A stretch of DNA of 44,891 nucleotides, taken from Candidatus Uhrbacteria bacterium RIFOXYB12_FULL_58_10. Its GTDB lineage: Bacteria; Patescibacteriota; Patescibacteriia; UBA9934; GWF2-40-263. Made by a program: the position numbers and the translations under genes. Below, one piece after another: positions 1 to 44,891 of the stretch. The notes under the pieces are model-generated. The model was not told where the DNA came from and searched no databases. It worked only from the letters and a program-made list of their open reading frames with translations. How positions within the stretch are numbered: position 1 is the stretch's first letter; every line of letters starts with the position of its first letter. The stretch is from positions 1-44,891 of the forward strand of contig CALRHL010000006.1 in NCBI GenBank assembly GCA_943359455.1, written 5' to 3'.

Positions 1-2
1 AT

Positions 3-890
3 GAACTACAAACTGCTGTTCGCTACAATCGATTTAATGACGTTGCAGAGCGCAATCTTTCGCAAGCACTTTTATTGCAAGTCGGTGAGTCACTTGCAAA
101 CCTCACAGACATTTCTACCGTCACAACCGAAACACAACAGGCCGTCAAACTTTTGTCTTCTGAAAGTATTCGTGCTGCTGTGCGCGCAACAGAATTATCC
201 GATCGTAATGCGCTCAACTGGCTTGTGCGAGGCGCCGTGTATCGAGAATTTATTCCGCTCATTGGGAACGCAGGAACGTTTGCCATCGCGGCGTATTCAA
301 CAGCAATCGAACTCGAACCTACAAATCCTTCCACACAAACTGAGCTTGGAAAAACGTATCTTACTTTAGCGGAAACAGTTCGCGATCTGACGGGATCAAC
401 CGACGTACCAACCGCACAAGCGGCAAAAACACAACTGGACGGTTACCTTGCTTCTGCAGAAATCGCATTTCTGAAAGCGATCGAACTGAAAAAAGATTTT
501 GCTTCTGCACACTATCAACTCGCCGTGACATACGAACGACAAGGACGACTTGGTGACTCGATAGGAAAAATGGAAAGTATTAAAAAATACAATCCACTCG
601 ATGTCGGAGTTGCCTTCCAACTTGGGATGTTGTACTTGCGTCGAAATATCGACGGTGATCTCACGCGAGCACAAACGGAATTCGAACGCGCGATTGAACT
701 CGCTCCCTCGTACTCCAATGCGCGATGGTTCCTCGCTTCGATTTACGAACAACAAGGAAACATCGACGGAGCAATCGAGCAGGTCACCGCAGTCCTTTCT
801 TATAATCCACAAAATGAAATCGTAAAAACAAGACTTGAACGCTTGAAATCAGGACAGCTCTCCACAACGTCCCTCGTCCCGATCGAATAG
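3..890 (+). CDS. TPR-repeat protein, 5' end outside the window
   Basis: The frame is open from the first bases, so this is the C-terminal 295 residues of a longer protein; internal TTG codons such as the one at 75 are not the start. The sequence contains TPR-type helical pairs, for example around AAYSTAIELEPTNP, AEIAFLKAIELKK and AQTEFERAIELAPSYSNA, each with the small/large residue spacing of tetratricopeptide repeats. TPRs are protein-binding scaffolds. In Patescibacteria such C-terminal TPR blocks often follow a membrane O-antigen-ligase-like domain, and that is my guess for the missing N-terminus. The TAG stop at 888 is followed by a dispersed palindromic repeat, not a clear terminator. 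Confidence 0.8.
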   Translation, partial: ELQTAVRYNRFNDVAERNLSQALLLQVGESLANLTDISTVTTETQQAVKLLSSESIRAAVRATELSDRNALNWLVRGAVYREFIPLIGNAGTFAIAAYSTAIELEPTNPSTQTELGKTYLTLAETVRDLTGSTDVPTAQAAKTQLDGYLASAEIAFLKAIELKKDFASAHYQLAVTYERQGRLGDSIGKMESIKKYNPLDVGVAFQLGMLYLRRNIDGDLTRAQTEFERAIELAPSYSNARWFLASIYEQQGNIDGAIEQVTAVLSYNPQNEIVKTRLERLKSGQLSTTSLVPIE

Positions 891-898
891 TTACCTCC

Positions 899-968
899 GT
901 CATTGCGAGGAGTCCTCAGACGACGCGGTAATCTCCAGATAGATTGCTTCGCTCCGCTCGCAATGACA
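899..968. repeat. Dispersed palindromic repeat (GTCATTGCGAG...CTCGCAATGAC)
   Basis: A 70-bp intergenic element with 11-bp perfect inverted ends, GTCATTGCGAG at 899-909 and CTCGCAATGAC at 958-968. The inner part includes GATTGCTTCGCTCCGCTCG. Elements with this end sequence recur in many unrelated bacterial genomes and MAGs and behave like non-autonomous palindromic repeats. It is the only copy in this window. Confidence 0.75.
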
Positions 969-991
969 GATGATAACCAGACATCGTCACC

Positions 992-1020
992 TTGACTGGT
1001 AACTTAATCAGTCGTACCAT
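992..1020 (+). promoter_or_regulatory. Promoter of the GNAT-like gene
   Basis: TTGACT at 992-997 and TACCAT at 1015-1020 with a 17-bp spacer, 24 bp before the ATG at 1044. It fits the window-wide pattern of TTGACN-17-TAnnnT. Confidence 0.6.
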
Positions 1021-1043
1021 CGCCACGCTCTCTGTGAGGATAC

Positions 1044-1958
1044 ATGAGCGCTGCTCCTTCTATTGGCAGTATCGGCTCCATTGTTTTTGACAGTCACAAC
1101 GATCGCTCAAAAGGAGTGATCACGGAGATTTTTGATTCAGACAGACTTCTTCACTGGCGTCTCCGACAATTGTGTGAGGAACACACGTATGGTTCCCGTC
1201 TCCAAATCCACACATTTGTGACGAAAGATGTACAACCAGATGTACAAAATATTCACTGGGGTGGATTTAACCTTTCGCTCGAAGCGTTCATTCCTATACA
1301 TGGACATCCACGCATCGCTGGTGTCGCATACTACGGGGCAAACAATGCGCGTCGGGTGGTCTCAGACCGAGTGAAAAGCGAAGAAGAACGGTTGTACCTT
1401 CAAGTAATGAAGCGTCCGTTTCGACCGCTTCCAGATGTGACGGTGGAAGAACTGAAAGCAGGACACGTTCGCAGAGGTGACATTTCTGACCTCGTCACAA
1501 TCTACAGATCTGGCTACTCGAATTATCACATTGATTTCACCGAACAAAGTGTCCGATCGATCGTCGAGAACAGCATGGTATTGGTCGTGCGCGAAGGAAC
1601 CACGATCGTGTCTGCATGTGTTGTGGAAATGGTTGAAATTCCTTTTTTGAACACACTTCCACTTCGACTCGCCAATATTACGAATGCTGTCACACGTCGT
1701 GACTGTCGTGATCGAGGATATTACTCTGCAACAAAACGTACGGCGATCCTACATCTTCGATTTGGTGGTGATCCGATCCCAACGGTCATCACAACCGAAG
1801 CTCGTGCCAATTCCGGGCGCGTCCTTCGCTCCAACATGCGACTTGGCATGGTCTACGCAGGATACGAACCAATGGACAGCGTCATTTCGTCCAGTAACGA
1901 TGAGGAGGTGTCCCAAGACAACCGCTTCGCAAATCTCATTGTCTTCTACGCACCCTAA
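1044..1958 (+). CDS. GNAT-like acetyltransferase
   Basis: A 304-aa protein. The C-terminal half (about residues 140-285) resembles a GCN5-related N-acetyltransferase. The segment RRGDISDLVTIYRSGYSNY looks like an N-terminal GNAT helix. ITNAVTRRDCRDRGYYSATK fits motif A, where acetyl-CoA pyrophosphate is normally bound, although the canonical Q/RxxGxG/A is degenerate (RDRGYY). The overall layout recalls beta-lysine acetyltransferase AblB-type proteins, but no lysine aminomutase gene is nearby, so the substrate is unknown. GAGGA precedes the ATG. The stop codon lies in the loop of the following terminator. Confidence 0.55.
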   Translation: MSAAPSIGSIGSIVFDSHNDRSKGVITEIFDSDRLLHWRLRQLCEEHTYGSRLQIHTFVTKDVQPDVQNIHWGGFNLSLEAFIPIHGHPRIAGVAYYGANNARRVVSDRVKSEEERLYLQVMKRPFRPLPDVTVEELKAGHVRRGDISDLVTIYRSGYSNYHIDFTEQSVRSIVENSMVLVVREGTTIVSACVVEMVEIPFLNTLPLRLANITNAVTRRDCRDRGYYSATKRTAILHLRFGGDPIPTVITTEARANSGRVLRSNMRLGMVYAGYEPMDSVISSSNDEEVSQDNRFANLIVFYAP

Positions 1959-1974
1959 GGGTGCGTTTTTCTTT
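1948..1974 (+). terminator. Intrinsic terminator with the stop codon in its loop
   Basis: ACGCACCC (1948-1955) pairs with GGGTGCGT (1959-1966). The 3-nt loop is the TAA stop of the upstream gene. A T-rich tract follows. Confidence 0.85.
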
Positions 1975-2000
1975 AGAAAAAATTAGTCCTGTGCTATCAT
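1972..2000 (+). promoter_or_regulatory. Extended -10 promoter, probably giving a leaderless transcript
   Basis: TTTAGA at 1972-1977, a 17-bp spacer, then TGC-TATCAT with the -10 at 1995-2000. The expected start site, about 7 nt downstream, falls on or next to the ATG at 2009. No Shine-Dalgarno sequence fits in between. Confidence 0.5.
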
Positions 2001-2008
2001 TTTGTCAT

Positions 2009-2182
2009 ATGCTAACCCCAGCCACTGAGGAGTTCAAAAAAAAGGCAATCGCGGTCGTTACGAGTGTTCGAGCTGCGGCGAAGGTGGCAAAGGTGAAACG
2101 GTGGGAAGGGATGATTGGGAGGGTGAAAGCGTTAGAAAATAGAAAAATTGAGGAGATTAAAAAGAAATTAAAGGGAAATTAG
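2009..2182 (+). CDS. Small Lys/Ala-rich protein, unknown function
   Basis: A 57-aa basic, probably helical peptide (MLTPATEEFKKKAIAVV...) ending in a run of Lys/Glu. I chose ATG 2009 over an upstream TTG at 1961 because 1961 lies inside the preceding terminator and the -10 box at 1995-2000 places transcription start at 2009. Its stop is one base before the start of the next gene, so the two are probably co-transcribed. I recognise no family. Confidence 0.5.
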   Translation: MLTPATEEFKKKAIAVVTSVRAAAKVAKVKRWEGMIGRVKALENRKIEEIKKKLKGN

Positions 2183-2183
2183 T

Positions 2184-3236
2184 ATGCAAGATCCTGTGAA
2201 TCCAGAGTCGGAACCTGTGGTTGCGGCAGAAGAGACTGTTGTCCCTGTAACACCAGAAGCAGAGAAGGGTGTGGAGGAGAAGGTGGAAGTAGCCGCGCCA
2301 CCTGCTGAGTTAACGGAAGAGGAAGTAGCAAAACAAGCACAAGAGGCGCTTGATGCGGAAATATTAGCGGCAAAAGCAGACGAGGAACGTATCGCGGCAA
2401 TCGAAAAAACGGTTGCAGAAAATCTTGGTGTTGAACCAACGGTTGATAACGGACCAAGTGCAGGTGGTGATCAATCATTCGAAGCAACGAATGACGAATT
2501 TCAAGCAGCGATCGCAGAAGGTCGCGGTGCGCTTGCCGCGGCACACGCAGAAGGATTGGGAAGTGATGGCAACACGGCGATTATTCCAGCGGCAACAGAA
2601 ACAGTCGTTGTGCATACTGACGAAACTGCGTCTGCGCGTCCAATTGCTTCTTTGGAAGGCGATGAATCAGCACCAGATACTCCACAGGAAATTTCTGAAA
2701 CGTTTCAAGGAGCGGTCATCGTAGAAGAACAAGCACTGTCTCTTTCTGTGTCGCTTGAACGATCTGGCCTCGTTGGAATCATGCCGTCTAAAACCGAATT
2801 ACTTTCATGGCTTCCAAAAGATAGTCCTCTTTTACTTCCTACAAACGAACGAGGTAATCTGTCACCTGAGCAAGCAGTCCGTGCCGAAGTGGACGCGTAT
2901 GGCCTTATGCTGACAGCCATGGCGAGTCTTGACCTTCAAAACCTTTCAACCCCTGATGATCCTGTAAAAGCCGCGGCAGAGCTTGATGCGCTTGCAGATA
3001 TGTTCGATGGGGCAGATCGTATGCGACAAGACATCCCAGACGGCGCACGAGAAGCCCTCAACGCCGCGATGCGCGATGCCGCCACTCGAGCTGTCTCTGC
3101 ACCAAGCCGTCTATCATCTGACGCGGAAGTCGGAATCTGGGTAAACGAAATGCACACAAATTTGCCAAATACCATCCGAAACATTGCAAAATCACTTCGA
3201 GAAGGGACAAAACCAGAACTCCTTCAAGCCGCCTAA
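2184..3236 (+). CDS. Acidic Glu/Ala-rich protein, unknown function
   Basis: A 350-aa protein with a long low-complexity, strongly acidic N-terminal half (Glu, Ala, Val and Pro rich, about residues 1-165). The C-terminal half (about 185-350) looks folded and mostly helical. It has no signal peptide or membrane segment, so it is probably cytosolic. AAGGGA lies upstream of the ATG, and the start abuts the small gene before it. I recognise no domain; the acidic half looks intrinsically disordered. The next gene has its own promoter just after this stop. Confidence 0.65.
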   Translation: MQDPVNPESEPVVAAEETVVPVTPEAEKGVEEKVEVAAPPAELTEEEVAKQAQEALDAEILAAKADEERIAAIEKTVAENLGVEPTVDNGPSAGGDQSFEATNDEFQAAIAEGRGALAAAHAEGLGSDGNTAIIPAATETVVVHTDETASARPIASLEGDESAPDTPQEISETFQGAVIVEEQALSLSVSLERSGLVGIMPSKTELLSWLPKDSPLLLPTNERGNLSPEQAVRAEVDAYGLMLTAMASLDLQNLSTPDDPVKAAAELDALADMFDGADRMRQDIPDGAREALNAAMRDAATRAVSAPSRLSSDAEVGIWVNEMHTNLPNTIRNIAKSLREGTKPELLQAA

Positions 3237-3250
3237 CGACCTTAGACCTG

Positions 3251-3279
3251 TTGACGAAACAGCGGAACTCGAGTACGAT
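3251..3279 (+). promoter_or_regulatory. Promoter deciding the start of the 3299 gene
   Basis: TTGACG (3251-3256), a 17-bp spacer, TACGAT (3274-3279). The upstream in-frame TTG at 3251 is the -35 box itself, so translation must start at ATG 3299, which is preceded by GGAG at 3290-3293. Confidence 0.7.
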
Positions 3280-3298
3280 TCCGCGGCTTGGAGTTTTC

Positions 3299-4246
3299 AT
3301 GGAACGTGAGAGTCATCTGCCAATGGGTACGAGTTCTGATGGGGTCGCGCGGTTCCCGGACGGGGGGCTGTGGCATTTCTTTGGCCCGCCTGAAAAGACA
3401 TTTGATCGCGTCCGGATGGAAGTCGCAAACCGTCATGCGCTCGTTGTGGCGGGAGTAAACAACGATCCAGATCATCCAATTGTGCATCTTGCTGTGGCAA
3501 ACCGACTGGTGTGGAAACAAGTTCGTGTACCTTCACACCTGTTTTATACAGGATTCGATTACATCAACTACCTCGCAATGGGACGCCATGTGTTTGGCGC
3601 CAATATCGAGGGAGGTGACAGTTCGCTCAACGCAACATTCTTGTCCCGTCTTTCCGAATTCGTATTTGGAGATGGACGAAGAGTGCTTGGTTCACAGACA
3701 CTCACGAGTATCGACCTGTTTCTTGCTCCAGCCATGCGCCCACGAAAACTGTTCGTCTGGAAGCGCGGGGAAGAACCAATCGTAATCTCGCCACCGTTCA
3801 CAAATTCAAGCAATCGAGATACCTTTTTGGGTGGAGTGATCGTTCGCTCACACACCGGGACTGGTGAAATCGCATCGCTTCTCCTTTCAGACGCGATCGA
3901 ACAACGTCAGATGTGGCACCCAGCAATCACTTCTGAGCCGATCGATGACATCTCGCTTGGTGCAGACGATGGAGGAGTTGCCATCATCACTACCAAGCAA
4001 GGCACGTTCATCCGTCTTTCTGTTGATCGTTACGGCAAAGCGCAATTCGAGACAGGCGATCCTGTCAAGATTCCCAAAGGTCTGCGTTCCATCGGCACAC
4101 TCGTTCGCATCGCTGGTGACACGGCAACATTCGTCCGTCGTACGAACGATATGGCAGTCGTCACAAACGTCATCATTAACACGATCAAAGATGAGTCCGT
4201 GAAACGGCTCTTCAATGCGGCGCTGTGGTCCGCGAGCATGGCGTAA
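3299..4246 (+). CDS. Unknown protein, possibly beta-rich
   Basis: A 315-aa protein beginning MERESHLPMG. It is rich in short hydrophobic strands alternating with Gly/Asp turns (for example GGVAIITTKQGTFIRLSVDRYGKAQ), suggesting a beta-propeller or beta-sandwich fold. I see no signal peptide, transmembrane helix or catalytic motif I can name. The start is fixed by the promoter at 3251-3279 and a GGAG ribosome-binding site. It forms a single-gene unit closed by a strong terminator before polA. Confidence 0.6.
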   Translation: MERESHLPMGTSSDGVARFPDGGLWHFFGPPEKTFDRVRMEVANRHALVVAGVNNDPDHPIVHLAVANRLVWKQVRVPSHLFYTGFDYINYLAMGRHVFGANIEGGDSSLNATFLSRLSEFVFGDGRRVLGSQTLTSIDLFLAPAMRPRKLFVWKRGEEPIVISPPFTNSSNRDTFLGGVIVRSHTGTGEIASLLLSDAIEQRQMWHPAITSEPIDDISLGADDGGVAIITTKQGTFIRLSVDRYGKAQFETGDPVKIPKGLRSIGTLVRIAGDTATFVRRTNDMAVVTNVIINTIKDESVKRLFNAALWSASMA

Positions 4247-4252
4247 CTATCT

Positions 4253-4301
4253 GACCCTTCGACTCCCAACTTTACAGGAGTCGCTCAGGGTCTTTTTTTT
4301 T
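4253..4301 (+). terminator. Intrinsic terminator before polA
   Basis: A two-part stem, GACCCT (4253-4258)/AGGGTC (4287-4292) and CGACTCC (4260-4266)/GGAGTCG (4277-4283), followed by nine T residues. Confidence 0.9.
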
Positions 4302-4331
4302 CACAAAAAAACACGTAAGCTGTCGGTATCT

Positions 4332-7097
4332 ATGGCTCAAACAAAACAGACACTCTTATTACTTGACGGCAACGCACTCCTGCATCGTGCATGGCATGCC
4401 ATTCCTCCACTCACCACCAAAGATGGACGAGTGGTGAACGCCGCGTATGGATTTGCGATGACCCTTGATAAGATGCTCGGTCAGTTCAAACCTGACTACA
4501 TGGTCGTTGCGTGGGACCTACCAGGGAAGACATTCCGGCATGAAAAGTTTGAGGCGTATAAAGCACAACGCAAAGAAAAGGAACCTGAATTGTACGCGCA
4601 GATTCCACTCATTCAGGAAATATTAACGTTATATGGGATTCCCTCTGTGAGTGCAGAAGGATATGAAGCAGATGATGTCATCGGGACGCTTTCAAAAAAG
4701 GCAGGTGAAAAAAAATTGAAAACGCTTGTCGTGACTGGCGATCAGGATCAGATGCAACTGGTGGATGAGAACACAACACTTGTTTATTTTTTAAAAGGGA
4801 TTTCAGAAACGAAATTATACGATCCTACCGCTGTGGTTGAAAAGTATGGATTCACCCCGTTGCAGATGATCGATTACAAAGCGCTCCGTGGCGACCCATC
4901 TGATAACATTCCAGGAGTGAAAGGGATTGGAGAAAAAGGAGCGAAGGAGTTGATTGCGCAGTTTGGATCTGTTAAATCGATTTTGAAAGCGAGAGGGACG
5001 GGAACGATCAAGCCAACGCTTGAGAAAAAACTTGTTGGTCAGGATCAAGTCACAAAAGATTCGCTCGAACTGGTCACAATCGTGAGGGATGTTCCGCTTG
5101 CGTTTGATTTTGAAAAAGCGAAGGTGGGGGTTCCTGATTTGTCGAGACTCATTTCGCTGTACCGAGACCTGGAATTTCGATCGTTGATCAGGAAACTGAC
5201 ACCACAGGATCAGGTTAAAGCGCCGCCAGTGGACGGGATGAACAACGAATTCCTAGGGACTTTCCCGCCATCGGGCGGGACCCCGCCAACCCCGCCTTCA
5301 GGCGCGGTCCCGCTGACAGCGGTGACGGCGGTGGTCGTCCCGTCCGGGAGGAACGACGTGACCACCGCAGACGCCACTAAAGTGGCTGGGAAAGGAAAAA
5401 TTCAAATAATCCGAGGGTCGGCGAATGTTTCCAAAGCCCTTGAAACAATCAAGACAAATACGATCGCGGTTGTGTTTGTCGAGCAGACGCCGGATCTGTT
5501 TGGAGCGACGATGGCAGCCGTTGCGATTTCGGACGGGGAGCGTATCGTCGTTATTCCGAATCCAAATGCCGAGTTGCTCGAGCTCGTGAAGGCGAACCTT
5601 GATCAAGCGAGTCGGATCGTGACGCACGACTGGAAACGCATCATGCATCTCACTGGTTGGGAAGCAGACAGCAAAGTGACAGATCTGATGATCGCATCGT
5701 ACTTGCTGTCGTCTGGAACGCGGACACACGATCTTGGAGCCATCGTGACGGATGTGACGGTTCCTGTCTCATTTGCCACAGATAAAGACCTGACAACTCT
5801 TGGATCGATCGTGCGAGAACTTCCAAAGATTGCCGTCCGGATGGAAGAAGAACTGGAACGATCGGGCATGACAAAAATTTTTCGCGACGTAGAACTTCCA
5901 CTCATTCCTGTTCTCTACAAAATGGAGAAAGCAGGAATCCTGCTTGACACCACAGCGCTGGATTCATTTTCAAAAAAACTAGAAGTCGATCTGAACGCGC
6001 TGACAGAAAAAATCCAGCAGCTCGCTGGGATGACGTTCAATGTCAACTCTCCGTCACAACTTGCTGATGTTCTTTTTTCAAAACTTAATCTTCCAACCAA
6101 AGGAATTAAAAAAACAACGACGGGATATTCAACGGCCGCGAGTGAACTAGAAAAATTGGAAGATACTCATGAAATTATTCCGCTCATTTCAGAGTTTCGG
6201 GAAAAAGCAAAACTGCAATCCACGTATGCAGAAGCACTTCCAAAACTTGTTGGAAAAGATGGTTGTATTCACACGACGTTCAATCAAACGATCGCGGCAA
6301 CAGGGAGATTGTCTTCCGTTGATCCAAACTTGCAAAACATCCCAATTAAAACAGAACTTGGAAATGAAATTCGAAAAGCGTTTATTGCAGAGAAGGGAAA
6401 GGTGCTGATCGCCGCAGACTATTCCCAAATTGAGTTGCGTCTTGTTGCGGTGATGGCAAATGACAAACCGTTTATTGATGCATTCAATGCTGGTGCTGAT
6501 ATTCATACTCGTACGGCGTCTGAAGTATGGGACGTTCCAGAGAAAGAGGTGACATTCGAACAGCGCCGTGCCGCCAAGGCGATCAATTTCGGCATCGTGT
6601 ATGGCATGGGACCGCGCTCCCTGGCTCGTTCCACGAACATGTCCGTCGATGAAGCCAAAGCATTTATCGATCGATACTTTTCCATCCATCACGCGGTCAA
6701 AACATACATCGATGAAACAAAACATCGAGCGCATGCGGATGGATTCGCTGTCACCATGTTTGGTCGCCGTCGCGGATTTCCCGAAATCAATTCTGGCATC
6801 CAAATGCTCGTTGCTATGGCCGAACGCATGGCAGTGAACATGCCGATCCAGGGCACGCAAGCAGACATTGTAAAAATGGCCATGATCGCGGTGGACGGCT
6901 GGCTCACGACCAGCAAGTGGCCAGCCAAAATGCTGCTACAAGTCCACGATGAACTTGTATTTGAATGCGACGATAAGGCTGTGGATGCCGTAGCAGGTGG
7001 CGTAAAAAAGATCATGGAAGAGATCGTCTCATTATCTGTTCCGCTTGTCGTGAATGTAAAGGTCGGAAAAAATTGGGGGGAGATGGAAAAAATTTGA
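4332..7097 (+). CDS. polA: DNA polymerase I
   Basis: A 921-aa family-A polymerase, normal length for the family. Residues 1-290 form the 5' nuclease (FEN) domain, with LLLDGNALLHRAWHA, VVAWD, EADDVIG, VVTGDQDQMQLV and GDPSDNIPGVKGIGEKGA. About 395-575 is the 3'-5' exonuclease-like domain, but its DxE motif is absent (VVFVEQTPDLFG) and the second motif reads THDWK, so proofreading is probably lost, as in Bst/Taq-type enzymes. Polymerase motifs are intact: A DYSQIELR, B RRAAKAINFGIVYG, C LLQVHDELVFE. The start is ATG 4332 (MAQTKQTLLLLDG). An earlier in-frame start at 4215 would read through the terminator. Residues about 305-350 are a Pro/Gly/Val-rich linker encoded by inserted palindromic DNA. 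The TGA stop lies in the -35 box of the next promoter. Confidence 0.97.
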   Translation: MAQTKQTLLLLDGNALLHRAWHAIPPLTTKDGRVVNAAYGFAMTLDKMLGQFKPDYMVVAWDLPGKTFRHEKFEAYKAQRKEKEPELYAQIPLIQEILTLYGIPSVSAEGYEADDVIGTLSKKAGEKKLKTLVVTGDQDQMQLVDENTTLVYFLKGISETKLYDPTAVVEKYGFTPLQMIDYKALRGDPSDNIPGVKGIGEKGAKELIAQFGSVKSILKARGTGTIKPTLEKKLVGQDQVTKDSLELVTIVRDVPLAFDFEKAKVGVPDLSRLISLYRDLEFRSLIRKLTPQDQVKAPPVDGMNNEFLGTFPPSGGTPPTPPSGAVPLTAVTAVVVPSGRNDVTTADATKVAGKGKIQIIRGSANVSKALETIKTNTIAVVFVEQTPDLFGATMAAVAISDGERIVVIPNPNAELLELVKANLDQASRIVTHDWKRIMHLTGWEADSKVTDLMIASYLLSSGTRTHDLGAIVTDVTVPVSFATDKDLTTLGSIVRELPKIAVRMEEELERSGMTKIFRDVELPLIPVLYKMEKAGILLDTTALDSFSKKLEVDLNALTEKIQQLAGMTFNVNSPSQLADVLFSKLNLPTKGIKKTTTGYSTAASELEKLEDTHEIIPLISEFREKAKLQSTYAEALPKLVGKDGCIHTTFNQTIAATGRLSSVDPNLQNIPIKTELGNEIRKAFIAEKGKVLIAADYSQIELRLVAVMANDKPFIDAFNAGADIHTRTASEVWDVPEKEVTFEQRRAAKAINFGIVYGMGPRSLARSTNMSVDEAKAFIDRYFSIHHAVKTYIDETKHRAHADGFAVTMFGRRRGFPEINSGIQMLVAMAERMAVNMPIQGTQADIVKMAMIAVDGWLTTSKWPAKMLLQVHDELVFECDDKAVDAVAGGVKKIMEEIVSLSVPLVVNVKVGKNWGEMEKI
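5261..5370. repeat. GC-rich palindromic element inserted in frame in polA
   Basis: A patch much richer in GC than its surroundings, made of nested hairpins: CCCGCC (5264-5269)/GGGCGG (5273-5278), CGCC-TTCA-GGCG (5293-5304), and GCGGTGGTC (5328-5336)/GACCACCGC (5360-5368) with an inner GTCGT/ACGAC pairing. It encodes a Pro/Thr/Val-rich stretch between the FEN and exonuclease-like domains and keeps the reading frame. It looks like a small mobile palindromic repeat tolerated in a linker. Confidence 0.7.
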
Positions 7098-7122
7098 CAA
7101 AGAAAAAATTTCATGGTATCTT
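7094..7122 (+). promoter_or_regulatory. Promoter upstream of the tRNA gene
   Basis: TTGACA (7094-7099), a 17-bp spacer, TATCTT (7117-7122). The polA stop TGA (7095-7097) is inside the -35 hexamer. The predicted start near 7129 gives about 95 nt of leader, with its own hairpin, before the tRNA. Confidence 0.65.
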
Positions 7123-7169
7123 ATTATTAATCCTGGTGTGGTTCATTCGAACACATTCTGGTGACAAAG

Positions 7170-7206
7170 ATCCCCGACACAAATTTTGTGATGGGGATTT
7201 TCTTTT
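7170..7206 (+). terminator. Terminator-like hairpin in the tRNA leader
   Basis: ATCCCC (7170-7175)/GGGGAT (7193-7198) with an inner CACAAA (7178-7183)/TTTGTG (7185-7190), followed by TTTTCTTTT. It may end polA read-through, or release a short RNA of about 75 nt starting near 7129. It lies between the promoter and the tRNA, so a fraction of transcripts would be stopped before the tRNA. Confidence 0.6.
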
Positions 7207-7225
7207 ACTCGGGTCGGACCAACTA

Positions 7226-7302
7226 GGGCCTGTAGTGGTAAATGGTAACCACACCAGGGTTGTCACCAGGAATTACGGGTTCAAATCCCGTCAGGTCCAC
7301 CA
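7226..7302 (+). tRNA. tRNA with aberrant anticodon arm (Asp-GTC or Thr-TGT)
   Basis: A 77-nt cloverleaf with encoded CCA. The acceptor stem is GGGCCTG/CAGGTCC with one G-T pair, the D arm GTGG/CCAC with GG in the loop, and the T arm ACGGG-TTCAAAT-CCCGT. The anticodon arm CCAGG-GTTGTCA-CCAGG has an A-A mismatch in the middle of the stem. The strict 7-nt loop gives anticodon TGT (Thr) but puts C at position 37. A one-base shift gives GTC (Asp), but then only one stem pair remains. The discriminator base is A. It may be a functional oddity, a decayed gene or a sequencing/assembly artefact. Confidence 0.75.
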
Positions 7303-7333
7303 GGTACTGGACGGTCCAAATGATCCGAGACCA

Positions 7334-7416
7334 ACCACTCCTTCGATTAATGTCGAGGGAGTTTGGTTTAGAGGTCTAAGCAAAAACCGGTCCGATGTTC
7401 TTCGGACCGGTTTTCC
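7334..7416 (+). terminator. Structured tail and terminator after the tRNA
   Basis: A first hairpin pairs ACCAA..ACTCC with GGAGT..TTGGT, flanked by AGACC/GGTCT. A very stable second hairpin follows, AAAACCGGTCCGA (7383-7395)/TCGGACCGGTTTT (7402-7414). It should stop the tRNA transcript and, through its A-run, could also act on the minus strand. Confidence 0.8.
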
Positions 7417-7424
7417 ATCTAAAA

Positions 7425-7729
7425 CTTATCGTGAAAGGGAAATCGATAATTCTGGTGCAACGGTCGCGATCGATCTGGTGACGATTGGACCCGTTCGTCG
7501 ATTACGTTTCCAACGTGGAGCAGATCCTATCGTGTATCTCACCCCAGCAGATATTGACGTCGTTGTCTGGCGCATCGAAGCTGTAAGACGAGACAGTGAT
7601 GAAAAGCTCACGGGCCTTCAACTTGATTTTGATCTCGCGCTTTTGAATCCAGATGCAACTCCTTATAGAGGCGTCTCATTTCAAGGTGAAACAACGATTG
7701 CGCTTTCCCCACAAACGATTGAATTATGA
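7425..7729 (+). pseudogene. 5'-truncated pilin-like gene remnant
   Basis: The frame is open for about 100 codons after the terminator, but no ATG occurs in frame; the only candidates are CTG 7475 and GTG 7478. An apparent longer ORF upstream runs through the tRNA and cannot be real. The translation (SGATVAIDLVTIGPVRRLRF...ADIDVVVWRIEAV) resembles the C-terminal beta region of a type IV pilin-like protein. Its TGA overlaps the ATG of the next, membrane-anchored gene (ATGA), which suggests a former pilin operon that lost its front end. It could instead be a small gene using GTG. Confidence 0.45.
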
Positions 7730-8103
7730 AAGACGAACGCGGAGCTATATTATTATTCCTCATGCTTGTGATCACAGGTGCATCATTGGCTGCTTTGCTT
7801 GCTCTCTCTTTGGGTGGGATCGATGCGTTTCGTACAGCTGTCGAAGAGGAAGGAGTGTTTGAAGAACAAGCGGTTGTCTTTGGTTGTTTTGACGAGCTGT
7901 TAATCCAGTTAGTGGGAGATCCGGATTTTTTGACAACGTCGATCAGTATTGGAAGTACAAGTTGTGACGTCCTCATCACAAATCTAGGCGGAACAAGTCG
8001 CACAATCACGATCACGCGAACAAATCAAAATATCACCCGTCGCCTTGAAGTAGACCTTACGGTAGACCCTGTGGTTGTTACTGCGGTGCGAGAAGAAATG
8101 TAA
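7726..8103 (+). CDS. Pilin-like membrane-anchored protein
   Basis: A 125-aa protein with a short charged start (MKDERGA) and one long hydrophobic segment at residues 7-30 (ILLFLMLVITGASLAALLAL), followed by EEEGVFEEQAVVFGCFDEL and a beta-rich C-terminus. The layout fits PilX/PilV-like minor pilins or pseudopilins. The usual GFTLxE signature is absent, so prepilin peptidase processing is uncertain. Its ATG overlaps the stop of the preceding fragment, implying translational coupling. It is convergent with the lipoprotein gene, with only a shared hairpin between them. Confidence 0.5.
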   Translation: MKDERGAILLFLMLVITGASLAALLALSLGGIDAFRTAVEEEGVFEEQAVVFGCFDELLIQLVGDPDFLTTSISIGSTSCDVLITNLGGTSRTITITRTNQNITRRLEVDLTVDPVVVTAVREEM

Positions 8104-8128
8104 AAAAATACCCCTGACGAATCAGGGG
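8102..8128 (-). terminator. Intrinsic terminator of the minus-strand pair
   Basis: CCCCTGA (8111-8117), loop CGAA, TCAGGGG (8122-8128). On the minus strand the hairpin is followed by a T-rich tract (the A run at 8102-8108). The TGA stop of the lipoprotein gene is in the stem. Confidence 0.85.
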
Positions 8129-8691
8129 GAGGTGGAGACGCTGTCCCAAGCGTCGGTGAGCGACAGGCCGATGAGGCAGTTGTCGGTCGTGACTGAAGAA
8201 AGGAGCGTTGTGACGGATTCGCCATCCATGAAAGCCGCGACTTCTGCGGTCGTGTAGCAGTAGCCACTGCCGTCGAGATCAGCGAGATCGGAGTCGATCA
8301 CGCCATCGCCATCTTCGTCGATGTAAGCATCGAACTTGAGCGAGCCGGTCGTCCCAACGAACTCGAAGTCGTAGGTGCGCGTGTTTGCCTCTTCGCCGAC
8401 GTAGTCGAACTCCGGACAGTCGACTGCTTCGCGCGTGGCGCAGTAGCCGTACCAGAACTCGATCGAGGAAACCGACCGACCAAGCTGGAGCTCGATCATC
8501 ACATTGCCATTCTCGTTCGGATTCGGATCAACAGTCGATGCAGGCTCGGTGTCCGAATCCGAATCGCTATCCGTGTCGCTGTCGACATCGGTATCTGCAT
8601 CCGCATTGCTGTCTGCGTTGACTGTTTCTGTTTCTGGGGCTGTCACTTCGGACGTACCGCAGGCGATCAAGACAAGTAGATACAGTCTCAT
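8122..8691 (-). CDS. Asp-rich lipoprotein with Ca2+-binding-like loops
   Basis: A 189-aa protein. The N-terminus MRLYLLVLIACGTSE is a short lipoprotein signal, with the Cys of LIAC at residue 12 as the likely lipidated residue. Next comes a low-complexity Asp/Ser/Thr run (DADTDVDSDTDSDSDSD), then a domain with DEDGDGVIDSD, which resembles a thrombospondin-type or EF-hand-like Ca2+ loop. The start at 8691 is preceded by GGAGAG and overlaps the stop of the upstream gene by 4 bp, so an earlier in-frame ATG at 8757 is rejected. Such Asp/Ser-rich lipoproteins are common in myxobacteria, which may hint at transfer. Likely surface exposed. Confidence 0.65.
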   Translation of the reverse strand: MRLYLLVLIACGTSEVTAPETETVNADSNADADTDVDSDTDSDSDSDTEPASTVDPNPNENGNVMIELQLGRSVSSIEFWYGYCATREAVDCPEFDYVGEEANTRTYDFEFVGTTGSLKFDAYIDEDGDGVIDSDLADLDGSGYCYTTAEVAAFMDGESVTTLLSSVTTDNCLIGLSLTDAWDSVSTSP

Positions 8692-9941
8692 TTGCTCTCC
8701 TTCAAAGGGGGTTCGGGGGCTCCGCCGAGCCCGAGGACGAAGACAACCTGCGCCCACGGTGCATCGAACGTTTGTTCGTAACCTTGCAAAGACGTATTAA
8801 ACGTTTCCTTGCCGACTCGCAGTTGCACACCAATAAGTTGTGTACTGCGATCAATGGTGCTGTTGTACGTCGCTTGCACCATGCCACCAAGAACGTAACT
8901 GGTCAATGTTGGTGTCGACGTTGGATCGTCTCCAAGCATGGTGACAACGAGTGTTGGTCCAGCACCAATCTTGAGTGGGCCGCGACCAATATCGAGATGA
9001 AGATCGCTCGAGGCGCCGAAGCCATTGATATTCACAACGGCGAACGTATCGCTTTCGGTCATCTCATTCATCCAATACCCGTTCACTTGCACACCAAGTC
9101 GTGCAACTGGCCAAGCGTAACCGCCGTCAAATCCGATGACCGCTCCACCCACGCCTTCCGTACGAACAATGCGTGCATGCGCAAGATCTGCCGAGTCGTA
9201 ACCCGACGAAAGGATTCCATCCTCACCATACGGAACGACGACTTCGTTGCGCAACATGTAGTGCGCACCACCTTGGACGAGAAGATACCCGCCAGAGCTG
9301 AGTGCTCGCCGTGCAAGCTTCGTTGCAACCTTCGCTTCGTCTTCCGCACTCGTGGCACGACTCGCTGCGGCGGTCGCCTGACGCTTTGCTTCTTGTGCAT
9401 CACTCTGTGCTTGAGCTGCAAGTCGACGTGCTTCCTCGACACCCGCGAGTGCATCTTCGGCAGCAACGCGAGCTGCACTTGCATCAACACTTGCCTGATA
9501 AGCAGATCCAGCCGCCGCATCGGCACGAGCACTCGCCGACCGACCAGCTTCTTCCGCCACAGTCGCGCGACGTGCCGCGTCATCCGCCGCTCGACGAGCC
9601 TTTTCGACAAGCGACTCAAGACCACTTAAACGATCCATTCGCAAGTCGATGACACAAGACTCGCGAGTCGTCACTTCACCGATTCCACGATCAGGTGACC
9701 CAAGAACGTCCACGTCACAAAACGCATACGTTTCCTGCAAGCTTTTTGGAACGGTGACCGTACACGTCGCAATATCCCAATCGAGACTGCTTTCATGAAC
9801 GCGCGTCCACGCTTCAAGTAGCTTTGGATACCACGGACTGTTCCTCGACGTCACACGGCAGTTCTTCATCCACTCCGGCAACGGGTCTTCGGCCTGCGCC
9901 AACGGCACAAGCAATTGCATCAACACATAAAAGAACAACAT
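8688..9941 (-). CDS. Exported coiled-coil protein with beta-barrel-like C-terminus
   Basis: A 417-aa protein. The signal peptide is MLFFYVLMQLLVPLAQAE, with probable cleavage after AQA. Residues about 20-115 are a Cys-containing domain. About 120-215 is an Ala-rich coiled coil of heptad-like AARRAAxxA units. The last 190 residues alternate hydrophobic and polar residues with Gly turns (GGAHYMLRN, IGFDGGYAWPVARLGVQVNGYW, DLHLDIGRGPLKIGAGP), like an outer-membrane beta-barrel. That is surprising for a lineage thought to lack a normal outer membrane. A GGAGG site precedes ATG 9941, and an extended -10 promoter lies at 9986-10013. It is co-transcribed with the lipoprotein gene (ATGA overlap). Confidence 0.65.
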   Translation of the reverse strand: MLFFYVLMQLLVPLAQAEDPLPEWMKNCRVTSRNSPWYPKLLEAWTRVHESSLDWDIATCTVTVPKSLQETYAFCDVDVLGSPDRGIGEVTTRESCVIDLRMDRLSGLESLVEKARRAADDAARRATVAEEAGRSASARADAAAGSAYQASVDASAARVAAEDALAGVEEARRLAAQAQSDAQEAKRQATAAASRATSAEDEAKVATKLARRALSSGGYLLVQGGAHYMLRNEVVVPYGEDGILSSGYDSADLAHARIVRTEGVGGAVIGFDGGYAWPVARLGVQVNGYWMNEMTESDTFAVVNINGFGASSDLHLDIGRGPLKIGAGPTLVVTMLGDDPTSTPTLTSYVLGGMVQATYNSTIDRSTQLIGVQLRVGKETFNTSLQGYEQTFDAPWAQVVFVLGLGGAPEPPLKESK

Positions 9942-9985
9942 GCTCCCTCCTGTCTCTACCCGGCGGGATGCCAAAGCGAGCTAGT

Positions 9986-10013
9986 ACACTAGCAAAAATG
10001 AGGAGTTTGTCAA
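9986..10013 (-). promoter_or_regulatory. Promoter of the minus-strand exported-protein operon
   Basis: Read on the minus strand: TTGACA (10008-10013), a 16-bp spacer, and the extended -10 TGC-TAGTGT (-10 at 9986-9991), about 45 bp before the start at 9941. Confidence 0.65.
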
Positions 10014-10090
10014 TAAGACAAGCTAGACGGTAAGATACAGGCGTACTGTATAGTGAACCTGCCTGTGGTGAGATATCGAACCATCGAACT

Positions 10091-11050
10091 ATGCTTATCC
10101 TCGTTTACGGCGACGACACATTCCGTGTGCAGGAAAAGGTGAAAGAACTGCAAACGGCATTTTTGAAGAAATTCGATCCGACTGGGTTAAACCTGTCGGT
10201 TTTTGAGTCTGGCACACCAGCCGGAGAAGTCCTGCAAGCCATGCAAAGTTTGCCGTTTATGAGCCAGAAACGGATGGTGGTTGTGAAGGATATAATTGCG
10301 ACGACGAAAAAGGATGGGGAAGAGGCATGGGCTGCGCTTGCGAGAACGCCTGAATCGGCAATCGTGGTGATGTGGGAAACATCAGATATAGGAAAAAAGA
10401 AACTGTTTTCTACCATTGCGAGCGAGGCAGGACAATCTCTTCACAAATACGTGTTTCCAACTCTCGAAGGTTCGGCGCTTTCAAAATGGACGACAGATCG
10501 GATGAAGTCTTATGGCGGACACATCGCCTCAGATGCGCTTCGTGAACTATGTGATCGCGTCGGTGGAGACTTGTGGCAGATGGATAATGAGATTCAGAAA
10601 TTGGCCTCGTTTTGTCTGAATCGTGAAATTCAAAAAAAAGACGTTGACGAACTCGTCCGTGCTCAATTCGAAGGAGAAATTTTTGCACTAATTGATGCAG
10701 TCAGTCAAAAACAGGGTAAGCAGGCAATCAAGCTTCTTTTCCAAGAACGCGAAAGCGGCGCAAGTGATTTTCAAATCTTTTCCATGCTTGCACGACAGGT
10801 CCGTATCCTTCTTGGAGCGAGAGCACTGCTTGACGAAAACCCACACGCGACGTCAACGCAACTCGCATCCGACATGGACATCCACCCATTCGTCGCCCAA
10901 AAATCCCTCCTACACGCGAAACGCTACACGCTAGACGCTCTTTGCTCTACCCACGACCTCCTCTTCCGCTACGACGCAGGCATGAAATCCGGACTTCTTG
11001 ATGCAGAACTCGCCGTCGATCTCATCACAACCCACCTCGTTTCTACATAA
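10091..11050 (+). CDS. holA: DNA polymerase III delta subunit
   Basis: A 319-aa clamp-loader delta subunit, slightly shorter than the E. coli protein. The N-terminus MLILVYGDDTFRVQEKV and the segment LQAMQSLPFMSQKRMVVVKD match the HolA pattern (GxDxFL..., SLPFF..kRlvvv). Then come PESAIVVMWE, a helical lid region with LRELCDRVGGDLWQMDNEIQKL, and the C-terminal collar DLITTHL. HolA opens the beta clamp (DnaN) and loads it onto primed DNA. No classic Shine-Dalgarno is evident beyond GGTGAG. A TATAGT at 10049-10054 may be the -10. Its stop is followed directly by REP-like palindromes. Confidence 0.9.
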   Translation: MLILVYGDDTFRVQEKVKELQTAFLKKFDPTGLNLSVFESGTPAGEVLQAMQSLPFMSQKRMVVVKDIIATTKKDGEEAWAALARTPESAIVVMWETSDIGKKKLFSTIASEAGQSLHKYVFPTLEGSALSKWTTDRMKSYGGHIASDALRELCDRVGGDLWQMDNEIQKLASFCLNREIQKKDVDELVRAQFEGEIFALIDAVSQKQGKQAIKLLFQERESGASDFQIFSMLARQVRILLGARALLDENPHATSTQLASDMDIHPFVAQKSLLHAKRYTLDALCSTHDLLFRYDAGMKSGLLDAELAVDLITTHLVST

Positions 11051-11053
11051 AAA

Positions 11054-11215
11054 ATCTGACCGTCACTTAAAATCTGACCGTCACTTAGAGACGGTCAAAA
11101 CAACGATGATAAAAATACATTTAAATCACCCTATAAAATAACAACGGAATCACAAGACAAACATCAAAAACTATCTGACCGTCACTAAGTGACGGTCAGA
11201 TAGTGACGGTCAGAT
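11054..11215. repeat. REP/BIME-like palindromic cluster, left copy
   Basis: Several copies of the palindrome CTGACCGTCACTAAGTGACGGTC or its halves, at 11054-11067, 11073-11097 and 11174-11215, enclose a spacer of about 75 bp rich in A (TATAAAATAACAA...). The same palindrome-spacer-palindrome order recurs at 12443-12595 on the other side of the transposase gene. The spacers align over their full length despite mismatches, so the two blocks are diverged copies of one composite element. Confidence 0.85.
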
Positions 11216-11343
11216 ATCAGATAACAAATCTGTAACAATTGCCATCGCAGCATAGACAGAATGGCAACTCTATGATAGTTTTTTGAGTCGCAAGACAAAA
11301 TCAGGAGAACATCATACCAACTCCAAATAAACAGGTCTGGTGA

Positions 11344-11655
11344 TGGAACCTCGATCGTGACGGTATTCCACTCAACCCGCAAACCCTCTCCACTCGTCGT
11401 CTTACCGATCCACCTCTCAAGAATGAAAGTCCGTACACACCTGGATTCCTCGTTGAAGGAGAGTTTCCGCCGACCCATCTCCATCACCAAGGTGGACGCA
11501 TCATTGGAATCCATGGCGAGAGCGATCTCACGCACCTGCGAGTGACACTACTTCTATGTCTCCACGAAGAAGAAAGGATCATCCGTGAACTCTCTGGTAA
11601 GCACCACATCGACATCATGTTGGAAGACGTTCTCTCGCTTTTTGCTCAGAGTTAA
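11344..11655 (+). pseudogene. Decayed or start-less ORF inside the REP-flanked segment
   Basis: The frame is open for 103 codons after an in-frame TGA at 11341, with a protein-like translation (NESPYTPGFLVEGEF, GGRIIGIHGESDLTHLRV, HIDIMLEDVLSLFAQS) and a TAA stop at 11653. No ATG, GTG or TTG start lies near its beginning, and another in-frame TGA is at 11284. It is probably the remains of a gene broken near its front. A competing minus-strand ORF at 11185-11535 has an ATG but a less protein-like composition. I recognise no family. The rest of 11216-11699 contains nothing else I can call. Confidence 0.3.
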
Positions 11656-11699
11656 GCCTCGACTCCACCCACTCTCGCCACGTGCATGCAAAACGAACC

Positions 11700-11722
11700 T
11701 GACCATCACTTAGTGACGGTCC
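11700..11722. repeat. REP palindrome at the 3' end of the transposase gene
   Basis: TGACCATCACTTAGTGACGGTCC, a variant with one mismatch in the left arm, starts 6 bp beyond the transposase stop codon. It pairs with the palindrome at 12443-12466 just outside the other end of the gene. Confidence 0.8.
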
Positions 11723-11728
11723 TATTTT

Positions 11729-12436
11729 TTACATCATTTTTGTGAAGGTAAGCTCTTCCTCCATATTGGTAGGTGTTATGAGATATTTCCAATAGGCTTC
11801 TTTTGTTGGAAACCATTCTTTCGCGACTTCTTCATCCACAATTGGCAAAAATGATTTTAATCCTGCGTAGGCTTTATGACTTGACCATACAAAACTATTG
11901 AGCAAAACCTTAGCTTTTTTCCAATCTGTTTTCTGCCCAGCTCGCCATTGAATATTTGTTCCATCAAGTGCGTTCAGATGAATATATCTTGGTAGGAGTT
12001 GTAGATGCTCCTTGAGATCAACCGGCTTTGCTTTAAACGGACTTTCGAATAACCTTCCCTCACGACTGTATCGTTTATTAAAATACTTCGCATAACCCAT
12101 CCCAACACGGTGTAAAAATTTTGAGATTCCATTTGGTTCCTTCTGTCGCAATAACATGTGGAAATGATTAGGAACCAAACAATAAGCAACAATACTCACG
12201 AGTGGGTCGCGATCAAAGGTAAAAAGTTCATGTCCAGCCAACGGAATATCACGCTGTATCACACGTCCGCCTTTATGCTTATAATTGGTATCATTAAAAA
12301 GATAAAGCGATTCACAAAATCTTCGAAAATCCCACTGATCAGAAAATAAAACACGTTTATCAACTCCACGATTATACACATGATAATAAGCTCTCGAGTC
12401 AAAAGGTTCTCTCATATACAACTCATAATACGCCAT
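11729..12436 (-). CDS. REP-associated tyrosine (Y1/HUH) transposase
   Basis: A 235-aa single-strand-specific transposase of the Y1_Tnp superfamily. YYHVYNRGVDKRVLF at the start is the family's N-terminal strand. VPNHFHMLL at residues 89-96 holds the metal-binding HUH pair (H91, H93). The helix GYAKYFNKRYSREGRLFE carries the candidate catalytic tyrosines Y115 and Y118, and RYIHLNAL follows. RAYT enzymes nick and join REP hairpins as single-stranded DNA. The palindromes on both sides are the likely substrate. The ATG at 12434 lies next to one REP and no strong ribosome-binding site is visible, so expression is probably low. Confidence 0.88.
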   Translation of the reverse strand: MAYYELYMREPFDSRAYYHVYNRGVDKRVLFSDQWDFRRFCESLYLFNDTNYKHKGGRVIQRDIPLAGHELFTFDRDPLVSIVAYCLVPNHFHMLLRQKEPNGISKFLHRVGMGYAKYFNKRYSREGRLFESPFKAKPVDLKEHLQLLPRYIHLNALDGTNIQWRAGQKTDWKKAKVLLNSFVWSSHKAYAGLKSFLPIVDEEVAKEWFPTKEAYWKYLITPTNMEEELTFTKMM

Positions 12437-12442
12437 TTCTCC

Positions 12443-12595
12443 CTGACCGTCACTAAGTGACGGTCAAAACATGCGGTGATCAAAACATGTTTGAATCACG
12501 ATATAAAATAACAAAGAAATCATTAAAAAAGACACTAAAAGAATCTGACCGTCACTAAGTGACGGTCAGATTCGTCACTTAGTGACGGTCAGATT
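12443..12595. repeat. REP/BIME-like palindromic cluster, right copy
   Basis: Full palindromes at 12443-12466 and 12544-12568, then a half-repeat ending at 12595, with an A-rich spacer of about 75 bp that aligns with the left copy's spacer (shared TATAAAATAACAA). Nothing else is evident in 12596-12656. Confidence 0.85.
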
Positions 12596-12656
12596 AGCAA
12601 GAGTGCTAGTCGGTCTCATCACAATCCGTCTCGTAGCTAGATAAGCCCTATGTGTC

Positions 12657-14414
12657 CTATTCTCCGAACCCGCCTGCTTGGATATTCCAGAGTTTAAAAT
12701 AAGTGCCTTTTTCTTTGAGCAATTCTTGATGGGTTCCCGTTGACGTAACTCGTCCTGCTTCAATGACGATGATGCGATCCATTTCCATAATCGTCGATAA
12801 ACGATGGGCGATGACGATGACTGTCTTGTCTCGCATGAGTTCGTGGAGTGCGTCTTGAATGAGTGACTCGGATTCGGAATCGAGCGAACTTGTTGCTTCG
12901 TCGAGAACGAGAATTGGGGCGTTTTTGAGAATGGCACGGGCTATCGCCACGCGTTGTCGTTCACCGCCGGACAGTTTTACTCCACGTTCTCCGACGAATG
13001 TGTCGTAGCCGTGCGATAATCCGGAAATAAACTCGTCGCAATGGGCGCGACGTGCCGCTTCGATCACTTCTTCATCTGTTGCTTCACGGCGTCCGTAGCG
13101 GATATTTTCCATCAGTGTGCGGTGAAACAAAATTGGCTCTTGTGGGACGAGTGAAATTGCTTCGCGCAAACTATCTTGTGTTACTTTTGCAATATCTTGG
13201 CCATCGATCACGATCAATCCACGTTTCACATCGAAAAATCGGAATAATAATTTTGTGATTGTTGATTTCCCCGCACCAGACGGACCAATCAGTGCAACTT
13301 TTTCTTGAGCACGAATCGACAGCGAAAACTTTTCGAGGACTGGACGACGATTGAATGCAAACTCCACGCGACGGAAATCGATCTGTCCGCGTCTTACAGA
13401 TAATTTTTTTGCACCTTTGCGATCACGAACTCCGTGTGGCAAAAGCATAATCTCAACCATTTCTTTTCCATCCGCCATAGAATCAAAAACGTGACGGAAC
13501 GATCGCGACACTTCCCACAGTTTTCCAAAGACTAATGTAAGTGACGTTTGAATAAAAACAATGTCTCCAAGCGTGAGTGTCCCGTCGATCCAAGACATCA
13601 CCCCAATGGTCATGAGAATAATCTCAATCGCAATCATGAATGCAGCCTGTGCCGCGAAAATAATTTCATGTCGATTCCAACTTCGTGTTTGCGCACGAGC
13701 AAACTTCGATACCGCCTCTGTAAACCGTTCCATTTCATAATCAAAAGATGGAAATAACTTGATCGTCACCGCATTTGAAACCGCATCCGCAAGAGCAGCA
13801 CCTGTAAGTGAATTTAAACGAGCACGTTCAATATCAATCACCACGGCCCATTTTGACGCACGATAGATAAAGATAAAATAGATCGCGGTCCACACGACAA
13901 AAACGAGAGCGAGAAGTGGAAACTGAGTCGAGAGACCGATCGTTGTCCCAAGCAAAACGACAACCGCTGGAGTGAACTTAAATGTAATCTCATCTGCCAA
14001 TCGTTCATATGCATGAGTTAAACGAGAAACTTTTCTTACAATCGATCCAGCAAAACTATCCGTAAAAAACTGATATGAATGTCCAAGTAAATACGCGAAG
14101 GCAGTTGTTTCCAAATCCTGCATCACGGTTGGCTTAAACCGATTGTTGATCACGGTCATAACGCGCCAAAAAATCCAAGCGGTCGCTTTTAGCGCAAATA
14201 AAGTCAAAATGGTTGGAATAAAAATTCCGATCACCGCAACCGTTGGCGATTGTGTTTCAAGTAAATCGAACAGTTGTTTCAAATACCAAGGTTGCAACGC
14301 TTCAAGCGCCATCGCGATTCCTGTCAGACTCACAATCAAAAAAGCCCTCCCTTTATACTTGCGTGTGTGTTGCCAAAACACGCGTAAAACATCTTTTGCG
14401 GTTGCTTGTTTCAT
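12657..14414 (-). CDS. ABC exporter, fused permease and ATPase
   Basis: A 585-aa half-transporter of the MsbA/multidrug type. Residues 1-320 hold about six membrane helices. The nucleotide-binding domain follows, with Walker A GPSGAGKST near residue 375, Q-loop SLVPQEPILF, signature LSGGERQR, Walker B ILVLDEATSSLD and H-loop AHRLST, all intact. It should homodimerise and use ATP to export lipid, peptide or drug; the substrate cannot be read. Its ATG overlaps the stop of the upstream gene (ATGA), so both are in one operon, and the upstream membrane-anchored protein may work with it. Confidence 0.93.
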   Translation of the reverse strand: MKQATAKDVLRVFWQHTRKYKGRAFLIVSLTGIAMALEALQPWYLKQLFDLLETQSPTVAVIGIFIPTILTLFALKATAWIFWRVMTVINNRFKPTVMQDLETTAFAYLLGHSYQFFTDSFAGSIVRKVSRLTHAYERLADEITFKFTPAVVVLLGTTIGLSTQFPLLALVFVVWTAIYFIFIYRASKWAVVIDIERARLNSLTGAALADAVSNAVTIKLFPSFDYEMERFTEAVSKFARAQTRSWNRHEIIFAAQAAFMIAIEIILMTIGVMSWIDGTLTLGDIVFIQTSLTLVFGKLWEVSRSFRHVFDSMADGKEMVEIMLLPHGVRDRKGAKKLSVRRGQIDFRRVEFAFNRRPVLEKFSLSIRAQEKVALIGPSGAGKSTITKLLFRFFDVKRGLIVIDGQDIAKVTQDSLREAISLVPQEPILFHRTLMENIRYGRREATDEEVIEAARRAHCDEFISGLSHGYDTFVGERGVKLSGGERQRVAIARAILKNAPILVLDEATSSLDSESESLIQDALHELMRDKTVIVIAHRLSTIMEMDRIIVIEAGRVTSTGTHQELLKEKGTYFKLWNIQAGGFGE

Positions 14415-15829
14415 AACGGCATCAAGTACTGAATAGTTTGATATCCGCGATTTGCTCCACGGTCGGAAAGGGCAACGCCATCTTTTTCACCACGCGCTGA
14501 CAGAGCAGCCGATACTTGATCAAGAGTATCTTTTGGATACACGGACAATACAGCTCGTTTCGCTTCCCCAGGATGATTCGTCGCTGCTGGAGCAAGTGTT
14601 GCAATGAATCTTGCACGTGACGCATCATCAGCCTCATCCCAAAGATTGTGAAGTGGCCCACCATCGTGTATCAAACGCGTGGTCCGCTTCATATTCTCCG
14701 CGAGAATGAGCGTATTATACACGAGTTGTGATTCGAGATCGGTCACCATGGCTTGTGAAAATATTCCTGTATCCTGTTTTCTATCTGGAATAACGAGATG
14801 TACCGTCTGATCCTGTTTCTGAATCTCACGCAGTGTGTCTCCATATTTTTTCAAAATACTCTTAAATGTTGCTTCTGTTGTTTGATTCAGACCACCGCTG
14901 TACAAATTGTCATGGACAGACGGCATAAACGTGATGTTGAACGTTTCAAACAACACTGGGGAAAGTTCGATGAATGTTTCTGGATCGAAAACAGAAAAAT
15001 GTTCAGCATGAACAACCGCAAGCATTGTCTCTGGTGAAAGATATGGCGCGATTTGTTCATCAAACCCAAGTTCTGTCGCATGACGTGAAAACCAATCGGT
15101 GGCGACCTGTTGTTTTTTGATCCACGTGTCGAACATCACCTGTTTTGTTTCATCTTTCAATGATTCCTTCGTTGAAGGCCCGTACATTCGAACAGCATCA
15201 GAAGAAATCGCGTCTGTTTTAATTTTGTACGTCCACATCTCATCCATATCCGCGCCCGTCGGACGATTCGGTGCATGAATATCAAGACCAAGAAATACGC
15301 GGTGTGAAACCACATCCTCAGGCGACATTTGACGTGTCATACGGACGAGTTCTTGATGCAATCGCCCTTTCAAAATATCACGCGCAGCCGTTCGTGTGTC
15401 TGATGATAAAGTTGGTGACAGAATAATCGGTTCAAGATTTGCCACAACTTCCTCCAGAGTCATTTTTGAATACCGAGCATCTTTCTCTGACAAAGTTTCA
15501 AACTTCAATACCGCAAGATACCGATCCACTTGTCGAATTATTTCCTTTTTTGGATTCTGATAATAGGCCAAATCAATCGCATGAGACATTTCTTTCAAGC
15601 GTGCATCAATCTGTTCAGAAGTTTCTCTCCGTGGAACTTTTGCAACGTGCTCGAGCAACTGCCGCGCCTTCTCAAGCTCCGTCGGAGGATCTGGTGCACG
15701 TTCCACCGTCTTTTCTGGCTCAGGCTTATTCATCTCATGCGACACAACGGTCGCAGCCCCAACAACCCCCATCGCGCCAAGCGCCGTGTTTCGAATCCAG
15801 TGTGGAATTTCCCCCATCGATCGTTTCAT
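14411..15829 (-). CDS. Membrane-anchored protein of unknown function
   Basis: A 472-aa protein. After MKRSMGEIPHWIR comes one hydrophobic segment (about residues 14-30, NTALGAMGVVGAATVV), then a Pro/Glu-rich linker and a mostly helical extracytoplasmic domain. A segment near residue 315 (MPSVHDNLYSGGLNQTT) vaguely recalls the GPFQxT-type segment of putative CPR muramidases, but no catalytic assignment is safe. I chose ATG 15829 because an extended -10 (TGC-TATACT) ends 6 bp before it. The longer ORF beginning at 16009 would overlap the divergent gene at 15902. It is co-transcribed with the ABC exporter. Confidence 0.6.
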   Translation of the reverse strand: MKRSMGEIPHWIRNTALGAMGVVGAATVVSHEMNKPEPEKTVERAPDPPTELEKARQLLEHVAKVPRRETSEQIDARLKEMSHAIDLAYYQNPKKEIIRQVDRYLAVLKFETLSEKDARYSKMTLEEVVANLEPIILSPTLSSDTRTAARDILKGRLHQELVRMTRQMSPEDVVSHRVFLGLDIHAPNRPTGADMDEMWTYKIKTDAISSDAVRMYGPSTKESLKDETKQVMFDTWIKKQQVATDWFSRHATELGFDEQIAPYLSPETMLAVVHAEHFSVFDPETFIELSPVLFETFNITFMPSVHDNLYSGGLNQTTEATFKSILKKYGDTLREIQKQDQTVHLVIPDRKQDTGIFSQAMVTDLESQLVYNTLILAENMKRTTRLIHDGGPLHNLWDEADDASRARFIATLAPAATNHPGEAKRAVLSVYPKDTLDQVSAALSARGEKDGVALSDRGANRGYQTIQYLMPL

Positions 15830-15835
15830 GAGGAC

Positions 15836-15844
15836 AGTATAGCA
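15836..15844 (-). promoter_or_regulatory. Extended -10, leaderless start
   Basis: On the minus strand TGC-TATACT lies directly before the ATG at 15829, leaving about 6 nt to the start codon and no room for a Shine-Dalgarno sequence. It overlaps the divergent plus-strand cassette, so the two promoters should interfere. Confidence 0.6.
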
Positions 15845-15881
15845 TCTGGGCGTTGACAGATGCGATCTTTTTTGATGAGAT
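15842..15881 (+). promoter_or_regulatory. Hairpin-embedded promoter cassette of array gene 1
   Basis: GCATCTG (15842-15848)/CAGATGC (15857-15863) then a T run. TTGACA at 15853-15858 is in the loop and 3' arm, followed by a 17-bp spacer and a weak extended -10 TGA-TGAGAT (-10 at 15876-15881). No plus-strand gene ends here, so the hairpin is not needed for termination. A TTATAC at 15885 is an alternative -10. Confidence 0.5.
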
Positions 15882-15901
15882 CGATTATACGCAGGAGAAG
15901 A

Positions 15902-16675
15902 ATGAAAAAGAAAGAACGTGGTTATTGGCAAAAATGGGCAAATGTTGAAGCAACTCTTCGTGAAGTTGAAAAGCGAATTGGGAAATTCCCAACGTACCAA
16001 GATCTGCAAAAAAACGAACTAGCATCCCTTGCAAATGTCATCGTAACAAAATACGACGGCATGCAAGCAGTTCGTGCGCGCATGAATGTCGATGCCAATC
16101 GTTATCCTCGTGGCCATTGGCTCATTTGGGAAAACGTCGAGAAAAAAATGCGCGAGCTCGAAGGTGAGCTCGGTCATTGTCCGTCACACAAGGAGTTGCG
16201 CGACAAAGGTTTGTCGAGACTAAGTACAACGATCCTGAAAGTTCACGGCGGAACAGAGATTGTTCAACAGCGTCTTAAAATGACCGCGCACGAAGCCCCA
16301 AAAAATCACTGGCAGAAATGGGAAAATATCGAAATCGCTGTTCGAGAGTTAGAAAAAAAACTTGGACGCATTCCAAACACGGTAGATCTCTCTTCGAGCA
16401 ATCTAAACGGCGCACTCCAAGCCATTCAACGACACTTCGATGGATGGGCTGCAGTCTCAAAACGACTTGGATACGATCCAGTCTCTGATATGCTCATTGC
16501 ACAAAACGCAGACAACCTTGCAAGAATCATTCTCATTCTCCGAGTACCTACCGACAAACTCTGGCTTGTACTCAAGTCGCGCTGGGTCACTCGCGACCTC
16601 ACCGCCGCCATTGAAGAATTCTCTCGCAACGGATCTGTCGATCGGTTCCGTGACCTCTTAGACATGACCTCTTAG
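15902..16675 (+). CDS. Array repeat protein 1 (three 62-aa repeats plus tail)
   Basis: A 257-aa protein with three repeats, at about residues 1-62, 63-126 and 127-188. Each has the pattern W..W.N(V/I)E...RELE..LG..P....L....L...I....G....V..R. The conserved tail module follows (YDPVSDMLIAQNADNLA...VPTDKLW...DLTAAIEEF..NGSV.RF..LL). The repeats resemble the HNR 'homing-endonuclease-associated repeat' and other short helical nucleic-acid-binding repeats, which is an inference from pattern only. No nuclease motif is present. It starts at ATG 15902 after AGGAG. The stop codon is part of the next cassette's hairpin. Confidence 0.75.
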   Translation: MKKKERGYWQKWANVEATLREVEKRIGKFPTYQDLQKNELASLANVIVTKYDGMQAVRARMNVDANRYPRGHWLIWENVEKKMRELEGELGHCPSHKELRDKGLSRLSTTILKVHGGTEIVQQRLKMTAHEAPKNHWQKWENIEIAVRELEKKLGRIPNTVDLSSSNLNGALQAIQRHFDGWAAVSKRLGYDPVSDMLIAQNADNLARIILILRVPTDKLWLVLKSRWVTRDLTAAIEEFSRNGSVDRFRDLLDMTS

Positions 16676-16708
16676 ACGGTTGACACAGCCGTCTTTTTTT
16701 GTTACATT
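16673..16708 (+). promoter_or_regulatory. Stop/terminator/promoter overlap cassette
   Basis: AGACGG (16674-16679)/CCGTCT (16689-16694) plus a T run terminate array gene 1, whose TAG overlaps the stem. TTGACA (16680-16685) is the loop. After 17 bp comes TGT-TACATT, with the -10 at 16703-16708, for the next gene. Confidence 0.8.
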
Positions 16709-16746
16709 CTTCGCTTGTCGATATTCCGTCGACATGAGGAGAAAAA

Positions 16747-17127
16747 ATGATTGAGATTCTCAAGACTGGCAGTGAACACATGGATACAGAACCATCTCTC
16801 CCGCTCATGGGAATGATGAATAATACGCTCATAATCACAACCGAACTGATCGGTCCAAACAGAGAAGCGTACGCAGTCGGCACATGGGCACTTGTCCGAC
16901 TTGGTGGACAGCTGTTCCTCATTGAAAGCGACCTGACGAGTCCTGATCACAACGGAACACATGTCCGCATTTCGCCAGCAACACACATGTTGCTGAGCAA
17001 ACGACTCGAGGATGCAGAAATCGTCCTCGCTCAAACTCTGGAAAGAGGAATCCAAGAGGATGACATCGAGCAAAACATCCAATACTGGCGCGAAGCTCTC
17101 GAACTCTTTATGACACAAGACGGCTAA
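16747..17127 (+). CDS. Small acidic protein, unknown function
   Basis: A 126-aa protein. The first 70 residues look beta-rich (NTLIITTELIGPNREAYAVGTWALVRLGGQLFLIESDL). The C-terminus is helical and acidic (SKRLEDAEIVLAQTLERGIQEDDIEQ). It has no signal peptide and none of the array repeat. GAGGAG precedes the ATG. It is transcribed from the same cassette type as the array genes and lies between array gene 1 and the helicase-methyltransferase gene, so it may be a partner in the same system. Confidence 0.65.
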   Translation: MIEILKTGSEHMDTEPSLPLMGMMNNTLIITTELIGPNREAYAVGTWALVRLGGQLFLIESDLTSPDHNGTHVRISPATHMLLSKRLEDAEIVLAQTLERGIQEDDIEQNIQYWREALELFMTQDG

Positions 17128-17194
17128 AATCCCACTCGACGGGATTATCATCGAGCTCAGCTCGATTGACACAGCCGTCTTTTTTTGTTACTGT
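17118..17194 (+). promoter_or_regulatory. Three-way-junction terminator with embedded promoter
   Basis: The outer stem AGACGGCT (17118-17125)/AGCCGTCT (17173-17180) closes two inner hairpins, AATCCC/GGGATT (17128-17146) and ATCGAGCT/AGCTCGAT (17150-17166), before a T run. TTGACA (17166-17171) begins inside the junction. 17 bp later is TGT-TACTGT (-10 at 17189-17194) for the helicase gene. The outer left arm is the end of the upstream coding region. Confidence 0.75.
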
Positions 17195-17232
17195 CCTCCC
17201 TTGTTCTTTACAACCCAAACCAAGGTATTTCC

Positions 17233-20200
17233 ATGGATTTCAACACCATTGAGACAGAAGGACGCCCGGCGTTTCGGCGGGCGAGTCAGACGGATCGGTT
17301 GATCCTTCTGAACATTACGGAACCACCGTTGCGTGCGCGCTTTCATCGTCACCTTGTTGAAGTGAGCGGCGTGGTGTTCTTGCCAGAAGAAGTTGACCAG
17401 ACGGCGTTCGATCAACTCATGATGACGGATGAGGAATTGCGTGCGTACGTAGAAGATCCACGTACCGATCCCTGTCTCATTGCAGAATACTTATTGCGCC
17501 GGCATCCAGAACTGTTCATCGCATTCGAGCAGGTGTATCAAGTGATTGTGGATTACAAAATCCGCCATTGCAAACGAACGCTTACTCCTGAGTCAGATCG
17601 AATCAACGAAGGACGACCTCCACTTCCGCGCGATTTCTATGAGCGGATGAGTGAAGACAACATCACGATGTGTGTGAAGCGTCAGATTCGTTCTGATGTG
17701 CGCGCATTCAATCGTGATGCTGACGGATATCTCGCGAAGCTGAAAAGCGACGCGGAAAACGCCGAAGATGCAAGCGAACGAAAAATCGCTGAACTTCTTT
17801 CGCAACTCTTCGGCTCCCTACGCGAAATGCATTTTCCTGCATTCCATGAACACATCAAAGGATCGGAAACCCCGTTCCCATCGATGCATGTGCGTGTGTG
17901 GATCAAGCAAATTCTTGAACGGGGAAGTGCGCTTATCTGTGGAGACGTCGGAACGCAAAAAACGTCGGCCGCAATTATCGGACTACACGAACTTGGTGCG
18001 AAACGCACTGTGGTCGTCTGTCGTTCATATGCGCGAGGGCTCGTGTGGGAACCGGAAATTCCGGTTTATTTCAAGGAAGCTCCGCCTGTGCTCAAGCTCG
18101 AAGGAATCAACGACCTGCGTCGACTTGAAAGCATGAGTACAGGTGAACTTCGCGAATTCCGTTACTTGCTCGTTGGTTATGGTGACTTGCAGAGTGTAAA
18201 CGCAGACCGATGGGTGAAAGCGATCGAACGCTATCATGCAGACGCCATCATCATCGACGAAGCACACGCGATCAACCACGATGTAGCGCGTACGGCACGT
18301 GTGATCGCTCTTTCGCAGCATGCGACGATCAAGCATCGCATCATGCTTACGGCCACACCGTTTGAAAACCATCCAAACGAAGCGGCAAACATGGCGATGA
18401 TCCTCGACCCAAAGGCGTATCCAACACAGGCGCATTTCGATGCGTACATCAACGATCATCCGCGGGTATTCTTTGGCCTCATGAGTAAGATCATGTGCGT
18501 ATACTTCGCCTCCGATGAAGTGCTCGATCTCCCACCGTGCAATATGGAACGTCTCGCGGCGTTCCCAACGGTAGAAATTGAACCTTCCTACGCAGCAAAA
18601 TACGTACACGACCTGATCCGTTACGATAGCTCGCACTTTCAAACGACGCTGATCCAACGTATGGCTCAAGTGAGCACCTGTCCGTATCTCGGACGAAACT
18701 GGTATCAGTATCCAGCCGAAGTAAACGGGTATTTCCGCGACCCAGAAAAGAGCGACAAGCTCATGTGGGTGAAGCGCGAAATCGAAGCGCGCATTGCAAC
18801 AGGAAAAATTGTTGTTGCCTCAGGGCTTTTTGCTTCCGGAGTGACACATGAAGTCGAAGGGGCAGAAGACGATGAAACAGAATACGTCGTCGTTGATCAG
18901 CTTCGTCGCTGGTTTGGAAAAGACGCTGTTGTACACATCGATGGCACCATGGCTGTTTCAGATGACATCGACATTGACGAAACTCGTACGGCGGTTATCA
19001 ACCGCTGGAAAAACGACGATCGTGTGCGCATCGCGGTCATCTCCGTACAGGCCGCAGCGGAAAGTTTCAACATGACCCTTGTGCGCAAGCCGGGTGTTGT
19101 CGAGAAACTCACGATTCTCGTCCTGGCACTTGGGTGGAAGCCAACTCAGCTCCACCAGTTCATTGGGAGATTCCGTCGACCAGGAATGGAAGTTCCGACC
19201 GAGGTTCTCATCGCAATTCTGAAAGGACTTGTCGATGAAGCGTTTCTGAAGATGAATCAACTCAAGTGGCGTAACTTCCTGATGGGTGTTCAGATGATCC
19301 CCCTCCAAGAAGATGAGACCAAAGCTCTCGAGAAACGAATCACTTCAAAATATCTCGACACCGACGACCGTTGGCTTATTGATGTCCTTGCTAAAGTACG
19401 TGGTGCCGGGGAACAAAAGGCGATGCGCTTTCTTGATGGGATGTTCCGAGAACGTGTGGCAGGAAAAACGTTCGCGCGCATCTATCTCGAGAACGAAGAT
19501 TTCTCGCTTTCCGGTGACGTCGCTCGATTCCTCGCTCAGGTGTACAAGCCTTGGCTCAAGGAACGGAAAATCACCGCGGAGAATATTCTTGATGCGGCGT
19601 GTGGCATTCTCATGTTGGAACGTCGACTCGGAGAACCAGTTTACGGAATCGACATGAATCCGTGGATGGTTGAGACAGGCCGCGAGCACAGTTACCAAGG
19701 TGGCAAAAACGCCATCGTGGGACGGCTCTCAGAACTGCCAGAGGAATGGAACGGAAAGTTCCGTCTCACCGTCTGCTCGCTCGCGCTTCATTGGAGCACG
19801 AACAAAGGAAAGGGAATGAGCGAACGGCTCAAAATCCTCGAAGGTCTTGCGCGAGTTACGGCGCAGGACGGTCTCATTCATCTCACTCTGCCCCCATCCT
19901 GCTTCTCAGAAGTGATGATTGGAGAATGGACAGACGCGCTCGTAGGCCTTGGACTTGAACGTGTGAACGAGATGACAGGACTTGTCGAAACACGCGACTT
20001 TGCCGACAACCCACGCACCTTCTGGTCTGTGTGTCTACGCAAAGTTGGAGAGACGAATGCCGAAGAAGTCGACCAAACAGCGCTTTTCTTTGCAGACGAG
20101 CGCAAGCGGATGACGGACACGGTGAACGTCGCTCCAAAGCGGAACGGAACTCCGGCTCAACCGGTTCCTCCTGCGCATGTGAAGCATGAAGCATTCGTGG

Positions 20201-20505
20201 TTCTGACCGACGAAGGGGCGCAAACCCCAGAAGCGGTGTCGATCGCGGTTGCGAAAAAGTGCTTCGCAGAAGAGGTGATGTGGTACCGGCCATTCATTGC
20301 CGAGATGCGCCGCCAATTCCGTCCGAATGAACACTGGCTCGCAGAGTTTGAAGCAGAGCTCGAGCGGATTCGCCCGCAAAAGCTCACAGACTTCTCCAAA
20401 GTCTGGAACAATGTCTTCAAAAACGCAGGCGCTCCCAAAATCAAACGCGCAACCCTCCGCGCCCTGGCCAACCAAGCCATGCGCGCGACTGGACTGACTC
20501 CGTAA
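17233..20505 (+). CDS. SNF2-like helicase fused to a SAM methyltransferase
   Basis: A 1090-aa protein. After a 200-residue N-terminal region comes an SF2/SNF2-like ATPase: motif I GDVGTQKTSAA near residue 237 (a variant of GxGxGKT), motif II IIIDEAH near 340, motif III LTATPFEN near 372, and motif VI QLHQFIGRFRRPG near 640. A class I methyltransferase domain follows, with LDAACGI near 785 (motif I), an acidic D of GIDMNPWM near 806, and WSTNKGKGM. The 100-residue C-terminus is helical. No NPPY/DPPY motif is visible, so the target may be RNA, protein or a non-adenine base. I chose ATG 17233; upstream TTGs overlap the promoter. Helicase-methyltransferase fusions are known in phage-defence and mobile-element contexts, but the function here is open. 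Confidence 0.75.
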   Translation: MDFNTIETEGRPAFRRASQTDRLILLNITEPPLRARFHRHLVEVSGVVFLPEEVDQTAFDQLMMTDEELRAYVEDPRTDPCLIAEYLLRRHPELFIAFEQVYQVIVDYKIRHCKRTLTPESDRINEGRPPLPRDFYERMSEDNITMCVKRQIRSDVRAFNRDADGYLAKLKSDAENAEDASERKIAELLSQLFGSLREMHFPAFHEHIKGSETPFPSMHVRVWIKQILERGSALICGDVGTQKTSAAIIGLHELGAKRTVVVCRSYARGLVWEPEIPVYFKEAPPVLKLEGINDLRRLESMSTGELREFRYLLVGYGDLQSVNADRWVKAIERYHADAIIIDEAHAINHDVARTARVIALSQHATIKHRIMLTATPFENHPNEAANMAMILDPKAYPTQAHFDAYINDHPRVFFGLMSKIMCVYFASDEVLDLPPCNMERLAAFPTVEIEPSYAAKYVHDLIRYDSSHFQTTLIQRMAQVSTCPYLGRNWYQYPAEVNGYFRDPEKSDKLMWVKREIEARIATGKIVVASGLFASGVTHEVEGAEDDETEYVVVDQLRRWFGKDAVVHIDGTMAVSDDIDIDETRTAVINRWKNDDRVRIAVISVQAAAESFNMTLVRKPGVVEKLTILVLALGWKPTQLHQFIGRFRRPGMEVPTEVLIAILKGLVDEAFLKMNQLKWRNFLMGVQMIPLQEDETKALEKRITSKYLDTDDRWLIDVLAKVRGAGEQKAMRFLDGMFRERVAGKTFARIYLENEDFSLSGDVARFLAQVYKPWLKERKITAENILDAACGILMLERRLGEPVYGIDMNPWMVETGREHSYQGGKNAIVGRLSELPEEWNGKFRLTVCSLALHWSTNKGKGMSERLKILEGLARVTAQDGLIHLTLPPSCFSEVMIGEWTDALVGLGLERVNEMTGLVETRDFADNPRTFWSVCLRKVGETNAEEVDQTALFFADERKRMTDTVNVAPKRNGTPAQPVPPAHVKHEAFVVLTDEGAQTPEAVSIAVAKKCFAEEVMWYRPFIAEMRRQFRPNEHWLAEFEAELERIRPQKLTDFSKVWNNVFKNAGAPKIKRATLRALANQAMRATGLTP

Positions 20506-20522
20506 GAGTCAGTCCATTTTTA
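20491..20522 (+). terminator. Terminator of the helicase-methyltransferase gene
   Basis: A perfect 10-bp stem GGACTGACTC (20491-20500)/GAGTCAGTCC (20506-20515) with the TAA stop in the loop, followed by ATTTTTAA. Confidence 0.9.
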
Positions 20523-20523
20523 A

Positions 20524-20552
20524 TTGACATGAACTCAACTTACCTCTACACT
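20524..20552 (+). promoter_or_regulatory. Promoter of array gene 2
   Basis: TTGACA (20524-20529), 17 bp, TACACT (20547-20552). Here the terminator lies just before the -35 instead of around it. Confidence 0.7.
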
Positions 20553-20581
20553 CATTTCTCGTTCTTTCAGGGGGACCCATC

Positions 20582-21391
20582 ATGCCATACATTCGACCGC
20601 GTCGTGAACGATCTAGCCAAATCAGGCGACCACGAGTTCCACGTGGTCATTGGAAAAAATGGGAAAACGTCGAACGTGTTATCCGTGAGCTTGAGAAAAA
20701 ATTGGGACATTTTCCCACACATCAAGAACTCCAGACAAACGGATACTCCGCACTCGCGAACGCCATCAAGAAGCAGTACGACGGAATGCCTGGATTGCGT
20801 AAAAAAATGTTTGTGCCTGCGACAACTGTGGACCACGGTCACTGGTTGCAATGGGAAAATGTTGAAAAGGTTCTTCGTGATTTTAAAAAGCACGAAGGAC
20901 ATTATCCAAGTTATCAGGACCTTCAACGTGTAGGACGTGGATCTGTCGCAAGCGCGATCGTCAGTCATTTTGGAGGGATGGCAGCGATGCGCGAAAGGCT
21001 TAATGCAAAACAAACGCGATTCCCAAATGGATATTGGAAGAACGTAGAACATATAGAACGAGCGATTCTCGCATTACGAGATTCACTCGGTCATGTTCCA
21101 TCGATTACAGAAATTGGGAAGGAAAGTAATGCTCTCAAAATCGGCATTATGCGTTTTCATAAAGGATGGAATCAGGTCAAACAAATTCTTGATCTCGTCT
21201 CAATTTCAGACGATCTTCTCGTCTCAAACGCCAACGAACTTGCACAGATCATAATCGAGCTCAATGTGCCGACAGATCGGTTCTGGTCAGTGATGAAGGA
21301 ACGCTGGGTCGTGCGAGATCTCACTGTGGCGATTGAGGAGTTCATGAAAACGGGATCGGTGGAACGGTTTCGAACGCTACTGGACGGTTAA
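20582..21391 (+). CDS. Array repeat protein 2 (three repeats plus tail)
   Basis: A 269-aa protein. A basic leader (MPYIRPRRERSSQIRRPR) is followed by three repeats (GHWKKWENVERVIRELEKKL..., GHWLQWENVEKVLRDFKK..., GYWKNVEHIERAILALRDSL...) and the tail with NANELAQIIIELNVPTDRFW and RDLTVAIEEFMKTGSVERFR. The basic leader would suit nucleic-acid binding. Repeat 3 has the most divergent second half. GGGGGA precedes the ATG. The coding 3' end forms the left arm of its terminator. Confidence 0.75.
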   Translation: MPYIRPRRERSSQIRRPRVPRGHWKKWENVERVIRELEKKLGHFPTHQELQTNGYSALANAIKKQYDGMPGLRKKMFVPATTVDHGHWLQWENVEKVLRDFKKHEGHYPSYQDLQRVGRGSVASAIVSHFGGMAAMRERLNAKQTRFPNGYWKNVEHIERAILALRDSLGHVPSITEIGKESNALKIGIMRFHKGWNQVKQILDLVSISDDLLVSNANELAQIIIELNVPTDRFWSVMKERWVVRDLTVAIEEFMKTGSVERFRTLLDG

Positions 21392-21407
21392 TACTGTTCA
21401 GTTTTTT
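21380..21407 (+). terminator. Terminator of array gene 2
   Basis: CTGGACGGT (21380-21388)/ACTGTTCAG (21393-21401), with two G-T pairs, then TTTTTT. The left arm is the coding end (Leu-Asp-Gly) and the TAA is in the loop. No promoter is embedded here, unlike the other array junctions. Confidence 0.8.
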
Positions 21408-21437
21408 ATTAAAGATCATGCGGATTTAGTCATCGTA

Positions 21438-21467
21438 TTGACAAAAAAAGTACTTTTATCGTATAGT
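21438..21467 (+). promoter_or_regulatory. Promoter of the AAA/DUF4143 gene
   Basis: TTGACA (21438-21443), an 18-bp A/T-rich spacer, TATAGT (21462-21467). It is unlike the array cassettes, which supports a separate origin for this gene. Confidence 0.7.
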
Positions 21468-21492
21468 AGAATTACAATTAGACAAAAAATCT

Positions 21493-22644
21493 ATGTATCA
21501 ACGAATAATAGAAGAAAGATTGATCCGATACCTTTTTCATGGCAAGATCGTGATCCTGTATGGACCGCGCCAGGTAGGAAAGACGACCTTAGTAAAAAAA
21601 CTTGTTGAACAATATGACGGGGCGTATTTTCTTTGTGAAGAGCCGGATGTGAATGAAGCGCTTACGAATAAAACATCAACGGAAATGAAAGCGTTTTTAG
21701 GAAATAAAAAATTGATCGTTTTAGACGAAGCACAAAAAATTCAGAATATTGGTACGAGTCTGAAATTACTGATTGATACATATCCGGATTTACAAATTAT
21801 CGCCACAGGGTCCTCAAGTTTTGATCTCGCGAACAAGATTAACGAGCCACTCACTGGGAGAAATTATGAGGTACGGATGTATCCACTATCGATAGAAGAG
21901 ATTGTGTCAAAATATTCAGAACTTGAAGTAAGAAGACTGCTCGAACGATTGATGATTTACGGTACATATCCAGGGGTTTTAGACGCAGGTGAACTTATAG
22001 AGGAGAATTTAAAAAAAATAACAAACGATTATTTATATAAAGACTTACTTGGATACAACGGCATTCGTAAACCAGATCTCCTTCAGAAAATTCTTAAAGC
22101 GCTCGCTTTTCAAGTAGGGAACGAGGTTTCCTATGCGGAGATCGCACAATCGGTTCAAGCAAACAAGGAGACCGTAAGAAGTTATATTGATATTCTAGAA
22201 AAAGCCTTTATTGTGTTTCGATTATTTCCGTTGCATAAAAATAAACGAGATGAAGTTAAGTCTCACCATAAAATATTTTTTTTCGACAACGGTATTCTGA
22301 ATACGTTGCTTCAAAATTATCATGGATTAGATTCACGTGATGATATCGGGAGGTTATTTGAAAACTTTTTTGTTGCTGAAAAGATAAAACAACGAAGTAA
22401 TTACTCGCTCAATGGCTCTGTTTATTTTTGGCGTAAACAAAAGGGAGGTGAAGTAGACTTTATTGAAGAAACTGATGGAGGAAATGTCTACCGAGCATTT
22501 GAGTGTAAGTATACAAAGCCTCGAGCCAAACTTCCCACCCTTTTTTCTGACTTGTATCATCCAGAATCGTTTACTGTTATTACAAAGAATTCTCTTGTGC
22601 CACATTTCGTTTCCACAAATGTCCATCCATCTACGAACAGTTGA
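21493..22644 (+). CDS. AAA ATPase with C-terminal DUF4143 domain
   Basis: A 383-aa protein of the widespread AAA_14/DUF4143 family. Walker A is GPRQVGKTT (residues 24-32), Walker B KLIVLDEAQ (near 78), sensor IATGSSSFDL and then PLSIEEI. The C-terminal part has a winged-helix-like stretch (ISYAEIAQ-type, here VSYAEIAQSVQANKETVRSYIDIL) and the DUF4143 nuclease-like end with GGEVDFIEE and FECKYT, reminiscent of PD-(D/E)xK folds (D, ExK). The biological role of the family is not established. The gene is clearly more AT-rich than its neighbours and splits array genes 2 and 3, so it was probably inserted. Confidence 0.85.
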   Translation: MYQRIIEERLIRYLFHGKIVILYGPRQVGKTTLVKKLVEQYDGAYFLCEEPDVNEALTNKTSTEMKAFLGNKKLIVLDEAQKIQNIGTSLKLLIDTYPDLQIIATGSSSFDLANKINEPLTGRNYEVRMYPLSIEEIVSKYSELEVRRLLERLMIYGTYPGVLDAGELIEENLKKITNDYLYKDLLGYNGIRKPDLLQKILKALAFQVGNEVSYAEIAQSVQANKETVRSYIDILEKAFIVFRLFPLHKNKRDEVKSHHKIFFFDNGILNTLLQNYHGLDSRDDIGRLFENFFVAEKIKQRSNYSLNGSVYFWRKQKGGEVDFIEETDGGNVYRAFECKYTKPRAKLPTLFSDLYHPESFTVITKNSLVPHFVSTNVHPSTNS

Positions 22645-22681
22645 TCGAGTTGATGAATAAATGACATTGATGAATGAATGA

Positions 22682-22710
22682 TTGACATAACCGTCCTTTT
22701 TTGTTACGGT
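22682..22710 (+). promoter_or_regulatory. Array promoter cassette (gene 3), left hairpin arm missing
   Basis: TTGACA (22682-22687), a 17-bp spacer containing CCGTCC and a T run, then TGT-TACGGT (-10 at 22705-22710). The right hairpin arm is kept but no matching left arm is present, as expected if the ATPase gene was inserted between array gene 2 and this cassette. Confidence 0.75.
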
Positions 22711-22735
22711 CACTGCCTGCTCTTTGGAGGAACAC

Positions 22736-23683
22736 ATGGGAAAGCTACAGAATCCGTATCAGACATGGGAGGCAGCAGAACCACGTCTGCGAGAGATCAT
22801 AACAAAAATTGGAAAGTATCCATCTTCACGAGATCTTTATCGACTCAATGAAAATTCGTTAAGGCATGCAATCGAAACGTATCATGGCGGTTCATATGTC
22901 GTACGTGATCGAATGAAAATAGCACAGGTGAAGGTCTGTAGTGGAACGTGGCAAGATCTCGATCAGGTCATAACAAAACTACTTGAGATCAAAAAAATAA
23001 TTGGTCATTTCCCGACTGCACATGAGTTGTATGAACTCGGTTACTCAGGACTGTCCTCGGCGATCAGTAACAAACTTGGTGGTTTCCAAACGATACGCGA
23101 TCTACTGGCAGAAGAAACCATCAGACAACCCAAAGGTAAATGGTCAAACATTGAAGCCGTCAACGCAAAACTTCGTGAAATCGCGAAAGAATTGGGTTAT
23201 TTTCCAAGAATAGTTGATCTAAAAGCACGCCATCTAAATGGACTCATCCGTGCCATATCAACTCAATTCGGTGGATTTCACAAAGTTGCCAAACTGCTTG
23301 GATACAAACCTACTCGACACTTGCGTGGATACTGGAACGTTTGGGAAAATGTCGAAGCTGAACTCCAAATTCTCATCGACAAACTCGGGCACTTCCCAAA
23401 TCCTGATGAATTCAATAACGAATGGACTCTACGAAACAGAATCGGAAGACATGGTGGATTCGCGGTTGTACGCGAAAAGATGGGCTACGGACCAATCACC
23501 GACACCTACCTCAGCACCCACGCCAATGACCTCGCACAGATCGTGATCGAGCTCGGCGTGCCGACGGATCGGTTCTGGTCTGTGATGAAAGAGCGATGGG
23601 TTGTGCTGGATCTCACCACAGCGATTGAGAAGTTCAAACAAACAAAATCGCTGGATCTGTTCCAGGCGTTACTGGACAGTTGA
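22736..23683 (+). CDS. Array repeat protein 3 (four repeats plus tail)
   Basis: A 315-aa protein with four repeats: YQTWEAAEPRLREIITKIGKYPS..., GTWQDLDQVITKLLEIKKIIGHFPT..., GKWSNIEAVNAKLREIAKELGYFPR... and GYWNVWENVEAELQILIDKLGHFPN.... The tail is YGPITD...HANDLAQIVIELGVPTDRFW, with an atypical end (KFKQTKSLDLFQALLDS). The start is ATG 22736 after GGAGG. The first three repeats have lost part of the W..WENVE signature while keeping the LG.FP core. The TGA stop is part of the next gene's -35. Confidence 0.75.
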   Translation: MGKLQNPYQTWEAAEPRLREIITKIGKYPSSRDLYRLNENSLRHAIETYHGGSYVVRDRMKIAQVKVCSGTWQDLDQVITKLLEIKKIIGHFPTAHELYELGYSGLSSAISNKLGGFQTIRDLLAEETIRQPKGKWSNIEAVNAKLREIAKELGYFPRIVDLKARHLNGLIRAISTQFGGFHKVAKLLGYKPTRHLRGYWNVWENVEAELQILIDKLGHFPNPDEFNNEWTLRNRIGRHGGFAVVREKMGYGPITDTYLSTHANDLAQIVIELGVPTDRFWSVMKERWVVLDLTTAIEKFKQTKSLDLFQALLDS

Positions 23684-23708
23684 CGAGACTGTCCTTTTTT
23701 GTTACGGT
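23673..23708 (+). promoter_or_regulatory. Stop/terminator/promoter overlap cassette
   Basis: GGACAGT (23674-23680)/ACTGTCC (23688-23694) then six T. The coding end is the left arm, and the stop TGA (23681-23683) is inside TTGACG (23680-23685). 17 bp later is TGT-TACGGT (-10 at 23703-23708). This is the cleanest example of the triple overlap. Confidence 0.88.
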
Positions 23709-23731
23709 CATTTTCCATTCAAGGAGACGGA

Positions 23732-24520
23732 ATGGAGACTTTTGAGGAGGTTGAAAAAGCTCTTCGTGTAATCATGACTGAACTTGATGGAAGATTTCCG
23801 ACGCCAGCTGAATTACGGCGCCTTGGAAAACACACGCTCGTTCGTGCGATCATTTCTAAGTGGGGTGGTTTTCCTGAAGTTCGTAAACGCATGGGAATCA
23901 AATACCTCCGCATTCCATATGGCTCCTGGCGGAATGTCGCATACGCTGAAGAAAAAATGCGAGAAGCGATTCGTCGAAACAACGGGCAATTTCCTACCTC
24001 ATCAGAACTACGTGATCTTAAATGCAGTAGTCTCGAAGTTTCTATTACCACGTATCATGGTGGCCTAATAGAAATGAAAAAACGAATGGGATATCACGAC
24101 CCCCCAAGTGAACCCATCGTGGATCTAACGTTACGCAAACAACCCAAAAAAGTCTGGACCGAGTGGAGAAATGTAGAGGAAGGAATCAATGAGATCATCA
24201 CAGTTCTTGACGGACTCTTTCCAACCCAAAGAGACTTGAATCGCCTGGGCCACTCTGGTCTTTCGGATGCAATCGCCAAAAGATACAACGGCATCATCTC
24301 TGTTCGTAATCGCATGGGGTATGAACCAGTCACCGACAATCTCCTCGCCACAAATGCCAACGATCTCGCCCAGATCGTGATCGAGCTCGGCGTGCCAACA
24401 GATCGGTTCTGGACCACGATGAAGAAGCATTGGGTCGTGCGAGATCTCAACGTGGCACTTGAGGAATTCAAACAGACGGAGTCGGTGGAGCGATTTCGGA
24501 CACTTCTGGACAGCTTGTAG
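23732..24520 (+). CDS. Array repeat protein 4 (three repeats plus tail)
   Basis: A 262-aa protein. It starts directly in a repeat (METFEEVEKALRVIMTELDGRFPT) that lacks the leading W..W half. A second repeat begins GSWRNVAYAEEKMREA, and a third, after a 20-residue spacer, WTEWRNVEEGINEIITVLDGLFPT. The tail is TDNLLATNANDLAQIVIELG with FKQTESVERFRTLLDSL. Repeats 1 and 3 have one extra residue before FP (LDGRFPT, LDGLFPT). ATG 23732 follows AAGGAG. Confidence 0.75.
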   Translation: METFEEVEKALRVIMTELDGRFPTPAELRRLGKHTLVRAIISKWGGFPEVRKRMGIKYLRIPYGSWRNVAYAEEKMREAIRRNNGQFPTSSELRDLKCSSLEVSITTYHGGLIEMKKRMGYHDPPSEPIVDLTLRKQPKKVWTEWRNVEEGINEIITVLDGLFPTQRDLNRLGHSGLSDAIAKRYNGIISVRNRMGYEPVTDNLLATNANDLAQIVIELGVPTDRFWTTMKKHWVVRDLNVALEEFKQTESVERFRTLLDSL

Positions 24521-24576
24521 TCCCGTTGACAGAGCGCTACTGGACAGTTGACGAGACTGTCCTTTTTTGTTACGGT
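24521..24576 (+). promoter_or_regulatory. Double cassette with a vestigial gene end
   Basis: After the TAG of array gene 4 comes a TTGACA (24526-24531), then CGCTACTGGACAGTTGA (24535-24551). That is the 3' end of another array gene (Thr/Leu-Leu-Asp-Ser-stop) without its body. It forms a hairpin GGACAGT/ACTGTCC around TTGACG (24548-24553), followed by a T run and TGT-TACGGT (-10 at 24571-24576). Confidence 0.8.
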
Positions 24577-24615
24577 CCTGTTCTGTTCTTTACAACTTCT
24601 GGAGGAGAAAAACAC

Positions 24616-25572
24616 ATGAGGAAAAAGAAACTATCCAAAAGTGAAAATTGGGACGATTTTGAAAAGGTTGCTGAGCGTATGCGCCAAGTCCAAAAAGCGC
24701 TTGGGCATTTTCCATCCCGTGCAGAATTGAGAGTTTACGATTCACAATTGGATTCTGCGATCAATAGGTACGGTGGAATCATTCCAGTGCGTAAACGCAT
24801 GGGAATTCAAGAAGGGTGGGAACTCAAACCTATTGATCACTGGAAAACACGGAAAGCCGTACTGGATGAGCTGAAAAACCTTGTCTCTGAACTCGGTCAC
24901 TTTCCAACAAGAACTGAGATGACCGACCGACATCTTTCCACTCTCGTCTTGGCAATGTCAAAATTAGGTGGGTCTCGTTCATTTCGTGTGAAATTCGCCT
25001 TCTCTATACCAAAGGTACCAAATGGACACTGGGATGACTTTGCAAACATTGAACGCATTTTAACTCCGCTCATCAAGAAGCTTGGGCACTTTCCAAGTGA
25101 AGATGAGTTAGCTCTCAATGGATTACTATCAATCGGAAACGCGTTCAAAAAACATGGAGGTGTGAATCGTGTTCGTGAAAGACTTGGTTCCCCTATCCTT
25201 CGTGTTTGTAAACACGACTGGTCTGATGTCGAGCAAAACGTAATCAATCTTGCAAAAAGAATTGGTCACTTCCCTACGCAATCTGATCTTAACAAGTATG
25301 GCTTAAAAGGGGCGATAAACCACATCTACAAAACGTATGGTGGAATCATCAAACTGAGAGACCAACTTGGGTACGGTCCCATCACCGACAATCTCCTTGC
25401 CACTCACGCAAACGATCTTGCCCAGATCGTGATCAAGCTCAGTGTGCCGACGGATCGGTTCTGGGCCACAATGAAAGAACGCTGGGTTGTGCGGGATCTC
25501 ACCGCGGCGATCGGGGAGTACAAGGAGACGGGATCGGTGGAGCGGTTTCGTACGCTACTGGACGGTGAGTGA
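24616..25572 (+). CDS. Array repeat protein 5 (four repeats plus tail)
   Basis: A 318-aa protein with four repeats: ENWDDFEKVAERMRQVQKALGHFPS..., RKAVLDELKNLVSELGHFPT..., GHWDDFANIERILTPLIKKLGHFPS... and HDWSDVEQNVINLAKRIGHFPT.... The tail is YGPITDNLLATHANDLAQIVIKLSVPTDRFW...IGEYKETGSVERFRTLLDG. The LGHFP core is invariant in all four while flanking positions vary. ATG 24616 follows a strong GGAGGAG. The end of the gene forms the left arm of the next terminator. Confidence 0.75.
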   Translation: MRKKKLSKSENWDDFEKVAERMRQVQKALGHFPSRAELRVYDSQLDSAINRYGGIIPVRKRMGIQEGWELKPIDHWKTRKAVLDELKNLVSELGHFPTRTEMTDRHLSTLVLAMSKLGGSRSFRVKFAFSIPKVPNGHWDDFANIERILTPLIKKLGHFPSEDELALNGLLSIGNAFKKHGGVNRVRERLGSPILRVCKHDWSDVEQNVINLAKRIGHFPTQSDLNKYGLKGAINHIYKTYGGIIKLRDQLGYGPITDNLLATHANDLAQIVIKLSVPTDRFWATMKERWVVRDLTAAIGEYKETGSVERFRTLLDGE

Positions 25573-25616
25573 TCGAGCTGAGCTCGATTGACACAACTGT
25601 CCTTTTTTGTTACGGT
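25560..25616 (+). promoter_or_regulatory. Branched stop/terminator/promoter cassette
   Basis: The outer stem GGACGGT (25560-25566)/ACTGTCC (25596-25602) encloses ATCGAGCT/AGCTCGAT (25572-25588). TTGACA is at 25588-25593 and TGT-TACGGT has its -10 at 25611-25616. The inner ATCGAGCTnAGCTCGATTGACACA block is shared with the cassette at 17150-17173. Confidence 0.85.
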
Positions 25617-25649
25617 CGTGTGCTGTTCCTTTCACAATGGATCAAAAAA

Positions 25650-26621
25650 ATGAGAACGCAAGGAGTTCGTGAAAAACCAAAAGGCTACTGGAAAAAATGG
25701 GAAAACGTTGAGGGTGAGGCTCGTGTGATTATTGCAAAACATGGCGAGTTGCTTGGAGCTCCTGCTCTGAATAAACTTGGTTATAGTTCATTCGTTCTTG
25801 CTTGTTTCAACTACCACAACGGAATGAATGATGTCCGTACTCGTCTCGGTCTTCCTATCATTCGAAGAGAGAATGGTTGGACAGATGAAAGTACAGACAT
25901 GCTCGATCAGGAACTTTCAGTGATAACAGAACGGCTTGGGCATTTTCCGTCTTGTCCTGAGCTGAAAAAAAATGGATATGGTGACTTGCTCAGTGCGATT
26001 GGTCGAACGGGTGGAGTCCGAAAAGCACGACAACGTGCTGGAATAACCCGGCGTATTCGAGATGAATTCTCTTGGACAATGGAGCAACAGATTCTCGATG
26101 CCCTTCGTCCATTGGTTTACAAACTTGGAAGAATGCCAAAGAAATCAGAATACATAACTGCTAGACTAGGTGGGTTGTATGCAGCAATTTCTGACAGGTT
26201 CGACATTCAACAAATCGCAAAGAAGCTTTGCGTTGGTTTCCAACGTGTCTCCCCAGGAGGTTGGAGTGACTGGTCGCTTGTTGAGAAAGAACTCAAGGAG
26301 ATTCTCCAGTCAGAAAGTAGTTTTCCAACACACAGCATTCTGATCAAAAGAAAAAGACCTTCACTTTCACGAGCTATCGTCCGATACCATGGTGGTTACG
26401 AGCTCGTGCGTGAAAAGATGGGCTTCAACCCGATCACCGACAATCTCCTTGCCACGAATGCCAACGATCTTGCGCAGATCGTGATCGAGCTCGGTGTACC
26501 GACGGATCCGTTCTGGTCTGTCATGAAAGCTCGGTGGGTCGTGCGAGATCTCACGGCGGCGATCGAGGAGTTCAGGGGGACAGGATCGGTGGAGCGGTTT
26601 CGGACGTTGCTCAACGCATAA
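25650..26621 (+). CDS. Array repeat protein 6 (four repeats plus tail)
   Basis: A 323-aa protein. It begins MRTQGVREKPKGYWKKWENVE. The first repeat has a degenerate core (KHGELLGAPAL in place of LGHFPS). The second keeps LGHFPS, the third has LGRMPK, and the fourth is partly decayed (SESSFPT). The tail is intact except for one Arg-to-Pro change (PTDPFW for PTDRFW). The start is ATG 25650, but no clear Shine-Dalgarno precedes it; the expected place holds ATGGATCAAAAAAATG, whose A7 run could be a slippage site. It may be a decaying or phase-variable member. Confidence 0.68.
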   Translation: MRTQGVREKPKGYWKKWENVEGEARVIIAKHGELLGAPALNKLGYSSFVLACFNYHNGMNDVRTRLGLPIIRRENGWTDESTDMLDQELSVITERLGHFPSCPELKKNGYGDLLSAIGRTGGVRKARQRAGITRRIRDEFSWTMEQQILDALRPLVYKLGRMPKKSEYITARLGGLYAAISDRFDIQQIAKKLCVGFQRVSPGGWSDWSLVEKELKEILQSESSFPTHSILIKRKRPSLSRAIVRYHGGYELVREKMGFNPITDNLLATNANDLAQIVIELGVPTDPFWSVMKARWVVRDLTAAIEEFRGTGSVERFRTLLNA

Positions 26622-26627
26622 ATTCTG

Positions 26628-26655
26628 ACCGATGATTTAAAATCATTGGTTTTTT
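26628..26655. terminator. Terminator between array gene 6 and the AbiE pair
   Basis: ACCGATGATTT/AAATCATTGGT with one G-T pair, then TTTTTT on the plus strand. The minus-strand toxin gene ends inside it. Confidence 0.75.
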
Positions 26656-27392
26656 GATAGACCTGTTGCTGTATTCCTCTGAATTTCTAAAAGAAGGCTT
26701 CTTTTAAAATCACGAATTACTGCTTGGTGATCCAGCGGAAGAAAAACTTCTAGCTCCTGACGAAAATCGATTTGTGTCGATTCAACCAACGGAAGTACTT
26801 CGTGTAACAAGGCTCGTTGATCAGGCGATACGAGATGTGTACGAAGCATAAAATACAGATCGTAAAAATCGCGCGGTTTATGGCGGGTGAGAAGCGCCTG
26901 AATTTTTTCCTGAACCAAAGTAGTTTGTGGGAGAATCTGCAATCCATAGTTTGGAGCAAAATTCCCATGAATCAATTTAAATTCTCCAAGGACTCGCTCT
27001 CCACTTTTTGCATTGACATTAACTTCAAGAGAAATAGGATGTTCGTAAATAGTAAATTTTGCTTCTCCGTAATACCCACCAGATGTTTCATGAGATTTTT
27101 CGTGAAGCTGAATTGATAATCCAAATCTTTCCAAATCAGAAAGTGTGCTCAAAAAAAATTCCTCGATTTCTCCTGCGTTCAGTCCAAACGACGAAAAATC
27201 TAAATCTTCTGAGAAACGCGGGCTTTCAAAAACGATCCGCAATGCTGTCCCACCTTTAAACAGCAACTGATCTGCTTTCTTTTTTTTATACAGATACATC
27301 AAAAACATGTGCTGAACATACTCACGAGCAATATTAAACTCGCGTGTGTGAAATCTTATTGCTGAATCGGCAATACTCTCGCGTGAAATCAT
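26643..27392 (-). CDS. abiEii: AbiEii-type nucleotidyltransferase toxin
   Basis: A 249-aa protein of the DNA polymerase beta-like nucleotidyltransferase family. The hallmark LLFKGGTALRIVFESPRFSEDLDFS (residues about 43-67) holds the GG/S motif and the DxD (EDLDF) metal site. KPRDFYDLYFML matches the later family motif (K/R...D.yDl). Family members transfer nucleotides, in some cases to tRNA, and block growth or phage. Its ATG overlaps the antitoxin stop (ATGA), the usual AbiE order. Base composition is more AT-rich than the array, so acquisition by transfer is likely. Confidence 0.88.
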   Translation of the reverse strand: MISRESIADSAIRFHTREFNIAREYVQHMFLMYLYKKKKADQLLFKGGTALRIVFESPRFSEDLDFSSFGLNAGEIEEFFLSTLSDLERFGLSIQLHEKSHETSGGYYGEAKFTIYEHPISLEVNVNAKSGERVLGEFKLIHGNFAPNYGLQILPQTTLVQEKIQALLTRHKPRDFYDLYFMLRTHLVSPDQRALLHEVLPLVESTQIDFRQELEVFLPLDHQAVIRDFKRSLLLEIQRNTATGLSKNQ

Positions 27393-28012
27393 AATTTAGA
27401 TGAAAACAATTCTTTGAGTAACAAATCTAATTTTTGATGAGAGAACAAAGATGCATATTCCATCAGTTTGTGTGAATCCAAATTTTTTAGGTGCAACCGA
27501 TCGACATCTAGTGGCTTACGCAATCCACGAGCAACAAAATAGTAATAGTCCACGAGCGCTTTTTCCGGTTCTGCGATGAGACAGGTAAATTCTCCTTGTT
27601 CCATTGGCCGATACCCCGTAAATGCTTTCGGTTGGATGCGATGGTACAGATATCTTTTCCCGCTCACCATTCGCTCTCTTGGTGTCAGAGTTGTGATGGA
27701 TGTCACGGCATAAACTGTTTCAGGAATGATCCCATGAAACGATAGGGCAGTTTCAAGGGAAACGTAAGAAGGTTCATACAATCGATTTGCGAGATAAAAC
27801 TCTGGGATCGTGGCACCCACAAGGGCGTAAAGGCCATTTTTTAAACGAATCAAAACTCCCCGCTTGGAATAACGATGTAATAAAAATGTAACAGATGTAT
27901 GAGACCGTCCAAATAGCCGCATCAGATCGGTTTTGCCAAACACGAAAAGACCTTCCTTTTTTAGGGTCTCTACAAAATCCATTAAATTAGCTCTTTTATT
28001 AGACGGTTTCAT
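27389..28012 (-). CDS. abiEi: AbiEi-type antitoxin
   Basis: A 207-aa protein. The N-terminal winged helix (residues about 8-70: FVETLKKEGLFVFGKTDLMRLFGRSHTSVTFLLHRYSKRGVLIRLKNGLYAL) is the DNA-binding part. The rest, with YVSLETALSFHGIIPE, is the typical AbiEi C-terminal domain with the 'PSYVSLEtAL.yHGlIPe' pattern. AbiEi represses its own operon through inverted repeats and neutralises AbiEii. A suitable inverted repeat lies just upstream, at 28016-28033. Confidence 0.88.
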   Translation of the reverse strand: MKPSNKRANLMDFVETLKKEGLFVFGKTDLMRLFGRSHTSVTFLLHRYSKRGVLIRLKNGLYALVGATIPEFYLANRLYEPSYVSLETALSFHGIIPETVYAVTSITTLTPRERMVSGKRYLYHRIQPKAFTGYRPMEQGEFTCLIAEPEKALVDYYYFVARGLRKPLDVDRLHLKNLDSHKLMEYASLFSHQKLDLLLKELFSSKL

Positions 28013-28015
28013 AAA

Positions 28016-28079
28016 ATTAGCATTATTGCTAATTATCTAGCAACAATAATAGATTAGCATAAAAAATAAGATTTGTAAA
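28016..28079 (-). promoter_or_regulatory. Autoregulated promoter/operator of the AbiE pair
   Basis: On the minus strand: TTTACA (28074-28079), a 17-bp spacer, and TGC-TAATCT (-10 at 28051-28056). An inverted repeat ATTAGC-ATTATT-GCTAAT (28016-28033) lies between the start site and the ATG. A further ATTAGC (28053-28058) overlaps the -10. The repeated GCTAAT half-sites are likely AbiEi operators. Confidence 0.6.
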
Positions 28080-28105
28080 GCTCCACGTGAGGATAGCGAA
28101 CTCTT

Positions 28106-28142
28106 GAGCTCGATTGACAAGGCCGTCCTATTTTGTTACGGT
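28106..28142 (+). promoter_or_regulatory. Array promoter cassette (gene 7)
   Basis: GAGCTCGATTGACA with the -35 at 28114-28119, 17 bp containing GGCCGTCC and a short T run, then TGT-TACGGT (-10 at 28137-28142). The left terminator arm is missing, as at 22682. Here too a foreign locus (abiE) separates the cassette from the previous array gene. Confidence 0.78.
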
Positions 28143-28187
28143 CTTTGCTTGCTTCAGGGTGAAGCGAGCACAAACGTTGGGGTTATC

Positions 28188-29696
28188 ATGTACGTAAAAA
28201 AGGTGTGCGTTGATGACGCGTGCCTGAAACGGCATGTGGATGTGTTGGCGAGGGTCGTTCTTTCGCTTGAGCTTACAGACACAGGTCTTTTTTGGAAAAA
28301 GATTCGGCTGTGGAGTGTGTCGACTCTGGAAGAAGCGATCGCTGAGTTTGAAAAAACGGGCGATACGCAAAAATTCCAAACTCAGATTTCACGAACCTCC
28401 GTGCCACAAGGACACTGGAACGACTTCGCGAATCTTGAACGCGAACTGCGTCCGATTGCACAACAACTTGGCCACATGCCTTCGATTCACTGGCTTTGGA
28501 AAAACAACGAGACGCGACTCATTAGTCCCATCAACAAATACGGTGGACCAGAGAACGTTGCGAAACGACTTGGTGTTCTATATACCCAGACGGATCGTGG
28601 GCAGTACACGCAATGGGAAAACGTTGAAGTGAAGTTGCGTGAGGTCATTATTCAACTGGGAGGAAAATTTCCTTCGGCAGGTGACTTGAAACGGTTAAAG
28701 CTCTCTTCACTCACGGGTGCCATCAACATCCATCATGACGGAATGATCGCTGTTCGAAAACGAATGGAGATTGGTGGAGGAAAACACGAGCATGGATACT
28801 GGGGTGATATCAAGAACGTAAAGCAGGAGCTGAAAGTTCTCGCAAAAACTCTTGGTCATTTTCCTGGTCATGACGAACTCAAAGAGCTTGGACATTCAAG
28901 TCTGAGTATCGCCATTGGAAACCACGGTGGAATCGCTGAGATTCGTGAACAGATGGGTCATGGACTTGGCCGTGGTCGACGCGCATGGGGACACTGGAAA
29001 GATTGGGACCGTGTCGAAGAAACGCTCCGACCAATCATTCAAGAACTTGGTCGTTTTCCAGAACGAGAAGAGTTCAGTGAACGCAGACTCGGTGGATTGC
29101 ACGCAGCACTCTCCGAATTCCATGATGGTGTCCCGGCTGTTCGTGAGCGACTGGGACTCGATCCGGTCTCCGTCACAAAAGGACACTGGGAAATGTGGGA
29201 GAATGTCGTCGTAGCTGTTCGTCAACTGGAAACCAAACTCAAACGCTTCCCGAGTTACCGTGACATGCAACAAAACGGGCGCAGTGGTCTTGTCACCGCC
29301 ATCCAACGTCACCATGGTGGAATGAACGGTTTGCGCAAACGTTTGTCGCAAGAACTCGACATCAAACCAATGGGCTATTGGCACCTGTGGGAAAATGTTG
29401 AGCGCGAACTGACAGTGGTCATCGAAAGAATCGGTCATTTTCCAAGACACGAAGAGTTGAATGCGTTGAAACTCAGCTCACTCTCAAACGCCATCCATCG
29501 CTTTGGTGGAATGAACGGTGTGAAAGAACGAACGGGCTACGCTTTGATCACAGATCGTGATATTCAACAACACGCGGATGTATTTGCAAGATACATCATC
29601 GAGCAAAACATCGTAAACACGGAGGGATTCTGGTACACCGTCAAAAAGAACTGGACGCGTCGAGATCTTGAAACCGCATTTGCCCCTCCTAGCTAG
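28188..29696 (+). CDS. Array repeat protein 7 (six repeats, tail module at both ends)
   Basis: A 502-aa protein, the largest member. The N-terminus (residues 1-65: MYVKKVCVDDACLKRHVDVLA...GLFWKKIRLWSVSTLEEAIAEFEKTGD) matches the tail module that ends the other paralogs. Six repeats follow, all with a recognisable LG.FP/LGHMP/LKRFP core and W..WENVE-type starts. A second tail (YALITDRDIQQHADVFARYII...TRRDLETAFAPPS) lacks the final EF..T.S..RF..LL part. The start is ATG 28188 with a modest GGGGTT upstream. The stop sits in the loop of a terminator. Confidence 0.75.
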   Translation: MYVKKVCVDDACLKRHVDVLARVVLSLELTDTGLFWKKIRLWSVSTLEEAIAEFEKTGDTQKFQTQISRTSVPQGHWNDFANLERELRPIAQQLGHMPSIHWLWKNNETRLISPINKYGGPENVAKRLGVLYTQTDRGQYTQWENVEVKLREVIIQLGGKFPSAGDLKRLKLSSLTGAINIHHDGMIAVRKRMEIGGGKHEHGYWGDIKNVKQELKVLAKTLGHFPGHDELKELGHSSLSIAIGNHGGIAEIREQMGHGLGRGRRAWGHWKDWDRVEETLRPIIQELGRFPEREEFSERRLGGLHAALSEFHDGVPAVRERLGLDPVSVTKGHWEMWENVVVAVRQLETKLKRFPSYRDMQQNGRSGLVTAIQRHHGGMNGLRKRLSQELDIKPMGYWHLWENVERELTVVIERIGHFPRHEELNALKLSSLSNAIHRFGGMNGVKERTGYALITDRDIQQHADVFARYIIEQNIVNTEGFWYTVKKNWTRRDLETAFAPPS

Positions 29697-29709
29697 CAGG
29701 GGCTTTTTC
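29682..29709 (+). terminator. Terminator of array gene 7
   Basis: GCCCCT (29682-29687)/AGGGGC (29698-29703) with the TAG stop in the loop, then TTTTTCT. Confidence 0.85.
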
Positions 29710-29738
29710 TTGACATTTTTCTCAAAATCTGGCTTAAT
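29710..29738 (+). promoter_or_regulatory. Promoter of the DNA glycosylase gene
   Basis: TTGACA (29710-29715) starts immediately after the terminator T tract. At 17 bp the -10 is CTTAAT (29733-29738); at 18 bp it is TTAATA. Confidence 0.55.
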
Positions 29739-29761
29739 AGCGATCCACACACGGAGGTTTT

Positions 29762-30484
29762 GTGGGTTCTTCGCAATTGATCGACGGTGGTTTCTTTGCT
29801 CGTTCGGCGACGGACGTTGCGCGTGACCTGATCGGCTGTGCGCTCGTTCGGACACATCCGGACAAAAGTCGTAGTCGTGTTCTCATCATCTCGACCGAGG
29901 CGTTTGAGGATGGCGCGGAAAGCGGGATGCGTTCTGGAATGAAGCACGCACCAGGACAGCTGTTCATCATGTCCATGCGCGGACACAAGTTTCTGAACGT
30001 AGGAACGGATCGTGCGGGATTCGCAAGCTGTGTGATGATCCGTGGGATCATGGCAGGACGTGAACTCGTGGATGGACCAGGAAAAGTATCGACTCTGCTT
30101 GGAGTAGACACGCCGCTCGATGGAAAAATGATTGGTGCAGAAATCAGTTTCGCCCACTCTTCGATCAGCGTGAGCGGATTTCGAAACACCAACAACTCCG
30201 ATCGATCCAAAAATTCGGTCGGGAAGTTCCACCTCGATCCGGTCTGGAACGACTGGCTGAAGCGGATGCCGTTCGACCAAACGTTGATCGATGTCACACT
30301 CAAAGCTTCTTTCAAAGATCTTTGTCGAGAAATTCGCAAAAAGCACGGTGCAGAAAAGGAACGCGGATTCCGCACAATATTTCCCACGTGCAAATGGACC
30401 CAGGCTGAAGTCGTTCTCGCCTTGGACGAATTCCGCGACACGGATTCGATCGCTCCGTTCGAAAAACTGCTTGTGACGGGTTAA
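29762..30484 (+). CDS. mpg: 3-methyladenine DNA glycosylase (AAG family) with array-like tail
   Basis: A 240-aa protein. Residues about 9-135 match AAG glycosylases: GGFFARSATDVARDLIGCALV, IISTEAFEDGA with the catalytic Glu at 46, a HKFLNVGTD strand, and ELVDGPGKVSTLLGV (equivalent of the family's 'l.nGPGkLt.alGI'). Such enzymes remove alkylated purines, leaving abasic sites that endonuclease IV (nfo, at 32666) can cut. The last 65 residues replace the usual end and resemble the array tail module (W.QAEVVLALDEFRDTDSIAPFEKLL against W.VRDLTAAIEEF..TGSVERFRTLL). It starts at GTG 29762 after GGAGG. Confidence 0.82.
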   Translation: MGSSQLIDGGFFARSATDVARDLIGCALVRTHPDKSRSRVLIISTEAFEDGAESGMRSGMKHAPGQLFIMSMRGHKFLNVGTDRAGFASCVMIRGIMAGRELVDGPGKVSTLLGVDTPLDGKMIGAEISFAHSSISVSGFRNTNNSDRSKNSVGKFHLDPVWNDWLKRMPFDQTLIDVTLKASFKDLCREIRKKHGAEKERGFRTIFPTCKWTQAEVVLALDEFRDTDSIAPFEKLLVTG

Positions 30485-30523
30485 CCTTCCAAGGTTGACA
30501 GACCCGTCATTTTTTTTTATACT
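30475..30523 (+). promoter_or_regulatory. Stop/terminator/promoter overlap cassette before tig
   Basis: The stem GACGGGT (30475-30481)/ACCCGTC (30502-30508) has an inner AACCTT/AAGGTT (30483-30496) and then a T8-T9 run. TTGACA (30495-30500) is inside the hairpin. After exactly 17 bp comes the strong -10 TATACT (30518-30523). It is the same design as the array cassettes but drives a core gene. Confidence 0.85.
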
Positions 30524-30556
30524 CGCCGCACAATTAAGTCGTGAATACGTCGAACT

Positions 30557-31846
30557 ATGATTACATCAACGATTGAAATTCTTCCAAAAAACTCCATAAA
30601 AATTACCGTCACGGTTCCGCACGACGATGTTCTTCCTCACCTCGATGACGCAGCAACGCGTATTTCGGAGCAGACTTCGATTCCAGGATTTCGTCCAGGA
30701 CGCGCGGGGTATGACGTCGTGAAGGCTCGTGTTGGTGAAATGAAAATTTATGAGGAGGCTTTGGAAACGGTCGTGCGTAAATCCTATGTAGACGCACTCA
30801 CCTTACACGACGTCGAAACGGTTGGATCACCAAAAATCGACATGGTGAAACTTGCGCCAGGAAACGATATTATTTTTACCGCCGAAGTCGCGCTCATGCC
30901 AAAAATTACAAAACTTGCTGACTGGCACACGCTTACAGCTGCGAAGCAATCCAGAGAGGTAGTCGATGCGGATATTGCAACAGCGCTCAAAGATTTACAA
31001 CGCATGCAAACAAAAGAAATCCGTGCTGAGTCAGACAAAACCGTCACGGCGATCGACAAAGCCGTTGTTTCCATGAACATGAAAAAAGGAGGTGTTCCTG
31101 TTGAGGGAGGACAATCACCAAATCATGCGGTCTATCTGACTGAGGATTACTACGTTCCTGGATTCAAAGAGCAGGTTGTTGGGATGAAAGAAGGAGAACA
31201 AAAAACATTCACTCTTACCTTCCCAGAAAATCACACGAGCAAATTTCTCGCAGGACATCCTGTTGAGTTTGATATTACGGTGAAAGAAATCTTTAAGCTT
31301 GAGCATCCAGAACTCGACGACGCGTTTGCAGCGTCTCTCGGACAAAAAGACATGGAAGCGTTGCGTGCCATATTGAAGAATAATATTTCTGGAGAAAAAG
31401 AAAACGAAGCAAAAGGACGTGAGGAACGCGAAATGCTCGAATTACTCTCAAAGGAATCCCGCTTCGACGACTTCCCAGATCTGCTCGTGAACGACGAAAT
31501 CAACAAGATGATTCACGAGCTTGAACAAGGAGCAACCGAGCAGGGAATGGAATTTCCGGAGTATCTGAAGTCAATCAAAAAAACAATCGCCGACCTCAAA
31601 ATAGAATTTACTCCTCAAGCCTTATTGCGTATTAAAGTCGCACTTATCTTGCGAGAGTTGATCAAATCCGAATCCATCGAACTCACCGAAAAAGAGGTCG
31701 ATGAAGCGCTCGACAAAATCGCCGAGAAACACGAAGATAAAGAATCTCGTGACCGTATCTATCATCCTGAATATCGAGGCTACGTCGAGTACACATTAAA
31801 AAATCGTAAAGCGATCGAAAAACTACGGGAGGCAATGGTAAAGTAA
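30557..31846 (+). CDS. tig: Trigger factor
   Basis: A 429-aa ribosome-associated chaperone and prolyl isomerase. The N-terminal ribosome-binding signature is SIPGFRPGRAGYDVV (residues about 41-55). The FKBP-like PPIase domain (about 150-245) includes YYVPGFKEQVVGMKEGEQKTFTLTFPENH. A long helical C-terminal chaperone domain follows. Length is normal. There is no clear Shine-Dalgarno before ATG 30557, and the leader is about 27 nt. No clpP/clpX follows; a bidirectional terminator closes the unit. Confidence 0.95.
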   Translation: MITSTIEILPKNSIKITVTVPHDDVLPHLDDAATRISEQTSIPGFRPGRAGYDVVKARVGEMKIYEEALETVVRKSYVDALTLHDVETVGSPKIDMVKLAPGNDIIFTAEVALMPKITKLADWHTLTAAKQSREVVDADIATALKDLQRMQTKEIRAESDKTVTAIDKAVVSMNMKKGGVPVEGGQSPNHAVYLTEDYYVPGFKEQVVGMKEGEQKTFTLTFPENHTSKFLAGHPVEFDITVKEIFKLEHPELDDAFAASLGQKDMEALRAILKNNISGEKENEAKGREEREMLELLSKESRFDDFPDLLVNDEINKMIHELEQGATEQGMEFPEYLKSIKKTIADLKIEFTPQALLRIKVALILRELIKSESIELTEKEVDEALDKIAEKHEDKESRDRIYHPEYRGYVEYTLKNRKAIEKLREAMVK

Positions 31847-31848
31847 TC

Positions 31849-31880
31849 AAAAAATCCCCGATCATCGTCGGGGATTTTTC
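31849..31880. terminator. Bidirectional terminator between tig and the membrane protein gene
   Basis: AAAAATCCCCGA (31850-31861)/TCGGGGATTTTT (31868-31879), with T runs on both strands. Confidence 0.92.
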
Positions 31881-31881
31881 A

Positions 31882-32568
31882 TTATCTTTCCTCTGGTATG
31901 TTTTTCCCGTATGCGGATTGAAATTTTTTGATTGCTTTTGAACCATAACGATCGTCTTTCCAAAGCATTTCCATTGGAATGAGACTCACAAGAATTGCCA
32001 TGAACGTAAGAAAGGTGCGCCCAGATGAGCCGAGGTGTTCTGCAGGAACAAGAAGAAGCCCCATGAGACAAGAAAGGACGACGAGTAATAGAAACCAGTC
32101 GTAAGGAGCGAGGCCACAAGTCAGTTCAAACTGGATGAGTTGTCGACCAAGGGTCAAATCCTGAAGAGTCTGAAGAAGATCGGCGTACAAGATTCCTTCT
32201 TTCTCTGTTTTCGGATTGAATGCGTAGATCGCATGAGATAGCTTACGAAATGCATCTGTCGACGTATGGTGCGATAAAAATTCATCTTCAATCATTTGCT
32301 CATATTCACGAAGCAACCCATCAATTTTTTTTAAAAATGGCTCTGGGAGCTGTTCACACACATGGTGAATATGTCGTAGCCTTGCGAGTTCTACATTCAC
32401 ATTTGTCCGAAGCTTCCCACGCCGAGCTACCGCTTTGTCAATAAGAAACGCAATTGTCAGCGAATAAATCCAAAGCGCCGCCTCCACAAGCAAAGAAAAA
32501 TCCCCTGTAAATGGAGCTGCGAGCACCGTGATAACGAGTGCAACGAAAAGGATCAAAAGAAATCGCAT
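31882..32568 (-). CDS. Membrane protein with DUF4239-like layout
   Basis: A 228-aa protein. Two membrane helices lie at the N-terminus (about residues 3-20 and 26-45). A cytoplasmic helical domain follows (about 50-145). Two more helices are near 155-200 (WFLLLVVLSCLMGLLLV, FLTFMAILVSLIPMEML), then a basic tail. The 2+2 helix layout with a central soluble region resembles DUF4239/bestrophin-like proteins. I rely on topology, not on a motif. An extended -10 (TGA-TATACT) ends about 12 bp before the ATG, so the leader is only about 6 nt. Confidence 0.6.
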   Translation of the reverse strand: MRFLLILFVALVITVLAAPFTGDFSLLVEAALWIYSLTIAFLIDKAVARRGKLRTNVNVELARLRHIHHVCEQLPEPFLKKIDGLLREYEQMIEDEFLSHHTSTDAFRKLSHAIYAFNPKTEKEGILYADLLQTLQDLTLGRQLIQFELTCGLAPYDWFLLLVVLSCLMGLLLVPAEHLGSSGRTFLTFMAILVSLIPMEMLWKDDRYGSKAIKKFQSAYGKNIPEER

Positions 32569-32624
32569 AGAATTGAGAATAGTATATCACAATCCACTAT
32601 TCAGTTGTATCTACAACGGTCTCA

Positions 32625-32653
32625 TTGCAAATTTTTTTTGACGGAGATACGAT
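32625..32653 (+). promoter_or_regulatory. Promoter of the nfo operon
   Basis: TTGCAA (32625-32630), a T-rich 17-bp spacer, TACGAT (32648-32653). The predicted start is about 6 nt before ATG 32666, so there is no Shine-Dalgarno. Confidence 0.55.
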
Positions 32654-32665
32654 AGATGTCTCATT

Positions 32666-33505
32666 ATGAAATTTGGTGCGCATGTATCAGCGGCAGGGGG
32701 CGTATGGAACGCCCCGATCAATGCAGGAAAGCTTCAGTGTGAAGTCCTGCAGATGTTTTCACGTCCGCCGCAAGGAGGAGAGCCGTCTGTGCTTACGGAT
32801 GAGATTGTGAAACAGTTTCAAGATGCGATGCATAAAAATAACATTGAACGTGCTTATATTCATGGAGTCTATTACGTCAATTTAGCGAGTGGTCAGAAAA
32901 GAATCAGTAATAATTCGATTCGGGTGTTGCGTGACGAACTTGAACGTGGAAGTAAACTTGGCTGTCATGCCGTCATGTTTCATCCGGGCTCAGCAAAGGA
33001 CGTTGGAGAAGAAAAAGGTGTTAAGATGGTCATTGATGGACTCAATCGCATCATGGACTCATATACGGGATCGTGTAAATTGCTCCTTGAAATTTCTGCG
33101 GGCGCTGGCATGATTATGGGTGATACATTTGAAGAAATCGCTCTGTTCCTTGATGGCGCGGAACGTGGAAAAGAAATTGGTGTGTGTTTTGACACGCAAC
33201 ACGCCTTTGCCTCTGGGTACGATCTTCGCACAAAAGATGATGTCGACGCAACGTTCAAACAATTTGATAAAATCATTGGATTAAAAAAACTCGTTGCCTC
33301 GCATTGCAATGATTCTAAAATAGAATTCAACGGCCACAAAGACCGCCATGAGCATCTCGGACAGGGGAAAATTGGTTTAGGCGGATTCAAAGCGATCGTC
33401 GCACATCCAAAACTCCAACATCTTGATCTCATTTTAGAAACGCCGTGGGATGGACCGATTGAGAAAGACATGGGGATATTAAAGAAATTTAGAGGAAATT
33501 TATGA
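32666..33505 (+). CDS. nfo: Endonuclease IV
   Basis: A 279-aa AP endonuclease with a TIM-barrel fold and a trinuclear zinc site. Visible motifs are MKFGAHVSAAGG at the start, AYIHGVYYVNLAS, AVMFHPGSA, LLEISAG (Glu ligand), GVCFDTQHAFASGYD (Asp/His), ASHCNDSK, the hallmark KDRHEHLGQGKIG, and LILETPW (Glu). All metal ligands appear present. It acts after glycosylases such as the AAG-type enzyme at 29762. It is first of three overlapping genes (the stop overlaps the next ATG). Confidence 0.96.
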   Translation: MKFGAHVSAAGGVWNAPINAGKLQCEVLQMFSRPPQGGEPSVLTDEIVKQFQDAMHKNNIERAYIHGVYYVNLASGQKRISNNSIRVLRDELERGSKLGCHAVMFHPGSAKDVGEEKGVKMVIDGLNRIMDSYTGSCKLLLEISAGAGMIMGDTFEEIALFLDGAERGKEIGVCFDTQHAFASGYDLRTKDDVDATFKQFDKIIGLKKLVASHCNDSKIEFNGHKDRHEHLGQGKIGLGGFKAIVAHPKLQHLDLILETPWDGPIEKDMGILKKFRGNL

Positions 33506-34299
33506 TGTCTAAAGCTGCAAAAGTTGCTGTCGCAGCCGCGAAAGAAGCGGGAGGAATTTTGATGTCTGCGTATGCAGGGACAACAAAGGAGATGGGAGTA
33601 GAATTTAAAAAATTTCGCGAACCAGTTTCCATTGCAGATTTTGCAAGTAATGACGCGATTATCCGACGACTGAGCAAAGCGTTTCCAGACGATGCAATTT
33701 TGAGCGAGGAATCGAATGGGGCAGAAACAATTGGAACAAAAACCGTTTGGGTTATCGATCCACTCGATGGAACGTCAAACTTTATCAATCACATTCCTCT
33801 CTTTGCTGTCACGATTGCACGGCTTGAAAATGGTGTGCCGACGGTCGGGATCATTTATGACCCTGTACACGAAGAACTTTATGTAGCAGAAAAAGGACAG
33901 GGAGCAACATTGAATGGAAAACCAATGCGAACTTCAATCCGTGATGTCACACGTGGTGCGATGCTTTTCGCGGGACGTGGATATCGAGACCATGATCGCA
34001 TTAAGCATGGAAAGATTATCTACACACTAGAACGCCGAACTCCGTATTTCCGCCGTCTTGGCAGCGCCGCCATCATGCTTCTGTCTGTCGCAGCCGGACG
34101 TGCTGACGCCGTGATCCTCACAGGAAGCAAGCCTTGGGATACGGTCGCAGGAGTACTCCTCGTCGAAGAAGCCGGTGGACGTGTCACCGATTATCTCGGG
34201 AAAAAGTGGACACATCGAAGCGAAGACATGATTGCGTCTAATGGGCCAATTCACACAGGAATCGTGAGTGTGACAAAACAGAGACTGCGACCACTATGA
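33502..34299 (+). CDS. Inositol monophosphatase family phosphatase
   Basis: A 265-aa Mg2+/Li+-dependent sugar-phosphatase family protein. Metal-site motifs are intact: PVSIAD (D46), ILSEE (E69/E70), VWVIDPLDGTSNF (D86, D89) and GSKPWDTVAGVLLVEEAGG (Asp near 211). Family members hydrolyse inositol-1-phosphate, fructose-1,6-bisphosphate or 3'-phosphoadenosine phosphates, and the substrate cannot be told apart here. It lies between nfo and DUF167 with 4-bp ATGA overlaps at both ends, implying translational coupling. Confidence 0.92.
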   Translation: MMSKAAKVAVAAAKEAGGILMSAYAGTTKEMGVEFKKFREPVSIADFASNDAIIRRLSKAFPDDAILSEESNGAETIGTKTVWVIDPLDGTSNFINHIPLFAVTIARLENGVPTVGIIYDPVHEELYVAEKGQGATLNGKPMRTSIRDVTRGAMLFAGRGYRDHDRIKHGKIIYTLERRTPYFRRLGSAAIMLLSVAAGRADAVILTGSKPWDTVAGVLLVEEAGGRVTDYLGKKWTHRSEDMIASNGPIHTGIVSVTKQRLRPL

Positions 34300-34523
34300 T
34301 CATCACGGTACACATCAAACCGTCCGCGCGGAAAAATGAGATTGTTTGGCTCGATGAAACAACAGCAAAAATTTCTGTCACAGCGGCGCCAGAGAAGGGA
34401 CGGGCAAACGAGGCAATGATCGAGATACTTGCGAGTTCACTAAAAATAGCCAAATCGCGCTTGCAAATCGTGCGAGGTGCAACGACTCGGTTGAAACAGG
34501 TATGTATAGATGTAGACTCTTAA
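34296..34523 (+). CDS. DUF167 (YggU) family protein
   Basis: A 75-aa protein with the DUF167 signature: VHIKPSARKNEI at the start, then ISVTAAPEKGRANEAMIEILA and SRLQIVRGATTRLKQV. Length and the 'kvtApPvkGkANeal...vl.G..sr.K.v' pattern fit the family, whose function is unknown. It ends the nfo operon. Confidence 0.9.
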   Translation: MIITVHIKPSARKNEIVWLDETTAKISVTAAPEKGRANEAMIEILASSLKIAKSRLQIVRGATTRLKQVCIDVDS

Positions 34524-34534
34524 TTCCTTTGCCT

Positions 34535-34588
34535 ATGACCGAAAATTGCCCAGTATGCCAGGCCGACCCGTGCACATGCACGAGTTAG
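34535..34588 (+). CDS. 17-aa Cys-rich micro-ORF
   Basis: ATG 34535 to TAG 34588 encodes MTENCPVCQADPCTCTS, with four cysteines in a CPxC-x4-CxC pattern that could bind one Zn2+ or Fe. It lies 11 bp after the DUF167 stop and before the operon terminator, so it is on the same transcript. No Shine-Dalgarno is visible. It could be a real microprotein or the stranded C-terminus of a lost gene. Confidence 0.4.
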   Translation: MTENCPVCQADPCTCTS

Positions 34589-34608
34589 GTCAGTAAAGGA
34601 CAAAAAAG

Positions 34609-34640
34609 AACCCTCGTCAGATCGACGGGGGTTTTTGTTT
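34609..34640 (+). terminator. Terminator of the nfo operon
   Basis: AACCCTCGTC (34609-34618)/GACGGGGGTT (34624-34633) with one T-G pair, followed by TTTTTGTTT. Confidence 0.88.
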
Positions 34641-34667
34641 GGTGATGCGAAAAATCCCATCTATTCT

Positions 34668-34916
34668 TCAACGATCTGGGACTGGGTCCATCCCTCCTTT
34701 TGAAAGCGGATTACAGCGCAATATTCTCCATGTTGTATACACCCCACCTTTGAAGACTCCGTGTTTGGCTATGCAGTCGTAGCCATACTGAGAACAAGTC
34801 GGATGAAAACGACAGAAACCTTCTGGATAAAAACGTTTGGGCCAGCCATGATCGAAAGAAAGTGTGCGTTGATACAACTGGATCGACCATAAGATGATAA
34901 TTCGGGCGAGATTCAT
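34668..34916 (-). CDS. yidD: Membrane protein insertion efficiency factor YidD
   Basis: An 82-aa YidD family protein. The core FHPTCSQYGYDCIAKHG and WRILRCNPLSKGGMDPVP match the family (conserved Cys, HPTCSxY, RCxPxxxGGxDPVP). An N-terminal amphipathic/hydrophobic helix (ARIIILWSIQLYQ) attaches it to the membrane near the YidC insertase. Its ATG overlaps the rnpA stop, the usual order at bacterial origins. No yidC gene lies next to it in this window. Confidence 0.95.
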   Translation of the reverse strand: MNLARIIILWSIQLYQRTLSFDHGWPKRFYPEGFCRFHPTCSQYGYDCIAKHGVFKGGVYTTWRILRCNPLSKGGMDPVPDR

Positions 34917-35251
34917 AACAACCCTCCTTTCTTGAATCCAGTAACAATATGCTGTTCGAGTTCTGCAAATGTCTTCCCAATCGCTTCTTTTCGCACAAGC
35001 ATCATCACATCAAACCCTGGCTTGATCTGATCGAGACGCAAACGAATGATCTCGCGGATGATACGACGAACGCGATTACGAACCACAGCACTCTTAGAAA
35101 CTTTCAATCCAACGACAACAGCAAACCGCGACTCCGACAATCCGTTACGGCGATACTTGAATCCTGCACATACATCAAAAACGCCCTTGCCTTTGGCAAA
35201 GAGCGTCTTAATGTCTTTATCGAGATGAAGTCGGTGAGACTTCGGCAACAT
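34913..35251 (-). CDS. rnpA: Ribonuclease P protein component
   Basis: A 112-aa protein. The RNA-binding signature AVVRNRVRRIIREIIR (residues about 55-70, the RNR motif) and FAVVVGLKVSKS match RnpA. The N-terminus MLPKSHRL is also typical. It helps the RNase P RNA bind pre-tRNA. It is in an rpmH-rnpA-yidD operon, with a 4-bp overlap with yidD and 19 bp after rpmH. The rnpB RNA gene is not in the window. Confidence 0.94.
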   Translation of the reverse strand: MLPKSHRLHLDKDIKTLFAKGKGVFDVCAGFKYRRNGLSESRFAVVVGLKVSKSAVVRNRVRRIIREIIRLRLDQIKPGFDVMMLVRKEAIGKTFAELEQHIVTGFKKGGLL

Positions 35252-35270
35252 AGTTCGACCTGTTCAAACA

Positions 35271-35423
35271 TTATTTCTTGACGGCTTGGACGCTAATTCG
35301 TTTGCGGCCTTTTGCACGACGACGTTTCAAAACGTTTTGTCCTGCCGTTGTGCGCATACGAACACGGAATCCATGTACTTTGGCGCGTTTCGCTTTTTTC
35401 GGTTGATATGTTCGCTTTGGCAT
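35271..35423 (-). CDS. rpmH: Ribosomal protein L34
   Basis: A 50-aa very basic protein ([20 protein letters not shown]...) with [26 protein letters not shown], the L34 signature. It is slightly longer at both ends than the E. coli protein. It is divergent from dnaA, as at most bacterial origins, and driven by the extended -10 promoter at 35444-35472. Confidence 0.96.
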
Positions 35424-35443
35424 AGAATTTGTTTACAAAACAG

Positions 35444-35472
35444 ACTCTATCACACCATCCCCATCTTATCAA
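35444..35472 (-). promoter_or_regulatory. Promoter of rpmH-rnpA-yidD
   Basis: On the minus strand: TTGATA (35467-35472), 17 bp, and the extended -10 TGA-TAGAGT (-10 at 35444-35449). The -35 overlaps the DnaA-box-like TTATCAACC at 35466-35474, so DnaA could repress it. Confidence 0.65.
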
Positions 35473-35536
35473 CCCCATCCACACACTATCCCCACATACT
35501 CATCACCAATTTGCCCACTTGCTCTTCTGTGGATAA
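35466..35536. other. DnaA-box cluster upstream of dnaA
   Basis: One perfect DnaA box TGTGGATAA (35528-35536, reverse of TTATCCACA) and weaker sites TTATCAACC (35466-35474) and TATCCCCACA (35487-35496). It may be part of the origin or serve dnaA autoregulation. The rest of 35424-35586 is C/A-rich and gene-free. Confidence 0.7.
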
Positions 35537-35586
35537 ATGTTTAAGATAGCACCTGTCATCTTTAAGGACGCTTTCAAATACGTTCT

Positions 35587-37020
35587 ATGAATACCAACGA
35601 ACTGTGGCAGGCGGTTCTTGGAGAGCTGGAGCTCACACTCAGCCGTGTTAATTTTACCACGTGGTTTCGAAGTACCTTTATTCTTTCTTACGATGGCGGG
35701 CAACTCTGTATTGGGGTGCCAAACATGTTTACAAAAGCGTGGCTTGAAAAAAAATATCACAAAGAAATTTATCAATGCCTGCAAACACACACAAATAATG
35801 GAATTAAACTTATTTGTTATAAAGTAGAATCACGAGCCGGTGCCCCACAAAATATTCCTGATCGCAACGAACCTGTTACGGTTATTGTGAAAGATCAGGA
35901 GTCTTCTCACGAACCTGTTCGTCAGGCACCTAATTTCAATACACAAACGGCTGTTCATACGACTCATGCCGAGCCAATGCATCAACATCTTGGTGAATTT
36001 TCGCTCAATGCTAAGTACGATTTTAATAATTTTGTCGTCGGGAAGCAAAATGAGCTTGCACACGCCGCTGCACAAGCCGTTGTTTCTCAACCGGGAGGGG
36101 TCTATAACCCACTTTTTATCTACGGAGGCGTAGGGCTAGGGAAAACGCACCTTTTACAGGCTGTTGGGAACGAAATCGTTCGAAAAAATAACGATGCAAA
36201 GGTTTTATACGTCACGTGTGAGCGTTTTACGAATGATTTTATCAATGCGGTACGTTCTGGAAAGGCAAAAGAGTTCAAAAATCAGTACCGAACCGTAGAT
36301 GTGTTACTCATCGACGACATTCAGTTCATTACGGGTAAAGAAGGGACACAAGAAGAATTTTTTCACACATTTAACCAGCTTCACCAAACAAACAAACAGG
36401 TTGTCATCTCTTCCGATCGTCCCCCAAAAGCCATTCTTGGCCTCGAAAACAGACTTGCCTCACGACTTGGTCAAGGAATGCTCGCAGACGTAGGAAGTCC
36501 AGATTTCGAAACACGTGTCGCTATTCTCGATGCAAAATGCCGAGAAAAATCCTTCCCGCTCAATCATGAAATCTTGCATCACGTTGCAACACTCGTCCAA
36601 AACAACGTTCGTGAACTCGAAGGGGCACTTAACAAGATTATTGCCTTCCACCAGTTCAAAAATCTCATCCCAACGATCGAAACGGTTCGTCCTATCCTCA
36701 CATCGTTCCAACCGAACTCTTCCAAAAAGAATGTAACGCCTCGCCAGCTTATTGCGGTTGTCGCAACCTATTTCGATCTTCATATAGAAGACATTCTTGG
36801 AAAAAGCCGAGAAAAACGTCTCGCTTTTCCACGCCAAATCGTCATGTATCTCATGCGTGAAGAGATGAAATCGAGCTATCCATCGATTGGTTCAGAACTT
36901 GGAGGTCGCGACCACACAACCGCCATGCATGCCTACGGAAAAATTTCTGGAATCGTTAATGAGGATGAAAAACTACAGCACGACCTCGAGCTTATCAAGC
37001 AACGTCTTTACGCTCTCTAG
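35587..37020 (+). CDS. dnaA: Chromosomal replication initiator DnaA
   Basis: A 477-aa protein of normal length. Domain I (1-80) begins MNTNELWQAVLGELELTLS. A variable domain II follows (about 90-135). The AAA+ domain has Walker A GGVGLGKTH (about 180), Walker B VLLIDDIQF, sensor/arginine region SSDRPPKAI and RLASRLGQGM. Domain IV has the DNA-binding signature GGRDHTTAMHAYGKI (about 439-453). It melts the origin and recruits the helicase. DnaA boxes lie on both sides of the gene. Confidence 0.98.
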   Translation: MNTNELWQAVLGELELTLSRVNFTTWFRSTFILSYDGGQLCIGVPNMFTKAWLEKKYHKEIYQCLQTHTNNGIKLICYKVESRAGAPQNIPDRNEPVTVIVKDQESSHEPVRQAPNFNTQTAVHTTHAEPMHQHLGEFSLNAKYDFNNFVVGKQNELAHAAAQAVVSQPGGVYNPLFIYGGVGLGKTHLLQAVGNEIVRKNNDAKVLYVTCERFTNDFINAVRSGKAKEFKNQYRTVDVLLIDDIQFITGKEGTQEEFFHTFNQLHQTNKQVVISSDRPPKAILGLENRLASRLGQGMLADVGSPDFETRVAILDAKCREKSFPLNHEILHHVATLVQNNVRELEGALNKIIAFHQFKNLIPTIETVRPILTSFQPNSSKKNVTPRQLIAVVATYFDLHIEDILGKSREKRLAFPRQIVMYLMREEMKSSYPSIGSELGGRDHTTAMHAYGKISGIVNEDEKLQHDLELIKQRLYAL

Positions 37021-37080
37021 ATCTATCAACAACATCTGGACAACCCTGTGGCGAGACGTGTGTGAGCCTCTGGAAAAGTC

Positions 37081-37258
37081 TGTGGATAAATAATGTGTTC
37101 AAGGATACATCAAAGCGATCCCACGTTTTACCCCTGTCATCTCTTCAACCTTTCCACAGACAATTTCATCAATTTCTTCTATCTACTTAGCGAAATTTCA
37201 TACTCTATCCACTTCATCCACTCCCTTATTACTACTATTGTTTACTCTTATATATAAA
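37081..37258. other. Probable replication origin (oriC) between dnaA and dnaN
   Basis: It contains a perfect DnaA box TGTGGATAA (37081-37089) and near-boxes CTTTCCACA (about 37150), CTATCCACT (37205-37213) and TCATCCACT (37214-37222). Next are a short C-rich step (37223-37225), triplets TTA-TTA-CTA-CTA (37226-37238; TAGTAGTAATAA on the other strand, as in DnaA-trios) and the AT-rich TATATATAAAA (37250-37259). Box, GC step, trios, AT-rich stretch is the order of the bacterial basal unwinding system. Confidence 0.75.
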
Positions 37259-37282
37259 ACCTTCTAATAACGGTAACTGGAT

Positions 37283-38416
37283 ATGAAGCTGACGTGTACT
37301 CGAGATAATTTGCATCAAGGATTGTCGATCGTAAGTCATTTAACGAGCAAAAATGTTAACTTACCGATCTTACAAAACGTCTTGGTAAAAGCAGAAGGTG
37401 GAACGATAAAATTTACAACGACAAATCTTGAAATCGCGGTGAGCTGTGTGATTCGAGGAAAGGTAGATGAGGCGGGTGAAGTGACGATTCCATCAAAATT
37501 ATTTTACGATTACGTTTCGCTGATTCCAAACGATACGGTGGTTATCGATGCGGATCGTGAGAGTATTAAAGTGATCTGTGGAAATCATAAAACGAAAATG
37601 AATGGACTCATCGCATCAGAATTCCCACTCGTTCCACAAGTTCAAGGAAATCGGTCGTATAAAATTCCCGCAGAAGATTTACGTACAGCTCTCTCACAGG
37701 TCGTGTTTGCTGTTTCGACCAATGAGTCCCGTCCGGAGCTTACGGGTGTCCTGATGCAGTTTAAAGCTGGTACAGGGGAAGGGAGACTCACACTGGCGGC
37801 GACTGATTCTTACCGATTAGCGGAACGCACCGTGCCTGTGATCACCGTTATTGAAAAAGACGACTCCATGATCGTCCCTTCACGATCCCTTCTTGAAGTC
37901 AGTCGCATTCTTTCGGTGTTTCGTGATGATGTCGAGTGTCCTCCATCGATTGAGATGACTATTTCTGACAGTCAGATTGTTTTTTCATACGGCCCTGTGG
38001 AGCTTACAAGCCGTATTATTGAAGGAAACTATCCAGATTATCATCAAATCATCCCTTCGGAGTTCAAAACAAACGCGATGATTGATCGTGATGACCTCAT
38101 TCGTTCTGTAAAAACAGCAAGTTTATTCTCAAAAAATAATCTGTTCGATGTTGCGTTTGAATTTGATCCAACAACAAAACAATTATCACTGAAGGCAACA
38201 GATGCCGCTCGTGGTGAAAATACAACATTATGTGGAGCAGATATTTCTGGACAGGCAAATTTGGTTACCCTAAACTATCGCTATCTACTGGATGGATTAA
38301 ATTCAATGTCTTCGGAGCACGTATTATTTCGTATGATTGATACGGCGAATCCATGCGTGATTACTCCGAGCGGTTCTGAAAATCATTTATATCTCGTGAT
38401 GCCGATTCGGCAGTAA
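37283..38416 (+). CDS. dnaN: DNA polymerase III beta sliding clamp
   Basis: A 377-aa protein. It begins MKLTCTRDNLHQGLSIVSHLTS and has the three-domain clamp pattern, with LPILQNVLVKA, FPLVPQV, SRPELTGVLM, LAATDSYRLAER, IEGNYPDYHQIIP and a C-terminus ending LYLVMPIRQ (family 'vMPmr'). It encircles DNA and tethers the polymerase; HolA at 10091 is its loader. It lies 262 bp after dnaA, across the probable origin. Confidence 0.97.
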   Translation: MKLTCTRDNLHQGLSIVSHLTSKNVNLPILQNVLVKAEGGTIKFTTTNLEIAVSCVIRGKVDEAGEVTIPSKLFYDYVSLIPNDTVVIDADRESIKVICGNHKTKMNGLIASEFPLVPQVQGNRSYKIPAEDLRTALSQVVFAVSTNESRPELTGVLMQFKAGTGEGRLTLAATDSYRLAERTVPVITVIEKDDSMIVPSRSLLEVSRILSVFRDDVECPPSIEMTISDSQIVFSYGPVELTSRIIEGNYPDYHQIIPSEFKTNAMIDRDDLIRSVKTASLFSKNNLFDVAFEFDPTTKQLSLKATDAARGENTTLCGADISGQANLVTLNYRYLLDGLNSMSSEHVLFRMIDTANPCVITPSGSENHLYLVMPIRQ

Positions 38417-38428
38417 TTATCTATCTTT

Positions 38429-39601
38429 ATGGAAAAAGAAAATAACAATCTATTGGTCGCGATCGTTGGGATTCTTGTATTGCTTGGAGGATTGTTTTTT
38501 TGGACAAAGGCTGGGGACTTTTCGGAAATGCCCACGGGATCGATAATTATTGGTGGACTTGCACCACTATCTGGTGACTTCGCTATCCTTGGGGAATCTG
38601 ATCAGCGCGCAAAAGAACTTGCGGTTGAGGAAATTAATGCAGCAGGTGGGGTAAACGGTCGCCCATTAGAAATTGTTTGGGAAGATGGAAAGTGTTCGAG
38701 CGAGGACGCGACGACCGCAACGCAAAAGTTGTTGAACATTGATCAGGTGAGGATTATTTTGAGCGGTCCATGTTCGGATGAGACGATTGCCGCTGCAGCC
38801 CTGACGCAAGTGACACGCGCCGTTCTCTTAACATCATCGAGCACAAGTCCAGAAATCACTGACGCCGGAGATTTTGTGTATCGCATGTTTCCGTCTGACG
38901 CGGTTGTAGGAACGTTGCTTGCAACCTATTCCGCAACAGAATTGAAATCTAAAAAGGCCGCGATTATTTCCGAGAACACAAATAGTGTTCAAGACTCACG
39001 CAAAGCCTTCGTTCAGACCTTTATCGACTCAAAAAATAATGTCGTCTTCGATGAGCTGTTTGAACCAGAGACAACTGATTTTCGTTCACTCCTCGTAAAA
39101 ATGCGCGCATCCGCACCGGACGTTGTGTATGTCGATACAGCAAGTTTTGAATCAGCAACACTCATCTTGAAGCAAATGAAAGAATTCGGAATTCGCGTTT
39201 TGGTCGTTACAAACGAGTCGATTCTCGATCGCGAACGTATCGCAAAAACTCCAATGCTTTACGAAGGTGTTATTTTTTCAGAAGTCATGTTTGATGAGAC
39301 AAACGAAAAAACAGCTGCATTTTTGGCTGCGTTTACGGCGAAATACGGAACGAAACCAGAGAATCCATTCAAAGCGGCCGCTGCGTATGATTCGGTTTAT
39401 CTGCTTGCAGAGGCGATTGAAGCGATGGATGGAGAAGCCCCAGAAAAAATTTCAACGTACTTCAACGATTCTGTTATCAATTGGCAAGGCGCGATTGGAA
39501 TATTCAATTTTGATGACAATGGGGACGCTGTCTTACAGATGAATCTACAAAAAATTCTTAAAGGTACCGTGACAGATCTTGTCGAAGACTTGGTGGAATA
39601 A
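38429..39601 (+). CDS. Membrane-anchored ABC substrate-binding protein (LivK-like)
   Basis: A 390-aa protein. One N-terminal membrane helix (residues about 8-25, LLVAIVGILVLLGGLFFW) has no lipobox Cys, so it stays tethered. The rest is a type I periplasmic-binding fold: IIIGGLAPLSGDFAILGESDQRAKELAVEEINAAGGVNGRPLEIVWEDGKC, YRMFPSDAVVGTLLA, FKAAAAYDSVYLLAEAIE. The family binds branched-chain amino acids, amides or similar ligands. No permease or ATPase gene is nearby, so it is an orphan or works with a distant transporter. It lies 12 bp after dnaN. Confidence 0.9.
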   Translation: MEKENNNLLVAIVGILVLLGGLFFWTKAGDFSEMPTGSIIIGGLAPLSGDFAILGESDQRAKELAVEEINAAGGVNGRPLEIVWEDGKCSSEDATTATQKLLNIDQVRIILSGPCSDETIAAAALTQVTRAVLLTSSSTSPEITDAGDFVYRMFPSDAVVGTLLATYSATELKSKKAAIISENTNSVQDSRKAFVQTFIDSKNNVVFDELFEPETTDFRSLLVKMRASAPDVVYVDTASFESATLILKQMKEFGIRVLVVTNESILDRERIAKTPMLYEGVIFSEVMFDETNEKTAAFLAAFTAKYGTKPENPFKAAAAYDSVYLLAEAIEAMDGEAPEKISTYFNDSVINWQGAIGIFNFDDNGDAVLQMNLQKILKGTVTDLVEDLVE

Positions 39602-39621
39602 AAAAAATACGCTCTTTATAT

Positions 39622-40626
39622 ATGCCAAAGTACCGCGGAGATTATAATCCGATTGATGATCCATCTCTTCGCGATTTGGCGGAGGGGAAAGATTTGTCGG
39701 ATCAAATAAAGCGAGAGATGGAAGAGATTTATGCGCTCACAGATCCGATTCAGTGGGGCGAGTTCGGATACCCTGTTTCTGATCCTGAACAACTCCTTGT
39801 GACCGTCGATTATATTCGTCGTAAACTTTCTCCTTTACCAAAACCAGAACAAGACCAGTTGGAGCGGTCGATCCGTACTCTTGCCGAGCGAGTTCGTCGT
39901 GTGTATCCAGAATTTGTTACCGATCTCGTTGAACGCTATGGACACGCACGTTCTCGTGGACGTGAACCTCACACACGTGAACAAGCGATTCAAGAGATCA
40001 TTCAAAAAGCAACGGACGAAGCTGAAAATATCCAGCCGTATTTTATCGCAGACTATCTCGTTAAAATCATTGATCAAGATCGTCGACTGAGGTTGTTTGT
40101 AAAAGAACCGATGTACTATGTATTCGAGAGAGAGGCGCGTGCATTAGAAAGAGACCTATTCGATTCGGTGTATCTAGGAGAATTTTGGAACCCATCGATG
40201 GCGATTGGTGATGCAGGGGAAGCGAAAAAAGACTTGAATGAAAAAATAGAAATGTTTCAAAGCGCTGTTTTACGCCTTACACAACTTGCTTGGGAGATGC
40301 ATGATCCACTTGTGAAAGACGTTGCAAAAGATGCCATTCTACGTGTTGAAGCCTTTTTGAAAAGATTTATCGATCGAGTGAACGAGCCTGATGTGTATCA
40401 ACCACGACAAGAAGATCAGACCGCAAACAATCTCGAAGCTACCTATCAGCTATTTGGCTTTCTTCCATCAGCTCAACCAACAAAACAAGAAGTCACGAAA
40501 CGTTACCTCGAGCTTGCAAAAATAAACCATCCAGATATTGTAGGTGATGAAGGAACCAAACGGATGGCAAATATTAACGCTGCCATGCAAATCATCCGTA
40601 AAACTTGGGACGAATCCCACAATTAA
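39622..40626 (+). CDS. Protein with C-terminal J-like domain
   Basis: A 334-aa protein. The first 270 residues are a charged, helical region of no recognised family. The last 55 residues look like a J-domain: LEATYQLFGFLPSAQPTKQEVTKRYLELAKINHPD followed by a helix ending INAAMQIIRKTW. The HPD tripeptide needed to stimulate DnaK ATPase is present. J-domains are usually N-terminal, so the C-terminal position is unusual. No dnaK or grpE is in the window. AT-rich sequence precedes the ATG, with no strong ribosome-binding site. Confidence 0.75.
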   Translation: MPKYRGDYNPIDDPSLRDLAEGKDLSDQIKREMEEIYALTDPIQWGEFGYPVSDPEQLLVTVDYIRRKLSPLPKPEQDQLERSIRTLAERVRRVYPEFVTDLVERYGHARSRGREPHTREQAIQEIIQKATDEAENIQPYFIADYLVKIIDQDRRLRLFVKEPMYYVFEREARALERDLFDSVYLGEFWNPSMAIGDAGEAKKDLNEKIEMFQSAVLRLTQLAWEMHDPLVKDVAKDAILRVEAFLKRFIDRVNEPDVYQPRQEDQTANNLEATYQLFGFLPSAQPTKQEVTKRYLELAKINHPDIVGDEGTKRMANINAAMQIIRKTWDESHN

Positions 40627-40649
40627 TTTTCCTTAAATCTCTTTTCTAT

Positions 40650-41195
40650 ATGTCCCTCATTATTCCATCCGAACCAGACTCACTTTATTTCACGATCAAA
40701 AACTTATGGAACGGCGACCCATGTGGAGACGAATCGCGACATGCAGAAGTTTGGCTTACAAAGAAACAGAGCGGATTGAATATTCGCGTTCATGCTCCGC
40801 TTCTTGATGGAGCACGTATCCCATCTGCACCGCGAGACAGTCGATTTGATGGATTGTGGGAGTACGATGTTATCGAAGTTTTTCTTGTCGGTGACGACGG
40901 CACATACACCGAGATTGAACTTGGAGCAGGTGGACATTTTCTCGTGCTCTCGTTTGGCGGAGTTCGAATCCGCTCCAACGACTGGGCAGACCGCGAGTTT
41001 GATCACCGCAATTCCTCCGCAACTCCTGGAACATGGCAGAGTCAGATTCTGATTCCGTGGGATGTTTTGCCAAAGAACATCACAAAGCTCAACGCATTCG
41101 CCATCGCCGGTGGAACCCATCTCGCCATGAGTCCCGTCCCAGGCCCAGAACCAGATTTTCACCAGCCAGACGTGTTTCCAGAGGTAACGGTGTAA
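40650..41195 (+). CDS. UPF0462/CBM9-like family protein
   Basis: A 181-aa beta-rich protein. The segment FDGLWEYDVIEVFLVGDDGTYTEIELGAGGHFLVLSFGGVR matches the pattern of the UPF0462 family (known from animal C4orf33) and of CBM9-like beta-sandwich domains. There is no signal peptide, so it is cytosolic. ATG 40650 (MSLIIPSEPDSL) is preferred over the upstream 40605, which overlaps the J-domain gene. Function unknown; a carbohydrate-binding fold is inferred. Confidence 0.65.
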   Translation: MSLIIPSEPDSLYFTIKNLWNGDPCGDESRHAEVWLTKKQSGLNIRVHAPLLDGARIPSAPRDSRFDGLWEYDVIEVFLVGDDGTYTEIELGAGGHFLVLSFGGVRIRSNDWADREFDHRNSSATPGTWQSQILIPWDVLPKNITKLNAFAIAGGTHLAMSPVPGPEPDFHQPDVFPEVTV

Positions 41196-41200
41196 ACCCA

Positions 41201-41229
41201 TTGACTTTTCGTTATTTTTTTGATAGGTT
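41201..41229 (+). promoter_or_regulatory. Promoter of the 788-aa gene
   Basis: TTGACT (41201-41206), 17 bp with a T run, and TGA-TAGGTT (-10 at 41224-41229). It has the same spacing, T-rich spacer and extended -10 as the array cassettes, but no hairpin. Confidence 0.65.
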
Positions 41230-41284
41230 ACATGTCTGTTCATCAATCGATGGGCAGACATGTTCGTTTACAAAGAGGAATTTC

Positions 41285-43651
41285 ATGCCTGATTTTGGAA
41301 TGCGACTAGGACAAGGACAGTATCTGGTTTTGCAACAAGACCAGAGGTTGGAACAGCGGCTAGAGCAACGACTGATTCAATGTTGCAAACTCGCACTGCT
41401 TGGTGATCTTGATACAGAAGGAGGCAAAGACGTTGCACACGAGGTGAAGATTCTCACTCGAATGCACGCGGATATCAAAGCGGGTGTGTACCTGTCGCTT
41501 CCTGACTTTCTCGAACGCGTCGGAAAGCGTGTTTCAAAGAAAGATCGTACGGACGGAACGCGAGAAATCGTTACGGCACTTCGTTCGATTGCAACGTCCA
41601 TGCAACCTCCACTTGTTTTCATGCAAGGAATTGTTGCGGCAGCAACGATCATTGCAAAGAGCGCTCCGCCAAGTGAAGAGCTGACCGATCTCGCATCTGT
41701 TCTTTCGGCTTCGGGATGTCAGGAAATGGCATTGCGTGTCGTCGTGTGTCGTTTGTGGGAAGCGACCGCAGCGGCTGAAGCGGATGGGTACATTCCTTTT
41801 CTTCAAGTGATGAGAGTCGCGGCTGTCAGTCTTGAAATGGATGCAGATGCATTTCGTGAGTGTTTGACCGTCTTAACAGAGAGTGAGTCGAATCTCACAA
41901 ACAAAGTTGCGCAAGAGCTTCTGAAGTTGAATCTGATGTTGCCAGTGCAACCACGTTCAAGCGCCGTTCGACGAGCGATGTGCGCAACGATTCAATTTGA
42001 AGCACTGCTCGGTCATCTACAGATCGCGTTGCCTGAGAAAAAGATCTACGACTTCGCGACTTCAACGAAAGAAGATGTTGGGCATTTGTCCTTTCTTCTG
42101 TCAGCTCTGCTTGGCGATGAGTCGCCATCTATTGTAGACAGAGTCTTGGAGTTTGTGACTCAAGATTCGTACACTCGAACGATCGACAATCAGCGTCACG
42201 TTGCGCACGCCGTCTACCTCTTCGCCGGCTCGATGCGTCATCATCACGTTTTGCACAGGATGGTGGAACTCGCAAAAAATGCGAGTGAGTTTGCAAAGCT
42301 GTGCGCTGCGGGAGTTCGGGCCGCATCGCTTGGAGTCGTCAAGATTCCAAACGATTTCACGACAGGTGAAGAAGCGATCAAGTACATGAATCGTGAGGCA
42401 ACCTCCTGTGCCTTTCTCCGTCTTCCTTTTTCGGAAGGAGGTCGGCATCGCATTGAAATAGCACTTGACCGTGCGGACCCGTATCTCGTAAAAATCTTTG
42501 TGTCACTTGCGGCGATTTACGAGAAGACGTTTCAGGAAGGACTGCCGTTGCTCGCAGAATTGATCGAACATGCGTTTGGTGGAACGTTTGACGAGTGGCG
42601 TTACAACCACAGTCAAATCGCGTCTCAACTTGGATCAGCAAAAGCATCGTTGGTATGGAAGGAAAATGTCGTTCGAACTCGCTTTCTTGCCAGCCGTGAC
42701 GAGATCTGTTCTCGTCTCGACGCCTTGCGTCTTTTGCAACAAGAAGCAAAAGTTGGGTACCTTGAAAACTTCAAGGAAGAGTGGAAACCAGAGCGCGCAG
42801 GACAAATCGAAGCGGAGATTTGGGAGTTTGACGATCGTTTGCGAAATCCGAAGACCATGACAGATGCAAAACGGACGATCGTATCGCAAAAAACCCTTCT
42901 TCGTTCGATATACCATGGAGCAAGGCTCGTTGAGCTGTTCGACATCCACCCAGACTACGTGGCAACAGCTCGTGATGCATTTCGTGAGCGACTTCGTGAG
43001 CCGTGGATAAAGGCGATGATGGAACCGTGTCAGAAAGCTTTGCAGATTCTGGACACACCCGAGCTTTCTGGAGACCGGTCGCTTTCCATCATGGAGAAGG
43101 ACGATCCGCGTCATCTCCTTGATGTTGGTGTGCGACCAGTCCTTTCCTGTCAGCGCTGGACAGAACAAACGGTTCACAATATGTGTTTGCTTGCCTATGG
43201 GGTCGATGCAAACAAAAAGGTGTGGTACTTCGCCACACGAAAAGATCCGTGTATTGCACGCGTCGTTGTACGGTTGATTCCGTTCAAGAAAAGCGTGCTG
43301 TTGCTTCTGGAGCCGGTGTACTCCATTGCATGGTCATCCGATCATAGTTACGCGTTCATTCTGACGGTTTTGGAAAAGGCCGGAGCAATGAGTCGTGAAC
43401 TCGGGAAGCCTGTGTACGTTGGGTATACTGGTTGGAAAAAGTGTGCGGAGTGGACTCCAACGTTCAAGCGTGTTGCCGAAGAACTGAAAGGAGTGTTGAA
43501 GACAGCGGTCATCACCCTGAAGCTCCCAGATAGCCGAAATGGAATCGAGTACTCTGACTCACTTGGCGGCAAGATCGCGAACGGTGCGGAGATTCCTGCG
43601 AAGGAAACGACGTATATCACGATCGACACGGCCGCGGAGGATGAAGCATAA
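41285..43651 (+). CDS. Large protein of unknown function
   Basis: A 788-aa protein. The N-terminus (MPDFGMRLGQGQYLVLQQDQRLEQRLEQRL) is a Gln-rich coil. About residues 40-560 are mostly helical with HEAT/ARM-like character. The last 180 residues form a distinct domain with DVGVRPVLSCQRW, HNMCLLAYGVDANKKVWYFAT, RVVVRLIPF and LLLEPVYSIAWSSDHSYAFI, which looks catalytic or ligand-binding but which I cannot name. No signal peptide is seen. ATG 41285 follows AGAGGAA; earlier in-frame starts overlap the previous gene. It has its own promoter and a strong terminator. Confidence 0.7.
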   Translation: MPDFGMRLGQGQYLVLQQDQRLEQRLEQRLIQCCKLALLGDLDTEGGKDVAHEVKILTRMHADIKAGVYLSLPDFLERVGKRVSKKDRTDGTREIVTALRSIATSMQPPLVFMQGIVAAATIIAKSAPPSEELTDLASVLSASGCQEMALRVVVCRLWEATAAAEADGYIPFLQVMRVAAVSLEMDADAFRECLTVLTESESNLTNKVAQELLKLNLMLPVQPRSSAVRRAMCATIQFEALLGHLQIALPEKKIYDFATSTKEDVGHLSFLLSALLGDESPSIVDRVLEFVTQDSYTRTIDNQRHVAHAVYLFAGSMRHHHVLHRMVELAKNASEFAKLCAAGVRAASLGVVKIPNDFTTGEEAIKYMNREATSCAFLRLPFSEGGRHRIEIALDRADPYLVKIFVSLAAIYEKTFQEGLPLLAELIEHAFGGTFDEWRYNHSQIASQLGSAKASLVWKENVVRTRFLASRDEICSRLDALRLLQQEAKVGYLENFKEEWKPERAGQIEAEIWEFDDRLRNPKTMTDAKRTIVSQKTLLRSIYHGARLVELFDIHPDYVATARDAFRERLREPWIKAMMEPCQKALQILDTPELSGDRSLSIMEKDDPRHLLDVGVRPVLSCQRWTEQTVHNMCLLAYGVDANKKVWYFATRKDPCIARVVVRLIPFKKSVLLLLEPVYSIAWSSDHSYAFILTVLEKAGAMSRELGKPVYVGYTGWKKCAEWTPTFKRVAEELKGVLKTAVITLKLPDSRNGIEYSDSLGGKIANGAEIPAKETTYITIDTAAEDEA

Positions 43652-43660
43652 CGAACGTAC

Positions 43661-43688
43661 GGCAAGGCGACACACGCCTTGCCTTTTT
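43661..43688 (+). terminator. Terminator of the 788-aa gene
   Basis: A perfect 9-bp stem GGCAAGGCG (43661-43669)/CGCCTTGCC (43675-43683), then TTTTT. Confidence 0.93.
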
Positions 43689-43705
43689 ATCTCTACGTGA
43701 CTTTC

Positions 43706-43733
43706 TTGACACTATACCCCATGGGGGTATCAT
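43706..43733 (+). promoter_or_regulatory. Copper-regulated promoter with CsoR operator
   Basis: TTGACA (43706-43711), a 16-bp spacer, TATCAT (43728-43733). The pseudo-palindrome ATACCCC-ATG-GGGGTAT (43714-43730) fills the spacer and enters the -10. It matches known CsoR operators with their G/C tracts. Bound repressor would block RNA polymerase directly, and Cu(I) binding would release it. Confidence 0.88.
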
Positions 43734-43741
43734 GGGTGTGT

Positions 43742-44008
43742 ATGAAAAATCCAAATCAAAAAAGCCTGCTTCGGCGTCTCAAAATCATTGAAGGGCAGGT
43801 GCGTGGGTTACACGAGATGGTAAATCAAGGAAGATATTGCGTTGATATTATTACGCAGTCGTCTGCGGTCAAACAAGGGATTTCGAATGTAGAGGATCTG
43901 TTGCTTGAAGGACATCTTGGGACGTGTGCGGTTGCACAAATTAAAAAGGGGAATGCATCAAAAGCGATTGAGGAAATTCTCAAGGTTTATAAGTTAAAAC
44001 GAAAGTAG
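43742..44008 (+). CDS. csoR: Copper-sensing repressor CsoR
   Basis: An 88-aa all-helical CsoR/FrmR family repressor. LLRRLKIIEGQVRGLHEM is the family's DNA-contacting first helix. The Cu(I) ligands Cys33 (RYCVDI), His58 and Cys62 (GHLGTC) form the C-H-C set of true copper sensors. The start is ATG 43742. The -10 ends 8 bp before it, so the message is probably leaderless. An earlier TTG at 43679 would run through the terminator and operator. copA starts 1 bp after the stop. Confidence 0.92.
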   Translation: MKNPNQKSLLRRLKIIEGQVRGLHEMVNQGRYCVDIITQSSAVKQGISNVEDLLLEGHLGTCAVAQIKKGNASKAIEEILKVYKLKRK

Positions 44009-44009
44009 T

Positions 44010-44891
44010 ATGAAAACTTCTCAAACGTTTAAAGTAAAAGGGATGCATTGCTCATCTTGTGTAAATATTATTGAAACGGAATTTAAAAAATCGACTGGGG
44101 TTCAGGATGTCTCCGTAAATTTTGGAACAGAGACCGCGAAAGTTGTTTTTGATGACACCCTTACGAATCCACTGGCACTATCCGCGCTCATCGAACCACT
44201 CGGTTATTCTTTGGTTGTCCAGACATCGGAATCGATGGATATGAGTCCAAAGGATCACGTCGCACATCTTGGAATCAATCAGTCAAAGCAAGATAAACTT
44301 GCAGAGATCGACGGAATGAAAAAAATGGTCATCTCTGTTATTCCACTCACCCTCATCAGTATTTTCATCATGACATGGGACATTCTTGGTCAAATCAATT
44401 TGATAGAACCCATGTCTGTAACTCTTTATGAGTTTTTTCATCACCTCCTTCCACTGATGGCGACATACACATTGTTTGTCGTCGGAAAACCATATCTGCT
44501 TGGACTGTACCGCTTTTTGCGATACGGAAAAGCAAACATGGATACGCTCATCGGACTTGGCACGCTCGTTGCCTACATCTACAGTTTTATTATTACCGCA
44601 CTTGAGGAAACACTGCGTCCATTTATCAATGTTGAGCATACCTATTACGACGTGACCATTGTCGTTATTGCCTTCATTACGCTCGGGAAGTATCTCGAAG
44701 CCAGAGCAAAGGTAAAAACCGGCGACGCCATTGAAAAGCTCCTGAATCTACAGACCAAGACCGCGCTGGTTGTCCGTGACGGAAAGGAACAAGAGATGCC
44801 GATCGGTGAGGTCGTGCATGGCGACTTGATCATCGTCAAACCCGGGGCAAAAATCCCCGTCGACGGCGTGATCACCGAAGGCGTATCGTTC
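44010..44891 (+). CDS. copA: Copper-translocating P-type ATPase, 3' end outside the window
   Basis: The first 294 residues of a P1B ATPase. The heavy-metal-associated domain has GMHCSSC (residues 11-17, two Cu-binding Cys). A Met-rich linker (SMDMS) follows, then membrane helices (about 105-125, 145-165, 180-200, 210-230) and the start of the actuator domain with GKYLEARAK, VVRDGKE and KPGAKIPVDGVITEG. The CPC, DKTGT and ATP-binding parts lie beyond the window. It exports Cu(I) and is co-transcribed with csoR from the CsoR-controlled promoter. Confidence 0.93.
   Translation, partial: MKTSQTFKVKGMHCSSCVNIIETEFKKSTGVQDVSVNFGTETAKVVFDDTLTNPLALSALIEPLGYSLVVQTSESMDMSPKDHVAHLGINQSKQDKLAEIDGMKKMVISVIPLTLISIFIMTWDILGQINLIEPMSVTLYEFFHHLLPLMATYTLFVVGKPYLLGLYRFLRYGKANMDTLIGLGTLVAYIYSFIITALEETLRPFINVEHTYYDVTIVVIAFITLGKYLEARAKVKTGDAIEKLLNLQTKTALVVRDGKEQEMPIGEVVHGDLIIVKPGAKIPVDGVITEGVSF

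Follow-up and report, generated by a model that had tools for sequence, protein, structure and literature searches.

A SNF2 ATPase-methyltransferase fusion and its MPG-fold partner as the core of a putative DNA-targeting accessory system in Patescibacteria

DISARM, with its SNF2-like helicase and its methyltransferase, is among the described systems that most resemble the locus reported here, next to the Dpd and Dnd/Ssp systems. The PabI-type restriction glycosylases may be added by analogy, for the idea of a glycosylase and a methyltransferase forming an immune pair; restriction by base excision exists in another fold (PMC4615327, PMC10273834). Patescibacteria seldom carry CRISPR-Cas, and their resistance to viruses is poorly understood (PMC6509639, PMC4742961). 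The window, that is, the whole stretch of DNA analysed, comprises 44,891 nt of the forward strand of contig CALRHL010000006.1, from Candidatus Uhrbacteria bacterium RIFOXYB12_FULL_58_10 (GCA_943359455.1; 97.7% complete, 1.07 Mb). It encodes a fusion protein with the following features:

17233..20505, + strand: fusion of a SNF2-type ATPase and a Methyltransf_11-like domain, 1090 aa, uninterrupted ORF
aa 237-245: motif I, GDVGTQKTS
about aa 342-345: motif II, DEAH
aa 374-378: ATPFE
aa 642-647: QFIGRF
aa 786-791: methyltransferase motif I, LDAACG
aa 805-809: methyltransferase GxDxN

An earlier note, made from the letters alone, had described one chain of 1090 aa joining an SF2 helicase to a methyltransferase. 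The data bear this out: the reading frame is intact, and Pfam, the PDB profile search and the conserved motifs agree. Pfam gave SNF2-rel_dom (E 4.1e-10), and a profile made from nine fusion homologues matched Snf2 (1z63, 5.5e-12) as well as SAM methyltransferases (8rdl, 2.4e-5) in the PDB. The AlphaFold model resembles the ISWI, INO80 and Snf2h ATPases (Foldseek, E to 6e-15); its mean pLDDT is 67, and the methyltransferase part, at 31-83, is of low to moderate confidence. GD[VT]G..KT, DE, ATP and Q-F-x-GRF-R are all conserved in the alignment of the homologues. Motif I, which the note had singled out as unusual, keeps its Lys and Thr and follows the pattern GD[VT]G[TS][QY]KTS in every one of the nine homologues aligned. 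Going by its RecA-like lobes, P-loop Lys-Thr and motifs II, III and VI, the fusion classes as a SNF2-type SF2 ATPase, with a P-loop that is, by alignment, a derived variant and with a predicted ATPase activity. Since distant SNF2-methyltransferase fusions in other Patescibacteria have P-loops like DEMGLGKS, the GD[VT]G variant marks the clade of the fusion. Four fusions (G375, G151, G291 and G708), with a weaker SNF2-methyltransferase match, an ordinary P-loop and no gene for the MPG-like protein described below, were set apart from it. An in-frame TTG is present at 17185, but the ATG at 17233 is the better start because the TTG falls inside the promoter.

The methyltransferase part corresponds to a Methyltransf_11/25 domain at aa 785-882 (Pfam), with a Methyltransf_11 score near threshold (22.0 bits, cut-off 21.2) and a Methyltransf_25 match below threshold. 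LD[AG][AG]CG and GxDxN are conserved in the homologues, and motif I together with the acidic end of beta-2 assigns this part, on sequence criteria, to the class I SAM-dependent methyltransferases. Neither the DNA-amino signature (D/N/S)PP(Y/F/W) nor the C5 motif PC was found in the homologue alignment, where the region of motif IV reads LTVCSLALHW or LTVSSMVLDW. Having no NPPY or PC motif, the domain does not fall into the N6-adenine, N4-cytosine or C5-cytosine DNA methyltransferase classes, and ordinary DNA methylation can therefore not be assumed. The substrate may be a flipped base, an already modified base, or something else.

PADLOC, NCBIfam and Pfam gave no system match; the similarity to DrmD and DpdE is weak, confined to the helicase and far under the cut-offs. 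The earlier note had conceived of an undescribed modification or defence system. The word 'undescribed' stands, because the PADLOC and NCBIfam similarity is of this kind; on the whole the reading is partly borne out, the missing DNA-amino and C5 methyltransferase motifs being one point at which it does not hold as stated. No description of the gene combination was found in the open-licence full-text literature, an absence that is weak evidence. The likeness to DISARM includes a DrmD match of 1.3e-7 over the first helicase lobe, but its score is 30.3 bits for a cut-off of 610, and the methyltransferase of the fusion is of neither NPPY nor C5 type and is joined to the helicase. No DrmA, DrmB or DrmC was detected by PADLOC in the proteins scanned. 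For BREX, the similarity consisted only of the BrxH helicase (3e-5), with no PglZ or BrxC in the proteins scanned.

The comparison with Dpd and Dnd/Ssp involves a DGQHR protein (motif DDGQHR) encoded beside the fusion in five Uhrbacteria genomes. The SNF2 ATPase weakly resembles DpdE (1.2e-6), and the DGQHR protein weakly resembles DpdB (1e-5). Both lie far below what Dpd would demand (DpdB 24.6 bits, cut-off 300; DpdE far under its equivalog cut-off), and in contrast to Dpd the present system has a methyltransferase fusion and an MPG-fold partner. No DpdA-type transglycosylase or TGT-family gene lies near the fusion; one distant, housekeeping-like TGT gene was found per genome, and none in G085. 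The DGQHR protein is also weakly DndB-like (PF14072, 1.4e-5) and scores 61 bits with TIGR03187, for a cut-off of 59, but no DndC-, DndD- or DndE-type genes were seen at the loci. The same five loci encode a fast-evolving protein of 610-765 aa with no informative Pfam match, and neither this protein nor the DGQHR protein was found in the window genome. As for PabI, its HALFPIPE fold is unrelated (PMC10273834), and the PabI type has neither SNF2 motor nor repeat proteins.

Close homologues of the fusion (E 2.6e-81 or better) were found in 9 of 193 related genomes, and a distant one in 1. In wider samples, each including the window genome, there were 7 close homologues among 381 genomes of the class and 2 among 380 genomes of the phylum; the scarcity of close homologues in all three samples indicates that the fusion family is accessory. 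A profile scan of genome contigs yielded ten fusion loci, in Ca. Uhrbacteria and other Patescibacteria. The phage and plasmid sets (tblastn) and the viral contigs (profile scan) gave no match to the fusion, and peptide-pattern scans with P0001 only gave none in viral or genome contigs. The gene is sporadic, and no housekeeping remodeller, the outcome that the earlier note had asked to be checked, matched the fusion. A second gene follows the fusion closely across genomes:

29762..30484, + strand: MPG/AAG-fold DNA-glycosylase-like protein, 240 aa, constant partner of the fusion (Pfam PF02245, 1.5e-14)

This MPG-like gene occurs in exactly the same 9 of the 193 genomes (profile search, E 1.7e-26 or better), with a Fisher value of 1e-15, a statistic that ignores relatedness. 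The co-occurrence spans three host families, and no MPG-like gene was found in genomes carrying only distant SNF2-methyltransferase fusions. On loci with enough flank, two of them outside the 193-genome sample, the gene adjoins the fusion or lies at most 10 kb away (G000, G085, G133, G039, G041, G036, G321 and G304); G085 and G133 have the two genes as a minimal pair. The G032 fusion is broken across two contig ends, with the MPG-like gene behind the C-terminal part. G042 and G001 are fragmented assemblies in which the gene is on a separate contig from the fusion, next to a DGQHR gene and the trigger factor gene in the former, and to repeat genes in the latter. The constant partner is therefore this protein, overlooked in the earlier note, and not the repeat proteins, which the note had named as candidate recognition factors. 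The window protein scores 54 bits with PF02245 (cut-off 27), and the match over the fold places it, by profile, in the MPG/AAG family; its relatives score under the cut-off and were detected by profile. With AAG/MPG the group shares the fold signature, the GPGxxxxxLG block and an identifiable position for human AAG E125. It differs in that family members are about 20% identical to the window protein, in the addition of a tail shared with other proteins of the locus, and in a catalytic Glu that is not conserved across the group.

That array genes flank the fusion, as the earlier note had it, was confirmed; they are HNH_repeat genes:

15860..16675, + strand: HNH_repeat protein, 3 repeats and C-terminal tail
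20582..21391, + strand: HNH_repeat protein, 3 repeats and tail (AlphaFold: 4 helices per repeat, 5-helix tail, pLDDT 81)
22724..23683, + strand: HNH_repeat protein, 4 repeats and tail
23699..24520, + strand: HNH_repeat protein, 3 repeats and tail
24526..25572, + strand: HNH_repeat protein, 4 repeats and tail; true start probably downstream of 24526, past the promoter
25569..26621, + strand: HNH_repeat protein, 4 repeats and tail; true start probably downstream of 25569
28104..29696, + strand: HNH_repeat protein, 6 repeats, tail-like domain at each end

The seven proteins hold 27 repeats in the window. The four array proteins that were scanned score 30-49 bits with HNH_repeat (PF18780, cut-off 26), and Pfam found no HNH nuclease domain in them. 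A repeat profile search of the 193 genomes found such proteins in four, each of them one of the nine with the fusion (Fisher 2e-6 over all genomes, and 3e-4 within the family assuming 43 members, both uncorrected for relatedness). The co-occurrence that the earlier note had asked to be checked is thus there; as a constant part the repeat proteins fail, since five of the nine fusion genomes have none. The array is therefore an optional part. Within the repeat, positions W2, G21, P24, L29, L38, A41, I42, G47, G48 and R55 are conserved, and positions 26, 27, 30, 40, 43 and 50 are highly variable; a conserved scaffold with a few variable positions would be expected of modules reading different targets. 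In the model the repeats look like HTH-type helical modules. Foldseek on this model gave no reliable solved relative (noise only), and DNA binding by the repeats is for this reason something that we infer. The window genome has a further repeat protein, with seven repeats, at a second locus on contig C9, where a simple script found no DGR-type diversification near the reverse transcriptase.

Orphan proteins of about 125 aa end in a tail domain of some 50-65 aa, which is also found at the C-terminus of the repeat proteins and of the MPG-like proteins. A profile built from the orphan proteins was searched against 22 proteins; its E-values ranged from 5e-9 to 5e-5 for MPG-like proteins, and from 9e-9 to 1e-4 for repeat proteins encoded in G041 and G039. 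The window-type tail matched the MPG-like protein of G036 at 7e-5 and that of the window at 7e-4, which is weak. In G321, which is free of repeats, a 526-aa protein with two copies of the tail adjoins the fusion. The fusion itself has no detected copy of the tail, which makes it a natural candidate for the docking partner.

The fusion also shares its promoter with the array, again as the earlier note had proposed:

16747..17127, + strand: ORF of 126 aa, no assigned family, with its own array promoter copy at 16664-16726
17117..17186, + strand: terminator-like hairpin overlapping the fusion promoter, arms AAGACGGCT (17117-17125) and AGCCGTCTT (17173-17181), then a T run (from the fold)
17166..17194, + strand: fusion promoter, a copy of the array promoter element; TTGACA 17166-17171, 17-bp spacer, TACTGT 17189-17194

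The element is 63 nt long (TTGACA-N17-TACtGT), and is repeated ahead of the array genes. Most of its copies overlap the terminator-like hairpin of the preceding gene, so that the array genes seem to be individually terminated and restarted.

The explanation we prefer, with middling confidence, is that of an undescribed, horizontally exchanged accessory system of Patescibacteria that would target DNA, most likely in a modification-type conflict with viruses or plasmids. Sequence comparison shows a constant core of the fusion and the MPG-fold protein, with the repeat proteins, the orphan tail protein and the DGQHR protein as optional parts; the exchangeable repeat proteins are likely to be specificity factors, and for the system we infer a role in defence or modification. 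The common tail would let repeat and MPG-fold proteins dock to one and the same partner, probably the fusion, and the repeat proteins, as HTH-like helical modules with variable surface positions, would select where on the DNA this happens. ATP hydrolysis by the SNF2 module could then move or open the DNA, and the MPG-fold protein could flip a purine from the helix and read or present it. The Methyltransf_11-like domain would act on the presented or already modified base, the outcome being either self-marking or damage to foreign DNA. A more specific version, which we regard as tentative, is that an AAG/MPG fold was recruited as a non-hydrolytic base-flipper or exchanger for an SNF2-driven methyltransferase system of immunity or marking, its target set by an expandable array of repeats plugged in by their tails. 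If so, a two-gene core with swappable repeat proteins would constitute a programmable DNA-recognition device for Patescibacteria, and a repair-glycosylase fold would have been recruited into DNA modification. In favour of the preferred explanation are the matching distribution and the proximity of the fusion and MPG-like genes, the confinement of repeats to fusion genomes, the shared tail, the DGQHR protein of five genomes, the clustering of variable positions in a few repeat columns and, as described below, the variable island site with its TA pair and DUF4143 ATPase, the mixed-family clades of the fusion tree and purifying selection. No nuclease or known defence effector was identified, which counts against it.

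The small samples, the relatedness of the genomes and the weak match between the tail and the MPG-like protein of the window (E 7e-4) were likewise counted against the preferred explanation, as were the lack of a detected tail on the fusion, the lack of a solved structural relative for the repeats, the missing array in five of the nine fusion genomes and the location of one repeat protein at another locus.

Among the alternatives, base-excision restriction survives best, and even this we consider unlikely. By analogy with R.PabI, which excises unmethylated adenine, the MPG-fold protein would be a glycosylase excising a foreign purine at sites chosen by the repeats, with the SNF2 module assisting and methylation by the fusion protecting self. 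The MPG fold, found by Pfam and by PDB profile, and the precedent in another fold both speak for it. So does the equivalent of E125, retained as Glu in G000, G001, G133, G039 and G041 and present in the window protein (STEAF). However, the position is D in G036, G042 and G032, Q in G085 and G304, and K in G321, the Q and K proteins having an acidic residue two positions earlier; the E125Q variant of human AAG is the one seen with a flipped base in crystal structure 1EWN. With E, D, Q or K at the catalytic position, obligate base excision cannot be assumed, and AAG-type hydrolysis as a requirement for the group appears doubtful. The fusion methyltransferase, with no NPPY or PC motif, also argues against this alternative.

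The remaining alternatives are best judged from the genomic setting, for which a conserved gene serves as anchor:

30557..31846, + strand: trigger factor, conserved anchor of a variable island site

In the family of the window the system sits upstream of the trigger factor gene. At this site, the H+-pyrophosphatase and trigger factor genes of G020 directly adjoin, with nothing between, and G015 and G025 have other cassettes with HATPase_c_3 (GHKL-type) ATPases; G007 has a similar cassette. The site is a variable island, which in the window also includes an AbiEi/AbiEii (TA) pair and a DUF4143 ATPase. A sequence-directed regulator, in which the repeats would guide a remodeller-like SNF2 motor to promoters, and in which regulation, not defence, would be the task of the methyltransferase and MPG parts, could account for the nearness of the SNF2 model to remodellers and for the resemblance of the repeats to HTH-type modules. 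Sporadic distribution, horizontal exchange and a variable island beside TA genes make it quite improbable, and bacteria, being nucleosome-free, scarcely need a remodeller. Still less probable is a cassette for the repair of alkylation or base damage, made of MPG-like glycosylase, SNF2 translocase and accessory methyltransferase: MPG is a repair family and lies here beside SNF2, but occurrence is very patchy, the catalytic residue varies, and the genes are linked with DGQHR proteins, with repeat arrays that expand and with further variable cassettes. Least probable of all, if by little, is that the fusion is a functionally unlinked passenger in a homing-endonuclease-type or phage-derived array, as the annotation of PF18780 from homing endonucleases and the unrelated cargo of the island might suggest, against which stand the identical distribution of the fusion and the MPG-like gene over three host families, the common tail and promoter element, the lack of an HNH nuclease domain in the scanned array proteins, and the lack of close matches in phage, plasmid or viral sets.

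The horizontal exchange that forms part of the preferred accessory-system explanation was examined in the fusion tree. It separates G000, G001 and G321 from the rest in two clades (100/100), each mixing host families, so that families f1 and f25 are on both sides. The MPG-like protein of G321 is closest to that of G085 (48%), and its fusion to that of G000 (39%). Together, the mixed-family clades and the mismatch of the partners in G321 indicate horizontal exchange and partner reassortment. Between G036 and G042, the dN/dS ratio was 0.06 for the fusion, 0.13 for the MPG-like gene, 0.07 for the DGQHR gene, 0.17 for the small protein and 0.24 for the protein of unknown family; by these sequence estimates (0.06-0.24), all five gene pairs are under purifying selection.

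Besides the array of HNH-repeat proteins and the SNF2-methyltransferase fusion, the window carries the following genes within or near the island:

11729-12436 (-), IS200-like transposase (Y1_Tnp, REP-type), close to the island edge
21493-22644, DUF4143/AAA_14 ATPase, between array genes
26643-28012 (-), AbiEii toxin/AbiEi antitoxin-like pair, within the array but on the opposite strand

The ATPase matches PADLOC PDC-S01, a candidate defence family, at 2e-134. Compound terminator-promoter elements, in which the -35 box falls in or beside the loop of the upstream gene's terminator hairpin, were located at window positions 16664, 17150, 22666, 23666, 24532, 25572 and 28098.

A broader family of SNF2 + Methyltransf_11 fusions, 1188 to 1555 aa long, was observed in other Patescibacteria, at four of the loci studied:

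L049, 6801-11468
L050, 8908-12474
L051, 8672-12658
L052, 8018-11617

In all four the P-loop is ordinary and the methylpurine-glycosylase-fold (MPG-like) partner is absent; downstream of the L050 fusion, similar-looking proteins form a small array.

The 610-765 aa protein family adjoining the fusion gave no informative Pfam match. Shorter, distant relatives lie near the same chromosomal site in fusion-less genomes. The family and these relatives were placed as follows:

L022, 4439-6421
L128, 8527-9279
L129, 5282-6907
L133, 8042-8872

At the variable position upstream of the trigger factor gene, other Uhrbacteria carry a cassette that includes a GHKL (HATPase_c_3) ATPase and, after it, a gene of unknown function, which looks like an alternative island type:

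L131, 1852-5803
L133, 1724-5286
L134, 1662-5114

On another contig of the window's own genome (L102, 5063-11736), a further repeat protein was found, with seven repeats and the tail. Upstream of it are a MoxR-like AAA ATPase, a VWA protein and a retron-like reverse transcriptase, whose match to the retron_St85 profile (5e-44) falls under the profile's cut-off. This is possibly another defence locus built with the repeat family of the window array.
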